NCBI RefSeq assembly: GCF_000430025.1
Contig: NZ_AUCZ01000004.1
Span: forward strand, 1 to 64,000
DNA length: 64,000 nucleotides
Reading direction: 5' to 3'
Origin: Flavobacterium suncheonense GH29-5 = DSM 17707
GTDB taxonomy: Bacteria; Bacteroidota; Bacteroidia; Flavobacteriales; Flavobacteriaceae
In this document: positions 1 through 64,000 of the stretch, piece after piece
How positions within the stretch are numbered: the stretch's first letter is position 1
How the letters are laid out: each line of letters begins with the position of its first letter
Position numbers and translations under genes: made by a program
Notes under the pieces: model-generated
Told to the model about the DNA's origin: nothing
The model's database searches: none
The model's input: only the letters and a program-made list of their open reading frames with translations

Positions 1-792
1 GATGCGACACAAGATTTCTGTGAATCTGACAGTCCAACCGTAGCCTCATTGCAGGTTAATGAAACTGGTGTGATATGGTACGATGCACCAAGTGGAGGCA
101 ATATCCTGGCACCAACAACGGCTTTAGAAGACGGGGTTACCTATTATGCAGGAATGGTAGATAATGTGACTGGTTGTTTAAGTTCTTCATTATTAGGTGT
201 AACCGCTCATTTTAGAACAAACAACCCGGCAACAATCAATGGAGGATTGGTAACTACTTGTGTTTTAACATCGGTTACCTATACAACAGAACCTAATATG
301 GACAATTATGTTTGGAGCGTTAGTAACGGAGGTCAAATTACAGCAGGAGGAGGAGTAAATGATGATTTTGTAACTGTAAACTGGCAGCAACCTGGTGCAA
401 ATTCGGTAGGTGTCGAGTACAGTAACAGTTTAGCCTGTAATCTGGTTAGTTCGGAAACCTTGAGTTTGGTTGTAGAAATATGTGTTGAAGGAGTATCGAG
501 TGATCCGTGTCTTACTGTTTATAACGAGTTCACACCAAACGAAGATGGCTCTAACGATGTGTTTACCATTAAATGTGCAGAGTTCTATCCTAACAATAAG
601 CTTGCAATTTATAACCGTTACGGAAATCTGGTTTTCCAAACCAGAGGTTATAAAAACGACTGGAAAGGTATTTCAAATGTTAGCAACACTTTCGACGGAA
701 ATGTTTTAGCAACTGGAACATACTATTATACTTTCGAGACAGGAGAAACAGAAAACGTAACGAAATCAGGATGGTTATTCATAATGCGATAG
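1..792 (+). CDS. T9SS type B sorting domain protein (3' end)
   Basis: The frame is open from the first base, so this is the C-terminal part (263 residues) of a longer secreted or cell-surface protein. The visible portion has an Ig-like region with scattered cysteines, then the gliding-motility-associated C-terminal domain from about residue 170: a NEFTPNEDGSNDVF motif, a YPNN..IYNRYGN core and a closing GTYYY...GWLFI pattern ending in MR. In Bacteroidota this domain is the type B signal that directs cargo through the type IX secretion system and is usually removed at the surface. The next two genes on the same strand, PorP/SprF and an OmpA-family protein, are the usual partners of type B cargo, so the three probably form one unit. 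The function of the missing N-terminal part cannot be seen. Confidence 0.9.
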   Translation, partial: DATQDFCESDSPTVASLQVNETGVIWYDAPSGGNILAPTTALEDGVTYYAGMVDNVTGCLSSSLLGVTAHFRTNNPATINGGLVTTCVLTSVTYTTEPNMDNYVWSVSNGGQITAGGGVNDDFVTVNWQQPGANSVGVEYSNSLACNLVSSETLSLVVEICVEGVSSDPCLTVYNEFTPNEDGSNDVFTIKCAEFYPNNKLAIYNRYGNLVFQTRGYKNDWKGISNVSNTFDGNVLATGTYYYTFETGETENVTKSGWLFIMR

Positions 793-834
793 GTGTCTTA
801 CCTATCGCATTCTAATCCTTTAAAATAAAAATTT

Positions 835-1773
835 ATGAAAGCGAAGATAAATACCACATTATCAAAGTTAATCATCGGATTAGCTTTGGTTTTCCTCCCT
901 AAACAAATAACAGCACAACAAAGTCCGGAGTATACTCAGTATATGTACAATACGATGATGGTTAACCCTGGTTATACAGGTTCAACAGGAGCCTTAGAAG
1001 CGAATTTACTCTTGCGGAAACAATGGGTCGGCTTAGACGGAGCACCACAAACCGGTACCCTGGGAGTTCATTCACCGGTAGGAAGTAAAAAAGTGAGTTT
1101 AGGCTTAAATGTTATCAGCGACAAATTGGGACCTTCAAATGAAAACACCTTAGCCGGAAATGTTTCTTATACACTAGATCTTGGCGTTCAAACTAAATTG
1201 GCTTTTGGTCTGAAGGCAGGAATAAGAGTGTTAAATATTGATTGGTCCAAAGGAAGGTTTTACGATAGTAATGATGTATTGCTGAACAGTAATATAAACA
1301 ATAAAATGATGGGACTAATGGGTTCCGGAGTTTATCTGTATTCCGAAAAATGGTATGCAGGAGTTTCGGTTCCAAACTTTCTCCGATACGATTATTACGA
1401 TGATATTCAGGAATCGGTTGTGTCTGATAAACTGCATTACTATTTTATTGGAGGCTATGTGTTTGATTTGTCAGAGTCCATTAAATTCAAACCTTCTGTT
1501 TTGGTAAAAGCTGTAGGAGGCGCACCATTGTCAACAGATATTTCGGCTAATTTTCTGCTTCAGGAAAAAGTGACATTAGGGGCTTCTTACCGTTGGGACG
1601 ATTCAGTTAGTGCTCTGGCAGGAGTTCAGTTTCTCAAAGATTTCTTCTTGGGTTATTCCTTCGATTATACCGTAACCGAATTAAACAAATATAACGACGG
1701 AACACACGAGATAATCCTTCGTTACCAACTACCTCAAAAAACTTCAACCATTAAGTCGCCACGTTTCTTTTAA
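835..1773 (+). CDS. PorP/SprF family T9SS outer-membrane protein
   Basis: A 312-residue protein with a signal peptide (cut near ITAQ/QSPEY) followed by a beta-barrel-like body. The opening QYMYN..MVNPGYTGS and the RKQWVGLDGAPQT segment are hallmarks of the PorP/SprF family. These proteins sit in the outer membrane, and SprF of F. johnsoniae is needed for secretion of SprB, a type B cargo protein. Genomes carry many paralogues, each usually next to its own type B cargo, as here (42 bp after the cargo gene). It probably anchors or helps export the upstream protein. The start ATG is followed directly by a typical lysine-rich signal peptide. Family assignment is firm; the specific partner is inferred from position. 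Confidence 0.93.
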   Translation: MKAKINTTLSKLIIGLALVFLPKQITAQQSPEYTQYMYNTMMVNPGYTGSTGALEANLLLRKQWVGLDGAPQTGTLGVHSPVGSKKVSLGLNVISDKLGPSNENTLAGNVSYTLDLGVQTKLAFGLKAGIRVLNIDWSKGRFYDSNDVLLNSNINNKMMGLMGSGVYLYSEKWYAGVSVPNFLRYDYYDDIQESVVSDKLHYYFIGGYVFDLSESIKFKPSVLVKAVGGAPLSTDISANFLLQEKVTLGASYRWDDSVSALAGVQFLKDFFLGYSFDYTVTELNKYNDGTHEIILRYQLPQKTSTIKSPRFF

Positions 1774-1778
1774 TACTA

Positions 1779-3713
1779 ATGCATATGAGAAAAATATATA
1801 TACTAGGGATACTGTTGTGTACAAGTACCTTATTTGGCCAGTTAAAGTTAAAAAATGCAGAAAAAATGTTCAATCAGATGTCTTATGTAGAAGCGTCAAA
1901 ATTATATGAAGAATATCTGGAAAGCGAATCCAATCCTTCACTCAAGACAATTACCAACATAGCGGACACATACTACCATCTTAACGATATGCGAAAAGCG
2001 CTTACGTGGTATCAAAAGTTGTACGACATGCAGAGGCAAAGCCTTTCCGATACTTATATGTTGCGTTATACTCAGGCCTTAAGAAGTGTAAGAGATTATG
2101 ATAAAGCCAATCAGATAACGAAAGAATACCTTAAGAACAAAGGAGATAACGAACAAATTAAACATTTTGCTTCCAATCAGAAATATTTGGATAGTTTGTC
2201 TAAAAGGTCGCCTTTGTACGATTTGAGAAATTTAGAAATCAACAGTCCGAATTCAGATTTTGGAGCGGCTTTTTTTGGAAATCAACTGGTGTACTCTTCG
2301 AGTAAACAGGGTGCAGATAGCGACAGCAAAATTTATTCCTGGAACCAGCAGCCTTTTTTAGGTATGTATGTGACAGACAGGAATATTTCAGACGGAGCAC
2401 TAATCAACGAACAGTTATTTCTAAAAGAGATAAACTCAAGTTATCACGATGCCACAATAACCTTTGCGCCAGATTTAAAAACGTTTTACTACACAACGAA
2501 TACATTAAAAGGCAACAGGTTGAAAAACGACAAGAAAGGAACCAACAACTTTCAAATCATTAAAGCATGGATAGAAGGCGATAAAGTGGTTAAAACCGAG
2601 AAAATGTTTTTCAATAGTTTAGATTATAGCGTGGGGCATCCGTGCTTAAGTCCGGACGGTAAATGGTTGTTTTTTGTGTCGGATATGCCCGGTGGGTACG
2701 GAGAAACCGATATTTATGTAGCAGAGGTGTTTCCCGACGGAAAAATTAACACCCCGGTTAATGTTGGTCCTACAATCAATACCATCGGACGTGAAATGTT
2801 TCCTTTTTACAGTAACGGTGTATTGTATTTTTCTTCCGATGGGCATTATGGTTTTGGCGGGTTGGATATACTGGAAAGTAAACACGACGGTAAAAATTTC
2901 TCCGAGCCTAAGAATTTGGGCGAGCCGGCAAACAGCAATAAAGACGATTTTGCCTTCATTATTGATTCGGAATCAAAATTCGGCTACCTGTCTTCAAACC
3001 GCGATACCGGTAAAGGAGACGACGATATTTACTATTTTACCAAGAAAAAACCGGAATGTTTTCAAATTGTACAAGGGAAGGTTATTAGCGTAAAAGAAAA
3101 AGAAGGACTATCCGGAGCAACAATAAAAGTTTTTGATGCTTTTGGCGACCTTAAAAACGAGATACCAACCAGACCAGACGGCACATTCGAATTCCAATTG
3201 CCATGTGACCATACCTATAAAATAAACGCGTCTAAACCAGAGTACAGCACACAGGAGAAAGAGTTAACCACTTTAGGAAAAGACGGAGATATCCATAAAG
3301 TAGATTTCGAACTTAGCAAGCTGGAAGATTTTGTAGTGAAAGACAACGGCAACGAAAAAATAGACATTAACCCGATTTTCTTCAACTACGATAAATGGGA
3401 TATAACACCACAGGCAGCTGCAGAATTGGATAAGGTTGTGTATGTGTTGCAGAACTTTCCAAAAGTAAAAATCCGTATCGAATCGCATACAGATTCCAGA
3501 GGGAAAGATTTATACAACTTGAAATTGTCCGATAACAGAGCCAAATCAACCCAGACCTATATTTTGTCTAAAGGTATTTCTTCCGATCGCATAGAAAGTG
3601 CGGTAGGATTTGGTGAGACCAGATTGAAAAACAGATGTAGTAATGGTGTAAAATGTTCAGAAGAAGAACATTATGTAAACCGAAGATCAGATTTTATTAT
3701 TGTAGAGAAATGA
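1779..3713 (+). CDS. OmpA-family protein with TPR, PD40 and CarboxypepD_reg regions
   Basis: A 644-residue exported protein. The order seen is: signal peptide (ending near TLFGQ), a helical TPR-like region (about 20-130), WD40-like PD40 beta-propeller repeats (about 200-410, for example SPDGKWLFFVSD and LYFSSDG), a carboxypeptidase-regulatory-like fold (about 420-505, with RPDGTFEF), and a C-terminal OmpA peptidoglycan-binding domain (about 530-640, with IESHTDSRG and NRAKS). It begins 5 bp after the PorP/SprF gene and closes the type B cargo trio. The OmpA domain should bind the cell wall in the periplasm and hold the partner complex. An alternative ATG two codons further on (1785) would give an equally good signal peptide. 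A strong terminator follows at 3760. Confidence 0.92.
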   Translation: MHMRKIYILGILLCTSTLFGQLKLKNAEKMFNQMSYVEASKLYEEYLESESNPSLKTITNIADTYYHLNDMRKALTWYQKLYDMQRQSLSDTYMLRYTQALRSVRDYDKANQITKEYLKNKGDNEQIKHFASNQKYLDSLSKRSPLYDLRNLEINSPNSDFGAAFFGNQLVYSSSKQGADSDSKIYSWNQQPFLGMYVTDRNISDGALINEQLFLKEINSSYHDATITFAPDLKTFYYTTNTLKGNRLKNDKKGTNNFQIIKAWIEGDKVVKTEKMFFNSLDYSVGHPCLSPDGKWLFFVSDMPGGYGETDIYVAEVFPDGKINTPVNVGPTINTIGREMFPFYSNGVLYFSSDGHYGFGGLDILESKHDGKNFSEPKNLGEPANSNKDDFAFIIDSESKFGYLSSNRDTGKGDDDIYYFTKKKPECFQIVQGKVISVKEKEGLSGATIKVFDAFGDLKNEIPTRPDGTFEFQLPCDHTYKINASKPEYSTQEKELTTLGKDGDIHKVDFELSKLEDFVVKDNGNEKIDINPIFFNYDKWDITPQAAAELDKVVYVLQNFPKVKIRIESHTDSRGKDLYNLKLSDNRAKSTQTYILSKGISSDRIESAVGFGETRLKNRCSNGVKCSEEEHYVNRRSDFIIVEK

Positions 3714-3759
3714 AATAGAAATTCATTATAAAACAATTAGGTATTAATTTTTAAAGCAT

Positions 3760-3789
3760 AAAAGAGCTGAGATTTATTTCAGCTCTTTT
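3760..3789 (+). terminator. Rho-independent terminator after the OmpA gene
   Basis: The arms AAAAGAGCTGA (3760-3770) and TCAGCTCTTTT (3779-3789) pair perfectly over 11 bp around an 8-nt loop, with a T-rich tail. It ends the three-gene T9SS unit. Confidence 0.85.
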
Positions 3790-3808
3790 ACTTATTTTCC
3801 TTTTATAG

Positions 3809-3922
3809 ATGAATGATTTTTTTAATTCCAGAATTTTAGAATTTTTAAAAGCTAACTGCATTATCCTTGCAGCCATTTTAATTGTATTATTTACAATAAA
3901 TACCGCAAAAAAGCGGCGATAA
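3809..3922 (+). CDS. Possible 37-residue membrane micropeptide
   Basis: A short open frame directly after the terminator encodes 37 residues: a polar start (MNDFFNSR), one hydrophobic stretch (about residues 15-31, ANCIILAAILIVLFTI) and a basic tail (KKRR). That is the layout of a single-span membrane peptide with a positive cytoplasmic end. I see no clear ribosome-binding site or promoter, and no family I recognise. It may be a chance reading frame in AT-rich DNA. Confidence 0.3.
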   Translation: MNDFFNSRILEFLKANCIILAAILIVLFTINTAKKRR

Positions 3923-3955
3923 AAAGCAATATTAAAATATATAGTTGAGTACTAA

Positions 3956-5209
3956 TTACTGAAATCTAAACGCTTTTTCCATCAATTCCTGTTCATTTCT
4001 TGAAATTCCAATATCCTTTGCTAAGGTCTTCCAATGTGCTGTAGCTTCAAGAACTTCTTGTATAATGGTCTCCATTTGTAAGTTATTTAAACGGAAATAT
4101 TCACCAACACTTTTTGCTAATTCAAAATCAAGAGCATTATTATCTAGATCAATGTTCAGTGCTAAACCTTCTTTATCGATAGATGGATTAAGGTCGTAAG
4201 CCGGTGAAAGTATCCAGCCGTCTTTTGTTAGGATAAAACCGTGGTTTCTTAAATGGTCGTCGGTGTTGGAAATAGCAATATTGAAGATTATCCTGCGCCA
4301 TAGCTGGTGCAAATTTGCCTCAATGTTAGTTCCATAAGTACTAATAAATTCTGCTATATCCAAGTAGCTTGCCTGATGATCGCGTATTGTGTCTTCGTTG
4401 TTCCCTGTCATGGTCATGGCTGAAGCAAAGTGTATCCTCCCTCCATTTTCGCGGTCGAAGCGTTTTGTGAAAAAGGTATTATGGTTGCCCAATATTCTGT
4501 CTATGCGACATGGTGCCATTTCAATTCCTGCTTTTATGGCTAGTTGATAAGCCAGAAATTCCCAGGCGGCTTTATCGATAGTATCAGTTTTGGAGGGGAA
4601 TTTTGCTATCCAAAGGTTTTTATCGGCATCTAAGATGTTTGCTTTTGGTCTTGCGCCTCCCAATGATGAACCGGGGGCTATAAGTACCGTTAACCATCTG
4701 TTTATGTCCTCATTTTCTATATCATTTTCAAAAATATAGGCAGCGTTTTGAAGTTCGCGAATAGACGACCAGGGTGGGGTTGAAGTTGTTTTATTATTGT
4801 CTAAAAAATCTCCATTTGGGTCTGTTTTAAAGCGTAATGCACCCATACGACTTTCGTCATATACCCCTAAAAGAAAATCGATGTCGTAAAGTGTAGGTGC
4901 TTTTGTTTTATTCACTTTTGCCCACTGTGCGGCTCTGCGTTTCATTAGTGTTCGTCCCCAAGTGTCTGGCATGCTGTCTAGGAAAATGCCAAAATTTTCT
5001 TTTTGGTTTGGGTATTGTGGGCCATTATATAAATGAATGTCTGGGTCGAGCATGAATTTTTGTTCCGATTTGAGCCAATCGTTATCATATTCGAAACTGA
5101 ATGCTTTTTTTCCTTTGGCTTGTTGTGCTGAAAGGATACCAATGATTTTAGGTTCCTGCATACCTAGCCAATGTGCGTAAACGTATATGTCTGTTTTGTT
5201 TATGGACAT
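3956..5209 (-). CDS. HipA-like serine/threonine kinase toxin
   Basis: A 417-residue protein of the HipA family, close to the usual length of about 440. Characteristic HipA features are present: the Ser-containing loop SSLGGARPKA (181-190; Ser182 would be the regulatory autophosphorylation site), a lysine in IAKFP (about 203), the catalytic loop NTDDHLRNHGF (315-325) and a metal-binding Asp in AYDLNP (Asp339). HipA kinases phosphorylate a translation component (glutamyl-tRNA synthetase in E. coli), causing growth arrest and persistence. The gene lies 50 bp downstream of a HipB-like XRE regulator on the same strand, the normal antitoxin-toxin order. All catalytic elements look intact, so the kinase is probably active; its target here is unknown. 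Confidence 0.92.
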   Translation of the reverse strand: MSINKTDIYVYAHWLGMQEPKIIGILSAQQAKGKKAFSFEYDNDWLKSEQKFMLDPDIHLYNGPQYPNQKENFGIFLDSMPDTWGRTLMKRRAAQWAKVNKTKAPTLYDIDFLLGVYDESRMGALRFKTDPNGDFLDNNKTTSTPPWSSIRELQNAAYIFENDIENEDINRWLTVLIAPGSSLGGARPKANILDADKNLWIAKFPSKTDTIDKAAWEFLAYQLAIKAGIEMAPCRIDRILGNHNTFFTKRFDRENGGRIHFASAMTMTGNNEDTIRDHQASYLDIAEFISTYGTNIEANLHQLWRRIIFNIAISNTDDHLRNHGFILTKDGWILSPAYDLNPSIDKEGLALNIDLDNNALDFELAKSVGEYFRLNNLQMETIIQEVLEATAHWKTLAKDIGISRNEQELMEKAFRFQ

Positions 5210-5259
5210 TTCAGATTTTTAATAGATTATAGTAGGTTGTGTCGTTTGTATAAATAACT

Positions 5260-5550
5260 TTATTTTAATAGTTCAAGATCCTGTAGTTTTCTTCCCAGTT
5301 CATCATCTGCAGCAAGTTTTAGGAAATCGTCCTGAAGACCTAATACTCTTAAAACATTAAAATAAGCACCAATAGCAACACTAGGATTACCTTTTTCTAT
5401 TTGATATAAAGTTGTTCTAACAATATCAGCTCTTTCTGCTACCTGAACAGCAGTAAGTTTCCTTCTTTTTCTGGCTAACTTTATATTTTCTCCCATCTGT
5501 TCTAACGTCTTTAGATGCTTAGGAAAAATGGTTTGTTTTTTTTTTCTCAT
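5260..5550 (-). CDS. HipB-like XRE antitoxin
   Basis: A 96-residue protein with a helix-turn-helix of the XRE/Cro class: GENIKLARKRRKLTAVQVAE begins the DNA-binding fold (about 20-39), followed by IVRTTLYQIEKGNPSVAIG. It is the first gene of the operon with the HipA-like kinase. HipB proteins bind and neutralise HipA and repress their own promoter through paired palindromes. Two matching 16-bp palindromes lie just upstream (5561-5607), which supports this role. The very basic N-terminus (MRKKKQ) and the ATG placed a few bases before the first operator fit the start chosen. Confidence 0.9.
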   Translation of the reverse strand: MRKKKQTIFPKHLKTLEQMGENIKLARKRRKLTAVQVAERADIVRTTLYQIEKGNPSVAIGAYFNVLRVLGLQDDFLKLAADDELGRKLQDLELLK

Positions 5551-5560
5551 TTTTATGAAT

Positions 5561-5607
5561 GTTCATTAATATGAACAAATATAGTGTTTATGTTCATAAT
5601 AATAAAC
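5561..5607 (-). promoter_or_regulatory. hipBA promoter with two palindromic operators
   Basis: The palindrome GTTCATTAATATGAAC (5561-5576) has 6-bp arms with 4 nt between them. A second copy, GTTCATAATAATAAAC (5592-5607), keeps the arms with one mismatch. Their starts are 31 bp apart, about three helical turns. A TATATTTG element (complement of 5576-5583), matching the TAnnTTTG -7 consensus of Bacteroidota, lies between and against them. HipB bound here would cover the core promoter. The remaining gap to 5851 shows nothing I can name. Confidence 0.7.
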
Positions 5608-5851
5608 ATTTTTGTTGTTTTTATTCTCCTGTAGTTTATTGGCAATGTATCAAACTTAGTGATACAACAATTATCAATACCTAGCAATTTAATAATCAGT
5701 AATTACTAAAAGGATAAACCTGAAAATAGCAAATACCAATCTCTTTTTTTATAAGGTTCTGGTTTGTGTGATAAGGTATTTAAGTTATAAATGACGAAAA
5801 AAGATTTCTTTAAAACATTTGTTAATTATGGATTCTACCATAAACAACTAA

Positions 5852-6733
5852 TCAGTCTTGCTTTTTAGCTGCAAAATATGTTTTCATCATATAAGGGGTA
5901 ATAGCTTTAAGAGGTTTCTCATAAACAGGATCAAAGCCTGGTTTGTTATACAATTCAATTTCATCACCAGATTTGCAATACCATAAAATAGGTTTACCGT
6001 CTTTAAAAAAAGTAGTGGTATCGCAAGGCCATATTCTTCTGAAATCGGTTAAAGACTCGTCAAATGGAATTCTTACAAAACCTTGTGTTTCCGTAGTACA
6101 ATCCACAACTACATAATGGTCTTTTTGCCACTCCATACATTGCTTTTTAGGAAAAAAGATTTGTTTAACTGAAAAACCTAGACCTAAAACCGTAGCGAAT
6201 ACCAATAATAGAATTGTAATTTTTTTGTTGTTTCTCTTTTTGTCGGTTGTAATAGTAAGTTTTTGTGGAAAGTCTGTATAGGGTAAGTCTTTCGTATGTT
6301 TATTAGTTGTTTTAACAAATGTAGCCGTTGGATTTTTTTCAATAATATCAGTAGTAGTATCCGTATTTTCTTTTTTAGAAAATTTCAAAAAAGGTCTTGG
6401 CTGAAAATCTACCAAAATAGCAGCCATGTTTACAGTTTCAAAATCTGCGGGTTCCGTTTCTCCCTTTAAAAAGTTTTCAATAGGTCTAAACTTATCAGTT
6501 TCTTCTTTTAATTTTTTCCTGCAATCTACACTGAATTTGTATTTGAAAAACGATTCAAAAACTTTTGAATCATCAGGATTGCTATTGTCTTTAAAAAGTT
6601 CAAAACATAAGTTTCTCAATTTTGCTCTGGAAGGATTTAGAAAGACATCGGCATGAACACCATTTTTCTCAATCTCAAATTTTTCCCGTATTCCTTTTTT
6701 GTATTCCTCAGAAGTATTTTTTGTCATAATCAA
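5852..6733 (-). CDS. Conserved single-span membrane protein, unknown
   Basis: A 293-residue protein I do not recognise. Residues 1-165 are charged and lysine-rich, without a signal peptide, and should be cytoplasmic. One membrane span follows at about 172-192 (KITILLLVFATVLGLGFSV), then a roughly 95-residue outer domain with four cysteines (MEWQKDHYVVVDC, WPCDTTTFF, LWYCKSG). The topology, cytoplasmic input and periplasmic domain with paired cysteines, resembles anti-sigma or signalling proteins, but no sigma factor is adjacent. It is monocistronic, divergent from the lipoprotein-kinase unit. A second ATG two codons in (6727) is an equally possible start. Confidence 0.75.
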   Translation of the reverse strand: MIMTKNTSEEYKKGIREKFEIEKNGVHADVFLNPSRAKLRNLCFELFKDNSNPDDSKVFESFFKYKFSVDCRKKLKEETDKFRPIENFLKGETEPADFETVNMAAILVDFQPRPFLKFSKKENTDTTTDIIEKNPTATFVKTTNKHTKDLPYTDFPQKLTITTDKKRNNKKITILLLVFATVLGLGFSVKQIFFPKKQCMEWQKDHYVVVDCTTETQGFVRIPFDESLTDFRRIWPCDTTTFFKDGKPILWYCKSGDEIELYNKPGFDPVYEKPLKAITPYMMKTYFAAKKQD

Positions 6734-6829
6734 ATCGGATTTTTTAGGATTTTTCAGGAATTCTATGGACTCCTGCGGAATTGCAGGAATTTCAGGAATT
6801 CCGTATAAATACCCGAAACAAAAGGCTTT

Positions 6830-7045
6830 TACTTTGCCTCAGAATTAGTTCTTGTTCTATTTCGCGATAAGAACAAATGTACAAAACTACTTCTACAAAG
6901 TGTTGCCAAAAATCGCTTTGAATAATTGTTCGGGAAGTACGATTCTTTCACTGCGGTTTAGGCACACTACACTTCCCAACTCAAATTAGCATTGCTGTTC
7001 AAGCAAGTCCGGGATATGCCCGGAAGGCAATGCCTATGTCTAATT
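6830..7045 (+). promoter_or_regulatory. Structured leader upstream of the small lipoprotein gene
   Basis: The gap 6734-7060 has a TACTTTGC promoter-like element (6830-6837, one base short of TAnnTTTG) and then several inverted repeats: TTGTTCT (6852-6858)/AGAACAA (6870-6876), GGGAAGT (6932-6938)/ACTTCCC (6971-6977), and a nested set AATTAG (6984)/CTAATT (7040-7045), CATTGC (6990-6995)/GCAATG (7027-7032), TCCGGG (7008)/CCCGGA (7019-7024). The last set closes 15 nt before the start codon, so it could gate translation. No known riboswitch is recognised. The part from 6734 to 6829 holds three copies of CAGGAATT and nothing else clear. Confidence 0.5.
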
Positions 7046-7060
7046 TTAATACAGAAAAAA

Positions 7061-7306
7061 ATGAGAAAAATAGTTTTTTTGACTGCATTTGTAGTATTGG
7101 GTATAGCAGGTGTTTCTTGTTCATCCGATGATTACGAACAGGTAAATGTTCACGAGAAAGGATTCAGGAACAATGGTAGTACTGGTGCTGTTTTTTCAAG
7201 AGAAGGTGATACAATCAATATGATTGATACACTTCAAATTACGCCACAAGTTGGAGGGCCGGGTGATGATCCAATTATTGTTCCGCCACCACCTCCAAGA
7301 CCATAA
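7061..7306 (+). CDS. Small proline-tailed lipoprotein
   Basis: An 81-residue protein beginning MRKIVFLTAFVVLG, with a lipobox GVSC (Cys about residue 20), so it should be lipidated and leave the inner membrane facing the periplasm or be moved outward. The mature part is short and polar and ends in a run of prolines (PPPPPRP). I chose the ATG at 7061 because it starts the signal peptide; an earlier TTG at 6992 would fall inside the hairpin leader. It lies 52 bp before a TPR histidine kinase on the same strand. Short genes of this kind often precede such kinases in flavobacteria, so it may be an accessory or signal for that kinase, which is inference only. Confidence 0.75.
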   Translation: MRKIVFLTAFVVLGIAGVSCSSDDYEQVNVHEKGFRNNGSTGAVFSREGDTINMIDTLQITPQVGGPGDDPIIVPPPPPRP

Positions 7307-7358
7307 ATAAATTATTACATTTTGTTAATAATTACTAATTTCGGGGAAAGTAACAGTT

Positions 7359-9059
7359 ATGGTACGTTCCCCGTTTTTAATTTTAATTACCGGCATATTT
7401 TTTTTCTCGTGTAACGATAGTATCAAGGAAGATGCCTTGCAAGCTGTAAAAACTGAAGCTCCTTTTTTTAGAGAAAAAGCATCTCAATGTTTTAATAAAG
7501 AAGTTTATGATAGCGCCTTTTTTTATTTTAATAAATCAAAAGAATTATATGAAATAGAAAAAGATACTGCAAATATTGGGTATTGCTTGTATCAAATGGC
7601 AATGGCTCAGCAAACCTTAGGTGATTATTACGGTAGTGAGGAAACGTTAACAGAGTTATTGAAATTTAAAATTCCAGATTATATAGCACCGGCATATAAT
7701 CAATTAGGGATAATAGCAAAGGAGCAAAAAAATTATGACGATGCCTATGAATATTATGCTTCAACTTTAGAAAACGCTAAGAATAAAGTTGAAAAAATAT
7801 CACCGCTTAACAATATAGCTGTGATTTGGATTCAAAAGAATGAACCTTCCAAAGCAGTTACTATTTTGGAATCAATTTTAAAATCTGCTGTTTTTAGAGA
7901 TACTACGCTTAAAGCTAAGAAGGCAAGGGTAATGGATAATTTAGGATATGCTTACTTTAAAATAGGTCGAAATAAAGATGCCTTGGCTTTTTTAAATAAA
8001 AGTCTTGAAATCAGAAATAAAGAAAGTCTTAGTTATGATGCTATTGAAAGCTATTTGCATTTAGCCGAATTTTATCAAAAAAATAATTTGTCAAAGTCTG
8101 ATGAATATGCTCTTAGGGCATATCAGAACGCAACATACCATAAAAGTATAGACGAAAGATTAGAAGCCCTTTCTTTTTTAATGGCTAATCATATTAAACC
8201 AGGTTTAAATCAATATACGAATCAGTTTTTAAGGTTAAATGACAGTATCACCGGGGTTCGCAATAACGCTAAAAATCAATTTGCTAAGATTAAGTACGAT
8301 TTCCAAAATGAAAAAGACGAAAATCAACGGTTAAGAATTGAGCGAACAGATAATCTTTTAAAATTGGAACGTGCCAAAAGGCAAAGACTCTTGTCAATTA
8401 CAGGAGTAAGTGTGTTGGCGTTTTCAATTATTTGGATAGTACGATTTTTTAAGAAGAAAAACAGAAAAGAAAAAATTAAAGCCGTTTACGATACCGAAAC
8501 CAGAATTTCAAAACAATTACACGATGAACTCGCTAACGATGTTTTTCAAACCATTTCATACGTGCAGATTCAGGAACTTCCAAATTCTGAAAAAAAGGAA
8601 ACCCTTTTAAACAGTTTGGATAAGATATATAAAAAAGCAAGAAATATTTCGAGAGCAATTACAGATATAGATACAGGCAATCAATACCAATTCCATTTAA
8701 AACAAATGCTTTCGGAATACGCCAACGAAGAAATAAAAGTGATTATAAAAGACAATCATGATATTAATTGGGATAAAGTAAATCCGGAAAACAAAGTAAC
8801 AATCTACAGAGTTTTGCAGGAATTAATGGTTAACATGCGAAAACACAGCCAGGCTAACATTGTTGTGGTCGGATTTGAAGATATTGGAAAGAGTATTCAA
8901 ATTAGTTATTCAGACAACGGTATTGGAATGCAGGAAGAATTAAAATTAAAGAACGGACTTAAAAATGCGGAAAACCGTATTCTTTCGATAAAAGGAACTC
9001 TTACTTTTGAAACAGATTCCGGAAAAGGATTCCGATTAAATTTTTCAATACCCAAATAA
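7359..9059 (+). CDS. TPR-containing sensor histidine kinase
   Basis: A 566-residue sensor kinase. It begins with a lipoprotein-type signal (FFFSC, Cys18) and about 280 residues of tetratricopeptide repeats on the periplasmic side, then a coiled segment, one membrane span (about 345-365) and a cytoplasmic kinase. The phosphoacceptor is His388 in KQLHDELAND, the HPK7-type box of NarX/DegS-like kinases. The ATP-binding domain carries the N-box ELMVNMRKHS and the G1 motif DNGIGM. Such kinases sense a periplasmic or surface signal and pass phosphate to a LuxR-type regulator; that regulator follows 6 bp downstream. The lipobox together with a transmembrane span is common in this Bacteroidota family. 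Confidence 0.92.
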   Translation: MVRSPFLILITGIFFFSCNDSIKEDALQAVKTEAPFFREKASQCFNKEVYDSAFFYFNKSKELYEIEKDTANIGYCLYQMAMAQQTLGDYYGSEETLTELLKFKIPDYIAPAYNQLGIIAKEQKNYDDAYEYYASTLENAKNKVEKISPLNNIAVIWIQKNEPSKAVTILESILKSAVFRDTTLKAKKARVMDNLGYAYFKIGRNKDALAFLNKSLEIRNKESLSYDAIESYLHLAEFYQKNNLSKSDEYALRAYQNATYHKSIDERLEALSFLMANHIKPGLNQYTNQFLRLNDSITGVRNNAKNQFAKIKYDFQNEKDENQRLRIERTDNLLKLERAKRQRLLSITGVSVLAFSIIWIVRFFKKKNRKEKIKAVYDTETRISKQLHDELANDVFQTISYVQIQELPNSEKKETLLNSLDKIYKKARNISRAITDIDTGNQYQFHLKQMLSEYANEEIKVIIKDNHDINWDKVNPENKVTIYRVLQELMVNMRKHSQANIVVVGFEDIGKSIQISYSDNGIGMQEELKLKNGLKNAENRILSIKGTLTFETDSGKGFRLNFSIPK

Positions 9060-9065
9060 TAGTTT

Positions 9066-9731
9066 ATGTTTAGAAAAGTTCTTGTTGTAGACGATGTAGA
9101 TTTAAACGACATTGCGGTAATGCAGGTTTTAAAAGAGTTGAAGGTGCCAACTATAGAATCTTCCAAATATTGTGATGATGCGCTCTTGAAAATAAAGCGT
9201 GCCCTTCAGGATAACCAGCCTTACGAGTTATTAATTACAGATTTGTCGTTTAAGGAAGATTATAAAACTAGCATATTAAATTCAGGTGAAGAACTTATAG
9301 AGGCAGCCAAAAAAATCGATTCAAACCTTCGAGCAATAGCTTTTTCGGTTGAAGACAAACCCTATCGCATAAAAGCATTGTTTGACAAATATAAAGTAGA
9401 TGGTTTTGTACTAAAAGGAAGACGCAGTATTGAAGAATTAAAAACAGCAATCAGCAATGCCCATAACGCTGAGAAGTTTATTTCTTCAGAATTAAGCAAT
9501 ATTTTAAAAACCAAATCGGTTGGTGAAATTGATGATTTTGACATTAAGGTTTTACACTATCTGTCGGTAGGAATTCAGCAGGAGAATATGGAAGCGACGC
9601 TAAAGGAAGCCGGCATAACACCAAACAGTAAAAGTACTGTAGAGAAAAGGATTGCTAAGTTAAAAGATTATTTTAAGGCGAATAATACAGTACATCTGGT
9701 AGTAATAGCCAAAGATCTCGGAATAATATAA
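9066..9731 (+). CDS. Response regulator with LuxR-like C-terminal domain
   Basis: A 221-residue regulator. The receiver domain shows the acidic pair Asp9-Asp10 (VVDDVD), phosphoacceptor Asp59 (LLITDLSF) and the conserved lysine in VLKGRRS. The C-terminal part (about 150-221) resembles the divergent helix-turn-helix typical of Bacteroidota regulators paired with TPR kinases (DFDIKVLHYLSVGIQ, then STVEKRIAKLKDYF). It is cotranscribed with the kinase. Its targets are unknown, but an unusual palindrome lies 72 bp downstream, at the promoter of the next operon (9804-9819), and recurs before the protease gene near 22.6 kb. Confidence 0.92.
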   Translation: MFRKVLVVDDVDLNDIAVMQVLKELKVPTIESSKYCDDALLKIKRALQDNQPYELLITDLSFKEDYKTSILNSGEELIEAAKKIDSNLRAIAFSVEDKPYRIKALFDKYKVDGFVLKGRRSIEELKTAISNAHNAEKFISSELSNILKTKSVGEIDDFDIKVLHYLSVGIQQENMEATLKEAGITPNSKSTVEKRIAKLKDYFKANNTVHLVVIAKDLGII

Positions 9732-9752
9732 CTCTTAAGTTTTTTAATTCAT

Positions 9753-9779
9753 AAAGCGCTCTTATAGAGTGCTTTTTTT
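9753..9779 (+). terminator. Terminator of the kinase-regulator operon
   Basis: AAAGCGCTCT (9753-9762) pairs with AGAGTGCTTT (9766-9775), with one G-T wobble and a 3-nt loop, followed by a T run. Confidence 0.8.
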
Positions 9780-9803
9780 ATACCCATAAAAAAAATCCTC
9801 ACC

Positions 9804-9848
9804 TTACGGTTTTCCGTAAGGAATAGTTTTCGGTTCCTCATAAGTTTG
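9804..9848 (+). promoter_or_regulatory. Palindromic operator plus TAnnTTTG promoter
   Basis: TTACGGTTTTCCGTAA (9804-9819), extendable by CC/GG on each side to 9802-9821, is followed after exactly 21 nt by TAAGTTTG (9841-9848), a match to the Bacteroidota -7 consensus. There is no clear TTTG -33 box; the palindrome occupies about that position, as expected for an activator site. The start codon at 9866 is 17 nt downstream. The same arrangement recurs at 22573-22617. Confidence 0.65.
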
Positions 9849-9865
9849 ATTATTGCTATTGATGA

Positions 9866-10303
9866 ATGAAGAAACAGTTATTTTTTGGTTCGGTTGTAAC
9901 AGTAACTTTTGGAAGCTTAATTTATGTGCTGTTCAGAAGCGAATCTTTAAAAATGTTTAATTGGCTCGACGCAATAGCTTGTTTTGAAGTAACACAAAGT
10001 ATACGGAGCAATACGCTAAAAGTTGTAGAAGTAATTCCGGATTGGGTATTATATTCTTTACCTGATGGCCTTTGGTTGTCATCCTATGTCTGTTTGGTTT
10101 TATTGATTTGGAAAAACAAAATCAACAAAGAAAGCGCAATATGGATATTCGGAATGCCGGTAATGGCCATTATGTCTGAAGTTGGACAATTCTTCAGGAT
10201 TATTCCAGGCACTTTCGACTGGATGGACATGATAATGTATGTGTTAGGAACAGCGTTTCCGTTAGAGTTTTATAGAAGAACAAGAACAAATAATTTTAAA
10301 TAG
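9866..10303 (+). CDS. Small VanZ-like membrane protein
   Basis: A 145-residue protein with four probable membrane spans (about 5-25, 68-88, 95-115, 120-137). The loop SEVGQFFRIIPGTFDWMDM and the following GTAFPL recall the E-Q...D..D...N..G signature of VanZ-like proteins, but the match is loose and I treat it as resemblance. Function unknown. It starts right after the palindrome-controlled promoter and is followed 2 bp later by the FxLYD protein gene, so it leads a probable operon of small envelope proteins. Confidence 0.75.
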   Translation: MKKQLFFGSVVTVTFGSLIYVLFRSESLKMFNWLDAIACFEVTQSIRSNTLKVVEVIPDWVLYSLPDGLWLSSYVCLVLLIWKNKINKESAIWIFGMPVMAIMSEVGQFFRIIPGTFDWMDMIMYVLGTAFPLEFYRRTRTNNFK

Positions 10304-10305
10304 AG

Positions 10306-10716
10306 ATGAAGAGAAAAGTACAACACCTGTTTTCTGCCCTGGTAATTTCAGGATTTTTAGTTGCTGCATACGGCAGCGGAGAAGATAAAAAAACTGTTTC
10401 AACAGAAGCAAGTTTAAATCAAGAAGCAACAGAAAATGAGAAACCCGAAGTGGAAATATTAAAGCAAACAGCTAATTATGAGGCTACAATGGATACTTAC
10501 ACAGTGCATTGCAGGGTTAAAAATAATTCAGATGAATTAATCAACTATCTAGACTTGAAAGCTACCTTTTATAATAAAAAAGGTGATATAGTTGGAACAG
10601 GAATAGGTAACGCTGCAAATTTAGCAGCAGGTGCTGAAAAGACTATTGATGTAATAGGTTTTGATATTCAAAATGCCGAAAACTATGAGGTAGAAGTTGG
10701 AAATGTTTTAAAATAA
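10306..10716 (+). CDS. FxLYD-domain exported protein with altered lipobox
   Basis: A 136-residue exported protein. After a signal peptide (residues 1-25) and a low-complexity linker, residues 48-136 match the FxLYD-type beta-sandwich (YTVHCRVKNNS..., LDLKATFYNKKGDIVGTG, NLAAGAEKTIDV). Such domains sit on the periplasmic or outer face of the envelope. The odd point is the signal: the sequence reads FLVAAYGSGE where a lipoprotein would have FLVAACGSGE. One base (TAC instead of TGC) separates the two. As read, it would be cut by a normal signal peptidase or stay anchored rather than be lipidated. The gene is cotranscribed with its neighbours. Confidence 0.8.
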   Translation: MKRKVQHLFSALVISGFLVAAYGSGEDKKTVSTEASLNQEATENEKPEVEILKQTANYEATMDTYTVHCRVKNNSDELINYLDLKATFYNKKGDIVGTGIGNAANLAAGAEKTIDVIGFDIQNAENYEVEVGNVLK

Positions 10717-10736
10717 TAACTAAAAAGATAAAGATT

Positions 10737-11069
10737 ATGGCATTAACAAACTGCAAAGAATGCAACTCAGAAATAAGCGATAAAGCTTTTGATTGTCCAA
10801 AATGTGGCGCAAAACTCAGAAAACCGGAAAGGAGCTTTTTTGGAAAAATAATTAAATACACTTTCATAGTCTTCAATCTCTTAATGTTACTTTGGTTTGT
10901 TACAGGAGTAGGAAGTGCGGCACAAACAGTTGATGCTGCAGCAAGTGAAGCAGAGCAGGCAGGAGCAGCAATTGGTACAGGCATTGGTGCAATGCTTATC
11001 ATAACCATTTGGGTATTTGGAGATTTAATATTAGGAATCATGACCTTGTTAACCCGTCCTAAAAAGTAA
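10737..11069 (+). CDS. Zinc-ribbon membrane protein
   Basis: A 110-residue protein. The N-terminus carries a zinc ribbon (CKEC at 6-9 and CPKC at 20-23), followed by two membrane spans (about 41-60 and 82-104) separated by an alanine-rich stretch (VDAAASEAEQAGAAIG). Zinc-ribbon membrane proteins of this size are widespread and uncharacterised. It lies 20 bp after the FxLYD gene and 4 bp before the nuclease-like gene, so the set is very probably one transcript. The zinc ribbon should face the cytoplasm. Confidence 0.8.
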   Translation: MALTNCKECNSEISDKAFDCPKCGAKLRKPERSFFGKIIKYTFIVFNLLMLLWFVTGVGSAAQTVDAAASEAEQAGAAIGTGIGAMLIITIWVFGDLILGIMTLLTRPKK

Positions 11070-11073
11070 AATC

Positions 11074-12132
11074 ATGGAACTACAAACACAACTAAAATCC
11101 TTAGCTGATAAAATACATCAGTTAAAGGATAAAATAGAAACGGAAGAATCAACGAAACACGCTTTTGTGTTACCATTCATCAATACACTCGGTTATGACA
11201 CATTCAATCCATTAGAGGTAGTGCCGGAATATGTGGCAGATATCGGAATCAAAAAAGGAGAGAAAGTAGATTATGCCATTGTTCAGAATGGAGAGCCTAT
11301 CATGATAATCGAATGTAAAAACTGGAAAGAGAATTTAAGTGTTCACGGGTCACAATTATTTAGGTATTTCCACGTAAGTAAGACACGTTTTGCGTTGCTG
11401 ACTAACGGAATACAGTATCAGTTTTTCACTGATTTAGACGAGAAAAACAAGATGGATGAGAAGCCATTCTTTGAATTTGATATAACCAATTTGAAAGACA
11501 GTGCCATAAACGAGGTGGCAAAATTCCACAAATCAAATTTTGACATTAATAAGATTCTTGACAATGCAAGTTCACTTAAATATATCAAAGAGATTCGTAA
11601 ACAAATTGATAGTGAGATAGATAATCCTTCACCAGAATTTGTTCGGCTATTTGCCAATAAAGTATATAATGGGAGATTGACTGAAAAAGTAATGGATGAA
11701 TTTACAGAACTTGTTCAAAAAGCATTTGGTCAGCTTATTGGCGAAAAGATAAACGAGCGGTTACATTTGGCCTTAAATAAAGAGGTAATCATTCAGGAAA
11801 AAGATCAAATTGAGGAATCTGAAATATCTAAAGTTACTACAACAGATGAAGAACTCGAAGCTTATAGAATTATAGTAGCAATTCTTAGAAGAAAAATACC
11901 CGTACACCGGATAGTGCACCGCGATACCCAATCTTATTTCGGAGTACTTCTCGACGATAACAACCGTAAACCACTTTGCAGATTGCATCTTAACGGAGGT
12001 AAAAAGTACATTGGCCTTTTCAATGAAAATAAGAACGAAAACCGTCAATTAATTGAAAGTATTGATGATATCTACAATTTTGAGAAAGAGTTGTTGGATA
12101 CGGTTGGGTTGTATGAGTGTGAAACTAATTAA
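11074..12132 (+). CDS. HsdR_N-like restriction endonuclease family protein
   Basis: A 352-residue protein. The first 150 residues match the N-terminal nuclease domain of type I restriction enzymes: LGYDTFNPLEVVPEY, then GEKVDYAIV and IMIIECKNW, giving the PD-(D/E)xK core with Asp in VDYAI and Glu/Lys in ECK. There is no helicase part and no HsdM or HsdS nearby, so this is not a complete restriction system. Stand-alone versions are common in bacterial genomes, function unproven. The C-terminal 90 residues form a separate domain (YRIIVAILRRKIP...). Membership in the small-protein operon is suggested by the 4-bp gap upstream. Confidence 0.82.
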   Translation: MELQTQLKSLADKIHQLKDKIETEESTKHAFVLPFINTLGYDTFNPLEVVPEYVADIGIKKGEKVDYAIVQNGEPIMIIECKNWKENLSVHGSQLFRYFHVSKTRFALLTNGIQYQFFTDLDEKNKMDEKPFFEFDITNLKDSAINEVAKFHKSNFDINKILDNASSLKYIKEIRKQIDSEIDNPSPEFVRLFANKVYNGRLTEKVMDEFTELVQKAFGQLIGEKINERLHLALNKEVIIQEKDQIEESEISKVTTTDEELEAYRIIVAILRRKIPVHRIVHRDTQSYFGVLLDDNNRKPLCRLHLNGGKKYIGLFNENKNENRQLIESIDDIYNFEKELLDTVGLYECETN

Positions 12133-12142
12133 TTTTTATAGC

Positions 12143-12409
12143 ATGAAGAATAAAAGATTGGTTATCGCAATTTTTATCCTGTTAGTCTCAATTAGTTTAA
12201 CATCATGTGCTCCTAACAATTACACTTCTAGTGAATATGGATTTTTTTCAGGTATTGTTCATGGATTTGTATTCATTTTCTCTTTGATTGGAAAACTGTT
12301 GGGTTTTAATATTGGGCTATATGCAGAACATAATTCAGGATTTTTTTACTGGTTAGGTTTCATAATTGGAGTTGGAGGATTAGGAGGGGGAGCTTCGTCT
12401 AGAAGGTGA
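12143..12409 (+). CDS. Small two-span lipoprotein
   Basis: An 88-residue protein starting MKNKRLVIAIFILLV with a lipobox LTSC (about residue 21), followed by two further hydrophobic stretches (GFVFIFSLIGKLLGF and FFYWLGFIIGVGGLGGG). I take the ATG at 12143, 10 bp after the nuclease stop, because it starts the signal peptide; a longer frame opens earlier inside the nuclease gene. Proteins with this FSLIGKLLGFNIGLYAEHN core are, to my knowledge, widespread but uncharacterised in bacteria. Probably an inner-membrane lipoprotein. Confidence 0.72.
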   Translation: MKNKRLVIAIFILLVSISLTSCAPNNYTSSEYGFFSGIVHGFVFIFSLIGKLLGFNIGLYAEHNSGFFYWLGFIIGVGGLGGGASSRR

Positions 12410-12453
12410 AAAATCAATTGCAAGAAATTTATAATTAACAAAATACCATAAAA

Positions 12454-13005
12454 ATGAAAAACTACTACACATTAATATCTATACTTTTTAGCTCAATCAT
12501 ATTCGCTCAAGAAGCAAAAAAAGATTTAGAAACAGTTAAGACAAAAATGGATGTTTTTGCTTCTAAAACAGGCGTCATAACAAAGTTTATTGATTACAAT
12601 CTGCAACAAATAAAAGGGCCATATGGTACAGTTTCAGATACAAGAGTTCGTAAATTAATAAGTGGTGCAACATCGCATTATTTCTTTCAAATTATTAAAG
12701 AGGGGAAGTATAGCAATTCAACAGCCTCAATAGAATATACAGATTTATTGGAAGTGATAAAAGCATTGAATAGTTTGAAGGGCGACCTGGAAAAAGACCT
12801 TCAATCAGCACCTGATTATTTGGAGAACAAGTTCACAACAGCAGATGGTTTTCAGGTAGGATACTATGTAAGTAAAGGCAAAGCCGTGTGGTATTTAAAA
12901 CTGGAAAAATATGGGGCAGACAACACTTTATTTGTTAACGATGTAGAAAGTTTAGAATCATCATTTGATTCTGCAAAGTTCAAAATCGAAGAATTAAAAA
13001 AATAG
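12454..13005 (+). CDS. Exported protein of unknown function
   Basis: A 183-residue protein with a signal peptide cut after IIFAQ (about residue 19). The mature part mixes helical and beta-rich segments and ends in a lysine-rich helix (SAKFKIEELKK). It has no cysteine and no motif I recognise. It resembles small periplasmic proteins frequently seen in flavobacterial genomes. It is on the same strand as its neighbours with gaps of 44 and 85 bp; the downstream gap holds a weak GCCTGA/TCAGGC hairpin without a T run. Confidence 0.7.
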   Translation: MKNYYTLISILFSSIIFAQEAKKDLETVKTKMDVFASKTGVITKFIDYNLQQIKGPYGTVSDTRVRKLISGATSHYFFQIIKEGKYSNSTASIEYTDLLEVIKALNSLKGDLEKDLQSAPDYLENKFTTADGFQVGYYVSKGKAVWYLKLEKYGADNTLFVNDVESLESSFDSAKFKIEELKK

Positions 13006-13090
13006 ACATTTTATGCCTGACTGAAAAACCAAATCCTTCAGGCTCTTAGTTTTAAGAAAAAAATCTATCTTTAAAAACCAAAACAAAAAC

Positions 13091-13300
13091 ATGAAACTAC
13101 TTGCACTATCATTAATTTTTGTGATCACTTCATCCTATACCAGGGGTTCAGAAGTTTACATCTGTGGTACAACAGGAGCAAAAAAATACCATTATAAAGA
13201 AAATTGCCGCGGATTAAATTCATGCAGTCATGGTATCAAGAAAGTAACCCTTAAAGAAGCTCAAGGGTATGGTTTAACCCTTTGCGGTTGGGAAGATTAA
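13091..13300 (+). CDS. Small exported cysteine-containing protein (KYHxxxxC motif)
   Basis: A 69-residue protein with a signal peptide (1-19, SSYTRGS) and a mature part of about 50 residues holding four cysteines (25, 39, 45, 65). The pattern KKYHYKENCRGLNSC and the closing GLTLCGW resemble the KYHxxxC...EA...LC...C metal-binding tail of some secreted nucleases and competence-type proteins, here alone. It may bind zinc or be disulfide-bonded. It is followed 20 bp later by a nuclease-family gene, which fits the idea that the tail and the nuclease act together, but this is inference. Confidence 0.65.
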   Translation: MKLLALSLIFVITSSYTRGSEVYICGTTGAKKYHYKENCRGLNSCSHGIKKVTLKEAQGYGLTLCGWED

Positions 13301-13320
13301 TCAAGTTTATTAGTTGTGTT

Positions 13321-14124
13321 TTGAAAAAGAGCCTAATAATCCTTCTCATTCTTTGTGCTCATTTGTGTTCTTCACAAATCAAATTATGCACATGGAATAT
13401 CGCAAACATAGGTTCTTCAAAATCTGATGAAAACCTAGAGTACATTGCCAACACAATCAAAAAATTTGATGTAGTGGCGATACAGGAAGTAGTTCCTAAT
13501 GATGGAGGCGCGCAAACCATAGCCAAACTCGCCGATATTCTAAACCGTAAAGGAGCAAAGTGGGATTATATAGTGAGCAATCCTACCACAGGCAGTAAGT
13601 ACAAAACCGAACGCTATGCCTTTCTCTGGAAAGTAGCACAACTCAAGAAAATAGGAGAGGCCTGGCTTGAAGCAAAATACCAACTTGAAATAGACCGGGA
13701 GCCTTATTACTGTACGTTTCAGTATAAAGGAAAAAACTTTACACTTTCCAATTTTCACGCCATTACCAAAAAACTGCAGCCGGAAACCGAAATCAAGTAT
13801 TTTAAATTTTTACCCAAACAATATTCAGAACATAACCTTATTTTCCTGGGCGATTTCAATTGCCCGCAATCCCATTCTGTTTTTGGGCCGTTAAAAGGTA
13901 TGGGGTATAAACCAGTATTTCAAAATCAAAAAACATCCTTAAAAAAGCAATGCAATGGTTCAGATTGTTTAGCATCAGAATACGATAATATATTCATCAA
14001 TACTTCAAAAGTTGAGGTAATAAATACCGGAGTCATTCACTTTTATCAGGACTTTGAGAGCATACAAAAAACAAAAGAAATTTCAGATCACATTCCCATT
14101 TGGGCAACAATAGAAATCAAATAG
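13321..14124 (+). CDS. Exported endonuclease/exonuclease/phosphatase family protein
   Basis: A 267-residue protein of the EEP (DNase I-like) fold. Motifs in order: LCTWNIANIG (metal-binding Asn), IQEVV (catalytic Glu), NFHAIT, FLGDFNCPQ (Asp/Asn) and the closing SDHIPIWA (Asp-His). All active-site residues are present, so it should be an active Mg-dependent phosphodiesterase or nuclease. The start chosen is a TTG at 13321, giving a clean signal peptide (KKSLIILLILCAHLCSSQ); another TTG at 13282 would overlap the previous gene. Secretion suggests use of extracellular DNA or phosphate. It is followed 3 bp later by a lipoprotein gene. Confidence 0.83.
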   Translation: MKKSLIILLILCAHLCSSQIKLCTWNIANIGSSKSDENLEYIANTIKKFDVVAIQEVVPNDGGAQTIAKLADILNRKGAKWDYIVSNPTTGSKYKTERYAFLWKVAQLKKIGEAWLEAKYQLEIDREPYYCTFQYKGKNFTLSNFHAITKKLQPETEIKYFKFLPKQYSEHNLIFLGDFNCPQSHSVFGPLKGMGYKPVFQNQKTSLKKQCNGSDCLASEYDNIFINTSKVEVINTGVIHFYQDFESIQKTKEISDHIPIWATIEIK

Positions 14125-14127
14125 CGT

Positions 14128-14544
14128 ATGAACAAAACTACTTTTTTGGCATTTTTATTCGTTTTAACTAGTCTATTAGGCTGTAAAGAAAACAAAACGA
14201 ATTATGAAGATAATAATGATTCCCAGGTTCAAGGTTTCGTGTCAACTAAAGATATTGAATACGAAGAACCGAAGGATGATCCAACGTATCATGTAGACGA
14301 AGAACATAAATATGAATATCGCACCGGAACATCAGGAGATTACGATTACAATTACGATGTTGTTGGGCACAATGATAATGGCGATGAGGTTTCCGGAAAT
14401 GTAACCATGAATGGGAAATATGGTAACGGAACTATTACTACACCAGATGGTGATGAAGTTGAAGTTGATGTCGAATGGATAGATTATGGAAAGTTAAAAG
14501 CTACTGATGAAAATGGGAATGAATATGAGTTGGAGGCAGAGTAA
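14128..14544 (+). CDS. Acidic lipoprotein
   Basis: A 138-residue lipoprotein (lipobox LLGC, Cys about residue 19). The mature chain is extremely acidic, rich in Asp, Glu, Tyr and Gly, with repeating beta-type segments (GDYDYNYDVVGHNDNGDE, GNVTMNGKYGNGTIT). Similar DYDYNYDV...G.V...G.G.I chains occur as small secreted proteins in Bacteroidota; no function is known to me. The gene lies 3 bp after the EEP nuclease and ends the run of small envelope genes. Confidence 0.75.
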   Translation: MNKTTFLAFLFVLTSLLGCKENKTNYEDNNDSQVQGFVSTKDIEYEEPKDDPTYHVDEEHKYEYRTGTSGDYDYNYDVVGHNDNGDEVSGNVTMNGKYGNGTITTPDGDEVEVDVEWIDYGKLKATDENGNEYELEAE

Positions 14545-14633
14545 TTGGGAGTAATTTTTTACAGTCTTTTTCGAGTTGTTAAAATATTACATTTACAGTA
14601 AATACTTATATTTATTATTTGAAATAGTTTGTT

Positions 14634-17600
14634 ATGAGTGATAATTACCCAAGATTTATATCAACATTACCTTTAGGAGTAGATAAACTAAAGGGTAGCT
14701 CACATGATAATATTGCTAAATCAATAAGTAGTATTATTAAAAATCAGAGTCATGAAATAAAAAAACAGATAATTGGTCTTGAAGGAGATTGGGGATCTGG
14801 TAAATCTAATATAATTAAGATAATTCAAAGGGAGGAAGAAGCTTATCTCAATAAAGAAAAATATGTTCATTTTATTTATGATTCTTGGGGACACCAAGAA
14901 GATTTAAATAGAAGAGCTTTATTAGAAGAGTTAATTGATTTTTTGGATTTAAAAGAAATAATTCCTCAAGATGTTGACTGGAAAAAAAAGAAAAATGAAT
15001 TAAAAGGAAAAACAGTAACTTCTATTAAAAATATTTATCCTGAAATTAAGTTTTTTTGGATAATTTTTATTTTATGTTTTTTATTCTATGCTTTCCTCAA
15101 AACAATCTATCCAATCATATCATCTATTGATTTTATTCCAAACAATAATCTTGGGGTTTTTAAAGAGTTGTTATTAGTCTGGTTTATCCCTGCAATTTTG
15201 TTTGGTATAGGTTTTTATCATCTTGTTTTAGAGATTAAAAATCAATTTGAAGAGAATGAAAAAGAGGGGGAAAACAAGTTGACTGGTAGGCAGCTTTTAG
15301 GCCAAATATTTTATTTGCTAAATGGAAAGGAGATAAAAAGTAACACTGTTGATTATGTGATTGAAAATGAACCCTCAAATAAGGAATTTAGACGTTTTTT
15401 GAAAGATATAAATAAAGAATTGTTGAACAATGGGAAAACGTTAATCTTAACAATAGACAATATTGATAGATTGTCAAAAGAAAAGGTAAAAGCTTTATGG
15501 TCAACAATTAATATTTTTTTTGCAGAAAATAGTGAAAATGAATTGTATGATAATATTTGGTTAATTATTCCATATGATGAAAGTAAGATTGTCGAATGTT
15601 TTACAGAAAATAATGATAAAGAAATAGGAAGAGGTTTAATTGATAAAACTTTTGCAGTTAAGTTTAGGGTTACTCCGCCATTATTTTCAAATTGGGAGCA
15701 ATTACTTGAGGAGAATTTAGTTATGTCTTTTGGCGCAAATTTTATCAATAATGTGGAAGAAACTCACTTTGTCAAAAGAATCTTTGACAATTATATAACA
15801 GATTCAGTTATTAAGCCTAGACAGATAATTAACTATGTAAATGATATAGTAACGTTGCATCTACAATATCCAGAAATTAATTTTCGCTATTTAGCATTAT
15901 TTTCAATGACTAAAGATTCGATACTTAATGACGAACCCAATGAAAATAATTCAAATAGAAAAAGAACTCCTAATGAAATGATTTTATCTAGATCGTATAT
16001 AAATGAAAATACACAATTATTATTTAAAGGTGATAGAGATATAGATAAGTCTATGGCTGCAATTGTTTTTGGAGTATCTCTTGATAATGCGGAGGAGGTT
16101 CTTATGGATCGAGAGATCGAGACAATTCTTGTTAATGGCAAGGTTGATGAATTAAATAAATTTTTAGATACCGTATCATTCCCGGCCCATTTTGAGAAAA
16201 AGTTTGCAAAAATTTCACTGTCAAATATCACTTTAAAAAATATCGCTTTACTGCCTGATATTTTAACCAAACTTGAAGATTTAAATCTTGTAGATAAAAA
16301 TATAATTAGTAATTATTGGAGAGATTTAAATGATAGACTAATTAGTAATGATTATTATCACAAAGAGTTTTATGATTTACATAAAAAAATCACGTTAAAA
16401 GATATTTCTTTAGGGAAATCTATTTTAAATAAATGTGTTGATGTCTTGTATTATGAAATCAGAAGTGCATCTGGGGAAGAACAATATATAAATGGAATTT
16501 ATGAAGTTAGTACTTTTTTGGATAATGAAGTTGAAGGTCTCGATTTAAAAGATTTAGACCTTAAAAATAGAAGTATAGAACCTTCCAGCTTTTTTTACCT
16601 TTTAGAGAAGGTATCTGAAGATTATATAGTTTACAACCTCACATGTACACCCCAAAAAATAAGAGAATATTTTTATACAGATGACAATATTTTAGACATT
16701 GAGCGATTAGAATCAGAATTGAAAGGTTTGAAAATATTAAAGGAGAACGTTGATTTCGATTTCACAGAGATTGTAGCTGATTTAAAATCTGGTTTAAATG
16801 AAATAACAGAATCAAATATAGATGAGATAAAATATTACTTCGAATGTCTACAAGTATTAACAGACAGTAATCCAATTGATGACATTTCAGTAAATAAAGG
16901 GGTTATTAATTCAAGTATTCGAAAATCAAAAGATAATAAAGAGATATTAGTTTTATTATTAGCGTTTGCATTAAAAAACGCACATGATTTGTCCCCTAAT
17001 TACGAACCAGAAATTTTTAATGAGATACAATCCTTAAATGATGAGTCTACAATTAGGTTATTAGCTTTAAAAATTGAAAATGTAATTACATTTCAAAAAC
17101 TTTTGGAAATTATAATTGAAAATCAATTTAATTATGAATTGTTAAAAAGAGTTGTAAAAGAAATGACAAACAATTCACATCTAGGAAAGAGATTGAATAT
17201 TAAATGGGTTCTAGAAAATTTTCAGTTGATTGAGGAAATAATTTTTGAAAATAATGATGTACTAGTCTATAGGTTTTATCGTAAACTATCGGGATGGGCT
17301 ATTCATGTTGAAGAAAAATATGATAAGAAATTTAATGATATTACTAACATAAATATTAATGTTGTTGATTATGTTTTGAAAATTGATAATAATCTATCTA
17401 AGGTGCTTGTTAAATACTTTAATTCCTATTTTAAGGAATTAACTAAAGAAAAATATTATGATATTTTTGAAAATAGAGACCTTTTCCATAATCAACTTTT
17501 TAGAAAAATGAATAATAAAAAAATTGAACAAGTTGTATATTTTGAAAAGGTTTTTCCTTGTTTAATGGAATATCTTAAAGACTTTGCTTCAAGTAAAATT

Positions 17601-18014
17601 AATGTCCAACAGTCACAATTTGTTTTTTTAAAAAAATTATTGATTCAACTCGATAAAAAAATTATTGTTAATTTTTATAAATCAATACTTGATTCTTTAA
17701 ATTGTAATTCAAGTTTAAACCATTCACATATAATATTCTTCTTTGACGATATCGTTAACCATAATTTATTAATTAAGAAGCCTGATGAATCAATAAACGG
17801 AATTTTGAAGGTTCTATTAGAAAATGACTTTTTATATGGTAAATATTTTTCAAAGCATTATAAATTGTATGTAGACGTAGTGTCAAAAGGAAAGGATAAT
17901 AAAGCTAGTGGAATAGTTTTGTTGAAAGAAAGACTTAAGAATTATCCTAAGAAAAATGATATGAGGGTTTATGCGGATAAAAAAATACCAAATTGGTCAA
18001 AAACAAAAAGATAA
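14634..18014 (+). CDS. KAP-family P-loop NTPase, membrane-anchored
   Basis: A 1126-residue protein. The N-terminus has a Walker A motif GDWGSGKS (51-58); two membrane spans follow at about 140-165 and 180-200; a Walker B region is seen at LILTIDNIDRL (about 269-279). A P-loop domain interrupted by two membrane spans is the hallmark of KAP NTPases, which occur in mobile, patchily distributed genes and are suspected of antiviral or membrane-linked roles. The remaining 700 residues are helical, hydrophilic and unlike anything I recognise. The gene is much more AT-rich than the core genes of the window, which suggests transfer. It sits alone on this strand and faces a micropeptide and an Mrr-like nuclease on the other. 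Confidence 0.85.
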   Translation: MSDNYPRFISTLPLGVDKLKGSSHDNIAKSISSIIKNQSHEIKKQIIGLEGDWGSGKSNIIKIIQREEEAYLNKEKYVHFIYDSWGHQEDLNRRALLEELIDFLDLKEIIPQDVDWKKKKNELKGKTVTSIKNIYPEIKFFWIIFILCFLFYAFLKTIYPIISSIDFIPNNNLGVFKELLLVWFIPAILFGIGFYHLVLEIKNQFEENEKEGENKLTGRQLLGQIFYLLNGKEIKSNTVDYVIENEPSNKEFRRFLKDINKELLNNGKTLILTIDNIDRLSKEKVKALWSTINIFFAENSENELYDNIWLIIPYDESKIVECFTENNDKEIGRGLIDKTFAVKFRVTPPLFSNWEQLLEENLVMSFGANFINNVEETHFVKRIFDNYITDSVIKPRQIINYVNDIVTLHLQYPEINFRYLALFSMTKDSILNDEPNENNSNRKRTPNEMILSRSYINENTQLLFKGDRDIDKSMAAIVFGVSLDNAEEVLMDREIETILVNGKVDELNKFLDTVSFPAHFEKKFAKISLSNITLKNIALLPDILTKLEDLNLVDKNIISNYWRDLNDRLISNDYYHKEFYDLHKKITLKDISLGKSILNKCVDVLYYEIRSASGEEQYINGIYEVSTFLDNEVEGLDLKDLDLKNRSIEPSSFFYLLEKVSEDYIVYNLTCTPQKIREYFYTDDNILDIERLESELKGLKILKENVDFDFTEIVADLKSGLNEITESNIDEIKYYFECLQVLTDSNPIDDISVNKGVINSSIRKSKDNKEILVLLLAFALKNAHDLSPNYEPEIFNEIQSLNDESTIRLLALKIENVITFQKLLEIIIENQFNYELLKRVVKEMTNNSHLGKRLNIKWVLENFQLIEEIIFENNDVLVYRFYRKLSGWAIHVEEKYDKKFNDITNININVVDYVLKIDNNLSKVLVKYFNSYFKELTKEKYYDIFENRDLFHNQLFRKMNNKKIEQVVYFEKVFPCLMEYLKDFASSKINVQQSQFVFLKKLLIQLDKKIIVNFYKSILDSLNCNSSLNHSHIIFFFDDIVNHNLLIKKPDESINGILKVLLENDFLYGKYFSKHYKLYVDVVSKGKDNKASGIVLLKERLKNYPKKNDMRVYADKKIPNWSKTKR

Positions 18015-18049
18015 TAAATCAAAGATTGAGGTATGCACTGACAATAAAA

Positions 18050-18067
18050 AGACGCCCAAAAGCGTCT
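18050..18067 (-). terminator. Terminator for the 45-residue micropeptide
   Basis: AGACGC (18050-18055) pairs with GCGTCT (18062-18067) around CCAAAA. The T run (TTTTTATTG) lies on the minus strand, so it ends the transcript from 18212. It may also slow the convergent NTPase transcript. Confidence 0.7.
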
Positions 18068-18074
18068 CATCTAA

Positions 18075-18212
18075 TTATCCCATAGCATTTAGCTCATCCA
18101 TTCGCGCCTCTAATACTTCAATTTGTTTTGCAATATCATAACAATAGTAAATCGTAGCAATTAAAATCATAGCAGCTAAAATAAGCATCCAATATGCTTT
18201 TAAAAATTTCAA
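18075..18212 (-). CDS. Single-span membrane micropeptide (45 aa)
   Basis: A 45-residue frame with a TTG start: a basic N-terminus (LKFLKAYW), one membrane span (about residues 8-26, MLILAAMILIATIYYCYDI) and an amphipathic C-terminal helix (AKQIEVLEARMDELNAMG) that could form a coiled coil. An in-frame stop two codons before the TTG (at 18218) fixes the upstream limit. A TATTTTTG promoter element (complement of 18239-18246) lies 27 nt before the start and a terminator follows the stop within 10 nt, so it is a complete small transcription unit. No family recognised. Confidence 0.6.
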   Translation of the reverse strand: MKFLKAYWMLILAAMILIATIYYCYDIAKQIEVLEARMDELNAMG

Positions 18213-18327
18213 GATGTGCTAGCTTATAAATTAGGCTGCAAAAATATAAAAATATTCTTACAAAAAAGAAACTTAAAGGCGACTTTTATTTCATAATCTA
18301 ATCAACTTTTATAGCCTTATTAAAACA

Positions 18328-19194
18328 TTATTTCTTATGTTCTATAATCAAACCATTTTCCGAAAATGAAAATGTTTTTTCTTCAAAAATAGATTTCATT
18401 ATTAGCCAAACTTTATCAACCAGTGTAAATTCTAAATTTTTACTTTCATTATTTTGAGTTAATTTCCCTGTAATAGTAACAACATCTAATCTAATACTCT
18501 CATTTATACCTTGTCTGAAAAGTTTGCTTTCCGGTAGTTTGTAGCTTTTAATAATTTCAATTTCCATCTTTTGCTGATTAGCCACGTATTTGCGAAAATC
18601 GGTCACATAATCATAAAAGGGACGGCGTTTCCCATCGATGAGTTCTACATAATAATTGAAAAGATCCAATTCATCTTGGACGTCTAGAAATCGATTATTG
18701 CCTAGATTAATTTGTAGAAGTTTTGGGCGTATAGCTGTAATGTTAAGATTAACTTGTAAAGTTCCTAACTCAATTTCTTTTGGCCTTGAACTTTGGTCAT
18801 TATTGTTCCATTCCTTTAAAGTTACTAAACCAATGTTTTTAAATTTTGCGTAATCAATCGCATCTTTAGTAAAGCCTTCTTTGGAGACTATGATACCTTT
18901 ATTAATGCTAGTATCTTCTATAATTCCAAATACCTTCATGACAATGTCTCTGTTGACTTTCTTCTTCCAATATTTACATTCTATAGCAGTATCGTAGGTA
19001 TTTATTCCATCAGAATGTGTTGTTAAAACATCGATTTGATAATTACTACCAGACCTGCCGGTAACTTTACATTTACTGCCAAATCCTTTTACCTTAACTC
19101 CGGATTGATGGCCTAACATTTCGTAAATGTATTTCGTGATTGATTCGTAAATTTTCCAATCTAACTTGTTAGTCGGTTGCATATCAATTTGCAT
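18328..19194 (-). CDS. Mrr-like restriction endonuclease
   Basis: A 288-residue protein. Residues 10-130 fit the Mrr_cat PD-(D/E)xK fold: YQIDVL (Asp55), IECKYWKKKVNRDIV (Glu72, Lys74) and a following GIIVSKEGFTKDAIDYAK segment. In type IV Mrr-type enzymes this domain cuts DNA carrying modified bases. The C-terminal 150 residues are not a known recognition domain that I can name and may bind DNA or another signal. The catalytic triad is intact. An inner ATG (fifth codon) is a possible alternative start. It lies between two micropeptide genes, close to the KAP NTPase, inside an AT-rich region. Confidence 0.85.
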   Translation of the reverse strand: MQIDMQPTNKLDWKIYESITKYIYEMLGHQSGVKVKGFGSKCKVTGRSGSNYQIDVLTTHSDGINTYDTAIECKYWKKKVNRDIVMKVFGIIEDTSINKGIIVSKEGFTKDAIDYAKFKNIGLVTLKEWNNNDQSSRPKEIELGTLQVNLNITAIRPKLLQINLGNNRFLDVQDELDLFNYYVELIDGKRRPFYDYVTDFRKYVANQQKMEIEIIKSYKLPESKLFRQGINESIRLDVVTITGKLTQNNESKNLEFTLVDKVWLIMKSIFEEKTFSFSENGLIIEHKK

Positions 19195-19244
19195 AAAATG
19201 AATAATGCTAAGTTAAACTAAAAGCTTTATGATTACATTAAAAA

Positions 19245-19277
19245 AAATGAAAGACGCCTCAAAAGCGCCTTTCATTT
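19245..19277 (-). terminator. Terminator overlapping the 40-residue micropeptide stop
   Basis: AAATGAAAG (19245-19253) pairs with CTTTCATTT (19269-19277), with an inner CGC/GCG pair. The minus-strand T run (ATTTTTTTT) shows it serves the small gene at 19272-19394. The loop CTCAAAAG resembles that of the terminators at 18050 and 22621. Confidence 0.7.
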
Positions 19278-19394
19278 CCTATTCCTCCAACTACCATTAT
19301 ACCCACGATACTTCCCACCATCATAAGCTTTCCCCCGCAACCAAATCCCGGCAAGCACAAATACAATTAACCCTAAAATTTCATACCATTCCAT
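19272..19394 (-). CDS. Single-span membrane micropeptide (40 aa)
   Basis: A 40-residue frame with an ATG start: acidic opening (MEWYE), one membrane span (about residues 6-20, ILGLIVFVLAGIWL) and a basic, glycine- and tyrosine-rich tail (RGKAYDGGKYRGYNG, then SWRNRK). A TATTTTTG promoter element (complement of 19399-19406) lies only 5 nt before the ATG, which would make the message nearly leaderless. A hairpin terminator covers the stop codon. Promoter, frame and terminator together suggest a real gene. No family recognised. The remaining 19407-19592 shows nothing else I can name. Confidence 0.5.
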   Translation of the reverse strand: MEWYEILGLIVFVLAGIWLRGKAYDGGKYRGYNGSWRNRK

Positions 19395-19592
19395 AACCCA
19401 AAAATACAATAAGGTAGAGTAGTGGTGGTTAGGGTAAAACCAAATGCTCCGTTTTGGATAACTGTTTATCCCAAATTAACAACTACAAATGTTGCTATAA
19501 AAACATAAAGATGCCCTAATGCATTTTTATGTATAAACAATAAATAAGTTTCAGTTTTGTACTAAAATCCAGCCAGCTTTAACAAAACCGCT

Positions 19593-19605
19593 GTTATAGG
19601 CAGTA
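19593..19605 (+). repeat. Left 13-bp inverted repeat of a two-gene cassette
   Basis: GTTATAGGCAGTA here matches the complement of 21590-21602 (GTTATAGGCATTA) at 12 of 13 positions. The pair brackets exactly the two genes 19608-20675 and 20679-21566. The left copy abuts the stop codon of the first. Confidence 0.55.
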
Positions 19606-19607
19606 CT

Positions 19608-20675
19608 TTAAAGTTCAGTTTTAATAGTCACTATCTGTTTAATTTCTCCGTTTTCAATTTGTAGTCGTAATTGTTCATAGTTTATATTATTTCCACTCAT
19701 CACACTTACATTCCCAAGTGCTTCTTGAGGCCCTTCAATTTTTAAATCATCTAAAAGAACTATTTGTCCTCGATGAAGTTTTCTGTCTACTAAAGTTAAA
19801 TCCTTGGTAAAAGAATTTGGATATTTAGAGCCAATATCTGTTCCAAATCTTCTAAGTAATTCATCAGTAAAGTGGTCTTCACCAAATTCTTGCGGATTAA
19901 TTATGCCAGATGTGTTTTCTCTGTAAAGTACATTTATGGCATTTTTGAGCCCTCTTTTATCTTCAAAACCTTGAATATTTGTATCAATAAATTTAAAAAC
20001 ATCTTCATAGAAGTTTTTTGTTACTAATTTATCATTTGAGTTTGAATTAAATCCTAAGAAAGTAGAATAAAAATATTCCGCTAAATCTTTTTTTCCACTA
20101 CTAAAATTATCGTCATACATATAGCAGGAATGTTTTTCATTTGTTTCACTCGCAAGTATATTTTCTTCTAAAAGAAATCCGATTTTATAAAAGTCTTTTG
20201 CAGGTGAAAGAAATAAATCATTTATCAATTCAACTAGTTTTTGATTGTTTAATTCTCTTATGGTAAATGCAACTTGCAATTCAGCCTTAATTACTAATGT
20301 GAAATGTTTATTGTTAATTCTACCATCCATTATTAAAAGGAGTCCTGAAGGAATGGTTTTTTTATCATGACTTTTTGCTAATAAATCTGCAATGCTTTTA
20401 GATTTAGTTATGAATTTTTCATCTGATGAATTTTTCATCTCTAAAGAATAGCTATAAAAACTATCTGCTTCATCATCATCAATTTGCAATTTAAAAAATC
20501 GTTTGTTTTTTGAAAAAGCAGTAGCAATTCGTTCTTTTAAAGTTTCTAACTCTGCCTCTCCAAATCGAAAAAGATTTTCTGAGTATTCTGCTGTTCCAAA
20601 ATCTTCACCTTCTCTTTTTTTATGAACCTTATGAATAATAATTCTCGATATTTCAATGTTTTCAACGTTTATCAT
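19608..20675 (-). CDS. Unknown protein, weakly like nucleoid-associated NdpA family
   Basis: A 355-residue soluble protein. I do not recognise it with certainty. The opening (ISRIIIHKVHKKREG) and central LLIMDGRINNKHFTLVIKAEL recall the NA37/NdpA nucleoid-associated family, in which a similar I-I-H-K-V start is followed by a beta-rich core, but the match is weak. No membrane span or signal peptide. It is the second gene of a pair: it starts 3 bp after the DUF6602-like nuclease. The pair is AT-rich and bounded by inverted repeats. A role in DNA-related defence together with the nuclease is plausible but unproven. Confidence 0.6.
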   Translation of the reverse strand: MINVENIEISRIIIHKVHKKREGEDFGTAEYSENLFRFGEAELETLKERIATAFSKNKRFFKLQIDDDEADSFYSYSLEMKNSSDEKFITKSKSIADLLAKSHDKKTIPSGLLLIMDGRINNKHFTLVIKAELQVAFTIRELNNQKLVELINDLFLSPAKDFYKIGFLLEENILASETNEKHSCYMYDDNFSSGKKDLAEYFYSTFLGFNSNSNDKLVTKNFYEDVFKFIDTNIQGFEDKRGLKNAINVLYRENTSGIINPQEFGEDHFTDELLRRFGTDIGSKYPNSFTKDLTLVDRKLHRGQIVLLDDLKIEGPQEALGNVSVMSGNNINYEQLRLQIENGEIKQIVTIKTEL

Positions 20676-20678
20676 AAT

Positions 20679-21566
20679 TTAATAATCATTTATAAAGTCA
20701 ATATTATTAGGATTTATTTCAAATATTTTTTGCATATAATCTAACATATTTGGATAGCCTAATACACAAGTATTTAGGTGCTCTAAAACTAAATAATATA
20801 GTGTACCTAATGTGCTTCTTTTCTTGTCAAATTGTAATAGTATCCATTCATTTTCTTCTTTGTTTTCAATGAATTCAGGATATAAATTGATTTTGAAAAT
20901 TCCTTGGTCTAATGCAGGTTTATTTATATTTACAATTATTCCTTTATCAAATAAGCATAAAATATTTGGAAGAAATTTCCAGTCTTTATTTTTATAATAT
21001 TCAGTGATATCTTCGTAGGTAAATGTATTACTTATGCCAATAAACATGAAACTTAGTAATGGATTTTTATGTGAGTTGGCAGTAGTTGCTTTGTCAATAA
21101 AAATACCTTTTCCTCCTGCTTCAATATAATTTGGACTTATTTCAGGTCTGGTCAGAAATGAGTGCATTCTTTCTTTTGTTGTAACAAAATCGTTTATATA
21201 TTTTTTATTCCAACTTGATTTAATTTCAGCGTAAGCAAAAATACTTTCATAAGTTAAGTATTCCGTATTATCAAAAGTTCTATATAATATTGGAGTTCTA
21301 AAATTATCAGCAATTATCATATCTAGTTGTGGACTTGCTGAAAGTTTAGTATCAATTATGTGCCCATTACTAATATAATATTTGTCAGGTAGTTTACTTC
21401 TAAAAAAATTTCTAACTGCTATTTCAAAATGATCGCCTGAAGCTCTTATATTTCCTGTATTGTGAATTAATTTGACTTGACTTTGAGCAATATCTATACC
21501 ATCAGCCTCGAAATCGAAGAATGTATCAATTGAAATTTTTCTAAATTCTCTATCCTTTTTTTCCAT
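20679..21566 (-). CDS. DUF6602-like predicted PD-(D/E)xK nuclease
   Basis: A 295-residue protein resembling the DUF6602 family. Core features: NTGNIRASGDHFEIAVRNFF (Glu48), LPDKYYISNGHIID, PQLDMIIAD (Asp82) and FAYAEIKSSW (Glu114, Lys116). This E...D...ExK series is the signature of PD-(D/E)xK nucleases. Known members are uncharacterised and found in variable genome regions. It has no signal peptide. It is the first gene of a two-gene cassette; a TACATTTG element (complement of 21665-21672) about 100 bp upstream is a likely promoter. Confidence 0.75.
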   Translation of the reverse strand: MEKKDREFRKISIDTFFDFEADGIDIAQSQVKLIHNTGNIRASGDHFEIAVRNFFRSKLPDKYYISNGHIIDTKLSASPQLDMIIADNFRTPILYRTFDNTEYLTYESIFAYAEIKSSWNKKYINDFVTTKERMHSFLTRPEISPNYIEAGGKGIFIDKATTANSHKNPLLSFMFIGISNTFTYEDITEYYKNKDWKFLPNILCLFDKGIIVNINKPALDQGIFKINLYPEFIENKEENEWILLQFDKKRSTLGTLYYLVLEHLNTCVLGYPNMLDYMQKIFEINPNNIDFINDY

Positions 21567-21589
21567 CTATTTACGGATGTTTATTTGGG

Positions 21590-21602
21590 TAATGCCTATA
21601 AC
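21590..21602 (-). repeat. Right 13-bp inverted repeat of the two-gene cassette
   Basis: The complement reads GTTATAGGCATTA and mirrors 19593-19605. It lies 24 bp upstream of the DUF6602-like start codon. A related AACCGTTGCTAAC sequence (complement of 21710-21722) follows the stop of the neighbouring protease gene. Confidence 0.55.
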
Positions 21603-21717
21603 GTTCCCCCGGCTTTTGTGTCAGGTGGGACTTTTGTTCCTTTAGTTTTATTTTATCACCTAGTCAAATGTACGAAAAGATCATTCTATTAATTACTAAA
21701 CTCTATGTTAGCAACGG

Positions 21718-22521
21718 TTATTTAAGTAATTCAAAAATAATTGAAGATTTATAAAAAAATGAAATACCAGAATGACTGTTTACTGAATCTTTTACTGGAA
21801 TATGTCCAGCGTTTATTCCTACTAACATTATTTCCCTAAATCCACCACCAAACAATGGAGCTTCAACTTTAATACCTTTTTGAATTGCAAAAACAGGACT
21901 TCCTGATGAACCTCCAAAGGAAAAAGCTTCATATGCTATAACTTGTCCTTCATCTTCACCTGAATATGAATAATCAAATCTAGGATCGCTCGCAATTGTT
22001 CCAGTTCTTAATATTGGTAGATTATTTTTTTTATCATACCAGTCTGGGAAACCAGGAAAAGCAACAAAATCACACACAGTTATTTTTTCCATTAATCTAG
22101 TTTGATCTGCAATATCTTTTAAATTTATGCTAAAACTTGCTTTTGGTTCTTTGCCATTTAAACTTGCAGCTTGAACGTTTTTAAGACAAGCGACATCATT
22201 CATATAATTATCAGAATAAATGAATTGATCAATATTACCAATTAATAGTTCATTGTCATCTGTTGGTAATCCTGTTTGCGGATCTTTCTCTTTATTATAA
22301 ACTATTAATTTTACAAGTTTGAAATTTTTATATTTTGCTGTTCTTTGTTTATAATCAAGATCAATAACATGACGATTTGTTATCAAATTAGTACTCCCTT
22401 CTTCAGATTTTACAAAAAAAGCTGTTCCAGATACTGCCTTTTCTGAGCCTATGTCGTCTTTAAAATACGCTTCAATTCTACTAGCGGCACATAAATAATC
22501 ATTTTTAAAACCGTGATTCAT
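21718..22521 (-). CDS. Trypsin-like serine protease
   Basis: A 267-residue protease of the chymotrypsin fold. The catalytic triad is visible: His51 (LITNRHVID), Asp109 (MNDVACLKN) and Ser206 in GGSSGSPVF. There is no signal peptide, PDZ domain or membrane span, so it is probably cytoplasmic. Short trypsin-like proteases without export signals often act in defence or regulation by cutting a partner; no partner is evident here. Its promoter carries the TTACGG...CCGTAA palindrome shared with the operon at 9866. A C-terminal fragment of another protease with a GASGSA motif lies at 32.5 kb. Confidence 0.85.
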   Translation of the reverse strand: MNHGFKNDYLCAASRIEAYFKDDIGSEKAVSGTAFFVKSEEGSTNLITNRHVIDLDYKQRTAKYKNFKLVKLIVYNKEKDPQTGLPTDDNELLIGNIDQFIYSDNYMNDVACLKNVQAASLNGKEPKASFSINLKDIADQTRLMEKITVCDFVAFPGFPDWYDKKNNLPILRTGTIASDPRFDYSYSGEDEGQVIAYEAFSFGGSSGSPVFAIQKGIKVEAPLFGGGFREIMLVGINAGHIPVKDSVNSHSGISFFYKSSIIFELLK

Positions 22522-22572
22522 ATTTATCTTTTTGTTAATTGATACTAACTTCTAAATATATGAAGTCTCTGT

Positions 22573-22617
22573 CAAAAATAAGAATACTCCTAAACAAACC
22601 ATTACGGTTTCCCGTAA
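22573..22617 (-). promoter_or_regulatory. Palindromic operator plus TAnnTTTG promoter of the protease gene
   Basis: TTACGGTTTCCCGTAA (22602-22617) is one base different from the palindrome at 9804-9819. On the minus strand, TATTTTTG (complement of 22573-22580) follows after 21 nt, the same spacing as at 9820-9840. The protease start codon is 51 nt further on. Identical spacing argues for one shared activator. Confidence 0.65.
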
Positions 22618-22620
22618 ATA

Positions 22621-22644
22621 AAAAAGATGCTTAAAAGCATCTTT
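22621..22644 (-). terminator. Terminator of the XRE regulator gene
   Basis: AAAAGATGCTT (22621-22631) pairs with AAGCATCTTTT (22634-22644). It is symmetric and can work on both strands. It overlaps the stop codon of the XRE gene. Confidence 0.75.
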
Positions 22645-22880
22645 TAGTTTTCATCAAAATCGATTTCAAAATCAAATAATTCTTTTGGATGTTTATTTAA
22701 CCCTTTAGCTAATTCTAAAATTGTTTTTAATTGTATATCTACTTTTCCTTTTTCGATTTTACTTATATCACTAGAATCTACATCACATCTTTCTGCCATT
22801 GAACGATAAGACAGATCTTGTTGAGTCCTAAGAAACTCTAACCTTTTACCAAATAGTATTTTAAAATCGTCTTTTGTCAA
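22644..22880 (-). CDS. XRE family transcriptional regulator
   Basis: A 78-residue protein that is almost entirely one helix-turn-helix domain: GKRLEFLRTQQDLSYRSMAE, then DSSDISKIEKGKVDIQLKTI. It ends with an acidic tail (FDFEIDFDEN). Such small XRE proteins often regulate neighbouring mobile or defence genes. It is expressed away from the SusC leader and toward the protease, from which it is separated by a terminator and the protease's own promoter. Its target is unknown. Confidence 0.85.
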   Translation of the reverse strand: MTKDDFKILFGKRLEFLRTQQDLSYRSMAERCDVDSSDISKIEKGKVDIQLKTILELAKGLNKHPKELFDFEIDFDEN

Positions 22881-22967
22881 AATTTAATTTTCTAGTATCT
22901 AGTGGCAATTTCAATACATTTTTAAAAAATATTGTGGGTTTAAAAACCTACATTTAAAAATATTTCT

Positions 22968-22975
22968 TACATTTG
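22968..22975 (+). promoter_or_regulatory. TACATTTG promoter for the SusC leader
   Basis: TACATTTG followed by C matches the extended Bacteroidota -7 element. No convincing -33 TTTG is placed at the usual distance. Transcription from here would produce a leader of about 460 nt before the SusC start. Confidence 0.5.
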
Positions 22976-23040
22976 CTTTGAAATACATATTTTTGCGATT
23001 CTTTAAATAAAACATTTGAAGCTCTCGCTTTGAATCTCGT

Positions 23041-23403
23041 CTTAGAAAACTGGTAATTTTTTGGCACACGAGAGGATAAGCATGAAGCTCACGACCATGG
23101 CGTGGGCTCTCTTATCTGTGTGCGGGTATACCAGTACCTCTAAGGCATTTAAGTTGAGTTCCACGCTTTTTTATGCACTAAACTCTCTTTTTTCAAAGCA
23201 AAACTTCACTTTACAGGCTCGCAAAATCACAATAAAACCGGCTGGGTCTACCTTGCCGTTATATGCCACTATGGCTTAGCTGCATTAGGCTAATAGTGGC
23301 ATTGTTTTAAACAATGTCAAATCATAACAGTAATGCCTATGATGAAATAATTTTTAAATAAAAAGAGCCTTCTGCCTCGTGTTGGCGCATAAGTACAGAA
23401 GGC
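23041..23403 (+). ncRNA. Highly structured leader RNA before the SusC operon
   Basis: Five helices nest in order around one loop: CTTAG (23041-23045)/CTAAG (23140-23144); CTGGTA (23050-23055)/TACCAG (23129-23134); GCACAC (23064-23069)/GTGTGC (23118-23123); GATAAG (23075-23080)/CTTATC (23111-23116); AGCTCACG (23086-23093)/CGTGGGCT (23101-23108, one wobble). Further downstream are CGGC/GCCG (23239/23255), a 10-bp ATGCCACTAT/ATAGTGGCAT stem (23263/23293) with inner pairing, a CATTGTTTTAAACAATG palindrome (23300-23316) and GCCTTCTG/CAGAAGGC (23367/23396). A 65-codon frame (23082-23279) runs through it but is probably incidental. It may be a regulatory RNA or a mobile, repeated element. Confidence 0.6.
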
Positions 23404-23445
23404 CCAAGTAAACAAAACTAACGTTTCATTAACCAATCCAATACT

Positions 23446-26403
23446 ATGAAAAATTTTTTATTCAGTAGGCATAGGCTGGAAATATTTTGCCTTATTTTTT
23501 CTGTTCTGCCTCTTACCATTCAGGCGCAATCCCAACCACATAAAATAACTGGCACCGTGTCAGACAATAGTGGTGTTCTGCCTGGAGTAAGCATCATTAT
23601 TAAAAACAGCCAAACAGCAACCATTTCAAACGGTAACGGTGGGTATACCATCGAGGCAAAACCTACAGATACTTTGGTGTTTTCCTTCATCGGGTACAAA
23701 ACACAATACATCACAGTAAACAACCAAACAAAAATCAATGTAATCCTTCAAGACGATGCCACCCAATTACAGGAAGTAAAAGTAAACGCGGGCTACTATT
23801 CCGTAAAGGAAAAAGAACGCACGGGCAGTATTGCTAAAGTTTCCTCCAAAGACATCGAAAAGCAGCCCGTAACCAACGTAATCGCAGTTATGCAAGGTCG
23901 CATGGCAGGGGTAGAGGTAACGCAGGACAGTGGCGCACCGGGCGGCGCTTTCCAAATCAAAATCCGGGGGCAAAACAGCCTTCGGGCAGATGGTAACCAA
24001 CCGTTGTATATTATCGATGGAGTATCATACTCCTCCGAAACTATCGGTTCGCTCAACACTTCAGGGATGATGCCCACCATGACGAGCCCTTTAAACAGCA
24101 TAAACCCTTCCGATATCGAAAGCATCGAAATCCTCAAAGATGCCGATGCCACAGCTATCTACGGCTCAAGAGGGGCTAACGGGGTAGTGCTCATTACCAC
24201 TAAAAAGGGAAAGTCAGATAAAACAGTTTTCAGTGTCAATGCGTCAACAGGGGTAGCCTCCGTCACTAAAAAGCTTGACCTTATGAATACTCAGGAGTAT
24301 CTGGCAATGCGCGCCCAGGCTTTCGCAAACGACGGCATCACAACCTATCCCGATTATGCTTACGACATCAACGGCACTTGGAGCCAAGATAGATATACAG
24401 ACTGGCAGGAAGAGTTAATAGGCGGTACAGCCGAAATCAACAACCTGCAAGCTTCGGTTTCCGGTGGCTCTAAAAATACACAGTACTTGTTAAGTGGAAA
24501 TACCCGCTTGGAAACTACGGTATATCCAAAAGCTTTTAAATACAGGAAAAGCGCAGCGCATTTCAGCATGAACCATACGGCCGATAATAACCGCTTCAAA
24601 CTAAACTTTTCAGCCAACTACACCGCGCAAAACAATAACCAACCCGCTACAGATTTAACAGCAGTTTCCAGAACATTGGCGCCAAATGCTCCGGCTTTAT
24701 ACGATGCCAACGGAAGCCTAAATTGGGAAAACAGTACTTGGGACAATCCGTTAGCGTTATTAGAATCTGAGTTTTTTTCCAAAATCAAAGATTTTAATGC
24801 TAATGCGGTATTGTCGTATAACATTCTACCCAACCTGCAACTCAAAACCAGTTTAGGGTACACAGATTTGCGCAGTAATGAGAGTAACACACAGCCTTCC
24901 ACCATGTACAATCCTGCTTATGGGTTGGGCAGCGAAATATCGGGAATCAGCAACAACATCACATCAAGAACGTCATGGATTGCCGAACCGCAAATCAACG
25001 GGAACTGGAATCTCGGGAAAGCTAAAGTCGAGGCATTGCTTGGTACTACTTTTCAAAGCCAGATAACCAATCGGTTGTTTCAGTCCGGTTTTGGTTTTTC
25101 AAGCAACAGCTTAATTCACGATATAGCTTCAGCAAACCTAAAAGCTATCGACTTGAGTGATGAAGCCGTTTACAACTATCAGGCGGTTTTCGCACGTATC
25201 AATTACAATTACGATAGCCGTTACATCCTTAACATTACCGGCAGACGTGACGGTTCCAGCCGCTTCGGACCCGGCAAACAGTTTGCTAACTTCGGGGCGG
25301 TTGGTGCCGCTTGGGTTTTCTCCGAAGAAAAATTGCTGCAAGGCAACAGTATCTTAAGTTTCGGAAAACTTCGCACCAGTTACGGTACCACAGGCAACGA
25401 CCAAATTGGCGATTATCAGTTTTTAGATACCTATGTGTCTTCCGGAAACACCTATCAGGGCACCATAGGCTTACAACCAATACGATTGTTCAACCCCGAG
25501 TTCGGTTGGGAAACCAATAAAAAGTTCGAAGCAGCACTAGAAGCAGGTTTCTTTCAGGATCGTATTTTCCTAACGTCGGCTTATTATAACAACCGCTCTA
25601 CTAACCAATTGGTAGGCATCCCGCTTCCGGGCACTACAGGTTTTCAAACTTTACAGGGTAATCTCGATGCAACGGTGCAAAACACAGGGTTAGAGTTTAC
25701 GTTGGCTTCCAAAAACATTGCAGGTAATGATTTCTCTTGGACAACCAATTTCAATATCTCATTCAACAGAAATAAATTGCTGTCATACCCGGGCTTGGAA
25801 ACATCTCCTTATGCAAATACGTATGTAGTAGGGCAGTCGGTCAATATTGTCAAACTTTACCATTACACAGGTTTCAACCCATTAACTAACCTATACGAGT
25901 TTGAAGATGTAAATAACGACGGCCAGATTACTTCATTGGCAGACAGACAAACTATTGCCAATCTAAGCCCTAAATATTTCGGAGGCTTGCAAAACAACTT
26001 ACGTTATAAAAACCTGCAACTGGATTTCTTGTTTCATTTTGTAAAACAGCAAAGCTTTGGCTATATGCCGGGCGTTCCCGGTACTGCGGTTAATCAGCTT
26101 TCAGAGGTAAGCCATCAGCAATTACCATTTACATCAGGAGCAAATGGTGAAGTTATTGCTGCTTATTACCGTTATGGCTTAAGCGATGCAGCATTGCAGG
26201 ACGCTTCCTTTGTAAGGCTTAAAAACGTATCATTAACGTATGATATTCCTTTGAAAACGAAGGATTTAAAATGTCAGTTGTATTTCCAGGGGCAAAACCT
26301 GCTCACCTTCACACCCTACAACAGTGGCGATCCCGAGTTTAAATTCTCAGGCTATCTGCCCCCATTAAGGGTATTCACAACGGGGGTAAAACTAACCTTA
26401 TAA
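23446..26403 (+). CDS. SusC/RagA family TonB-linked outer-membrane protein
   Basis: A 985-residue TonB-dependent transporter. Signal peptide (ending near TIQAQ), a carboxypeptidase-regulatory-like domain (about 30-110), a plug domain (QGRMAGVEVTQDSGAPGG; IRGQNSL; PLYIIDGV; ATAIYGSRGANGVVLITTKKG) and a 22-strand-type barrel. The linker LQEVKVNAGYYSVKEKERTG marks a SusC subfamily that I associate with SusD plus S9-peptidase loci rather than polysaccharide loci. With SusD it should form a lidded pore that imports a ligand, here more likely a peptide than a glycan because the third gene is a peptidase and no glycoside hydrolase is present. Its start is 42 bp after the last leader hairpin. Confidence 0.95.
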   Translation: MKNFLFSRHRLEIFCLIFSVLPLTIQAQSQPHKITGTVSDNSGVLPGVSIIIKNSQTATISNGNGGYTIEAKPTDTLVFSFIGYKTQYITVNNQTKINVILQDDATQLQEVKVNAGYYSVKEKERTGSIAKVSSKDIEKQPVTNVIAVMQGRMAGVEVTQDSGAPGGAFQIKIRGQNSLRADGNQPLYIIDGVSYSSETIGSLNTSGMMPTMTSPLNSINPSDIESIEILKDADATAIYGSRGANGVVLITTKKGKSDKTVFSVNASTGVASVTKKLDLMNTQEYLAMRAQAFANDGITTYPDYAYDINGTWSQDRYTDWQEELIGGTAEINNLQASVSGGSKNTQYLLSGNTRLETTVYPKAFKYRKSAAHFSMNHTADNNRFKLNFSANYTAQNNNQPATDLTAVSRTLAPNAPALYDANGSLNWENSTWDNPLALLESEFFSKIKDFNANAVLSYNILPNLQLKTSLGYTDLRSNESNTQPSTMYNPAYGLGSEISGISNNITSRTSWIAEPQINGNWNLGKAKVEALLGTTFQSQITNRLFQSGFGFSSNSLIHDIASANLKAIDLSDEAVYNYQAVFARINYNYDSRYILNITGRRDGSSRFGPGKQFANFGAVGAAWVFSEEKLLQGNSILSFGKLRTSYGTTGNDQIGDYQFLDTYVSSGNTYQGTIGLQPIRLFNPEFGWETNKKFEAALEAGFFQDRIFLTSAYYNNRSTNQLVGIPLPGTTGFQTLQGNLDATVQNTGLEFTLASKNIAGNDFSWTTNFNISFNRNKLLSYPGLETSPYANTYVVGQSVNIVKLYHYTGFNPLTNLYEFEDVNNDGQITSLADRQTIANLSPKYFGGLQNNLRYKNLQLDFLFHFVKQQSFGYMPGVPGTAVNQLSEVSHQQLPFTSGANGEVIAAYYRYGLSDAALQDASFVRLKNVSLTYDIPLKTKDLKCQLYFQGQNLLTFTPYNSGDPEFKFSGYLPPLRVFTTGVKLTL

Positions 26404-26418
26404 TCAAACACTACACCA

Positions 26419-27792
26419 ATGAAAAAGCTACTCATATTATCCGTATCGCTAACCTTGTTAGCCTTAACAACTGCTTGCGAGAGTTTTGTTGAGGTCGAAA
26501 CACCCCAATCGCAACTCACAGGCTCCGAGGTTTTCGAAAACCACAACACCGCAAATGCAGCCGTGTTAGACCTTTTTGCAAAAGTACGCGACAACGGCCT
26601 TATCACAGGTTCTGCATTGGGCACTTCGGTAAATCTTGGCTTATATACAGACGAGTTAATCTATTACGGTACAACAGACGAGAACGTTTCTCATATTTTC
26701 AATAACAGCCTGTTGGCAACCAATCCAACAGCACGGCAGTACTGGAACGACAGTTACCATCAAATCTATTGTGCCAATGCTATAATCGAAGGGTGCCAGC
26801 AATCGGTAAGCCTGCAGGAACCCTATAAAACCCAATTTACGGGAGAAGCTTATTTTATCAGGGCTTTGCTGCATTTCTATTTGGTAAATTTGTATAACGA
26901 TGTTCCGTACATCGCCACTACAGATTATCAGCAAAACCGCTTAGCCAGCCGTATGCCTAAAACATTGGTATACGAACAGGTCGTTTCAGATTTACTCCAG
27001 GCAATAGAAATGTTGTCAACAAGTTATCTAACGCCAGACCGGGTGCGTCCTAACAAGGCCACAGCCAAAGCATTCTTGGCGAGAGTATATCTGTATCAGG
27101 AAAACTGGTTGCAGGCAGAAACCTTGGCAACAGAAGTAATCAACACAACCGATTATGTTTGGGAAACCGATATAGACAAAATATTCTTAAAAGAAAGCAC
27201 TGCTACCATTTGGCAGTTTTCACCCAAAATGGAAGGCAACAATGCCGATGAGGCATCGGTCTTTATTTTTAACGATGGCCCGCCGCCGTTCGTAGGCTTA
27301 AGTCCGGGTTTGGCAACCGCTTTTCAGCCCGAAGACCTTCGCAAATCCCATTGGATTAACACCATTACAGACGGAACAAGCATTTGGTATCACGCCCATA
27401 AGTACAAGCAAAATACCAACACGGGAACTTCGTTGGAATATTCGGTTGTCTTCCGTCTGGCAGAACAATATTTAATCCGGGCAGAAGCAAGGTTAAAACA
27501 AGGTAACGAGATTGGAGCAAAATCAGATGTAAATCTTATCCGCAATACCGCAGGTTTGCCCGATACACCTGCAGTAACCGAAGCGGCAATATTCAATGAT
27601 ATTATGCTGCAACGCCGTTTAGAATTCTTTACCGAATATAGCCACCGCTTTTTCGACCTAAAACGAACCGGACAATTAAACGCAGTGTTAACACCAGTCA
27701 AACCGGGATGGAACAATACAGATGCCCATTGGCCAATTCCAGAAACGGAATTACTGGCAAACCCCAACATGACCCAAAATCCCGGATACTAA
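26419..27792 (+). CDS. SusD/RagB family lipoprotein
   Basis: A 457-residue lipoprotein (signal ending TTACES, lipobox Cys about residue 20) of the SusD family: N-terminal TPR-like helices and a C-terminal domain ending with LQRRLEFFTEYSHRFFDLKR, a typical SusD closing segment. It should be anchored on the cell surface and cover the SusC barrel, giving ligand specificity. It lies 15 bp after SusC and overlaps the peptidase start by 1 bp (TAATG), so the three proteins are translationally coupled. Confidence 0.95.
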   Translation: MKKLLILSVSLTLLALTTACESFVEVETPQSQLTGSEVFENHNTANAAVLDLFAKVRDNGLITGSALGTSVNLGLYTDELIYYGTTDENVSHIFNNSLLATNPTARQYWNDSYHQIYCANAIIEGCQQSVSLQEPYKTQFTGEAYFIRALLHFYLVNLYNDVPYIATTDYQQNRLASRMPKTLVYEQVVSDLLQAIEMLSTSYLTPDRVRPNKATAKAFLARVYLYQENWLQAETLATEVINTTDYVWETDIDKIFLKESTATIWQFSPKMEGNNADEASVFIFNDGPPPFVGLSPGLATAFQPEDLRKSHWINTITDGTSIWYHAHKYKQNTNTGTSLEYSVVFRLAEQYLIRAEARLKQGNEIGAKSDVNLIRNTAGLPDTPAVTEAAIFNDIMLQRRLEFFTEYSHRFFDLKRTGQLNAVLTPVKPGWNNTDAHWPIPETELLANPNMTQNPGY

Positions 27793-30419
27793 TGAAAAAA
27801 GCCTATTTACAAGTTGTTTACGGCGCATTAGCTGTATTCATATTTGGGTTTGTTTCCTGCCCTGTAATGGGGCAGGTAGCAACCAAAATCCCGCTTACCG
27901 GGAAAGATTATCACCTGTGGGGCACGTTGCAAACGCGGGCTCTTTCAGATAACGGTAATTGGGTAAGTTATTCAATGTCCTACCCATCGGGTGCCGATAC
28001 GTTGTTTGTCTTAAGTACCAAAACACAAAGGAAATATGTGTTGCCTAAGGCTTTAGACAGCAGGTTCATACAAGAGAACATCTTTGCTTATCGTAAAAAC
28101 AACAGTCTAATACTGCTAAACCTTTCAAACGGAACAGAAACCGGCATTACTAATGTTTTCAATTACAGAATAACGGCAAACGAAAACTATCTTATTACCG
28201 AAGAACCCGTAGCAAACGAAAGTAAAAAGCTGTGCATCCGGAATCTTCAGGGAAAACTTTTGCAATCCATCGATGAGGCGGATAAGTATGTTTGGAATGA
28301 GGCCAAAACAAAAATCCTTTGCACTACAACAGGTTCTATGCCTTCTGTTACTATAATCAGTCTTGTCACAAAACCTCAAGTGAAATTGGTTTGTCAAAAT
28401 GCAAATACAGTTTACAGTGCTTTAACTTGGCAGGAAAATGGGGAAGATGTGGTCTTCTATCGCACAAGTACTAAAAGCGATAAACAATCTGAAGTTGTGT
28501 ATCTCAACAGTAAAGAAAACAAGTACTACAGTTTAAATGAAACAGGTTCAGGTTTTCCAAAAAACTTTAGAATAGATACCAATTCTAACATTGCATTAAA
28601 ACTTTCAACAGACGGCAGTAAAGTATTTTTCGGAATACAAAGCATACTCGAAAAACCCGATAAAGAAAACTTTGAAGGGGTAGAAATATGGAACGCAAAT
28701 GATAAAATCATATACCCTGAAAGAAAGCTAAAAGCTTCTGTGGGCAATACGCAATTATTGGCAGTATGGTGGCCTAAAACCGGAAAGGTGAGTGTAATTA
28801 CCTCAGAGGAAGAATCGTGGATAATGCTAACCGGAAATCAGCAATACGCCATAACGGCCAATCCAATGCAGTACGAACCCGAATACAAACTTTTTGCGGA
28901 CCGGGACTTTTACCTCACAGAACTGGCCAGCGGAAACAAAATAAAGCTCTTGGAAAAACAATCAGGACAACAGGAAATGATAAGAGTGCAACCCAACGGA
29001 AAGTATATTGTTTATTTTAGAGAAGGCAATTGGTGGAGTTATGATACTAACCTGAATAAGCATAGAAATATTACAAAACAGTTACAGTCAGATTGGGACA
29101 ACCGTAAAACAGATCCGGGAGCACAATTAAATGTATGGGGTTTGGCAGGTTTTACCAGCGATTACAAATCAGTGCTGCTTTACGATTATTACGATGTTTG
29201 GTTAATCGATTTGGAAGGAAAGAAAAGCTATAGACTTACAAAAGGTAAAGAAACCAAAACAAGGTTTCGTATTAAAGTAAGCCCGACATCGTATACTAAC
29301 TATTCAGGCCTTCCGGATGCTTTAATCGATCTAAAAGATACACAAATACTAACGGCATTAAATCTTTACGATGGGAGCAATGGCTTTCACGAGTTGCGAC
29401 CAAATAAATCGATAATTTCGTTAGTTACAGAACAGGGAGCAGCAGGCAGATTGCTTCTGTCGAAGAATGATCAGGCTTTTGTTTATGAAACTCAAAAGTT
29501 TGATGTACCACCAAGCCTTATGTTTAAAGTAAGAAATGAGGTAAATCATAAGATTATATATAAAAGTAATCCGCATCACGACAAGTATTTTTGGGGTAAG
29601 TCAGAAATGATACACTACAAAGCCCCTTCAGGAAATGAACTAAACGGAGCATTGTTTTATCCGGCAAATTACAAGCCCGGTCAAAAATACCCTATGATAG
29701 TCTGGATTTACGACACGGTCTCACGGGAACTAAACCAATATGTAAATCCAACACTCAACAATCCCATTGGTTTAAACATTACCAACTTTACTTCAAAAGG
29801 ATATTTTGTTTTATTACCGGATATCGAATTTCAAAAAGGGAGTCCGGGAAAATCCGCTTTAGATTGTGTAACTACAGCGGTCAATAAAGTAATAGACATG
29901 GGTTATACAGAGCAGGGAAAAATTGGATTAAAAGGACAATCATTCGGGGCTTACGAAACCAACTACATTATATCCCAAACCAACTTGTTTTCCGCTGCGG
30001 TTAGTGGGGCAGGCGTTTCCGATGTGGCAAGGCATTATTTCACACTTAATAAAGAAGACAATAAAATAGACGCTTGGCGTTATGAAAATCAGCAGTACCG
30101 CATGGGAAAATCCTTCTTTGAAAACCCGCAAGGCTATCTCGATAATTCACCATTAATGCAGGCGGCTGGGATAAATACACCTTTATTAACCTGGGCTGGT
30201 TTGCAGGACGAAAACGTACTGCCGAAACAAGCCTTAACCTTTTACATTGCATTGCGAAGATTAAACAAAAAACACATTATGCTACGCTACCCCAATGACG
30301 GGCATATTTTTGTTAATGGTAAAAATCAGATAGATTTAACCAACCGCATACAACAGTGGTTCGACCATTTTTTAAAGAAAGAACCCGCAGCAGCTTGGAT
30401 TCAGAAAGGAACGGAATAA
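27792..30419 (+). CDS. S9 family (prolyl oligopeptidase-type) exported peptidase
   Basis: An 875-residue peptidase. A signal peptide (1-27) precedes a beta-propeller-like region (about 40-600) and an alpha/beta-hydrolase domain with Ser717 (GQSFGA), Asp806 (LQDENV) and His838 (NDGHIF), the S9 triad. The start is the ATG at 27792 that overlaps the SusD stop; an earlier in-frame start would overlap SusD by 84 bp. S9 peptidases cut short peptides and cannot act on folded proteins. Being cotranscribed with SusC and SusD, it should trim imported peptides in the periplasm or at the surface. A strong terminator follows. Confidence 0.92.
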   Translation: MKKAYLQVVYGALAVFIFGFVSCPVMGQVATKIPLTGKDYHLWGTLQTRALSDNGNWVSYSMSYPSGADTLFVLSTKTQRKYVLPKALDSRFIQENIFAYRKNNSLILLNLSNGTETGITNVFNYRITANENYLITEEPVANESKKLCIRNLQGKLLQSIDEADKYVWNEAKTKILCTTTGSMPSVTIISLVTKPQVKLVCQNANTVYSALTWQENGEDVVFYRTSTKSDKQSEVVYLNSKENKYYSLNETGSGFPKNFRIDTNSNIALKLSTDGSKVFFGIQSILEKPDKENFEGVEIWNANDKIIYPERKLKASVGNTQLLAVWWPKTGKVSVITSEEESWIMLTGNQQYAITANPMQYEPEYKLFADRDFYLTELASGNKIKLLEKQSGQQEMIRVQPNGKYIVYFREGNWWSYDTNLNKHRNITKQLQSDWDNRKTDPGAQLNVWGLAGFTSDYKSVLLYDYYDVWLIDLEGKKSYRLTKGKETKTRFRIKVSPTSYTNYSGLPDALIDLKDTQILTALNLYDGSNGFHELRPNKSIISLVTEQGAAGRLLLSKNDQAFVYETQKFDVPPSLMFKVRNEVNHKIIYKSNPHHDKYFWGKSEMIHYKAPSGNELNGALFYPANYKPGQKYPMIVWIYDTVSRELNQYVNPTLNNPIGLNITNFTSKGYFVLLPDIEFQKGSPGKSALDCVTTAVNKVIDMGYTEQGKIGLKGQSFGAYETNYIISQTNLFSAAVSGAGVSDVARHYFTLNKEDNKIDAWRYENQQYRMGKSFFENPQGYLDNSPLMQAAGINTPLLTWAGLQDENVLPKQALTFYIALRRLNKKHIMLRYPNDGHIFVNGKNQIDLTNRIQQWFDHFLKKEPAAAWIQKGTE

Positions 30420-30426
30420 AAATGAA

Positions 30427-30454
30427 AGTGCCTCCATGGTTTGATGGAGGCACT
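30427..30454 (+). terminator. Terminator of the SusC-SusD-S9 operon
   Basis: AGTGCCTCCAT (30427-30437) pairs perfectly with ATGGAGGCACT (30444-30454), 11 bp with a 6-nt loop, followed by TTGTTTT. Confidence 0.88.
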
Positions 30455-30468
30455 TTGTTTTAGGGGTA

Positions 30469-30753
30469 TTAGTGAACCACTTTATACAGGTTCAGACTAC
30501 ACTGGTTGGCAATGTTTTTTCGCCAAACCTGTCTTGGAGTTGCCTCGCTCGACATACAAATCTGTCCGGTGTTTACGGGAGTACAATCCACAGTAATTTC
30601 CAAACAGTTATTTGGATTCGGGTTTTGGATAAATCCTGTAATCAAAACGGGCTTTTTAGCCTCACTAACTTTCGCTTCATTAGTGCCAATGGCACCTGCG
30701 CTGGCCAATGTGAATGCCAATACTGGCAAAATCACTTTTGCAATAGTTTTCAT
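30469..30753 (-). CDS. DUF6520-like small exported four-cysteine protein
   Basis: A 94-residue protein with an alanine-rich signal peptide (MKTIAKVILPVLAFTLASAG) and a mature part of about 70 residues with four cysteines (50, 57, 66, 84), tryptophan and basic residues near the end. The start and the GFIQNPNPNNC region fit the DUF6520 family of small proteins that are abundant and often multicopy in Bacteroidota. Four cysteines could form two disulfides outside the cytoplasm. It faces the SusC operon and lies 83 bp downstream of a MauE/DoxX-like gene on its own strand. Whether it is a structural peptide, a signal or a ligand for the SusCD pair is unknown. Confidence 0.8.
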   Translation of the reverse strand: MKTIAKVILPVLAFTLASAGAIGTNEAKVSEAKKPVLITGFIQNPNPNNCLEITVDCTPVNTGQICMSSEATPRQVWRKNIANQCSLNLYKVVH

Positions 30754-30836
30754 AATAATAAAATTTAGATATGATTTTCTGATCTACTCTTTTCTACAGG
30801 TTTTCGATCTCAGTCCTGCTACCGGCCGGTATATTT

Positions 30837-32324
30837 TTAAGTCTTTTTGCGAATAAGATTGGTATTCAGATGATATCGGTGCAAGTAGGAGCCTATAATA
30901 GCATATAGGTTATCCCCAACAACATACATCGATTGTAGTCTTGCCTTTTCCACATGATATATGTAAATACTCGATAAATAAGAATAGTTGTGCGTATCAT
31001 AAATGTCAACAACAGAAGCTTCCTGCCACATTTCTTTGGGCTCATAGCGGCCAACGATTTTAGAATTCACAAACAACAAACCGTTTGAAAAGGCAGTCAG
31101 TTGGTTTACCGTTAGTGGTGGCGAAGCCATTTTTCGTTCTTTGGTTGCTTTAATGTAGGCAGTTTTAAAATTTACATGACTGATAGTATCTATGGTTTTG
31201 CCACGATAATCAAGTTTTAAATTCGGGTCAGATACCATAAATTGATTTCGGTAATAGTAAGTGTAGGCAAACTTTTTCATCATAGGGTCAAAAGCCATGG
31301 TACCGTCCGTATCAAAGAAACCGTCAACCTGTTTTTGTAATAGATTAGGAGCGTAGGAAACATGCAGAGAATCTCCAAATTGAAACGTTCCTAATACATT
31401 CTCGCCGTTATTACTGTTTTGAGCCCTAAATACTATGGTGTTCGGTGCAGTAATTTCCGCTTTCGAAAAATAATATCCATTGGGTTCCATCAGAATTTTC
31501 CCTTTCCAGTCATCCAGTAACCCGCGATAGATAACCGGAACCGTGCCATCCGTCAAATAAAAGAAAGGAGGAAGCACTTTCATTTGCACAGTCTGAAAAG
31601 GGAAATCGTCACGTTCCAGTTCAATTTTAAATTGCTTCTTGGTTTTTAAAAGCGTATCAAAAGCGGTAATGTACATCGGAGCTAAATGATCGGCTAAAAA
31701 AACAGTTCCGTTATCAGAGCCTGCCAGATAATGAGAGTTATTAATCAATTGCACTTCATCAGTCTTAAAAGCCGAACCCTCAACAAACCTGCGGATAAAA
31801 GGATTTTCCCGATGCATGGCACGCTCCGAAGCGATATAAAGCCCAACCATAAAAACAATGCATGTAGGAAAAACAATAATCAGCTGAAAGATTGTTCTGC
31901 GTACATTGGTTGTAGCAAGGAGCAAACCCATCAAAGCCAAAATCACAAATCCGACATTAAAAACAAGATGTTCCTTCCATCCCAACGATTCCAAAATACC
32001 ACCGCAGGAACAAGGCACAAAGTAGGAATAGTTCAAAATAATTACAATGTAAGCAGTAAAAAGCACCATTAAGCTTAAAGCGGATAACAAACCGATATAC
32101 CGGGTTTTAGGAAAGCAGACCAATAAGGCAACAATAAGTTCAAGTCCTAATACACTATAAGACACAAATCCGGTAAAAGCACTTAAAAGAGGAGATTGCC
32201 CAAGCTGCGCCTGAAAATTGTCAAATTCAAGTAATTTACTTACAGCCGCATACACAAACAAAATAACATACAGCAAACAAATACTTTCAAGTAAAACAGT
32301 CCTAAAAGTTGCATTCAGTTTCAT
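30837..32324 (-). CDS. MauE/DoxX-like redox membrane protein with extracytoplasmic domain
   Basis: A 495-residue protein in two parts. Residues 1-170 hold about five membrane spans and the motif YFVPCSCGG (Cys105, Cys107), typical of MauE/DoxX-like proteins thought to pass electrons to or from thiols outside the membrane. Residues 180-495 are a beta-rich, propeller-like extracytoplasmic domain unlike a normal MauE. The next gene on the strand is the four-cysteine exported protein, so disulfide formation in that protein is an attractive role. A perfect TACCGGCCGGTA palindrome (30820-30831) lies just after its stop codon. Upstream, 32325-32486 shows nothing I can name. Confidence 0.82.
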   Translation of the reverse strand: MKLNATFRTVLLESICLLYVILFVYAAVSKLLEFDNFQAQLGQSPLLSAFTGFVSYSVLGLELIVALLVCFPKTRYIGLLSALSLMVLFTAYIVIILNYSYFVPCSCGGILESLGWKEHLVFNVGFVILALMGLLLATTNVRRTIFQLIIVFPTCIVFMVGLYIASERAMHRENPFIRRFVEGSAFKTDEVQLINNSHYLAGSDNGTVFLADHLAPMYITAFDTLLKTKKQFKIELERDDFPFQTVQMKVLPPFFYLTDGTVPVIYRGLLDDWKGKILMEPNGYYFSKAEITAPNTIVFRAQNSNNGENVLGTFQFGDSLHVSYAPNLLQKQVDGFFDTDGTMAFDPMMKKFAYTYYYRNQFMVSDPNLKLDYRGKTIDTISHVNFKTAYIKATKERKMASPPLTVNQLTAFSNGLLFVNSKIVGRYEPKEMWQEASVVDIYDTHNYSYLSSIYIYHVEKARLQSMYVVGDNLYAIIGSYLHRYHLNTNLIRKKT

Positions 32325-32486
32325 AACATTAACTCGATTGGTTTAATGATGTAAAATTCTGAAATACAAACAGTAAAGGCATTTCAATTCGGGACAACAA
32401 CTTATCCAAAAGGGAGAAAATTATAAGGTTAACAGATAGATGTTTTTAAGCTCCTTGCATTCAATATAAATTTAAGTTAAATAAAA

Positions 32487-32519
32487 AAAACCTTGTTTTC
32501 TCTTTAGAAACAAGGTTTT
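32487..32519 (-). terminator. Terminator after the truncated protease gene
   Basis: AAAACCTTGTTT (32487-32498) pairs with AAACAAGGTTTT (32508-32519); a long T run follows on the minus strand. It belonged to the gene now reduced to a fragment at 32546-32740. Confidence 0.8.
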
Positions 32520-32545
32520 AATATATCTAAGTTAGAATTCTTTTA

Positions 32546-32776
32546 CTAATGCATCCAGCTATAAATTTCATTTTTCACATCTTCAGTAATTCTGACCCCC
32601 TGATTAAGAGTTTCATCAGTTTCACGTGTGTGAATACCTACAATTGAAATAGAATCTTTAAGCATGATGGCAGAACCACTGGCGCCTTTCTTAGTTGAAA
32701 TTGGATATTTTAAACTCAAAGGATTAACTTGGGTTAGTGCAACCCGATAGCGCGGATTTGCAATCCGTGCCCACAA
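32546..32776 (-). pseudogene. C-terminal fragment of a trypsin-like protease
   Basis: About 64 residues remain of a serine protease: the active-site serine motif KGASGSAIM, then SIVGIHT and a C-terminal helix (RITEDVKNEIYSWMH). The regions that would carry the catalytic His and Asp are missing. The apparent start codon (MWARIANPRYRVAL) lies within the transposon's terminal repeat, so that part is translated repeat, not protease. The gene was cut by insertion, with deletion, of the adjacent REP-type element. It keeps its own terminator. It is not the same protease as the one at 21.7-22.5 kb. Confidence 0.8.
32741..32776 (+). repeat. Left REP-like terminal repeat
   Basis: It begins AACCCGATAGCG, contains CGGATTTGCAATCCG (a hairpin with a 3-nt loop) and ends GTGCCCACAA. 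Exact reverse complement of 33396-33431. Confidence 0.88.
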
Positions 32777-32789
32777 AGAGACGCGACTA

Positions 32790-32819
32790 AAAGCTACAAC
32801 GACAAAAAGTTGTAGCTTT
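32790..32819 (+). other. Hairpin before the transposase start
   Basis: AAAGCTACAAC (32790-32800) pairs perfectly with GTTGTAGCTTT (32809-32819). It lies 20 nt before the start codon and could limit read-through expression of the transposase or serve as a recognition structure for it. Confidence 0.6.
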
Positions 32820-32839
32820 GTTATTTTATATAAAAAGCC

Positions 32840-33394
32840 ATGTCAACGAAATATAAAGCCACAACAACAGAAGAAGCCTATTTTATTACCATTACAACAG
32901 TAGGTTGGATAGATATATTTACACGTCTTAATCAAAAATATGTGCTCATCCATGCATTACAGCATTGTCAACAAAACAAAGGATTGGAAATATATGCCTA
33001 TTGTATCATGACAAGTCACGTTCATTTATTATGCAAGGCAACAAGTGGGTTTGTTTTGTCTGATGTGATGCGTGATTTTAAGAAATTCACTTCAAAGAAA
33101 ATCATTCAAACGATAATCGAAGAACCTGAAAGCAGAAGAGAATGGATGTTGCATTATTTTCAAAACGCTTGTGAACATTTAAAAAGGAAGCAACAATATA
33201 AAATTTGGCAAGATGGTTATCATGCGGAACATGTTTATAGTAACTCGTTTATAAAGCAAAAAGTAAATTACATTCATCAAAATCCCGTCAAAGATAAAAT
33301 AGTTGGTTTCGCGGAAGATTATTATTTTAGTTCCGCAAGAAATTATGCTCGTTTAGAAAATGATTTAGAAGTTACTCTGTTAGATTTGATTTAG
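32840..33394 (+). CDS. REP-associated tyrosine (Y1/HUH) transposase
   Basis: A 184-residue transposase of the RAYT branch of the IS200 group. The HUH metal site is seen in MTSHVHLL (about residues 57-64) and the catalytic tyrosine in KVNYIHQNPV (about 145-154). RAYT proteins bind REP hairpins and cut single-stranded DNA; they usually disperse REP sequences rather than themselves. Here the gene is tightly enclosed by two identical REP-like repeats, so the element itself may be mobile. The length is typical and the frame is intact. Confidence 0.9.
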   Translation: MSTKYKATTTEEAYFITITTVGWIDIFTRLNQKYVLIHALQHCQQNKGLEIYAYCIMTSHVHLLCKATSGFVLSDVMRDFKKFTSKKIIQTIIEEPESRREWMLHYFQNACEHLKRKQQYKIWQDGYHAEHVYSNSFIKQKVNYIHQNPVKDKIVGFAEDYYFSSARNYARLENDLEVTLLDLI

Positions 33395-33395
33395 A

Positions 33396-33431
33396 TTGTG
33401 GGCACGGATTGCAAATCCGCGCTATCGGGTT
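33396..33431 (-). repeat. Right REP-like terminal repeat
   Basis: Exact inverted copy of 32741-32776. The last codons and the TAG stop (33422-33424) of the truncated gene at 33422-33685 are supplied by this repeat. Confidence 0.88.
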
Positions 33432-33685
33432 AAACGGCTCACCATTCTGTGGTCCGCCGAGTTCAGTAATAATGGGCGAAATGCGGTTCGCAGCATTTTA
33501 CCGGCTTTTCCGGCGCGTCCAAATTCCGAACCGTTCTCTCTGGTACGCTGAAATGCCGGATCACTCGCAATGCGGTTGGCATCAATACCGCCTTTTTCAC
33601 GAACTAAATACCCATCTCCCGATTTGTAAAAAGTAACATCCCCAATGGTACCTTTAATTTTAAATATGCCTTTCTGTCTGGCCAT
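33422..33685 (-). pseudogene. Truncated conserved flavobacterial protein (MARQKG family)
   Basis: 87 codons, starting MARQKGIFKIKGTIGDVTF and running through REKGGIDANRIASDPAFQRTR to VSRLTR. From memory of this conserved Bacteroidota family, intact members are about 200 residues long, so roughly the first 85 residues remain. The reading frame enters the right REP repeat and stops there at once. I do not know the family's function. The original C-terminal half is absent from the other side of the element, which implies a deletion at insertion. 33686-33811 upstream shows only a TCCGGA-TTGA-TCCGGA palindrome. Confidence 0.75.
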
Positions 33686-33941
33686 AATGTTTGTCTTTTA
33701 AATTAATAAAATAATTTGCTTATCAATCGTAATTCTGTTGCAACATTTCCGGATTGATCCGGAGGCAAATTTTTAAATTATATCAAGCGTTTTTACCCGC
33801 TGCCATTCCAAATGACAGAAAGGAACACAAAAGACATTTTTAGACGTAAACGACCACTTCAAACCGATACATTTATTAAATATTTTAGTGGCTCAAAAAA
33901 ACAGCAGCTTTTAAATAGCATAGACAAAGCATGGATAAAGT

Positions 33942-34139
33942 ATGAAAACAACACCCAAAAGAATTTGTATTTACCCGAAAGATGTACAAACCATAACCGG
34001 AAAAAGCTACCGTCAGTCAGCAAGGCTATTGCAAAGGATTAAGGAAGAACAAAATAAACCCCAATCCAGTTTGGTCAGTATCGATGAATTTTGTGAGTAT
34101 ACAGGTTTAAAAAAACAGTTAGTGGAAAATTATCTGTAA
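33942..34139 (+). CDS. Small HTH-like conserved protein
   Basis: A 65-residue protein, basic, with a likely helix-turn-helix: KRICIYPKDVQTITGKSYRQ, then ARLLQRIKEE and SIDEFCEYTGLKKQLVENYL. The pattern (KDVQ.ITGKS...R....I..EEFC.YTGL) is one I associate with conserved short proteins in flavobacteria, function unknown. It may bind DNA. Another frame (33812-34042) overlaps its 5' part and I consider that one unlikely. Confidence 0.6.
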   Translation: MKTTPKRICIYPKDVQTITGKSYRQSARLLQRIKEEQNKPQSSLVSIDEFCEYTGLKKQLVENYL

Positions 34140-34509
34140 GGAACATTAACATCACGCAGCAAAGCCTCCCGGGCTTTAAGCAAAACTAAAAACAAAAGAA
34201 CAGGATTTACGGTTCATTTTCAAAACCTACAGCTAAAATTCATATTGCAACAAAAAATCAAAGCAAAAATGTTGTTACAACGGTGCTAAAGCCAAGAAAC
34301 CACACACCGGTTCGTGTAAATTCGTGTAATTGGTGTAATTCGTGGCCAATTCAAAAAACTCTTAAAAAATTAAGAATTTCTTCATAAAACAACGGGTATT
34401 TCTTAAATTTGTTATTCTTCGCCTTGCTAGACACCAGGTTCACCTCATATTGTGGTAAGGTTGTGCATACCGGTTTACAGCGTTTTTTTAATCCGAAAAA
34501 AAGATACCT
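34140..34509 (+). other. Intergenic region with short repeats and a promoter
   Basis: This 370-bp gap holds an AAAGCC/GGCTTT hairpin near 34165, three near-copies of ATTCGTGTAA in tandem (34310-34345), and a TAAATTTG promoter element (34404-34411) that probably serves the gene at 34510. I see no coding frame in it. Confidence 0.5.
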
Positions 34510-36045
34510 ATGGATGATATTGTTGAAATACGGGAACTAAAGCTGGACGATTACAGACAACTGATTGAAACCATGGAAGCCGCCTACAAAAACTGGGTAG
34601 GCAACCTCTGGACGTTTATGGCCATAGACCGGCTCATCAAGAAATTCCCCGAAGGCCAGCTGGTCATTTGTTATAACGATAAAATCGTAGGCTGTGCGTT
34701 GTCCATCATTGTAAACTACGACGATTTTGGCGACAACCATACCTACAAAGAAATTACCGGAAATTATACCTTTTCCACCCACAACCCCCAAGGCGATGTA
34801 CTGTACGGAATCGAAGTGTTCATCCATCCCGATTACCGCGGAAGACGCTTAGGCCGCAGGCTCTACGACGTCCGGAAAGAACTCTGTGAGAAACTCAACC
34901 TCAAAGCGGTGGTTTTCGGCGGGCGCATCCCGAACTATTACCAGTACGAATCGGAAATGAAGCCCAAAGAGTATATTGCCAAAGTAAAACGCAAGGAAAT
35001 TTATGATCCTGTTTTATCTTTTCAGCTCAGTAACGATTTTCACGTTAAAAAAGTGCTTACCAATTACCTTCCCGAAGATTTGCAAAGCCGCGAATATGCC
35101 ACCTTGCTGCAATGGGATAACGTCTATTACGAAGACAGCGAAACAGAAACCAAAAGAGTAACCCGAAACGTCCGTCTTGGTCTTATCCAATGGGAAATGC
35201 GCTATTATACATCGCTGGAACAGTTGTTTACCCAGGCCGAATATTTTATCGATTCCGTATCGGCTTACAAATCGGATTTTGCGGTCTTTCCGGAATTTTT
35301 CAACGCCCCGATGATGGCACTGCTGGAAAGCAAAGACGAAGCCGATGCCATGCGACAGTTAGCCGACTATACCGAACAAATCAAAGACAAGTTCAGCGAA
35401 TGGGCCATCAAATACAACGTCAACATCATTACCGGAAGCATGCCTTTTATGGAAGACAACCGGCTTAAAAACGTTGGATTTCTCTGCCACCGCAACGGGA
35501 AAACCGAACGCTACGAAAAAATCCACATCACACCCGACGAGCAAAAATACTGGGGGCTTAAAGGCGGCGACATGCTCAGAACCTACGATACCGACGCCGG
35601 AAAAATTGGCATCCTAATCTGCTACGACGTAGAATTTCCCGAACTTGCCCGTTTGCTTTCCGAAGAAAGAATGCAGATACTGTTTGTCCCGTATTTAACC
35701 GATACCCACAATGCCTACATGCGAGTACGCCATTGCGCCGCAGCCCGGGCGATTGAAAACGAGTGTTTTGTGGCCATTACGGGAAGCGTCGGGAATTTGC
35801 CTCAGGTGGAAGCGATGGATTTGCACTATTCGCAGGCCGTGGTGTTTACGCCTTGTGACTTTGCCTTTCCGTTTAACGGCATCAAAAGTGAAGCGACCGC
35901 CAATACCGAAATGATTCTGATTTCCGATGTCGATTTGAGTTTACTGGAAAGTCTGCATTTCCACGGCAGCGTAAAAAACCTCTTAGACAAAAGAAACGAT
36001 TTGTATGCCACGCAACTGTTAAAATCAGTGCCTTCCGAAGGATAA
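34510..36045 (+). CDS. GNAT acetyltransferase-nitrilase fusion
   Basis: A 511-residue two-domain enzyme. Residues 1-165 form a GNAT acyltransferase with the acetyl-CoA loop DYRGRRLGRRLYD (108-120). Residues 220-505 form a carbon-nitrogen hydrolase with the triad Glu262 (FPEFF), Lys337 (YEKIHI) and Cys371 (LICYDVEFPE). The fusion is known from other bacteria; its substrate is not established. Nitrilase-superfamily enzymes hydrolyse amides, so the protein may acetylate and deaminate, or repair, a small amide. No signal peptide. It has higher GC than the region before 33 kb, marking return to core genome. A terminator follows. Confidence 0.93.
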   Translation: MDDIVEIRELKLDDYRQLIETMEAAYKNWVGNLWTFMAIDRLIKKFPEGQLVICYNDKIVGCALSIIVNYDDFGDNHTYKEITGNYTFSTHNPQGDVLYGIEVFIHPDYRGRRLGRRLYDVRKELCEKLNLKAVVFGGRIPNYYQYESEMKPKEYIAKVKRKEIYDPVLSFQLSNDFHVKKVLTNYLPEDLQSREYATLLQWDNVYYEDSETETKRVTRNVRLGLIQWEMRYYTSLEQLFTQAEYFIDSVSAYKSDFAVFPEFFNAPMMALLESKDEADAMRQLADYTEQIKDKFSEWAIKYNVNIITGSMPFMEDNRLKNVGFLCHRNGKTERYEKIHITPDEQKYWGLKGGDMLRTYDTDAGKIGILICYDVEFPELARLLSEERMQILFVPYLTDTHNAYMRVRHCAAARAIENECFVAITGSVGNLPQVEAMDLHYSQAVVFTPCDFAFPFNGIKSEATANTEMILISDVDLSLLESLHFHGSVKNLLDKRNDLYATQLLKSVPSEG

Positions 36046-36082
36046 ACAGGCAATATGAAGTAAAAAAACAGTTGAAAATGAA

Positions 36083-36110
36083 AAAAGCCGGGGTGGAGCC
36101 CCCGACTTTT
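36083..36110 (+). terminator. Terminator of the GNAT-nitrilase gene
   Basis: AAAAG-C-CGGGG (36083-36093) pairs with CCCCG-A-CTTTT (36100-36110) with one mismatch. Confidence 0.75.
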
Positions 36111-36233
36111 AAAGTGAACGTGTAACCACATTGCTGTGCGTTCGGGTACAAATGTAATGCTAATTATCGGATTTAAGTCGTTTTTTCTCTGATATTTTTA
36201 TGGGAATAAAAAACAGACGAAAGCGGGTAAAGA

Positions 36234-36265
36234 AAAAGCCACTGTACCGAAGTACAATGGCTTTT
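36234..36265 (-). terminator. Terminator of the RND efflux operon
   Basis: AAAAGCCACTGTAC (36234-36247) pairs with GTACAATGGCTTTT (36252-36265) with one mismatch and a 4-nt loop. The T run is on the minus strand, after the TolC-like gene. The stem is also usable on the plus strand. Confidence 0.75.
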
Positions 36266-36290
36266 CATCAATCCATAATAACTAACTGCA

Positions 36291-37727
36291 TTATTGCCAG
36301 CCGCCTCCTAAAGCTCGGTAAATGTTAACCATGGCGTTTAGCTGCTGCATTTTGGTTTCCACCAAATCGAATTTGGATTCCAGAGCATCGCGTTGGGTTA
36401 ACAAAACTTCCATATAATCGGCACGGGCAGAACGGAACAAATCGTTGGATATGTTAACCGAGTTGTTCAGCGCTTCCACCTGTTGGCTTCTCAAAGCATA
36501 ACTCTTTTCCAGATTACTGATTTTAGACACCTGATTGCTCACTTCAATATAGGCTTTCAGAATGGTCTGCTCGTAATTGTAAGCCGCCTGAATCTGTTTT
36601 GCGTTGGCCGTATTGTAGCTTGCTTTAATCGCATTTCGGTTGATTAAAGGTGCCATTAAATCACCGGCTAACGAGTACAATAACGATTTCGGTTTGAAAA
36701 GATATTCCGGATTAAAGGCCTGATACCCGATACCGGCAGAAATCCCTACAGAAGGGTAGAAACGTGCTTTCGCCGATTTCACGTCCAGTTTCGTAGCGGC
36801 CAATTCGTATTCCGCCTGTTTGATGTCCGGACGGTTGGCCAGCAAATCCGACGGTAAACCAGTGTGTACCACATTGGGCAGGCTTTCAGTAAAAGTACCG
36901 CTGTTGCGTTCCACAGGCTGCGGGAATCTGCCGACTAAGAAATTAATCCGGTTCTCCGTTTCCACAATTTGCTGTTGAATGTCAAATTGCAGGCTCTTGG
37001 TTTTAAACACTTCGGCTTCAAATTTCTTAACGGCCAATTCGGTCGTACGTGCGGCATCTTTCTGCCATTTTACGATTTCCAAAGCATTACTTTGAATGGC
37101 AATGTTCTGATTTACAATTTCCAGCTGATTGTCTAACGCCAGCAATTCATAATACGAATTCGCAATTTCCGAAACCAGATTGGTTACCATGAAATTTTTC
37201 CCTTCCACCGAAGAAAGATAACGACTCACCGCCGATTTCTTGGCGTTGCGGAGTTTTTTCCAGATGTCCAGTTCCCAGTTCGCGTAAAGCCCTAAATTGA
37301 AATCGTTTAGCGGTTCCGGCATTTCTTCCCCGGGGCTGATTTCAGTAGTGGCTTCCATAGCCCCGATGTTAGTGTACCGCGCTTTTTTATCCACGGCGGC
37401 TCCGGCTTTGGCATTTACAAACGGGAGGTATTCTCCTTTTCGGGCTTTGATTTCGTTTTTTGAAATCTCAATCTCCTGCATCGTAATGTTCAGCTCCTGA
37501 TTGTTTTTCAACGCTTCGTCAATCAATGCTTGCAGGTTGGCATCCTTAAAATAGGTTTTCCAGGACATTTTTCCCGAATTCACCGTGTCCTGAACAGCGG
37601 TATACTGCTCAGGAACTTTGGTGTTGGCATTCTTTTCGGCTAGGCCGGGTGTTTTACAGCCTGCTACACTCAGCAGAATGAGCGTGCCGGCTATGCAACT
37701 ATATTTCCAGTTCTTAGTTGTTTTCAT
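36291..37727 (-). CDS. TolC-family outer-membrane efflux lipoprotein
   Basis: A 478-residue outer-membrane channel of the NodT/OprM type. The start at 37727 gives a lipoprotein signal (LLSVAGCKTP, Cys about residue 20); an earlier in-frame ATG would add 13 residues upstream. Two internally repeated helical domains typical of TolC are visible, with the conserved NRPDIKQAEYELAATK segment. It overlaps the RND pump gene by 14 bp and completes a three-part efflux system spanning both membranes. Substrates cannot be inferred, as no regulator is adjacent. Confidence 0.93.
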   Translation of the reverse strand: MKTTKNWKYSCIAGTLILLSVAGCKTPGLAEKNANTKVPEQYTAVQDTVNSGKMSWKTYFKDANLQALIDEALKNNQELNITMQEIEISKNEIKARKGEYLPFVNAKAGAAVDKKARYTNIGAMEATTEISPGEEMPEPLNDFNLGLYANWELDIWKKLRNAKKSAVSRYLSSVEGKNFMVTNLVSEIANSYYELLALDNQLEIVNQNIAIQSNALEIVKWQKDAARTTELAVKKFEAEVFKTKSLQFDIQQQIVETENRINFLVGRFPQPVERNSGTFTESLPNVVHTGLPSDLLANRPDIKQAEYELAATKLDVKSAKARFYPSVGISAGIGYQAFNPEYLFKPKSLLYSLAGDLMAPLINRNAIKASYNTANAKQIQAAYNYEQTILKAYIEVSNQVSKISNLEKSYALRSQQVEALNNSVNISNDLFRSARADYMEVLLTQRDALESKFDLVETKMQQLNAMVNIYRALGGGWQ

Positions 37728-40700
37728 GGTTTTCTTCAGTTTCTTGTTGTGGTTTAAACGCATCAATCATATGCACGAATTCATCGGATAAGGAGCTTTC
37801 GTCTTCGCCTTTAATCAGTTTACGGCCGTCGGCCAACGATCCGAAAATGTAATACAGTCCCGGAACGACAATTACGCCGAAAACAGTTCCCAACAACATT
37901 CCGCCTAAAGCAGCCGCTCCAATGGTTTTATTTCCGATGGCACCGGCTCCTGTGGCAATAATCAACGGAATTAGTCCGGCAATAAAAGCAAAGGAAGTCA
38001 TCAGAATCGGACGGAAACGCACTTTTGCCCCTTCGATGGCTGCTTCGAGTATGGTCATGCCTTCGTTGTGCTTCTGTATGGCAAATTCCACAATCAGCAC
38101 GGCATTCTTCCCGAGCAGTCCGACGAGCATGATGAGCCCGATCTGCGCGTAAATATTGTTTTCAAGCCCCATTAACTGCAGCAGCATAAACGATCCGAAA
38201 ATACCCGCCGGCAACGAGAAAATAACCGACAACGGAATGATGAAACTTTCGTATTGCGCCGCTAAAACCAAATACACGAAAATCAGTACGATGCCGAAAA
38301 TGTAAATGGATTCGTTACCCCGGTTGGATTCGTCATAAGACAGACCTTCCCAGGCGATGTCATAGCCTTTTGGCAACGAAACTTCGGCTACTTCACGAAT
38401 GGCCTGAATGGCTTCGGCAGTGGTGTACCCTTTTGCCGGAAGTCCCTGAATCGCCGCGGAATTATACATGTTGTAGCGCGTAATCTCATTCGGTCCCTGT
38501 GATTTTTTCAGGGTCATAAACGCGGAATACGGTACCATTTCCCCATTTTCGTTTTTCACAAACATGTTCAAAATGTCCGAAGGCAATCGTCGGAATTTAG
38601 GATCGGATTGAACATACACTTTAAAGAAACGGCCAAATTTGATGAACCCCTGTTCGTAGGTACTACCAATCATGATGTTGAGGTTTTCCATGGCTTTACC
38701 GATGGAAACGCCTTTCTGCATCGCCAAATCGTTGTTGATTTCCAGCTCGTATTGCGGATAATTGGCCGCGAAGAAGGTAAACAAACCGGTCAGTTCTTTG
38801 CGTTTGCCCAAATCGGCCATGAATTTTTTGTTGACTTTGTCGAATTCGTGGTAATCGGTTGTGGTATTCTTGTCCAGCAAACGCATCGAGAAACCGCCCG
38901 AAGAACCGAATCCCGGAATGGCTGGTGGCTCAAAGTATTCCACCACGGCGCCCAATCCTTTCGATTTTTCTTCCAGTTCTTCCATGATTTCCTTCACGGT
39001 ATGTTCCCGTTCCGACCAAGGTTTTAGGTTGATTAGACAGGTGCCGGCATTCGAACCGCGTCCTTCCGTCATAATCTCATAACCAGCCAATGAAGACACC
39101 GATTCTATTCCGTCAACACTTTTACATATTTTCTGCAGTTTTTGCGAAATCTGATTGGTGCGTTCCAAAGTCGAGCCCGGAGGCGTCTGAATAATGGCAT
39201 AAATGGTTCCCTGATCTTCATTCGGAATAAATCCGGACGGCAGAATTTGATTTTCAAAGATAATGCCCGCACAGAAAGCAGCTAAGATTCCAAACGTAAC
39301 CCATCTTCGGCTGGCAATCTTTCGTAACAGCGAAACATATTTACCGGTCAGTCGGTCAAAAATACTATTGAACTTGTCAAGGGCGCGGGTAAAGGCATTG
39401 CTTTTCTTTTCGTGCCCGTGATGGTTTTTCAGCATGATGGCACACAATACCGGGGTTAGGGTAAGGGCAACCAAAGCCGAAATCACAATCGAACTCGCCA
39501 TGGTAATCGAGAACTGACGGTAGAACGTTCCTACAGGACCCGACATGAAGGAAATCGGCAGGAATACGGAAACCATTACCGCAGTAATCGCAATAATTGC
39601 CCCGCTGATTTCGCCCAATACTTTTTTAACGGCCTGATACGGTGTGATATGCGGGTCTTCCTCAAACTTGGCATGGACGGCCTCGACGACGACAATCGCG
39701 TCATCCACCACGATACCAATCGCCAGTACAAGCGCAAATAAGGTAACTAAGTTGATGGAAAGCCCGAAGAACTGAATCACAAAGAACGCCCCGATTAACG
39801 ATACCGGTACGGCAATAATCGGAATTAAAGTCGAACGCCAGTCGCCTAAGAAGATAAACACTACAAAAGCTACCAGAATGAACGCATCGCGTAAGGTGTC
39901 AACAACCTGTTCAATAGACGCATCAAGGAACTGCGAAACGTCGTAACTGATTTTGTAATCCATGCCAGGAGGAAAGGTTTCTTTCATTTCCTCCAGTTTG
40001 GCTTTGATTTCTTCAATAACCTCGCTGGCGTTACTGCCGTAGTTTTGTTTTAAGACGATGGCCGCAGACGGGCTTCCGTCCAAATTGGAATAGATGTCGA
40101 AGAATTCACTTCCCAATTCCACTTTTCCGATGTCTTTCAAACGGATTTTTTCGCCATCTGAATTCGCACGGATAATTACGTTTTCGTATTCTTTAGGCTC
40201 GCTGAAACGGCCTTTATAGGTCAGTACATATTCCAGTGACTGGGCAGCAATACCCGAACTCTGTCCGATCCGGCCCGGACGTCCGATGATACTTTGTTCG
40301 CCTAAAGCGTCCATCACTTCATCCACCGAAATATTATACGAACGCATCCGCTCCGGATTTAACCAGACCCGCATCGCATAGGTTCGGCTTCCCAAAATCT
40401 GGGAACGCGCCACACCTTTCAGTCGGTTGATTTCGGGAATCATTTTTACGCTGGCATAATTGTACAGGAATTTTTCGTCCATGCCTTTGTCTTTCGAGTA
40501 AAGGTTCACGTACATTAGCATGGAAGGCTGAATCGGAGTAATGACAACCCCTTCCCGTTGTACCAGTTCCGGCAAGAGCGGCATCACCTGATCGACCCTG
40601 GTTTTTACCCGGACTACGGCTTCGTTGGGGTCGGTTCCGGGTTCAAAAATGATTCTTAAGGTGGCCTCTCCGGCACTGGTGGCGTCGGTGGCAATATAAC

Positions 40701-40926
40701 GCATGCCTTCCACACCGTTTATGGCATTTTCCAAACTGATAAGTGTCGATTTTACCAATACATCGGCACTCGCACCGGGATAGGCAATAAAGATGTTAAC
40801 GGTGGTTGGCGCAATTTGCGGAAACTGTGAGATGGGCAACTGTTTGATGGCCAGCGATCCCACAAAAAGTATCACGATGGAAATCACAATCGCGAATACC
40901 GGTCTGTGTATGAATTTGCTAAACAT
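37714..40926 (-). CDS. RND multidrug efflux pump, HAE1 (AcrB) family
   Basis: A 1070-residue inner-membrane pump, usual length for AcrB-like proteins, with twelve membrane spans and two large periplasmic loops. HAE1 features seen: PISQFPQIAPTTV near the start, the ALVLAIGIVVDDAIVVVEAV stretch with the proton-relay Asp pair, and VGLLGKNAVLIVEFA in the second half. It should exchange protons for hydrophobic compounds such as drugs, bile salts or dyes. The membrane-fusion gene lies 25 bp upstream and the TolC gene overlaps downstream, so they form one operon. Confidence 0.96.
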   Translation of the reverse strand: MFSKFIHRPVFAIVISIVILFVGSLAIKQLPISQFPQIAPTTVNIFIAYPGASADVLVKSTLISLENAINGVEGMRYIATDATSAGEATLRIIFEPGTDPNEAVVRVKTRVDQVMPLLPELVQREGVVITPIQPSMLMYVNLYSKDKGMDEKFLYNYASVKMIPEINRLKGVARSQILGSRTYAMRVWLNPERMRSYNISVDEVMDALGEQSIIGRPGRIGQSSGIAAQSLEYVLTYKGRFSEPKEYENVIIRANSDGEKIRLKDIGKVELGSEFFDIYSNLDGSPSAAIVLKQNYGSNASEVIEEIKAKLEEMKETFPPGMDYKISYDVSQFLDASIEQVVDTLRDAFILVAFVVFIFLGDWRSTLIPIIAVPVSLIGAFFVIQFFGLSINLVTLFALVLAIGIVVDDAIVVVEAVHAKFEEDPHITPYQAVKKVLGEISGAIIAITAVMVSVFLPISFMSGPVGTFYRQFSITMASSIVISALVALTLTPVLCAIMLKNHHGHEKKSNAFTRALDKFNSIFDRLTGKYVSLLRKIASRRWVTFGILAAFCAGIIFENQILPSGFIPNEDQGTIYAIIQTPPGSTLERTNQISQKLQKICKSVDGIESVSSLAGYEIMTEGRGSNAGTCLINLKPWSEREHTVKEIMEELEEKSKGLGAVVEYFEPPAIPGFGSSGGFSMRLLDKNTTTDYHEFDKVNKKFMADLGKRKELTGLFTFFAANYPQYELEINNDLAMQKGVSIGKAMENLNIMIGSTYEQGFIKFGRFFKVYVQSDPKFRRLPSDILNMFVKNENGEMVPYSAFMTLKKSQGPNEITRYNMYNSAAIQGLPAKGYTTAEAIQAIREVAEVSLPKGYDIAWEGLSYDESNRGNESIYIFGIVLIFVYLVLAAQYESFIIPLSVIFSLPAGIFGSFMLLQLMGLENNIYAQIGLIMLVGLLGKNAVLIVEFAIQKHNEGMTILEAAIEGAKVRFRPILMTSFAFIAGLIPLIIATGAGAIGNKTIGAAALGGMLLGTVFGVIVVPGLYYIFGSLADGRKLIKGEDESSLSDEFVHMIDAFKPQQETEENHENN

Positions 40927-40951
40927 TTTTCTCTTTTTTTAAGATTTATAA

Positions 40952-42034
40952 TTATTCAGCATACAAGTCTAAATGCGACAACACGGTGTTCGGAGCGACT
41001 GCTTTATACTCGATTTTTTCGTTTTCTTTCACCAGGCCTAATCCTTCCAGCAGAATTTTATCGCCTTCCGATAAGCCTTTTACGGCGAAGATGTGCGGCA
41101 ATTCGGCCACTATGGAAATGGCTTTGGAATGTACTACATTGTTTTGGTCTACCACATATACATATTTTTTCTCCAGTACTTCGAAAGTGGCTTTTTGAGG
41201 AATCAGCATCACATTTTTCAGCGGAATCGTGGTTTGAACACTTCCGGTTTCGCCATGGCGCAGCAGCCCTTTCGGATTCGGGAAGGTCGCACGGAAAGAA
41301 ATGTTACCAGTTTCGTTGTTAAAATCGGCTTCAATGGTTTCTACAACGCCTTTTTGAGGGAAGAACTCGTTATTTGCCATCAGCAAATCCACGGTGGTTT
41401 TGCCGTTATCTTTCGTTTTCGATTTGTAATCCAGATATTCCGCTTCCGGAACGTTGTAGTACACCCACATTTTGCTGTTATCAGACAAATTAGTCAACAA
41501 ATCGCCTTCTTCCAGCAAACTTCCCAAACGCACATGGAATTTGTCGATAATCCCGTCAAACGGCGCGCGGATTTCGGTAAACTGTAAATGCACTTTTGCC
41601 ACACCCAGTTCCGCTATGGCTTTGTCTAACTTGGCTTTTGCCATGGCAAGTTCGTTAGGAGAAACGACGTTTTTCTCGGCTAATCTTTTGGTGTTCTGAT
41701 ATTCGATTTGCACAAAGTTGACCTCGGCCTGCATTTTCTGCACATCCGCCTGATAGAGGTTCGGCATGATTTGGAACAACAATTGGCCTTTTTTTACGAA
41801 TTGGCCTTCGTCTACATAAATCTTCTGTAAATATCCGCGTTCCTGAGCCCGTAATTCGATATGATTGATGGCGTGAATCTGGCACACATAAGATTTTGTG
41901 ATTAAAGTGTCTTTTTGTATAGGGTTGGTAACCAAAAAGTTGTGATTTTCTTCTTTCTTTTCTTTTTCAGTATTGCAGCTGGTGTTCCATAGCAGACCAC
42001 ACAAGCTAAGAAGCAATAAAAGTCTTTTAGCCAT
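40952..42034 (-). CDS. RND efflux periplasmic adaptor (membrane fusion protein)
   Basis: A 360-residue lipoprotein (NTSC lipobox, about residue 20) of the HlyD/AcrA type. It shows the first lipoyl half (LRAQERGYLQKIYVDEGQ), a long helical hairpin (about 110-165), the second lipoyl half (FTEIRAPFDGIIDKF) and beta-barrel parts. It bridges the pump and the outer-membrane channel. It is the first of the three efflux genes, 25 bp before the pump. Confidence 0.94.
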   Translation of the reverse strand: MAKRLLLLLSLCGLLWNTSCNTEKEKKEENHNFLVTNPIQKDTLITKSYVCQIHAINHIELRAQERGYLQKIYVDEGQFVKKGQLLFQIMPNLYQADVQKMQAEVNFVQIEYQNTKRLAEKNVVSPNELAMAKAKLDKAIAELGVAKVHLQFTEIRAPFDGIIDKFHVRLGSLLEEGDLLTNLSDNSKMWVYYNVPEAEYLDYKSKTKDNGKTTVDLLMANNEFFPQKGVVETIEADFNNETGNISFRATFPNPKGLLRHGETGSVQTTIPLKNVMLIPQKATFEVLEKKYVYVVDQNNVVHSKAISIVAELPHIFAVKGLSEGDKILLEGLGLVKENEKIEYKAVAPNTVLSHLDLYAE

Positions 42035-42161
42035 AATAATAAAAATGGTTATGATTGTAAATTTTGAAATGGTAAAGGTGCTCCGGCTTGTTTTAGAGAA
42101 CTAAAAAAGTCAGTTTAAGCCATAAAGGCTTTAAGGGAGCAATTCCGGGAAAGAAGCGGGA

Positions 42162-42575
42162 TCAAATCCTGTAGACGCAGAAAATAATGCAGAACGACTT
42201 AATCGTTGCGAGGTATAAGAAATGTTGGCAGGGTGCTAAACCGTTGTGAAACAGTTGGCTGATATTGCCGTTGGTAGCTGTAAAAAAGTAGGTTTCAAAG
42301 AAACTGAAAGTGCCGCTGAGGTGATTGAACTGAAAATTTTCCGTTTCAATTTCACTTTCGGAAAGCTCAATTTTGTCTTTAAAAGCCTTTGGAATAAATA
42401 AGTACTGCTTAACATCAGCATCCGATTTAAACTCAGCATCTGAAGAAGCATACACTTCGGAATTCTTTTCAGAGGATAAAAAATGAGCGTGCGCCTTATC
42501 GGAATTAACAGCAAACAGGTTGTTAAACCATAAGACGGTAAAAAGAAGCAGGATGTGATGAAACAGTCTCTTCAT
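42162..42575 (-). CDS. Small exported protein of unknown function
   Basis: A 137-residue protein with a signal peptide (about 1-22, ending NLFAV). The rest is polar, without a motif I recognise, and ends in a hydrophobic, cysteine-containing stretch (SFCIIFCVYRI). A TACTTTTG element (complement of 42584-42591) lies only 8 bp before the ATG, which would make its message nearly leaderless. It precedes the efflux operon on the same strand by 127 bp and could be its first gene, though the gap makes this uncertain. 42592-42816 shows nothing clear. Confidence 0.55.
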   Translation of the reverse strand: MKRLFHHILLLFTVLWFNNLFAVNSDKAHAHFLSSEKNSEVYASSDAEFKSDADVKQYLFIPKAFKDKIELSESEIETENFQFNHLSGTFSFFETYFFTATNGNISQLFHNGLAPCQHFLYLATIKSFCIIFCVYRI

Positions 42576-42816
42576 AAGTACGGCAAAAGTAATTAAAGTT
42601 TTCTGTTAAGGAAACTTAATGCATATAAAATGATGTTAAAATAATTTTACGGTTTTAAAAAGTGTGTTGTGACGCTTTGCTTTTGTTTAAAAAGGTTTTG
42701 GAGGAAGCAGTCGTAAATCCGGAGAAGAATATTTTAGCGTTTTAGCTGTCCTGAAACGGTTTGTAAATTTAGATTTAAAAAATGCAATTTATTTATGATA
42801 GAAAATCAGAAATAGT

Positions 42817-42824
42817 TACTTTTG
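42817..42824 (+). promoter_or_regulatory. TACTTTTG promoter of the SPT-like gene
   Basis: Matches TAnnTTTG. The ATG at 42861 is 36 nt downstream. It settles the start, since the only earlier in-frame start (TTG, 42822) lies inside this element. Confidence 0.6.
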
Positions 42825-42860
42825 GAGCGATTAAAAATCAGACTTATACATTCTTGCATT

Positions 42861-44126
42861 ATGGTAAAAGATTTATTTGAAAGAATACAAAACAATAAAG
42901 GCCCGTTAGGAAAATGGGCTTCACAGGCAGAAGGTTACTATGTGTTTCCGAAATTGGAAGGCGAATTAGGACCAAGAATGAAATTCCACGGAAAAGACAT
43001 TTTAAACTGGAGTTTGAACGATTATTTAGGATTAGCGAATCATCCGGAAGTTCGCAAAGCGGATACCGAGGCGGCAGCACAATTCGGAGCCGCTTATCCG
43101 ATGGGCGCCCGTATGATGTCGGGTCACACCAAATACCACGAACAACTGGAAAACGAATTAGCGGCTTTTGTGCAGAAAGAAGCGGCTTATTTGCTGAATT
43201 TCGGGTATCAGGGAATGGTGTCTATCATTGATGCTTTGGTGTCTAAAAACGACATTATCGTATACGATGTGGATTCTCACGCGTGTATCATCGACGGCGT
43301 TCGTCTGCACATGGGAAAACGTTTCACCTACAAACACAACGACCTGGAAAGTATGGAGAAAAACCTGCAGCGTGCCACTAAAATGGCACAGGAAACTGGA
43401 GGTGGTATCCTTTTCATTACCGAAGGGGTTTTCGGAATGCGCGGTCAGCAGGGGAAACTGAAAGAAATTGTGGAAATGAAGAAAAAATACAATTTCCGCT
43501 TGCTGGTAGACGATGCGCACGGTTTCGGAACCCTTGGGAAAACAGGAGCCGGAGCAGGTGAGGAGCAAGGTTGTCAGGACGGAATTGACGTATATTTCTC
43601 AACATTTGCAAAATCCATGGCTAATATCGGGGCTTTCGTAGCGGCAGATAAAGATGTAATCGATTATCTGAAATACAACTTACGTTCGCAAATGTTCGCT
43701 AAAGCGTTGCCGATGATTCAGACTATCGGTTCACTGAAGCGTTTGGAGTTGTTGCGCAATTCGTCTGAAATCAAAGACAAATTATGGGTAAACGTAAACG
43801 CTTTACAAAACGGATTAAAAGAAAGAGGGTTTAACATTGGCGATACTAATACCTGTATCACACCGGTTTATCTGGAAGGTTCTATTCCGGAAGCGATGGT
43901 AATGGTAAACGATTTGCGTGAAAACTACGGAATCTTTTTATCCATTGTGGTATATCCGGTAATTCCGAAAGGTATCATCTTGTTGCGTATGATTCCAACG
44001 GCGTCGCACACGCAAAAAGATATCGACGAAACTTTAGCTGCTTTTGAAGCCATCCGTGAGAAATTAACCAACGGAACGTATAAAGCAATCGCTGAAAAAA
44101 CTACGGTAGACGTTTCTGCTGAGTAA
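42861..44126 (+). CDS. Alpha-oxoamine synthase, serine palmitoyltransferase-like
   Basis: A 421-residue PLP enzyme of the alpha-oxoamine synthase group (serine palmitoyltransferase, KBL, AONS). Features: NDYLGLANHPEV (53-64), DSHACIIDG (138-146, His140 stacking on PLP), VDDAHGFG (216-223, Asp217 and His220) and the PLP lysine Lys251 in FSTFAKSMANIG. The length and the N-terminal SQAEGYYVFP fit Bacteroidota Spt, the enzyme that joins serine with a fatty acyl-CoA or ACP to start sphingolipid synthesis. KBL activity cannot be excluded from sequence alone. The convergent gene encodes a GNAT protein that may act in the same pathway. Confidence 0.88.
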   Translation: MVKDLFERIQNNKGPLGKWASQAEGYYVFPKLEGELGPRMKFHGKDILNWSLNDYLGLANHPEVRKADTEAAAQFGAAYPMGARMMSGHTKYHEQLENELAAFVQKEAAYLLNFGYQGMVSIIDALVSKNDIIVYDVDSHACIIDGVRLHMGKRFTYKHNDLESMEKNLQRATKMAQETGGGILFITEGVFGMRGQQGKLKEIVEMKKKYNFRLLVDDAHGFGTLGKTGAGAGEEQGCQDGIDVYFSTFAKSMANIGAFVAADKDVIDYLKYNLRSQMFAKALPMIQTIGSLKRLELLRNSSEIKDKLWVNVNALQNGLKERGFNIGDTNTCITPVYLEGSIPEAMVMVNDLRENYGIFLSIVVYPVIPKGIILLRMIPTASHTQKDIDETLAAFEAIREKLTNGTYKAIAEKTTVDVSAE

Positions 44127-44149
44127 TTTCAACAATTCAAATCATAAAA

Positions 44150-44175
44150 AAAACCGAAGAGCAATCTTCGGTTTT
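44150..44175 (+). terminator. Bidirectional terminator between convergent genes
   Basis: AAAACCGAAG (44150-44159) pairs perfectly with CTTCGGTTTT (44166-44175). A and T runs flank both sides, serving the SPT-like gene and the GNAT gene. Confidence 0.88.
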
Positions 44176-44179
44176 TTGT

Positions 44180-45298
44180 TTATATATCTTTTCGATACGT
44201 TCGTCTCCATTTGTGAACGGTCGGATCAAAATTCTTCCACAAATTATGCATCGCATGATTCTCCTCCAATTCCGGAGTGCGGATGAAGCGTTTGATGCCT
44301 TTTTCTTTGAAAACTTTGTAATATTCATCGAAAATAACGGCCGTAATGCCTTTGTTCTGGTATTCAGGGCTAACCCCAATCAGGTAAAAAACCACTTCTT
44401 TTGAATTTTTTTTCGCCTGCAGCAGATGAATAAATCCGAATGGGAATAATTTACCTTTGGCCTTCTGCAGTGCTCTTTCAAACGACGGCATCACCACGGT
44501 AAAACCAATCATCTTGTCGTTTTTATCAATAATAAATTTGATGTACTCCGGATTGATGAAACTGATGTATTTCTTCTTGAAATATTCCTTGGTTTCTTCA
44601 TTAATGGCCACAAACGACTGTAGTGAAGCATAAGATTCGTTAAACAGATCAAACATCTGATCCACATACGGCATGACTGCTGCGGATGTTTTAAAGTTCA
44701 GCACTTTTAAACCGTAACGCTCTTTAATCATTTTGCTGGCGCGCTGAAAAGGTTCCGGATTTACTGCTTCCATGGAAAAGTAACTCTCGAAATATTCCTT
44801 TTCTTTTACCATGCCCAGTTTTTCAAAGTGTTCTTTGTAATACGGCGGGCTGTACCAGGAAATCATCGTACCCAGTTGGTCAAAACCTTCCGTTAAAACG
44901 CCCACTTTATCTAAATTGGAGAAACCCATTGGGCCTTCGATATGGTCCATGCCGTTTTCTTTACCGAATTCGGCCACTTTATCCAATAGCGCTTTAGTTA
45001 CTTCAAGGTCGTCAACAACATCAAACCAGCCAAATCGGGTTTTCTTTTTCTTCAGCAGGTTTACTTCGTCCCAATTAATGATGGCCGCCACTTTTCCGGC
45101 AATTTTTCCGTTTTTGTAGGCCAGAAAAAATTTAACGCTGGCTGTTTTAAACGCCGGGTTTTTGTCTTTATCAAACGATTCCAGCTCGTCGGCAATAATC
45201 GGCGGAATCCAGTACGGATTGTTCTTAAAAAGGTCGAAGGAGAACAAAACGAACTCCTTCAACGCTTTTTTTGAGGTAACCTCTTTTATTGTAATCAT
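44180..45298 (-). CDS. GNAT-fold acyltransferase-like protein
   Basis: A 372-residue protein with two GNAT-like halves. The second shows a weak acetyl-CoA loop (SPEYQNKGITAVIFDEYY, about 310-327). The N-terminal half has the conserved GPMGFSNLDKVGVLTEGFD segment of a Bacteroidota family usually annotated as N-acetyltransferase. It starts 1 bp after the preceding outer-membrane protein gene and converges with the SPT-like gene. GNAT-like proteins act as bacterial ceramide synthases in some sphingolipid producers, so an acyltransfer step in sphingolipid synthesis is possible here, but I infer this from position only. Confidence 0.75.
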   Translation of the reverse strand: MITIKEVTSKKALKEFVLFSFDLFKNNPYWIPPIIADELESFDKDKNPAFKTASVKFFLAYKNGKIAGKVAAIINWDEVNLLKKKKTRFGWFDVVDDLEVTKALLDKVAEFGKENGMDHIEGPMGFSNLDKVGVLTEGFDQLGTMISWYSPPYYKEHFEKLGMVKEKEYFESYFSMEAVNPEPFQRASKMIKERYGLKVLNFKTSAAVMPYVDQMFDLFNESYASLQSFVAINEETKEYFKKKYISFINPEYIKFIIDKNDKMIGFTVVMPSFERALQKAKGKLFPFGFIHLLQAKKNSKEVVFYLIGVSPEYQNKGITAVIFDEYYKVFKEKGIKRFIRTPELEENHAMHNLWKNFDPTVHKWRRTYRKDI

Positions 45299-45299
45299 G

Positions 45300-46247
45300 T
45301 TATTTTACTTCGTCGGTACGGTTTTTCTTTTTCTCCATGGCTTTTCCTTTCGAATCGCCTTTCACTTCTTTCCCTTCTTTAATTTCGATAGGCTTGTAGT
45401 TTTTGTCAAATCGCCACGCAAAACCTACGGCACCGCTCAGGATGGACGGCGTGTCTTTAAAGTTGGTTCCCAAAGAAACGTCAACCTGCATGTTTTTCTT
45501 CAACAGGAAAGCACCACCGCCGCGGATTACACTGTCGGCATACCAGTCGCTTTTGTAACCTTGGTTTTCCAGAAAAACAGACCATCTTTCCCCAACGGCA
45601 CGGCTTAACGTTAAGATGTAGCCCAGTGAAGGATAGTCGGTTGTGAATTTATCGTAGATGATGTTGGTGGTCAATACGGTTTTGTTACCGAAATGGTTTT
45701 GCAAAATGGCCATTACTTTCGGGCTGAAACTCGGGTCATTCGGAAAGGTATACGGATTGTCTCCAACATTGAAATTCGCTCCGGCATACACACCAACAGC
45801 CGGCAACAATTTTCTCCATTTGAATTTTTTATTGGCTTTCCAGCTGTATACGTTCACTTTTTCCTTGTAGTTTTTCCACGGGTCGTAAACCAGATATTTG
45901 GCTCCTACTAATAATTGTCGGAAGCCGTTGCGGTTTTCGTTTCCGAAAGGCGTGCTGAATTTGTCGGTTTCATATTGCATTTCGGCAATAAATTCCAGTT
46001 GCTCCAGAAAAGCACCGTAACGAACGGCTAAATCCAATCCGAAACCTTTGGATTCTGTTTCCAGTAAATCGTGGTCTTCTTTCAGATAAAACACGCCGGT
46101 TTCCGCCTGAATTACTGTTTTTCCGATCGAATACGCTCCAAAAGATTTTCCCGGACGGTTCGAGTTAATTTCCTCTGTATATTGAGCAAAAGTGATTCCC
46201 GACGTTAAAAGCAAAAAGCCGAGAAGTTTTGTTTTTATGTTTCGCAT
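45300..46247 (-). CDS. Outer-membrane beta-barrel protein (Phenol_MetA_deg-like)
   Basis: A 315-residue protein with a signal peptide (ITFAQ) and amphipathic beta strands; INSNRPGKSFGAYSIGKTVIQAETG is the usual start of the MetA-like outer-membrane family. The last 30 residues are charged and lysine-rich. The barrel may transport a hydrophobic compound. It is cotranscribed with the GNAT protein. A TATTTTTG promoter element (complement of 46280-46287) lies 32 bp before the start. Confidence 0.82.
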   Translation of the reverse strand: MRNIKTKLLGFLLLTSGITFAQYTEEINSNRPGKSFGAYSIGKTVIQAETGVFYLKEDHDLLETESKGFGLDLAVRYGAFLEQLEFIAEMQYETDKFSTPFGNENRNGFRQLLVGAKYLVYDPWKNYKEKVNVYSWKANKKFKWRKLLPAVGVYAGANFNVGDNPYTFPNDPSFSPKVMAILQNHFGNKTVLTTNIIYDKFTTDYPSLGYILTLSRAVGERWSVFLENQGYKSDWYADSVIRGGGAFLLKKNMQVDVSLGTNFKDTPSILSGAVGFAWRFDKNYKPIEIKEGKEVKGDSKGKAMEKKKNRTDEVK

Positions 46248-46279
46248 GGTTTGTGAGTTTCCGTTTTTATTAAGCTTTC

Positions 46280-46339
46280 CAAAAATAGCATTTTTATTAT
46301 TATTTTAAGAAACGAAACCGATTTTTAAAGTTAGCTTTG
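46280..46339. promoter_or_regulatory. Divergent promoters
   Basis: Minus strand: TATTTTTG (complement of 46280-46287) for the barrel protein. Plus strand: TAGCTTTG (46332-46339) for the DUF4834-like gene, 28 nt before its ATG. Confidence 0.6.
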
Positions 46340-46367
46340 CTTAAATTTGAAAAATTTTATTTCGATT

Positions 46368-46643
46368 ATGGATACGGCCTCATTTACCGGACTGTTAAGA
46401 ACCTTACTCTGGATTGTTTTTATTTACTACGTTTTGAAATTCCTGATGCGTCTGCTTGCACCGTATTTGTTTCAGCAGGTAGTAAAAAAAGCCGAGCAGA
46501 ATTTTAAACAGCAACAACAAAACTATCAGCAAAATTATCAGCAGCAATATTCGCAACAAAGTCAACCGCAGTCTTCTAAGAATGAGATGCCCCGGGAGAA
46601 GAAAAAAGTAGGCGAGTATATTGATTTTGAAGAAATTGAATAA
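46368..46643 (+). CDS. DUF4834-like small membrane protein
   Basis: A 91-residue protein: one membrane span (about 8-25, LLRTLLWIVFIYYVLKFLM), a glutamine- and tyrosine-rich middle (QQQQNYQQNYQQQYSQQ) and a charged C-terminus ending in VGEYIDFEEIE. This is the layout of the DUF4834 family of Bacteroidota, function unknown. The ATG at 46368 is preferred because the earlier TTG (46347) leaves only 7 nt after the promoter element. A terminator follows, so it is monocistronic. Confidence 0.78.
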   Translation: MDTASFTGLLRTLLWIVFIYYVLKFLMRLLAPYLFQQVVKKAEQNFKQQQQNYQQNYQQQYSQQSQPQSSKNEMPREKKKVGEYIDFEEIE

Positions 46644-46652
46644 GCACAAGTA

Positions 46653-46681
46653 AAAACGAATAACCCCCAGTTGTTCGTTTT
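46653..46681 (+). terminator. Terminator after the DUF4834-like gene
   Basis: AAAACGAA (46653-46660) pairs with TTCGTTTT (46674-46681), then a CTTTTTTT run. Confidence 0.7.
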
Positions 46682-46756
46682 CTTTTTTTAAAAGGGTTTT
46701 TATTGTTATTTTAGCCTGATTTTTAAGCTAATCGAAGCAATTTACATTCATATTAT

Positions 46757-49195
46757 ATGAAAAACCTAAACAAAATCTACCCTTATTTGCTGGTTATAGC
46801 AGGTTTTGCAATCATTTCCCTTCTTTATTTTTATCCGGTCATGCAGGGTAAAAAAGTCTTTCAAAGCGACATTGCTCAATACATCGGAATGGCAAAAGAG
46901 CAGGCGGATTTCAGAAAAACCACGGGAGAAGAGCCGTATTGGACGAACAGTGCTTTCGGAGGCATGCCAACGTATCAGTTAGGCGCCAATTATCCGCACA
47001 ATTACATCAAAAAATTAGACAGTGTATTCCGATTTCTACCGCGTCCTGCCGATTATTTGTTTTTGTACTTTTTAGGTTTTTTCATTTTGCTGAAATCCCT
47101 CCGGGTAGATACGATGAAGTCGTTTTTCGGAGCGCTCGCGTTTGGTTTTTCTACTTATATGATTATCATTCTCGGGGTGGGGCACAATGCTAAAGCGCAC
47201 GCCATTGCCTATATGCCGATGGTAGTTGCCGGCGTTATTCTGGTGTATCAGAAGCGCTATGTTATTGGTGGTTTGCTCACGATGATAGCAGCCGCACTGG
47301 AAATCAACGCGAATCACTTTCAGATGACGTATTATTTACTGTTTTTACTTTTGGTGATTGCGTTGTATTATACAATCCAGTATGTAAAAGAAAAAGATTT
47401 CAAAGGGCTTTGGAAGACCGCCGGAATTTTTGCACTGGCCGCGATACTTGCTGTTGGTGCGAATGCTACTAACTTAATGGCGACTTCCGAATACGCCAAA
47501 TATTCCACCCGAAGCGACAGTGAATTGAGTTTCGCACCCGACGGGAAAAAAGCAGACAGCAGCAATGCCATGTCCTACGAATACATCACCGAATACAGCT
47601 ATGGAATTGCCGAAAGTTTAAACCTTATTGCCCCGCGTTTGTTTGGGGGTTCCAATCATGAGAATACAGGAGAAGGTTCACCGATGTATGATTTCGTATT
47701 GTCACAAGGAGCTTCACCGGCAGAAGCCAAGGATTTTGCCTCTTCGGTACCAACGTATTGGGGTGATCAGCCTATTGTGGCAGCACCGGCTTATATCGGC
47801 GCCATCGTTTTCTTCTTATTTGTCTTGTCGATGTTTGTAGACAAGCGCAAAATCAAATACGCGTTTTTAGGCGGTGCCATTTTATCGTTGTTGTTGTCTT
47901 GGGGGAAACACTTTCCGTTATTGACGGATTTCTTCATCGATTTCGTGCCGATGTACAACAAATTCCGGGCAGTATCTTCCATTCAGGTGCTTTTGGAACT
48001 GTGTATGCCGGTTATGGCGATTTTAGGTTTACAGGCATTCTTCAAAGCTGAGGAAAAAGAGCGTTTTACCGCTTTATGGAAAACAGCTGCAGTAACGGTA
48101 GGCGTAATTGTTGTCTTGTTCCTTTTCAAAGGCATGTTCCGATTTACCGGCGGCAGCGACAGCATGTATTTGCAGATGTACGGCGAAATGGGTCCACCGT
48201 TTATCGATGCTTTAGTGGAACAGCGCAAAGAAATGTATTCGTCCGATTTGATGCGTTCCGGAATACTTATTTTACTGGCAGCAGGAACACTTTGGCTATT
48301 CCTTAAAAACAAACTATCTGAGCTAACTGCAATTATCATAGTGGGTGTTTTAATGGTAGGCGATTTATTCTTTGTAGACAAAAATTACGTAAACAATGAC
48401 AGTTTCGTTTCGGCCCGTCAAGCGGATTTACCGTTCGAAGCCACACCGGCTGATGAGCACATTTTACGCGACACCACCCATTACCGTGTTTTTGAAGTAG
48501 ACGGGAACATGTCGAGCGCGCGTGCGTCGTATTTCCATAAATCGATTGGGGGGTATCATGCCGCCAAACCACGAAAAATGCAACAGTTGTTTGATTATCA
48601 GATTGCGAAAAACAATATTGAAGTGTTGAACATGCTGAATGTAAAATACATCATCCAAAAAGACGAAAAAGGTCAGGATGTTCCGATGGTCAATCCGAAT
48701 GCGAACGGAAATGCCTGGTTTGTGAATAAAGTTCAATTTGTAAGTTCTGCCGATCAGGAGATGAAAGCTTTGGACAAACTGGATTCCAAAAACACTGTAA
48801 TTCTCAATACATTGGCAGAAGGAGGACAGGATTTTAAAGGAGCGGAAAACATTTCTAAAGATTCCACAGCAACTATAAGATTAACGGAATACAAGCCAAA
48901 CCGTTTGGTTTATACATCATCAAACACTAAAGAAGGTTTTGGTGTGTTTTCTGAGATTTACTATCCAAAAGGCTGGAAAGCTACCATTGATGGAAAAGAA
49001 ACGAAAATCTACAATGTAAATTATGTCTTGAGAGGTTTGCAAATCCCAGCCGGGAAACACACCATAGAATTCAAATTCGAACCGCAAGTGGTAAAAACCG
49101 GAAGCCTGATTTCCTTAGTAAGCTGCTTTGGTATGATACTTTTAATCGGTTTCGGAATTTTTACAGAAGTTAAAAGAAAAAAAGAAGAAGTATAA
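46757..49195 (+). CDS. YfhO-family membrane protein
   Basis: An 812-residue protein with a dozen or more membrane spans in the first 560 residues and a soluble C-terminal domain of about 240 residues before a final span (LISLVSCFGMILLIGFGIF). The YTNSAFGGMPTYQLGANYP loop near residue 60 is characteristic. In Bacillus, YfhO participates in glycosylating lipoteichoic acid; in Bacteroidota the family is usually assigned to cell-envelope glycan transfer, with the first periplasmic loop expected to be catalytic. It heads an operon with CrcB, a glycosyltransferase and a CAT-like protein, supporting an envelope role. Confidence 0.88.
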   Translation: MKNLNKIYPYLLVIAGFAIISLLYFYPVMQGKKVFQSDIAQYIGMAKEQADFRKTTGEEPYWTNSAFGGMPTYQLGANYPHNYIKKLDSVFRFLPRPADYLFLYFLGFFILLKSLRVDTMKSFFGALAFGFSTYMIIILGVGHNAKAHAIAYMPMVVAGVILVYQKRYVIGGLLTMIAAALEINANHFQMTYYLLFLLLVIALYYTIQYVKEKDFKGLWKTAGIFALAAILAVGANATNLMATSEYAKYSTRSDSELSFAPDGKKADSSNAMSYEYITEYSYGIAESLNLIAPRLFGGSNHENTGEGSPMYDFVLSQGASPAEAKDFASSVPTYWGDQPIVAAPAYIGAIVFFLFVLSMFVDKRKIKYAFLGGAILSLLLSWGKHFPLLTDFFIDFVPMYNKFRAVSSIQVLLELCMPVMAILGLQAFFKAEEKERFTALWKTAAVTVGVIVVLFLFKGMFRFTGGSDSMYLQMYGEMGPPFIDALVEQRKEMYSSDLMRSGILILLAAGTLWLFLKNKLSELTAIIIVGVLMVGDLFFVDKNYVNNDSFVSARQADLPFEATPADEHILRDTTHYRVFEVDGNMSSARASYFHKSIGGYHAAKPRKMQQLFDYQIAKNNIEVLNMLNVKYIIQKDEKGQDVPMVNPNANGNAWFVNKVQFVSSADQEMKALDKLDSKNTVILNTLAEGGQDFKGAENISKDSTATIRLTEYKPNRLVYTSSNTKEGFGVFSEIYYPKGWKATIDGKETKIYNVNYVLRGLQIPAGKHTIEFKFEPQVVKTGSLISLVSCFGMILLIGFGIFTEVKRKKEEV

Positions 49196-49249
49196 AATCA
49201 GTGATAATCTGCGTTGCGTGCATCCGTTTTATCTTCGTTTCAAGAAAAT

Positions 49250-49621
49250 ATGAGAATCATTTTATTAATAGCATTAGGCGGAGGATTAGGCAGCGTTTTT
49301 CGTTACCTGACCGCTCAGTTTGTTAATAAACATGTACAGTTATATTTTCCGTATGCCACGTTTACCGCGAACATTCTGGGCTGTTTCCTTATCGGTCTGT
49401 TTTTAGGCTATCTGGAGAAAAACCACATCACCAATCCGGATCTGAAATTCTTTTTGGTAACCGGTTTTTGTGGCGGTTATACAACATTCTCCACATTTTC
49501 AAACGAGAATGTACAACTACTGCAAGCCAATCAGATTGGAACGGCATTTCTATATATTGGTTTAAGTGTGATTTTAGGATTAGCCGCCACCTATGCCGGT
49601 TTAATGGTTTCGAAAGGATAA
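49250..49621 (+). CDS. crcB: Fluoride efflux channel CrcB
   Basis: A 123-residue, four-span protein with the CrcB/Fluc signature GFCGGYTTFSTFSNE and an N-terminal GGGLGSVFRY motif. These proteins form double-barrelled channels that let fluoride leave the cytoplasm. The ATG at 49250 starts the hydrophobic helix; an ATG-free extension to 49214 would be non-hydrophobic. No fluoride riboswitch is visible in front. It is 54 bp after YfhO and 1 bp before the glycosyltransferase. Confidence 0.92.
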   Translation: MRIILLIALGGGLGSVFRYLTAQFVNKHVQLYFPYATFTANILGCFLIGLFLGYLEKNHITNPDLKFFLVTGFCGGYTTFSTFSNENVQLLQANQIGTAFLYIGLSVILGLAATYAGLMVSKG

Positions 49622-49622
49622 C

Positions 49623-50900
49623 ATGAAAAAAGTACTCATCATAACGTATTATTGGCCACCCGCGGGAGGACCCGGCGTACAGCGTTGGCTCAAATTCGTG
49701 AAGTATTTACCGGATTTCGACATCGACCCCATAGTTTACATACCCGAAAATCCGACTTATCCGTTATTGGATGAAAAGTTGGTTGCAGATGTGCCGAAAA
49801 ACGTAACCATTCTTAAAAATAAAATCATTGAGCCGTATGCCTGGGCTTCGGTTTTTTCGAAAAAGAATACCAAAAAAATCAGTTCCGGAATTATTCCGAA
49901 CCAGAGAAAACAATCCTTGATTCAGAAAATGATGCTTTGGGTTCGCGGTAATCTGTTTATTCCCGATGCCCGTGTGTTGTGGGTGAAACCATCTGTAAAG
50001 TATCTGTCAAAATACATTCAGGAAAATAATATTGATACGGTAATTACCACCGGACCGCCACACAGCCTGCACTTAATAGGATTGCAGCTCAAGGAAAAGC
50101 TGAATGTCAAATGGATAGCCGATTTCCGCGATCCGTGGACGACTATCGGGTATCACAAAGCTTTGAAATTAACGGAAGCATCGGCTAAAAAGCATAAGGA
50201 TATGGAGAAGAAAGTCATGACTACCGCTGATTTTCTTTTGGTAACCAGTCCAACCACCAAAAAAGAATTTGAAGCCATTACCAATAAACCGATTCATGTC
50301 ATTACGAATGGTTACGACGTGGAAAATGTGGGAAGGCCGGCTATGGATGAAAAATTCACCTTGGCACACATTGGGTCGTTTTTATCGGAACGCAATCCGC
50401 GTGTTTTGTGGAAAGCCTTGCGGGAACTTACCAAAGAAAATGCCGAATTCAGAAAGCACTTCGAATTGAAATTGATAGGCGCTACCAGTCAGGAAGTTTT
50501 GGATGCGATTAAAGAATTTAAACTGAATACTTTCGTAAACAATTTGGGTTATGTTTCACATCAGGAAGCGGTGGAACAACAGCGGAAATCGCAGGTTTTG
50601 TTGCTGATTGAAATTGATTCGGAAGACACGAAAAGCATCATTCCCGGAAAATTGTTTGAATATATGGTGTCCGAACGTCCGATTTTAGCCATCGGTCCAA
50701 AAGACGCGGACTTTTCCGAAATCTTAAAACAAACCAATAGCGGAACGTTTGCCCTGTACGACGAAAAAGACAAAGTGAAAGAAACGATTCTCAATTATTT
50801 CAACTTATATCTGGAGAAGAATTTGAAAGTGTATCCCGTTGGTTTGCAACAATACAGCCGAAAAAACCTGACCAAAGAATTAGCGGCGCTTCTAAAATAA
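49623..50900 (+). CDS. Glycosyltransferase family 4 protein
   Basis: A 425-residue GT-B glycosyltransferase. The N-terminal domain starts YYWPPAGGPGVQRWLKFVKY, a typical GT4 nucleotide-free fold; the C-terminal domain carries LAHIGSF and the sugar-nucleotide site GKLFEYMVSERPILAIGP, with the conserved E-x7-E-like region. It should transfer a sugar from a nucleotide donor to an envelope glycan in the cytoplasm. It is in one operon with YfhO and CrcB. The acceptor is unknown. Confidence 0.88.
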   Translation: MKKVLIITYYWPPAGGPGVQRWLKFVKYLPDFDIDPIVYIPENPTYPLLDEKLVADVPKNVTILKNKIIEPYAWASVFSKKNTKKISSGIIPNQRKQSLIQKMMLWVRGNLFIPDARVLWVKPSVKYLSKYIQENNIDTVITTGPPHSLHLIGLQLKEKLNVKWIADFRDPWTTIGYHKALKLTEASAKKHKDMEKKVMTTADFLLVTSPTTKKEFEAITNKPIHVITNGYDVENVGRPAMDEKFTLAHIGSFLSERNPRVLWKALRELTKENAEFRKHFELKLIGATSQEVLDAIKEFKLNTFVNNLGYVSHQEAVEQQRKSQVLLLIEIDSEDTKSIIPGKLFEYMVSERPILAIGPKDADFSEILKQTNSGTFALYDEKDKVKETILNYFNLYLEKNLKVYPVGLQQYSRKNLTKELAALLK

Positions 50901-50919
50901 CTACTTGTAAAAGGTTCAA

Positions 50920-51549
50920 ATGAGAATTATAGACCTATCAACCTGGAACCGAAAAGAGCATTTTGAATTTTTTACGAAAATGGACAGTCCTTATTTCGGT
51001 ATCGTAACTGAAGTGGATTGTACGCATGCATATCTGAAGGCGAAAGAGTTGCAGCAATCTTTTTTCGCTACGTACATGCACAAATCGATGATGGCAATCA
51101 ATCAAACGGAAGAATTTAAATATCGAATTGTAGACAATCAGGTGGTGGTTTTTGATGTCATTCACGCCGGAACGACAATAGGAAGGGAAGACGGGACTTT
51201 TGGGTTTGCTTTTATTCCTTTTTCAGACGATTTTGAAGTTTTTAATGCGGAACTGCAACGGGAAATTCAGGAAGTGCAAAATTCCACCGGATTACGATTG
51301 AACAATGATGATTTCAAAAGCGATTTAATTCGTCATTCAACTTTGCCGTGGTTGTCGTTTACCGGGCTTCTGCATCCGACGAATTTCAATAACAGCGAAT
51401 CCGTTCCGAAAATTACTTTTGGAAAGGCGTTTGTCCGTGAAGGGAAACGGTTTCTTCCGTTTTCCATTGAAGCCAATCATGGGTTAGTGGACGGCTTCCA
51501 TATCGCAAAATATCTTGAAAAATTTCAATATTTCCTGAATTCGATTTAA
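50920..51549 (+). CDS. Chloramphenicol acetyltransferase-like protein
   Basis: A 209-residue protein of the type A CAT fold. The catalytic region NHGLVDGFHIAKYLE has His-x3-Asp-Gly, as in CAT, although most CATs have HHAVCDG; the first His is here Asn. PYFGIVTEVDC at the start and the STLPWLSFTGL segment match the family. Chromosomal CAT-like proteins in flavobacteria are common and may acylate natural substrates instead of chloramphenicol; resistance cannot be assumed. Last gene of the operon, followed by a terminator. Confidence 0.87.
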   Translation: MRIIDLSTWNRKEHFEFFTKMDSPYFGIVTEVDCTHAYLKAKELQQSFFATYMHKSMMAINQTEEFKYRIVDNQVVVFDVIHAGTTIGREDGTFGFAFIPFSDDFEVFNAELQREIQEVQNSTGLRLNNDDFKSDLIRHSTLPWLSFTGLLHPTNFNNSESVPKITFGKAFVREGKRFLPFSIEANHGLVDGFHIAKYLEKFQYFLNSI

Positions 51550-51552
51550 TTG

Positions 51553-51590
51553 AAAAATCCCGCTTCATATTGCTGTGAAGCGGGATTTTT
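51553..51590 (+). terminator. Bidirectional terminator
   Basis: AAAAATCCCGCTTCA (51553-51567) pairs with TGAAGCGGGATTTTT (51576-51590), 15 bp. It separates the CAT-like gene from the convergent SIMPL gene. A decayed relative lies at 54231-54258. Confidence 0.9.
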
Positions 51591-51592
51591 AT

Positions 51593-52594
51593 TTACAGGT
51601 TTAACGGTTTGATATCGCCGGCCGCTGTGATAATATAATAGCGGTTGTTGCGAATAATGGTGTTTTTCGGTAATTGGTCTTCCTTCAATTTGATTTTTAT
51701 TACCATATCGTAAAACAGTTGAATCGTCGGTTCGGTAATTTCCGGATTCACCACAAAAGTGTGCGATTTGGCCAAGGCTGCATCATAAAATTGCGTCGTG
51801 TTTTTCTTCACTTGATTCACCTGACTTTTTGGGTCAAAATTAATGGAAGCCTGACTGTAAGCGGAATACGATTTGTAACTTTCCATCGGATAAATGGTGT
51901 TGTAGCCTTCGGTTAGCGTTTTTTCCTTTTTGAACAAATCGGTATTCATAATGACGGAATAATTGGTGAGCATTTGTTTGTATTCTTCCAAGGCTTTTGC
52001 CTGAAGCACGTCGCGAATCTGATCTAAATTACTCGTCACATAATCCACTTTTGCCATATCATAAATTTCCTGTTTGGCGCAAATGTTCATGATTTTGTTC
52101 AGGTCGTTGGTGTTTTTGTATTTGATGATGAGGTTCTTCTTCAGTTCAAATCCGGATGGTTTTTCGTTGTAGGTTTTCGGGTTGAAAATCTTTTTTTCTG
52201 CTTCGTATTCATAGGTTGGGATGAATGTGATGATATCGGAAACCACTTCGATATCTTTGTTGAACTCCTGAAGTTCTTTTGCCACTTTGTTAATACGGTC
52301 GTCGATGAGATTCGTTACTTCTTCCGCCGATTTTCCAATCTGTAAAACACTGAAAACCGCCCGCTGCGCCGTTGCTTTTTCGTTATAAATTCCTTTGATG
52401 TTAATGACCATTTCATAATCGTTGGAATACGTTGTCTGAATACTGTTCACTTCCCGATTCTGATACTGGTTATTGTAATTGTAATTACCCATTTCTTTTT
52501 TAGCGGTTTCCGAATTCACGTTCCCGGAATGTTGTGCGTTAGCATTTAAAAAAGAAGTTGCAATGCATACGATGGTTAGCCATTTTGATTTCAT
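51593..52594 (-). CDS. SIMPL-domain exported protein
   Basis: A 333-residue protein with a signal peptide (FLNANAQ). A tyrosine- and asparagine-rich stretch (about 35-60) precedes a SIMPL-type domain (IKGIYNEKATAQRAVFSVLQ, ... VTNLIDDRINKVAKELQEF, ... VVSDIITFIPTYEYE). SIMPL proteins are periplasmic or outer-membrane proteins linked to stress tolerance, reaction unknown. Monocistronic, convergent with the CAT operon. Confidence 0.75.
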   Translation of the reverse strand: MKSKWLTIVCIATSFLNANAQHSGNVNSETAKKEMGNYNYNNQYQNREVNSIQTTYSNDYEMVINIKGIYNEKATAQRAVFSVLQIGKSAEEVTNLIDDRINKVAKELQEFNKDIEVVSDIITFIPTYEYEAEKKIFNPKTYNEKPSGFELKKNLIIKYKNTNDLNKIMNICAKQEIYDMAKVDYVTSNLDQIRDVLQAKALEEYKQMLTNYSVIMNTDLFKKEKTLTEGYNTIYPMESYKSYSAYSQASINFDPKSQVNQVKKNTTQFYDAALAKSHTFVVNPEITEPTIQLFYDMVIKIKLKEDQLPKNTIIRNNRYYIITAAGDIKPLNL

Positions 52595-52670
52595 GATGTT
52601 TGATTTTTAAGGTTGATGAGGCAAATGTATTTTCAGATGAAGAATTGTTTGCTGTAAAAGGACTTTCGAC

Positions 52671-52716
52671 TTACTGTAATGTTTTTTCAGTACATTTACA
52701 GTGCTTTTACAGTAAA
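52671..52716 (+). repeat. TTACAGT-type repeats before the 303-residue protein gene
   Basis: TTACTGTAA (52671-52679), TTTACAGT (52695-52702) and TTTACAGTAAA (52706-52716) lie within 46 bp, 40-80 nt before the start at 52754. The 11-mer also occurs at 14592-14602 before the KAP gene. They look like operator half-sites for an unknown regulator. Confidence 0.4.
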
Positions 52717-52753
52717 GAAAAGCTAGCAGCAACTACTTTTACAGCAGTTATTT

Positions 52754-53665
52754 ATGACCGAATTGGACGTGTTTTTTCAGTTGAAACTAAGCGTTTTGGA
52801 AACGTACCGAAAGCAGCATCCGTATTTTACTGGAAGTTGGAAAACGTTCAGTTCCCAGGATATTTTCAACTTGATTGACTCCATTCAGCTGAATACAAAA
52901 CAATCCGTAAGTGAAAAGTGGATTTACACCCATCTGAAACCGGAACAGAATGAGAAGTTACCCCGAAAAGACATGCTGGATATTTTAAGCCAGTATGTTG
53001 GTCTTTCAGGTTGGGACGAATTCAAATTTCAGTATAAGGGAACTGCAATTTCAGAAGAAACGGAAGAAGCTATAATTTCAAAAACCGGAAATAGTAGAGC
53101 ATTTTATGTTATAGGAATATGTCTTATACTCATACTTGCAGCACTGTTTTTGAAAAATGTATTTGTTCCGGAAAAGAAAACCATCGAATTGAAAGACACT
53201 TTTACCAAAGAAAAAATTGCAACCGATGAAGTGAAAGCTTTTGTAGTAAACGATTCGGTGGAAAAGGCAATTCCGATAAAAAACGGTATTTTGGAAGTTG
53301 GTGTAAAAGATAAAGTGGTATTGAAAAGCCCATTTTATGAAGGCAAGCAAATTACGGTAAGTTCCAATTCCGAACCACAGATTATTGAACTCAAACCCGA
53401 TGATTACGGAATGATGTTAAAAGCCTTTATGCAATCGGATATCAAAGATTGGGAAATCCGAAAAGCACAATTGGAGATGATTTTATCTGATAATCTGGAA
53501 GTTATGGTAATGCTAAAGGATAATTTAGGCGTCGAGTATTTTGATAAAAAAGAATTTACTCAACAATTGGTGGTGCCTACGCCTTCACTGAAGCAACTCA
53601 AAATAGTGGTTTTGGAAAAAGACAAGGAAAATAAGATTTCGCTAATCCGATTAATTCAAAAGTAA
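52754..53665 (+). CDS. Conserved membrane-anchored protein, unknown
   Basis: A 303-residue protein. Residues 1-112 form a soluble helical domain (about 50-100: SEKWIYTHLKPEQNEKLPRK, then LDILSQYVGLSGWDEFKFQY) that resembles a conserved flavobacterial domain of unknown role. One membrane span lies at about 118-137 (YVIGICLILILAALFLKNVF), then a periplasmic domain of about 160 residues. No catalytic motif. It is followed 1 bp later by a second unknown gene, so the two are likely partners; the topology fits a signal transducer. Confidence 0.7.
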   Translation: MTELDVFFQLKLSVLETYRKQHPYFTGSWKTFSSQDIFNLIDSIQLNTKQSVSEKWIYTHLKPEQNEKLPRKDMLDILSQYVGLSGWDEFKFQYKGTAISEETEEAIISKTGNSRAFYVIGICLILILAALFLKNVFVPEKKTIELKDTFTKEKIATDEVKAFVVNDSVEKAIPIKNGILEVGVKDKVVLKSPFYEGKQITVSSNSEPQIIELKPDDYGMMLKAFMQSDIKDWEIRKAQLEMILSDNLEVMVMLKDNLGVEYFDKKEFTQQLVVPTPSLKQLKIVVLEKDKENKISLIRLIQK

Positions 53666-53666
53666 G

Positions 53667-54227
53667 ATGAAGCCATTTTTAAATATATTTTTATTGTTTG
53701 CTTCGGTTTTGTGTTTCGGACAGAATATTTCGAATAAAGAAATGAGTACTGAAACTTCCGGTGTGAATAAAAAAATGTCAAAACAGGCAATTCAGACCAA
53801 TTTTAATGTTGCTTCCATTGTAGTTTATCAAGAGAATGCGGAAGCCAAAATCAAGGATTTGTACAGTTATTTTCAGCTGCTTTCTGGTAATGAATCGGAA
53901 GCGTTTAAAAATCAGGTGATGGAAAGTATCAAGAGCCTTTTCGGAAATACTGCTGTTATGATGGATAATATGGTTTTGGATGCTGATACTACAATTACAC
54001 TTGATGCTTTTCTGCAACTACTCAAATCTTCTAAACACCATATTCAGTTGCTTGAAATTGAGAAAAAAGCCGTTCAGGAAAACAGTTTTGTGTTTAGTTA
54101 TACAGTTCTGGTGAATTCTCAAAAGAAGAACATTCAGCAGCAGGTTTTTTTCTATCCGGTTCAAAAGCAATTCGGAAACAAAACCAAAGAAGTTTGGGAA
54201 TACACTTTGGGGCCATTAAAAATGTAA
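53667..54227 (+). CDS. Exported protein of unknown function
   Basis: A 186-residue protein with a signal peptide (ending VLCFGQ). The mature part has a helical segment (about 45-85) and beta strands, with no motif I recognise and no cysteine. It is the second gene of the pair with the 303-residue membrane protein, with one base between them; the two probably interact in the periplasm. Confidence 0.68.
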   Translation: MKPFLNIFLLFASVLCFGQNISNKEMSTETSGVNKKMSKQAIQTNFNVASIVVYQENAEAKIKDLYSYFQLLSGNESEAFKNQVMESIKSLFGNTAVMMDNMVLDADTTITLDAFLQLLKSSKHHIQLLEIEKKAVQENSFVFSYTVLVNSQKKNIQQQVFFYPVQKQFGNKTKEVWEYTLGPLKM

Positions 54228-54230
54228 AAA

Positions 54231-54258
54231 TCCCGCTTCACATTGCTGCTCCACGGGA
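54231..54258 (+). terminator. Weak, decayed terminator-like hairpin
   Basis: TCCCG (54231-54235)/CGGGA (54254-54258) with a 18-nt loop. The left side AAAAATCCCGCTTCACATTG is nearly identical to the strong terminator at 51553, but the right arm has diverged. Confidence 0.45.
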
Positions 54259-54286
54259 CTCTAACCAAACTAACCAACCAAATCTA

Positions 54287-55006
54287 TTATGATCTTTTAT
54301 TTTTTTCCATTACAGAACGTTCGTCTTTTTTAACCGCTTCGATTTCTTCTTTGCTCATTTTCGCTTTGGTTCCGTCGGCTCTGTAGTAGTAGTAATCGTC
54401 TTCGTTGTACCCTGATCCGCTATCGTAACCATAGTCGTAATCGTAGCCTGTTCCGTAGTTACCGCCATAGCCTGCATCGGCAAATGGGTTGTAAGCGTAG
54501 GCATGACTGGCACCGTTCACATATCCGGTTACATCGATGATTTGTCCTCTTCTGTTGTAGAAAATTCTCAAACCACCCACTTGAGTAAGCGCAAAACTGT
54601 TATAGCTCATGTATACAGAACCTACGCGTTTTACACGGTTACGGCTGTCGTAGTTGATGAAAACGTTTCCGATTCGTCTTACACGTCCTAAGTTGTCGTG
54701 TTCAATACGTACACCGTAGTTTGCCGGTCCGTAATAGGTTGTGGCATAAACGCCGGGCGCTCCGTAAGTGGTGTTCACCTCAGTTCTTCTTGGGCCTGAA
54801 GGTCTTGTGTTGAAATCAAATTCACCGTTAGGGAATATGTAAAACTCAATACCGCGTTCCAGAAACATAATCGGTTCGGCGTTGCGATAATCCACATAAT
54901 GACGTGGGTTTCTACCGTTGTTATCAGAAAAAACAGGATTTTCTGACGCAAAAGCCATACTTCCTACCAGGATAGTACTGGCTACTAAAAGAGTAATTTT
55001 TCTCAT
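54287..55006 (-). CDS. Exported glycine/tyrosine-rich protein, unknown
   Basis: A 239-residue exported protein (signal ending AFA/SENP). The N-terminal half carries two to three imperfect repeats around IGNVFINYDSRNRVKRVGSVY and IFYNRRG, like short beta hairpins. The C-terminal half is very rich in Tyr, Asp and Gly and ends in a lysine-rich tail (about 205-239). It resembles a family common in Flavobacterium genomes, function unknown. The gap 55007-55234 shows no other gene. Confidence 0.72.
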   Translation of the reverse strand: MRKITLLVASTILVGSMAFASENPVFSDNNGRNPRHYVDYRNAEPIMFLERGIEFYIFPNGEFDFNTRPSGPRRTEVNTTYGAPGVYATTYYGPANYGVRIEHDNLGRVRRIGNVFINYDSRNRVKRVGSVYMSYNSFALTQVGGLRIFYNRRGQIIDVTGYVNGASHAYAYNPFADAGYGGNYGTGYDYDYGYDSGSGYNEDDYYYYRADGTKAKMSKEEIEAVKKDERSVMEKNKRS

Positions 55007-55234
55007 AACATTACAATTTAACAGTTTGCTTACTCTTTCGATTTTCGGCTTCCTCGAACAAGTAAAAATTCTTGTTGCTTAGTGATATCCAATTAGCGTG
55101 CCAAAAAATGTTCTGTGTGTTTTTAATTTGATTCTTTATAAGTTAATATCCTGATAAACAGTGTTTTGTGTAAAATAAAAAATTTCACTTTTTACAGAGA
55201 AATGAGATTGTGTTTTGTGTGAAGTATGATTTAA

Positions 55235-55627
55235 TTACAATTTTTCCGCGAAGGCAATGATGTGACCGTCCAAATCGGCTACATAACCAACGCGGTCACC
55301 CCAGTTTCGGTCTTCGATGTCGCTGATGATTTTGGCTCCGGCTTTCACGGCATTATCAAATTCAAATTGCAAATCGGTTACATAAAAATAGAACTCACAA
55401 CGCGGAATACCGTTTCCTTTTTCCGGGTGAACCGTTTTCGGGGTTAAGATTTTGGCAATACCGCTGTTGGGCATCAGTCCGATTTTGAGGGTTTCGGAAA
55501 GGGTGAATTCGGTCATGCCGGGCACTTCCAAAGTAGGTTTGGTTCGGAACACGGCTTCGTAAAAGCGGGAAGTACTTTCCTGATTGTCAACATATAGGAT
55601 GAATTCGGAGGCTAAGATTTGTTTCAT
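55235..55627 (-). CDS. VOC-family (glyoxalase-like) protein
   Basis: A 130-residue protein of the vicinal oxygen chelate fold: SEFILYVDNQESTSRFYEAV at the start, a second beta-alpha-beta-beta-beta unit (CEFYFYVTDLQFEFDNAV) and the ending WGDRVGYVADLDGHIIAFAE with the characteristic DLDGH. Such proteins include glyoxalases, dioxygenases and bleomycin or fosfomycin resistance proteins; the substrate is not predictable. It is monocistronic. Confidence 0.85.
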   Translation of the reverse strand: MKQILASEFILYVDNQESTSRFYEAVFRTKPTLEVPGMTEFTLSETLKIGLMPNSGIAKILTPKTVHPEKGNGIPRCEFYFYVTDLQFEFDNAVKAGAKIISDIEDRNWGDRVGYVADLDGHIIAFAEKL

Positions 55628-55739
55628 TTGTGATTTTGTTCTATTGTGATGGAAAAATATAAAAAAATGTAGTTCCTAAGCTAAAATTTTATAAATTCGT
55701 GAACCAAACTAACAAACCGACTTAACTAATTAACTAAAA

Positions 55740-56942
55740 ATGAAAATTCTTACCGTAAAACTACTGCTATTACTTTCGGCAGTGTTTTGTCTGCAAACCA
55801 CTACTGCACAGACGTTCATTCAGGCGTATGCCGATGTTGTCAATCAGACTTCCCAAACGAACGTTACCGCAAATTTAACCGAATACGAAGCGTTAGGAGT
55901 TAAACAGCGCGGTTCAGCTGCTTTACAGAATACTTTAAATTGGCTGAAAACAAAATATCAAAGTTATGGTTACACAGCTTCACAAATTGTTGAAGATTCG
56001 TACACCTATACCTATTCCGGTTCTCCGGTTACTTGTAAAAATGTTGTGGTAACAAAGATAGGAACCCTGTATCCTAATACTTATGTTATTGTGTGTGGTC
56101 ATTACGATTCCATTGTCGGAACGGGTACAAACGATAATGGCAGCGGAGTGGTAACTATCCTGGAAGTTGCAAGATTGCTGCAAAGTGTTCCAACGGAGTA
56201 TTCGGTTAAGTTTATCAATTTCAGTGGCGAAGAAGACGGCCTGCGCGGCAGTCAGCATTATGTAACCGATGTGGTTAACGCGACAAATCCGAAAATGGAC
56301 ATCCGTTTGGTTTTCAATATCGATGAAGTAGGCGGAAGAGCCGGAATGGCCAACAATTCCATCACCTGCGAACGCGATACCGGTAATCCAACCACCAATA
56401 ACGCCGCTTCGAATACCATGACACAGGAACTGATGAATTGCGTGAGTTTGTATTCTCCTTTAACCCCGGTTCTGGCATCGGCTTATGCATCGGATTACAT
56501 GACTTTTGAAAACAATAACGAAATCATTACCGGTTTTTTTGAAACCAATGAAACGCCTTATGCACACACGGTAAACGATTTGTTGGTAAACATGGATCCG
56601 GTTTATAACTTTAAGGTGGCTAAAGCTGCCGTAGGAGCAACTCTTCACTTTGCCAAAGCGTCAGTAGCGGCACTTTCCCAGGAAGATTTCCAGGCTGATT
56701 TTCAGATAAGCTTTTTCCCCAACCCGGCAAAAGGCAAGCTGAACATCAATTTAGGAGTTTTAACCAATCCCAATTATACGTTTTCAGTAGTAGATATTAA
56801 TGGAAAGAAAGTGATTGCAGAAACTTTTCAGAATGCCCGACAGATAGAAACGCTTGATGTTTCGCATTTGAGTTCCGGCGTTTATTTGGGTATTTTAGAA
56901 TCCGGAGAGACTAGGGTTACAAAGAAAATCGTAATCGAATAA
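55740..56942 (+). CDS. M28-family metallopeptidase with T9SS type A sorting domain
   Basis: A 400-residue secreted peptidase. A signal peptide (ATTTAQT-type, near residue 24) is followed by an M28 domain with the zinc-site residues His (CGHYDSIVG), Asp (NDNGSG), Glu-Glu (FSGEEDGLRG), Asp (NIDEVGG) and His (YAHTVNDLL). The last 75 residues (about 325-400, SFFPNPAKGKLNINL to VTKKIVIE) are the type A C-terminal domain that sends the protein through type IX secretion to the surface. It probably acts as an aminopeptidase outside the cell. The type A signal complements the type B cargo at the start of the window. Confidence 0.93.
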   Translation: MKILTVKLLLLLSAVFCLQTTTAQTFIQAYADVVNQTSQTNVTANLTEYEALGVKQRGSAALQNTLNWLKTKYQSYGYTASQIVEDSYTYTYSGSPVTCKNVVVTKIGTLYPNTYVIVCGHYDSIVGTGTNDNGSGVVTILEVARLLQSVPTEYSVKFINFSGEEDGLRGSQHYVTDVVNATNPKMDIRLVFNIDEVGGRAGMANNSITCERDTGNPTTNNAASNTMTQELMNCVSLYSPLTPVLASAYASDYMTFENNNEIITGFFETNETPYAHTVNDLLVNMDPVYNFKVAKAAVGATLHFAKASVAALSQEDFQADFQISFFPNPAKGKLNINLGVLTNPNYTFSVVDINGKKVIAETFQNARQIETLDVSHLSSGVYLGILESGETRVTKKIVIE

Positions 56943-56944
56943 AT

Positions 56945-56975
56945 AAAAAAGACCTCTTAAACGGAGGTCTTTTTT
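56945..56975 (+). terminator. Bidirectional terminator between M28 peptidase and uvrA
   Basis: AAAAAAGACCTC (56945-56956) pairs with GAGGTCTTTTTT (56964-56975). It abuts the uvrA stop codon. Confidence 0.9.
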
Positions 56976-59762
56976 TTACAGTTTTTCTTTTAAATATTTT
57001 CCGGTAATTGATTTTGTGTTTTTTGCCACTTCTTCCGGAGTTCCGAAAGCTATCAGGTTTCCGCCGTTTTCACCGCCTTCCGGACCAATGTCGATGATGT
57101 AATCCGCACATTTGATTAAATCCAGATTGTGTTCAATTACGATTATGGAATGCCCTTTTTCAATTAAGGCATCAAAAGAAGCCAATAATTTTTTGATGTC
57201 GTGGAAGTGTAATCCGGTTGTCGGTTCATCGAAAACGAATAGTGCTTTTTCTTTAGTAGCTCCTTTTACCAAAAACGACGCCAGCTTGATACGCTGCGCC
57301 TCACCGCCGGAAAGAGTAGAAGACGATTGACCCAACTGCACATATCCCAAACCAACATCCTGAAGCGGTTGTAATTTCTGAATGATTTTCGTCTGTTTGT
57401 GTGTGTCGAAGAAGGAAATAGCGTCATCAATGGTCATCGTCAGTATGTCATCGATGTTTTTGCCTTCAAAATTCACTTCCAGGATTTCTTTTTTGAAGCG
57501 TTTGCCGTTGCAGGTTTCACATTCCAGATGCACGTCGGCCATGAACTGCATTTCGATGGTTACTTCGCCTTCGCCTTTACAGGTTTCACAGCGGCCGCCG
57601 TCTACGTTGAAGGAAAAATGTTTCGCCTGATAGCCGCGCATTTTCGACAATTGCTGTTTAGCAAACAAATCCCGGATATCATCATACGCTTTAATATAAG
57701 TCACAGGATTCGACCGCGAACTTCTTCCAATTGGGTTCTGATCTACGTATTCAATGTGTTTGATTAAGGAATAACTTCCGGCTAAATCGGTAAACTGACC
57801 GGCTTTTTCCCCAACACCTTCCAGTTTTTTCTGAAGTGCCGGAAATAATATTTTTTTAACCAACGTACTTTTTCCGCTTCCTGAAACGCCGGTAATTACC
57901 GTTAAACATTCCAGAGGAAACGTAACATCGATATTTTTCAAGTTGTTTTCACGCGCCCCGATAACATCCACATGGTTTTTGAATTTGCGGCGTTTCTTCG
58001 GTACTTCAATTTCCATTTTTCCGTTGAGGTACAAGGCGGTAAGCGAATCGGCATTCAGGATTTCTTCGTAAGTGCCTTGGGCGACCAGTTTTCCGCCGAA
58101 AGTTCCGGCTTCGGGACCGATGTCGATAATCATGTCGGCCGCTTTCATAATGTCTTCATCGTGTTCCACCACAATTACGGTATTGCCCAGATTGCGCAAA
58201 TCTTCCAGCACTTTTATCAGTCGTTCGGTGTCTTTCGGGTGTAAACCGATACTTGGCTCATCCAGAATATACATCGAACCTACCAAGCTGCTTCCCAGTG
58301 AAGTAGCCAGATTGATACGCTGTGATTCACCTCCGGAAAGCGTTGCGGAATTTCGGTTTAACGTTAGGTAATTCAAGCCCACTTCGTCCAGAAAGCGCAA
58401 ACGGTTGTTGATTTCCAGCAAAAGGCGTTTCGCTACTTTTTCCTCGTATTCCGATAAAGTAAGACCTTTGAAGAACTCAATCAGGTTTTTAATCGGTAAA
58501 TCGACTAAATCGGAAATCGTTTTGCCGCCTACAAAAACGTAATTAGCTTCTTCGCGCAAACGTTTTCCTTTGCAGACGTTGCACTTGGTTTTGCCGCGGT
58601 AACGGGAAAGCATCACGCGGTTCTGAATTTTATAATTTTTCTCTTCCAGCTCCTGAAAGAAAGCGTCCAATCCGACAAAATATTTATTGCCTTTCCAGAT
58701 TAAATCTTTGTGTTCCTGCGATAATTCAAAATACGGTTTGTGAATCGGAAAGTCGAAATGATGGCTGTTGTTCACCAATTGGTCGCGGTACCAGCCCATG
58801 CTTTCGCCGCGCCACGGATAAATTGCGTTTTCATACACCGAAAGCGCCGTATTCGGCACCACTAATTCTTCATCTATTCCGATTACATTACCATAACCTT
58901 CGCATTTCGGACAGGCGCCGTAAGGATTGTTGAAGCTGAATAAATGGATGTTTGGTTCTAAGAACGTAATGCCGTCCAATTCAAAATTATTGCTGAACGT
59001 TATTTTTTTACCGGAATTTAATTCCTGCAGATAGCATTCGCCTTTTCCTTCGTAGAACGCGGTTTGAATGGCATCGGCTAAACGGTTGTAAAATTCTTCG
59101 TCTTCTTTGACCACGATACGGTCGATAATCAGCAGTATGTCTTTATTGTCAAGGGAATGCTGGTCGATTTCATCCAGACGCACCATTTCGTTGTTCACCA
59201 AAATACGGGCAAAGCCTTGTTGCAGCAGTACTTTCAGTTTGTCTTCCAATGCGCGTCCTTCTTCCAGATGAATAGGGGAAAGGAGCAGCCATTTGCTGTC
59301 TAAGGCAAAGGTTTTTACTTCGTTGATAACATCCGAAACGGTATGTTTTTTTACTTCCTTGCCGGAAACCGGCGAAAAAGTCTTCCCGATTCGGGCGTAA
59401 AGCAATTTCAGATAATCGTAAATTTCCGTGGAAGTTCCAACGGTGGAGCGGGCATTGGTGGTGTTTACCTTCTGCTCGATGGCAATGGCAGGTGCAATAC
59501 CTTTGATGTATTCCACTTTTGGTTTGTCCAGACGGCCTAAGAACTGACGGGCGTAGGACGATAAACTTTCCACATAGCGGCGTTGTCCTTCCGCGTAAAG
59601 CGTGTCGAAAGCCAGGCTTGATTTTCCGGAACCTGAAAGCCCGGTTATGACCACAAGTTTGTTTCTCGGAATCGCCACATCCACATTTTTAAGATTGTGA
59701 AGTTGCGCGCCTTTAATAATGATATTTTTCTTGGGTTCGAGTGTTGTGATGTCGGTTTGCAT
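56976..59762 (-). CDS. uvrA: Excinuclease ABC subunit A
   Basis: A 928-residue UvrA, normal length, the damage-recognition ATPase of nucleotide excision repair. Both ABC halves are complete: Walker [21 protein letters not shown] and [15 protein letters not shown], signature LSGGESQRI and [11 protein letters not shown], and zinc fingers [17 protein letters not shown] and CETCKGEG. The start at 59762 is chosen because a TATCTTTG promoter element (complement of 59782-59789) lies 20 nt upstream; a longer frame to 59801 would begin upstream of that promoter. Monocistronic here, facing the sigma-factor gene. Confidence 0.96.
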
Positions 59763-59781
59763 AGCAAAATTCAATGAACTG

Positions 59782-59970
59782 CAAAGATAGTTAAAAACCA
59801 CTTTTTAAAGAACCGGAACCGAAGTTTTTGTTATTAGTATTTTGAAAATCAAAACGTTTTAAAATTGCATAATTAAAGATTTTTGAGGGGTTATTTTGCG
59901 TTTATTGTGTGAAAATATGTTAAATATTGCATTTTTGTTTGTGAGATAAAAAAATAATTCATTACATTTG
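59782..59970. promoter_or_regulatory. Divergent promoters of uvrA and the sigma factor gene
   Basis: Minus strand: TATCTTTG (complement of 59782-59789) for uvrA. Plus strand: TTTG (59938-59941), 21 nt, TACATTTG (59963-59970), a full -33/-7 pair for the sigma factor gene, with a leader of about 95 nt. The rest of the 308-bp gap (59763-60070) shows no gene. Confidence 0.7.
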
Positions 59971-60070
59971 GGTTTATAATTCATCACCAAAAAACATTTG
60001 CCTATCGCATAAAAATACTTTTTAGAGTTGTAAAAACTATTCCCAAAACCAAAAACTAAAAGGTATTATT

Positions 60071-60655
60071 ATGGCTAATGTTGTACTTCCGGACGCAGTC
60101 CTAGTGAAAAGTTATGTAGGTGGAGACGAAAATGCTTTAGCTACATTAATCGAGAGACATCAATCTAAGATTTACGGTTTTATCTACTCAAAGGTAATGG
60201 ACAGAGATGTTACCGAGGATATCTTTCAGGACACTTTTATTAAGGTTATCAAAACGTTAAAGACTAAAAACTACAACGAAGAGGGTAAATTTTTACCATG
60301 GGTAATGCGTATTGCCCACAATCTGATTGTAGATCATTTCCGCAAGGCACAAAAAATGCCGTATCACCGGGAAACCGAGGAGTTTTCAATCTTTTCCATC
60401 ATGACGGACAACAGCCCGAATGTGGAAACGCGAATCATCACCGAACAGGTTGAAGTAGACTTAAAGCGTCTGATTAATGAACTTCCGGACGATCAGCGTG
60501 AAGTTTTGGTTATGCGCATCTATGACGATTTAAGTTTCAAGGAAATTGCCGATTTAACAGGAGTCAGTATAAACACGGCATTGGGCAGAATGCGTTACGC
60601 GCTGATGAACCTGAGAAAGGTAATTGAAAAAAATCAGATTATTTTAACGAATTAA
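60071..60655 (+). CDS. Sigma-70 family (ECF-type) RNA polymerase sigma factor
   Basis: A 194-residue sigma factor. Region 2 spans about 20-90 (RHQSKIYGFIYSKVMDRDVT..DIFQDTFIKV) and region 4 about 135-185 (ELPDDQREVLVMRIYDDLSFKEIADLTGVS). No anti-sigma factor is adjacent; instead a 47-residue gene follows, as I recall for other flavobacteria. It may therefore be a constitutively active, general-function sigma of this family, not an anti-sigma-controlled one. A complete promoter lies upstream. Confidence 0.92.
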   Translation: MANVVLPDAVLVKSYVGGDENALATLIERHQSKIYGFIYSKVMDRDVTEDIFQDTFIKVIKTLKTKNYNEEGKFLPWVMRIAHNLIVDHFRKAQKMPYHRETEEFSIFSIMTDNSPNVETRIITEQVEVDLKRLINELPDDQREVLVMRIYDDLSFKEIADLTGVSINTALGRMRYALMNLRKVIEKNQIILTN

Positions 60656-60707
60656 ACAATATTTATAACAGACTTGCGTTATTGTTATATAATTTAAATG
60701 TATAGCA

Positions 60708-60851
60708 ATGGCAAAACTCTACTCTAAGAAGAAAAAAGCAAGTCCGAAAATGTCGCCTAAGAAAGAAACGGTTAATTTTTTGCTCAATTATTCTAAAGCT
60801 TTGAGCATCACAAAAGTAGGTGACTTAACTTTTGAAACGCTTGCTAATTAA
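60708..60851 (+). CDS. Conserved 47-residue basic protein
   Basis: A short gene 52 bp after the sigma factor. It encodes MAKLYSKKKKASPKMSPKKE followed by TVNFLLNYSKALSITKVGDL and TFETLAN: a very basic start and a helical, amphipathic end. It is too short for many gene finders. A good hairpin terminator follows 2 bp after the stop. From memory, similar proteins occur in this position in other flavobacteria, so I consider it real. It might bind RNA, DNA or the sigma factor; nothing is established. Confidence 0.7.
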   Translation: MAKLYSKKKKASPKMSPKKETVNFLLNYSKALSITKVGDLTFETLAN

Positions 60852-60853
60852 GG

Positions 60854-60885
60854 AAATGCCCCGGGAAGATATTTTCGGGGCATTT
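60854..60885 (+). terminator. Terminator after the 47-residue gene
   Basis: AAATGCCCCG (60854-60863) pairs with CGGGGCATTT (60876-60885). It ends the sigma-factor transcript. Confidence 0.8.
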
Positions 60886-60901
60886 CTTCATTTTATAATT
60901 T

Positions 60902-61074
60902 ACCGCAAATTCGCAGATTGAATTTTTAAAAATGAGTTTAGTTATCACTTTTTTGAAAAAAATCTTTTTTGATTATTGAAGAATTCAGTTTTTCGCGATC
61001 ATATCAATCTAACAAACTATTGATTAAGAGTGATTAATCATAAGTTGAGAAAAGTAAATCTGCGAATCTGCGGT
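60902..61074. repeat. 173-bp segment bounded by 18-bp inverted repeats
   Basis: ACCGCAAATTCGCAGATT (60902-60919) and the complement of 61057-61074 (ACCGCAGATTCGCAGATT) differ at one position. The interior is AT-rich and contains no gene. It could be a small nonautonomous mobile element or a dispersed repeat. Confidence 0.45.
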
Positions 61075-61077
61075 TTT

Positions 61078-61731
61078 CTATTTACTTTTAGAATATTCCT
61101 CCAAAACGGATTTTCGTCCAATGGTTTTGGTGATAATGTCTTTCTCTAAATTCCAGCTACGCGCCGGCGAATATTCTCTTCCGTAATAAATAATCTGAAG
61201 GTGTAAAACATTCCACAATTCCTTCGGAAACAGTCGTTTGGCATCTTTTTCGGTTTGCTGCACATTTTTTCCATTGCTTAAATTCCAGCGGTACATCAAA
61301 CGGTGAATGTGTGTATCTACCGGAAAGGCCGGAACTCCAAACGCCTGACTCATCACCACGCTAGCCGTTTTATGTCCAACTGCGGGTAAGGCTTCCAAGG
61401 CTTCAAAACTTTGCGGAACTGCTCCGTTGTGTTTTTCAATCAGAATTTGAGACAAGCCGTAAATACCTTTGGATTTCATTGGCGAAAGTCCGCAGGGTTT
61501 GATGATTTCCTGAATTTCTTCCACGGATAATTTTACCATGTCGTACGGATTGTCTGCTTTGGCAAACAGTAATGGCGTAATCTGATTTACACGGGCATCG
61601 GTACATTGTGCGGAAAGCAACACCGCCACCAATAACGTGTAAGCGTCTTTATGGTCTAACGGAATGGGCGTTTCGGGGTAAAGTTCGTTTAACGTATCGA
61701 TTACAAACTGAACTTTTTCGTCTTTGGTCAT
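61078..61731 (-). CDS. nth: Endonuclease III (without iron-sulfur cluster)
   Basis: A 217-residue DNA glycosylase/AP lyase for oxidised pyrimidines. The helix-hairpin-helix ALPAVGHKTASVV holds the catalytic Lys121, and PVDTHIHR the catalytic Asp139, matching Lys120 and Asp138 of the E. coli enzyme. The C-terminus lacks the four cysteines of the usual [4Fe-4S] loop: where E. coli has C-x6-C-x2-C-x5-C, this reads YYGREYSPARSWNLEKDI, with no cysteine. The enzyme must stabilise this region differently. The gene is otherwise intact and probably active. Confidence 0.92.
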   Translation of the reverse strand: MTKDEKVQFVIDTLNELYPETPIPLDHKDAYTLLVAVLLSAQCTDARVNQITPLLFAKADNPYDMVKLSVEEIQEIIKPCGLSPMKSKGIYGLSQILIEKHNGAVPQSFEALEALPAVGHKTASVVMSQAFGVPAFPVDTHIHRLMYRWNLSNGKNVQQTEKDAKRLFPKELWNVLHLQIIYYGREYSPARSWNLEKDIITKTIGRKSVLEEYSKSK

Positions 61732-61800
61732 TTTTTATATTTATAAAATGTGCAACTTTGAACAAAATTAAACTTTAAACAGTCTAAACAAAAAAATAAC

Positions 61801-62253
61801 ATGACTACTTTACAAAAAGGCGACAAAGCACCGGATTTTACTGCAGTAGACCAAGATGGCAATACACACAAATTATCCGATTATAAAGGAAAAAAGTTAG
61901 TGGTTTTCTTTTATCCGGCAGCCAATACGCCAAGCTGTACAATCGAAGCCTGTAATTTAAGGGATAATTATTCGGAGTTCATCCGTAAAGGTTATGCTTT
62001 GTTAGGTGTTAGTGCCGATACGCAAAAGAAGCAATCCAATTTTAAAAACAAATACGAGTTGCCGTTTCCGCTTTTAGCCGATGAAGACAAAAAAGTGATT
62101 GAAGCTTTCGGCGTTTGGGGACCAAAAAAGTTCATGGGACGCGAATTTGACGGCATCCACCGAACCACTTTTGTAATTGACGAAAACGGAATTATTGAAG
62201 ACGTAATCACGAAAGTAAAAACGAAAGAGCACTCAAGTCAGATTTTGAAATAA
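61801..62253 (+). CDS. bcp: Thioredoxin-dependent thiol peroxidase (BCP/PrxQ)
   Basis: A 150-residue peroxiredoxin of the BCP/PrxQ type. Peroxidatic Cys46 lies in NTPSCTIEAC and the resolving Cys51 five residues later, both conserved; most homologues read TPGCT, here TPSCT. It reduces hydrogen and organic peroxides with electrons from thioredoxin in the cytoplasm. Divergent from nth; a terminator follows. Confidence 0.95.
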   Translation: MTTLQKGDKAPDFTAVDQDGNTHKLSDYKGKKLVVFFYPAANTPSCTIEACNLRDNYSEFIRKGYALLGVSADTQKKQSNFKNKYELPFPLLADEDKKVIEAFGVWGPKKFMGREFDGIHRTTFVIDENGIIEDVITKVKTKEHSSQILK

Positions 62254-62282
62254 AAAAAGGGAAGTTGCAACTTCCCTTTTTT
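62253..62282 (+). terminator. Bidirectional terminator after bcp
   Basis: An almost perfect palindrome: AAAAAAGGGAAGTT (62254-62267) and AACTTCCCTTTTTT (62269-62282 region) around GC. It overlaps the bcp stop and serves the convergent gene too. Confidence 0.85.
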
Positions 62283-62294
62283 ATGAAACAGCTT

Positions 62295-63761
62295 TTATTT
62301 AGCTTCTTCCAAAGTTTTTTTCTCGCCGTAACCGAACAAATGGTTTTTCTTAATCAGTCCGGCGATACCTTCCGGCAGCATTTCTTCCCAGCCGTCTTTT
62401 TCTTTGCTGATCATTTTTAAAACTTCTCTGGAGAAAATTTTAAGGTGGTCTTTGTCAAAATCAGTGATATCCAGTACTTTGCCGTTGTAAGCGAAGAATT
62501 TGTACAATTCTTTCATGCGCGGATGTACTTTCAGATTTTGTGAATTGATCACTTCCCCGTTTTCTTCCATCGGATATAAGAATACCTTCAGATCGCGGTA
62601 GAACAATTTTCCGAAAGCTTCCAGAATGCCACCACTTAAATGACGGTAGTATTTCTCGTCGAAAATGTCGATTAAGTTGCTTACTCCCATGGCTAATCCC
62701 ATGCGTGCTTTGGTGTATTCCGAGAAATATTCCACCACTTTGTAGTATTCCTGGAAATTGGAAATCATTACGGTTTGTCCTAACGAACACAGTAATTCCG
62801 CCCGGTCCATGAAATCGCGTTCGTCAATTTCACCTTCGGAGCGCAAATTGGAAAGGGTAATTTCAAAAACTACTAACGTATTGTCTTTTTCCACTTTTTT
62901 CTCCTGTACGAACATTTCCAGCGACTTCTCGTACATGTCCATGTTTACTTTCGTTACCGGCCGGAAACTTCCGCGTAAGGCCAGAATGTTTTTCTTGTAT
63001 AATACTGCTGCCGGCAATACGTTTTTACCGTCCGGACCAAACATCACTGCTTCGGTCATGCCGTTTTTAACGAGTTGTAAACTCATTAAACGGTTGTCAA
63101 CATCCTTAAATTGAGGTCCGGAAAAGTTAATCGTGTCAATTTCCAGTTGATCTTTGTCTAAGTGGTCGTATAAATAACGCAACAGGCGTTTCGGATCGTT
63201 GTATTTGTAAAAAGCACCATAAATCAGGTTAACTCCAAGAACTCCAAGGGTTTCCTGTTGCAGTTTGGAATCATTTTCCTTAAAGCGGATATGAAGAATG
63301 ATTTCGTTGTATTCGGCATTCGGATCTACCTGAAATTTAATTCCAACCCAGCCGTGCCCTTTAAATTGTTTGGCAAAATCTATGGTAGCTACTGTATTGG
63401 CGTAACTGAAGAATAGTTTTTCAGGATGTTTCTCACGGTTCAAACGCTCTTCCATCAAACGGGTTTCATGGGTAAGCATTTTTCGCAGGCGGCTTTCGGT
63501 TACATAGCGGCCGTCATCTTCCACACCGTAAATCGCGTCACTGTAATCTTTATCGTAAGCGGACATTGCTTTTGCAATCGTACCGGAAGAACCTCCTGCA
63601 CGGAAAAAATGGCGAACCGTTTCCTGTCCGGCACCGATTTCTGAAAAAGTTCCGTAAATATTTTTGTTTAGATTGATACGAAGCGCCTTATCGGCTAAAG
63701 CGGGTATGTGTTCGATCTCACGATCACCTTTTAATATGATTTCTCCTTCTGAATTCTTCAT
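62295..63761 (-). CDS. Conserved Bacteroidota protein, function not established
   Basis: A 488-residue soluble protein without signal peptide or membrane span. It is strongly conserved in flavobacteria as far as I recall, and has appeared in annotations under nicotinate-nucleotide-type names, which I do not trust. Conserved-looking parts are GAGQETVRHFFRAGGSSGTI (about 43-62), SYANTVATIDFAKQFKGHGW and SGPQFKDVDNRLMSLQLVKN. No nucleotide-binding P-loop is visible. It might be an enzyme acting on nucleotides or a stress-related protein. A full promoter precedes the start, which fixes it. Confidence 0.7.
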   Translation of the reverse strand: MKNSEGEIILKGDREIEHIPALADKALRINLNKNIYGTFSEIGAGQETVRHFFRAGGSSGTIAKAMSAYDKDYSDAIYGVEDDGRYVTESRLRKMLTHETRLMEERLNREKHPEKLFFSYANTVATIDFAKQFKGHGWVGIKFQVDPNAEYNEIILHIRFKENDSKLQQETLGVLGVNLIYGAFYKYNDPKRLLRYLYDHLDKDQLEIDTINFSGPQFKDVDNRLMSLQLVKNGMTEAVMFGPDGKNVLPAAVLYKKNILALRGSFRPVTKVNMDMYEKSLEMFVQEKKVEKDNTLVVFEITLSNLRSEGEIDERDFMDRAELLCSLGQTVMISNFQEYYKVVEYFSEYTKARMGLAMGVSNLIDIFDEKYYRHLSGGILEAFGKLFYRDLKVFLYPMEENGEVINSQNLKVHPRMKELYKFFAYNGKVLDITDFDKDHLKIFSREVLKMISKEKDGWEEMLPEGIAGLIKKNHLFGYGEKKTLEEAK

Positions 63762-63778
63762 AAAACATATAATATCGA

Positions 63779-63829
63779 CAAAGTTAACAAAATAGGTATT
63801 TTCACAAAAGATAAATAATTCTATTTTTG
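63779..63829. promoter_or_regulatory. Divergent promoters at 63.8 kb
   Basis: Minus strand: TTTG (complement of 63805-63808), 18 nt, TAACTTTG (complement of 63779-63786), 17 nt before the start of the 488-residue protein. Plus strand: TATTTTTG (63822-63829), 17 nt before the hydrolase start. Confidence 0.6.
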
Positions 63830-63846
63830 TAAAAACTGAAATTCAT

Positions 63847-64000
63847 TTGAAAGTATATTTTTTGGGTACCGGCACCTCACAGGGTATTCCCGTAATTGGG
63901 AGTCATCATTCTGTTTGTATGAGTGATGATCCCAAAGACAAGCGGCTAAGAGTTGCGGTTTGGATTCATTGGGACGATTATTCTTTTGTGATCGATTGTG
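63847..64000 (+). CDS. MBL-fold metallo-hydrolase (5' end)
   Basis: The first 51 residues of a metallo-beta-lactamase-fold protein, cut by the window edge. It reads LKVYFLGTGTSQGIPVIGSH and continues through HHSVCMSDDPKDKRLRVAVW to FVIDC, the start of a family of phosphoribosyl-cyclic-phosphate-type or RNase Z-like hydrolases; the HxHxDH zinc motif would follow beyond the end. No ATG is available in frame, so the TTG at 63847 is taken as the start, consistent with the promoter 17 nt upstream. The fold is clear; the reaction is not. Confidence 0.85.
   Translation, partial: MKVYFLGTGTSQGIPVIGSHHSVCMSDDPKDKRLRVAVWIHWDDYSFVIDC

What the first reader, a model, noticed from the sequence alone, without database searches (positions are those of the whole stretch)
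23041..23445. Multi-helix structured RNA in a 460-nt leader before a SusC operon
Seen in sequence: five helices nest around one loop between 23041 and 23144 with all arms exactly complementary (one wobble), and a further 10-bp stem with inner pairing, a 17-nt palindrome and an 8-bp hairpin follow up to 23403. Chance nesting of five helices in this order is unlikely. A promoter-like TACATTTGC lies 60 nt upstream. Inference: this is a regulatory or mobile RNA element. I have an impression from memory, not verified, that a 65-residue frame running through it recurs as a hypothetical protein in related genomes, which would point to a conserved nucleotide element.
Basis: partly seen in the sequence, partly recalled or inferred. 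Interest (0 to 1): 0.8.

Follow-up and report, generated by a model that had tools for sequence, protein, structure and literature searches.

The report
Two-state RNA switch before surface genes
Just upstream of a nutrient-uptake operon lies an undescribed RNA that can fold in two mutually exclusive ways, one a stop signal for transcription and one that blocks it; relatives sit in the same position across the Bacteroidota, so it probably decides whether the genes behind it are read.

Summary
Window 23010-23172 is a conserved structured RNA. Relatives occur in 51 of 395 sampled genomes of the phylum and 65 of 121 of the genus, own genome included, up to 6 copies each. Rfam has no match.

Two incompatible folds are each supported by compensatory changes. 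On average the folds are close in energy, with wide scatter. The nearest downstream ORF of at least 100 aa is on the same strand in 116 of 124 copies, so I read it as a cis-acting terminator/antiterminator leader. Downstream lie SusC operons (62 of 124), sigma-factor/TnpB-Cas12f-like operons (8) and others; a divergent small gene of mostly HTH clusters lies upstream in 77.

The frame running through it is not coding. The trigger is unknown, termination untested. No evidence of mobility; beyond about 23206 the leader is hardly conserved in sequence.

The parts
22968..22975 (+). TACATTTG, first promoter-like TAnnTTTG box
   Evidence: TAnnTT[TAG]G occurs within 90 nt upstream in 99 of 124 copies, clustering at about -62 and about -42 from the model start; TAnnTTTG is named as the -7 box consensus in a passage of PMC9723704
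22988..22995 (+). TATTTTTG, second and more often matched TAnnTTTG box (probable promoter)
   Evidence: transcription start not measured
22991..22998 (+). 5' arm of possible long-range closing helix with 23219-23226
   Evidence: TTTTGCGA/TCGCAAAA; across 83 copies duplex energy -18.1 against -12.3 for shuffled 3' parts, but -17.0 for other copies' 3' parts (3 of 5000 permutations as low): weak support
23019..23030 (+). P1 hairpin AAGC/GCTT
   Evidence: sequence; seen by eye with changed pairs in relatives, not scored
23035..23038 (+). P2 5' strand UCUC, pairs 23070-23073 GAGA (nested in state 1, pseudoknot with state 2)
   Evidence: 93.8% of cells paired, 3 of 4 pairs with compensatory changes (helix 1)
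23039..23046 (+). V1 5' strand, pairs 23139-23146 (state 2)
   Evidence: 7 of 8 pairs with compensatory changes on structure-blind alignment (helix 2)
23045..23061 (+). hairpin A, GAAAA-CUGGUAA-UUUUU (state 1)
   Evidence: 91.6% of cells paired, 3 of 5 pairs compensated (helix 2)
23049..23055 (+). A1 5' strand ACUGGUA, pairs 23129-23135 UACCAGU; largely the loops of hairpins A and B, so a possible loop-loop contact
   Evidence: 99.7% paired, 1 of 7 pairs compensated among 42 (helix 3); 6 of 7 with distant members (helix 2)
23064..23069 (+). V2 5' strand, pairs 23118-23123
   Evidence: 6 of 6 pairs compensated, 97% paired after model alignment; 6 of 6 but only 62% paired on the blind alignment, where the register shifts
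23075..23080 (+). C 5' strand GAUAAG, pairs 23111-23116
   Evidence: 97.6% paired, 1 of 6 pairs compensated
23087..23093 (+). D, antiterminator strand 1, GCUCACG, pairs 23101-23107
   Evidence: 99.7% paired, 2 of 7 pairs compensated
23099..23115 (+). strand 2, shared by antiterminator and terminator
23125..23138 (+). hairpin B, GGUA-UACCAG-UACC, in the terminator loop
   Evidence: 97.8% paired, 2 of 4 pairs compensated (helix 9)
23149..23172 (+). terminator strand 3 (UUAAGUUGAGUUCCACGC) and U tract
   Evidence: 97.3% of cells paired, 6 of 15 pairs compensated; T fraction 0.72 in 10 nt after strand 3 against 0.33 in flanks, T4 or longer in 79 of 89
23192..23226 (+). downstream segment complementary to the 5' end
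   Evidence: weak support
22644..22880 (-). divergent 78-aa HTH_3 (Cro/C1-type) protein
   Evidence: Pfam HTH_3 E 1.7e-9; a gene of one of seven such clusters upstream in 77 of 124 copies
23446..26403 (+). SusC-type TonB-dependent receptor, first gene behind the leader
   Evidence: Pfam Plug, CarbopepD_reg_2
26419..27792 (+). SusD/RagB protein
   Evidence: Pfam
27708..30419 (+). S9 prolyl oligopeptidase family protein (start uncertain, overlaps SusD)
   Evidence: Pfam

Best explanation
It is a cis-acting, bistable leader RNA that controls transcription of the operon behind it by termination and antitermination. Transcription starts near 22996-23003 (inferred). In state 2 the RNA folds into a long rod (V1-A1-V2-C-D) that uses up strand 2 (23099-23115), and polymerase reads through into SusC. 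In state 1 the 5' part folds locally (P1, P2 around hairpin A), strand 2 pairs with strand 3 (23149-23167) around hairpin B, and the GC-rich hairpin followed by UUUUUU stops polymerase. That both sets of helices are kept in evolution, and that they compete for strand 2, is shown by covariation; that termination really occurs, and what tips the balance (ligand, protein, trans RNA, or transcription speed), is inference. Because the 5' rod strands are made first, the outcome is probably set by competition during transcription; the complementary loops of hairpins A and B may start the exchange (inference). The divergent HTH protein probably controls initiation at the same promoter region (inferred from position only).
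For: Two incompatible folds each beat shuffled and slid controls: rod plus P2 91.5% paired, 20 of 39 pairs compensated (42 sequences, MAFFT alignment not fitted to structure); terminator 97.3%, 6 of 15; on 89 sequences 32 of 34 for the rod (alignment fitted to the rod) and 21 of 28 for state 1 (the same alignment, so not fitted to state 1). In some distant members strands 1, 2 and 3 change together (GCTCACG/GGCGTGG/CCACGCC becomes TGCGTCC/GGACGC/GCGTCC, e.g. L144, L153, L155; read). U-rich tail. Mean energy difference 4.1 kcal/mol over 77 of 89 copies; unconstrained optimum terminator-like in 27, antiterminator-like in 46, neither in 4. Nearest downstream ORF of at least 100 aa on the same strand in 116 of 124, opposite in 7, none in 1. 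Not coding.
Against: No transcript or termination data. The terminator loop is long (about 35 nt in the window, with an inner hairpin), which weakens intrinsic terminators. In the window the rod is favoured by about 8 kcal/mol (-55.9 against -47.8), and over the 77 copies the difference scatters widely (sd 7.4, range -14.3 to 30.6). In 10 of 89 copies no run of four T follows within 10 nt. The simple consensus scan, whose loop limit is 8, did not report this terminator; its one terminator-like site is hairpin D of the rod with the tail CTCTTATCTG. Shuffle controls keep column make-up but not relatedness, so part of the excess over shuffles can come from shared ancestry (tool's own note); the slid controls keep relatedness. 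Genes downstream have no common function, which is unusual for a metabolite riboswitch.
Confidence: 0.74

Rival explanations
1. A stand-alone small RNA of about 165 nt with its own promoter and terminator, acting in trans, that happens to be encoded before these genes.
For: Promoter-like boxes just upstream and a U tract at the end frame a compact gene; sRNAs tied to polysaccharide-utilisation genes are known in Bacteroides (PMC11697453 on FopS and RbpB, listing and start of abstract only).
Against: Same-strand downstream gene in 116 of 124, at distances from overlapping to 1416 nt; a conserved alternative partner for strand 2 is not needed for a plain terminator.
Confidence: 0.15
2. A guide RNA of the TnpB/Cas12f-like protein encoded next to a sigma factor in some copies.
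For: 9 of 124 copies lie before a gene of this cluster; 6 of 7 sampled genomes with this protein also have the RNA, in 3 of them just upstream of that operon.
Against: 45 of 51 RNA-bearing genomes, the window's included, gave no match to this protein with one query at E 1e-10. No variable guide follows the conserved 3' end, which ends in a U tract. The label dCas12f and the sigma-factor mechanism are recalled; Pfam gives only a sub-threshold OrfB_IS605 match for one member and none for another.
Confidence: 0.04
3. A leader-peptide attenuator in which translation of the frame running through the element sets the fold.
For: The window has an open frame 23061-23279.
Against: Length offset 0/1/2 mod 3 in 34/27/28 of 89 and stops in 72 of 89.
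Confidence: 0.03
4. A small mobile element (MITE-like) with imperfect terminal inverted repeats (22991-23036 and 23192-23226).
For: The ends are complementary; copies on two plasmid records.
Against: One strong copy in the own genome, fixed orientation and gene neighbourhood. Target duplications and empty sites were not searched for.
Confidence: 0.03

Closest known systems
Terminator/antiterminator leaders (riboswitch expression platforms, T-box, trp-type attenuators)
   Same: Three-strand exchange 1:2 or 2:3, U tract after strand 3, in front of the regulated gene.
   Different: No Rfam family matches; no leader peptide in this frame; no known ligand; much of the 5' domain refolds, not only the expression platform. 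The comparison with T-box and trp is from general knowledge.
Antisense-controlled attenuators of plasmids (pT181/pIP501 type, recalled)
   Same: Hairpins with complementary loops and an attenuator.
   Different: Here the complementary loops are in one molecule; no antisense RNA shown.
FopS / BTnc201 sRNAs of Bacteroides (RF04319, RF04177)
   Same: RNA families of the same phylum; the paper naming FopS also treats SusC genes (term counts only).
   Different: The only hits are on the opposite strand at 23353-23450 and 23358-23450, far below the gathering scores (20.2 of 56 and 20.7 of 105 bits): a different element.
Flavo-1 RNA (motif of Flavobacteriaceae named in a passage of PMC9723704)
   Same: Found at 5' regions in the same bacterial family.
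   Different: The scans of this element against Rfam gave no Flavo-1 hit; that Flavo-1 is in Rfam is recalled.

Membership tests
any of 4227 Rfam 15 families | covariance-model score above gathering threshold | tested here: not met
   window, gathering: only DUF805b elsewhere; 22940-23450 at E up to 5: nothing overlapping 22940-23330; 4 distant loci at E up to 1: none
terminator/antiterminator leader RNAs | two mutually exclusive helices sharing one strand, both conserved | tested here: met
terminator/antiterminator leader RNAs | U tract after the terminator helix | tested here: met
   79 of 89 with T4 or longer within 10 nt; T fraction 0.72 against 0.33
terminator/antiterminator leader RNAs | upstream of a gene on the same strand | tested here: met
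   116 of 124
terminator/antiterminator leader RNAs | condition-dependent termination in the cell | not testable with these tools
   needs RNA-seq, Term-seq or in vitro transcription
metabolite riboswitch | ligand-binding aptamer and a shared pathway of the genes controlled | tested here: inconclusive
   highly conserved stretches exist, but downstream genes are diverse; no ligand test possible
Cas12f/TnpB guide RNA | scaffold followed by a variable guide, and co-occurrence with the protein | tested here: not met
   conserved 3' end with U tract; 45 of 51 RNA-bearing genomes without a match to the protein at E 1e-10
mobile element | dispersed copies in varied contexts | tested here: not met
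mobile element | target-site duplications | not tested
   no search for empty sites or duplications was made

The most novel reading that the evidence does not exclude
An undescribed, phylum-wide class of signal-sensing RNA switch of the Bacteroidota in which most of the 5' domain refolds, with two hairpins whose loops are complementary as the possible trigger, coupled in near relatives to a dedicated HTH gene, and placed before surface-nutrient operons and before sigma-factor/TnpB-Cas12f-like operons. The sensed signal would be a new riboswitch ligand, RNA-binding protein or trans-acting RNA.
Probability: 0.4. Interest if true: 0.85.

Novelty: new variant of a known kind. Interest (0 to 1): 0.68.

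Why it matters
SusC/SusD operons are a main way in which Bacteroidota take up large nutrients, and their known control is mostly at initiation (general knowledge). A widespread RNA switch in their leaders would add a control layer at elongation, and its unknown trigger would be an orphan signal that can be tested directly. That the same element also precedes sigma-factor/TnpB-Cas12f-like operons hints at a shared regulatory logic. It has no Rfam match, so annotation that relies on Rfam misses it and may call spurious small proteins over it.

Tried and rejected
Leader peptide: rejected by the frame test. Rfam membership: none. Guide RNA: considered because 9 of 124 copies precede a TnpB/Cas12f-like gene; rejected on co-occurrence. 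Palindromic apical loops (CCCGGG, CCTAGG, CCATGG) looked like a dimerisation signal, but many other loops in the same table are not palindromic. Long-range closing helix: partly supported only. Phage occurrence: none in phage records by blastn and none in viral contigs for one strict pattern, which would miss divergent members. The weak second hit in the own genome (21.5 bits, E 0.13) is not counted. Print: full-text searches and passages of PMC9723704 showed no description of this element; of the other papers I saw listings only. The paper on nuclease-dead Cas12f with sigma factors is recalled; searches did not show it.

Full report
WHAT IS THERE. The leader 23010-23445 folds better than each of 100 shuffles. 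The window lies on a 333-kb contig of a 2.88-Mb genome. A genome of the same genus by handle (G609) has a contig of the same length as a named Flavobacterium frigidimaris contig (186919 bases), so the genus is probably Flavobacterium (inference).

HOMOLOGUES. Blastn with 23010-23445 found a match in 49 of 299 genomes of the family, the own one included. Apart from the own match, the matches lie within the first 197 of 436 bases at 69-86% identity, except two short ones further 3'. Two of 72,556 plasmid records matched (Chryseobacterium shandongense, Rhizosphaericola mali) and no phage record. From 42 sequences I built a covariance model. With it the own genome has one strong copy (147.8 bits; next best 21.5 bits, E 0.13). 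Across the phylum 51 of 395 genomes have a match at E 0.01 or better, under 12 family labels and with up to 6 copies (run with stricter filters that lose weak matches), and 65 of 121 genomes of the genus.

TWO FOLDS. On the structure-blind alignment of 42 sequences the rod with the UCUC/GAGA helix has 91.5% of 1594 cells paired (shuffles 81.9 +- 0.5), 20 of 39 pairs with changes on both sides, and a covariation score of 0.262 against 0.098 +- 0.006; slid versions pair 37-42%. The same alignment supports an incompatible fold in which window 23099-23105 and 23107-23115 pair with the 3' strand: 97.3% of 628 cells (shuffles 95.6 +- 0.2), 6 of 15 pairs compensated, covariation score 0.192 against 0.157 +- 0.004, 0 of 500 shuffles as high (for the number of further pair types 2 of 500). 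I then scanned 88 sources (window, 62 nearer loci and 25 of 60 farther loci) and aligned the 89 matches. On that alignment, which is fitted to the rod, the rod has 97.5% paired and 32 of 34 pairs compensated. State 1 (P2, hairpin A, hairpin B and terminator), to which the alignment is not fitted, has 93.1% paired (shuffles 88.2 +- 0.2) and 21 of 28 pairs compensated. In distant members the sequence of all three exchange strands changes while both pairings are kept, for example GCGTCC / GGACGC / GCGTCC followed by TTTTT in L144, L153 and L155 (read). The 10 bases after strand 3 are 72% T against 33% in flanks, with T4 or longer in 79 of 89.

BISTABILITY. Forcing the terminator or the antiterminator pairs in 77 of the 89 copies (12 dropped because fewer than five pairs of a helix could be formed) gives a mean difference of 4.1 kcal/mol in favour of the antiterminator (sd 7.4, range -14.3 to 30.6); totals were near -50 in the copies printed. 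The unconstrained optimum is terminator-like in 27, antiterminator-like in 46 and neither in 4. For the window the rod is preferred by about 8 kcal/mol. Hairpin A (loop CUGGUAA) and hairpin B (loop UACCAG) have complementary loops, and these change together in distant members (CTCGCA/TGCGAG in L151, CTTAGGAA/TTCCTAAG in L139; read). A loop-loop contact as the starting point of the exchange is my inference.

CIS CONTEXT. In the 124 distinct copies (60 and 89 matches shared) the nearest downstream open frame of at least 100 aa is on the same strand in 116, on the other in 7, absent in 1; distances run from overlapping to 1416 nt. Among the first four downstream frames, counting those on the same strand, a gene of the SusC cluster occurs in 62 of 124, of the sigma-factor cluster in 12, of the TnpB/Cas12f-like cluster in 9, both of the last two in 8 (clusters by blastp, named from a few members tested). 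A divergent small gene of seven clusters lies upstream in 77 of 124, and in 57 of the 62 SusC copies. Of these 77, 58 are in clusters with a tested member above a Pfam HTH cut-off (29, 23 and 6), 11 in one whose tested member matches HTH_3 below the cut-off, 2 in one whose tested member has no match, and 6 in two untested clusters. Many farther members lack such a gene and precede other kinds of gene. Open frames were called by a simple script, so counts of neighbours are approximate.

NOT A PROTEIN. The frame 23061-23279 is shifted in 55 of 89 sequences over 23061-23172 and interrupted by a stop in 72 of 89.

LONG-RANGE PAIRING. In 83 copies with the TTGC[GA] start, the 5' end is complementary to the 95 bases after the element (-18.1 kcal/mol against -12.3 for shuffled 3' parts). 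Other copies' 3' parts do almost as well (-17.0; 3 of 5000 permutations as low as the cognate mean), so this may be common sequence more than covariation.

WHAT IT IS. By function the best reading is a terminator/antiterminator leader. By family nothing in Rfam 15 matched. The literature library gave no description (listings; passages of PMC9723704, which reports 64 structured 5' regions in F. psychrophilum in tables I could not read). The trigger, and whether termination happens in cells, remain open.

Noticed in passing
relatives of the leader, e.g. L041, L042, L070, L085 (between RNA and SusC; 21 of 124 copies): A 20-49 aa small ORF ending in [FY]xILFxKKPKxP[IV]-like residues before the stop. 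The same motif search gave 0 of 124 on the reverse strand and 0 of 2480 shuffles. In the five codons just before the searched motif the variability at codon positions 1/2/3 is 0.257/0.152/0.495, so it looks coding. A conserved end before the stop recalls ribosome-arrest peptides. In many copies, by eye, a second inverted-repeat stretch (TTATGGGA ... TCCGG ... TCCCATAA) follows. Not found in the window's own leader; no Pfam match for two of them.
   Followed up: partly
window 23353-23450, minus strand: GCCTTCTG/CAGAAGGC hairpin preceded by an A run just before the SusC start reads as a terminator on the minus strand; weak sub-threshold matches to the Bacteroides sRNA families FopS and BTnc201. 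Similar A-run hairpins are seen by eye before SusC in several relatives: possible antisense sRNA.
   Followed up: partly
L046, L063, L067, L074, L076, L082, L125, L131 (RNA at about 4950-6250): The RNA with a divergent small gene stands before a sigma-factor-like gene followed by a TnpB/Cas12f-like protein (365-381 aa in those viewed) that seems to lack the usual RuvC aspartate (by eye in two). 7 of 395 phylum genomes hold this protein at E 1e-10. The link to RNA-guided transcription by nuclease-dead Cas12f is recalled.
   Followed up: partly
L091, L140, L142, L147, L160, L161 (after strand 3): In short-leader members the 5' flank of strand 3 pairs with a segment shortly before the start codon, with changed pairs (GTTCC/GGAAC, AACCCA/TGGGTT, CGAGCCT/AGGCTCG): a fourth strand of the switch? 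Read by eye, not counted.
   Followed up: no
window 14634-22521: Run of defence-like genes: KAP NTPase (weak PifA/QatA similarity), Mrr_cat endonuclease, NA37 nucleoid protein, DUF6602 (NucC-like nuclease similarity), trypsin-like PDC-S45.
   Followed up: partly
window 55027-55058, minus strand: DUF805b RNA (RF02914), 38.1 bits, above its gathering score of 35.6.
   Followed up: no
L043 (6076-6224 and 11039-11187): Two copies of the RNA about 5 kb apart, each before a short SusC-cluster frame (523 and 122 aa as called; the second runs to the end of the stretch), with very similar leaders: perhaps a recent duplication.
   Followed up: no
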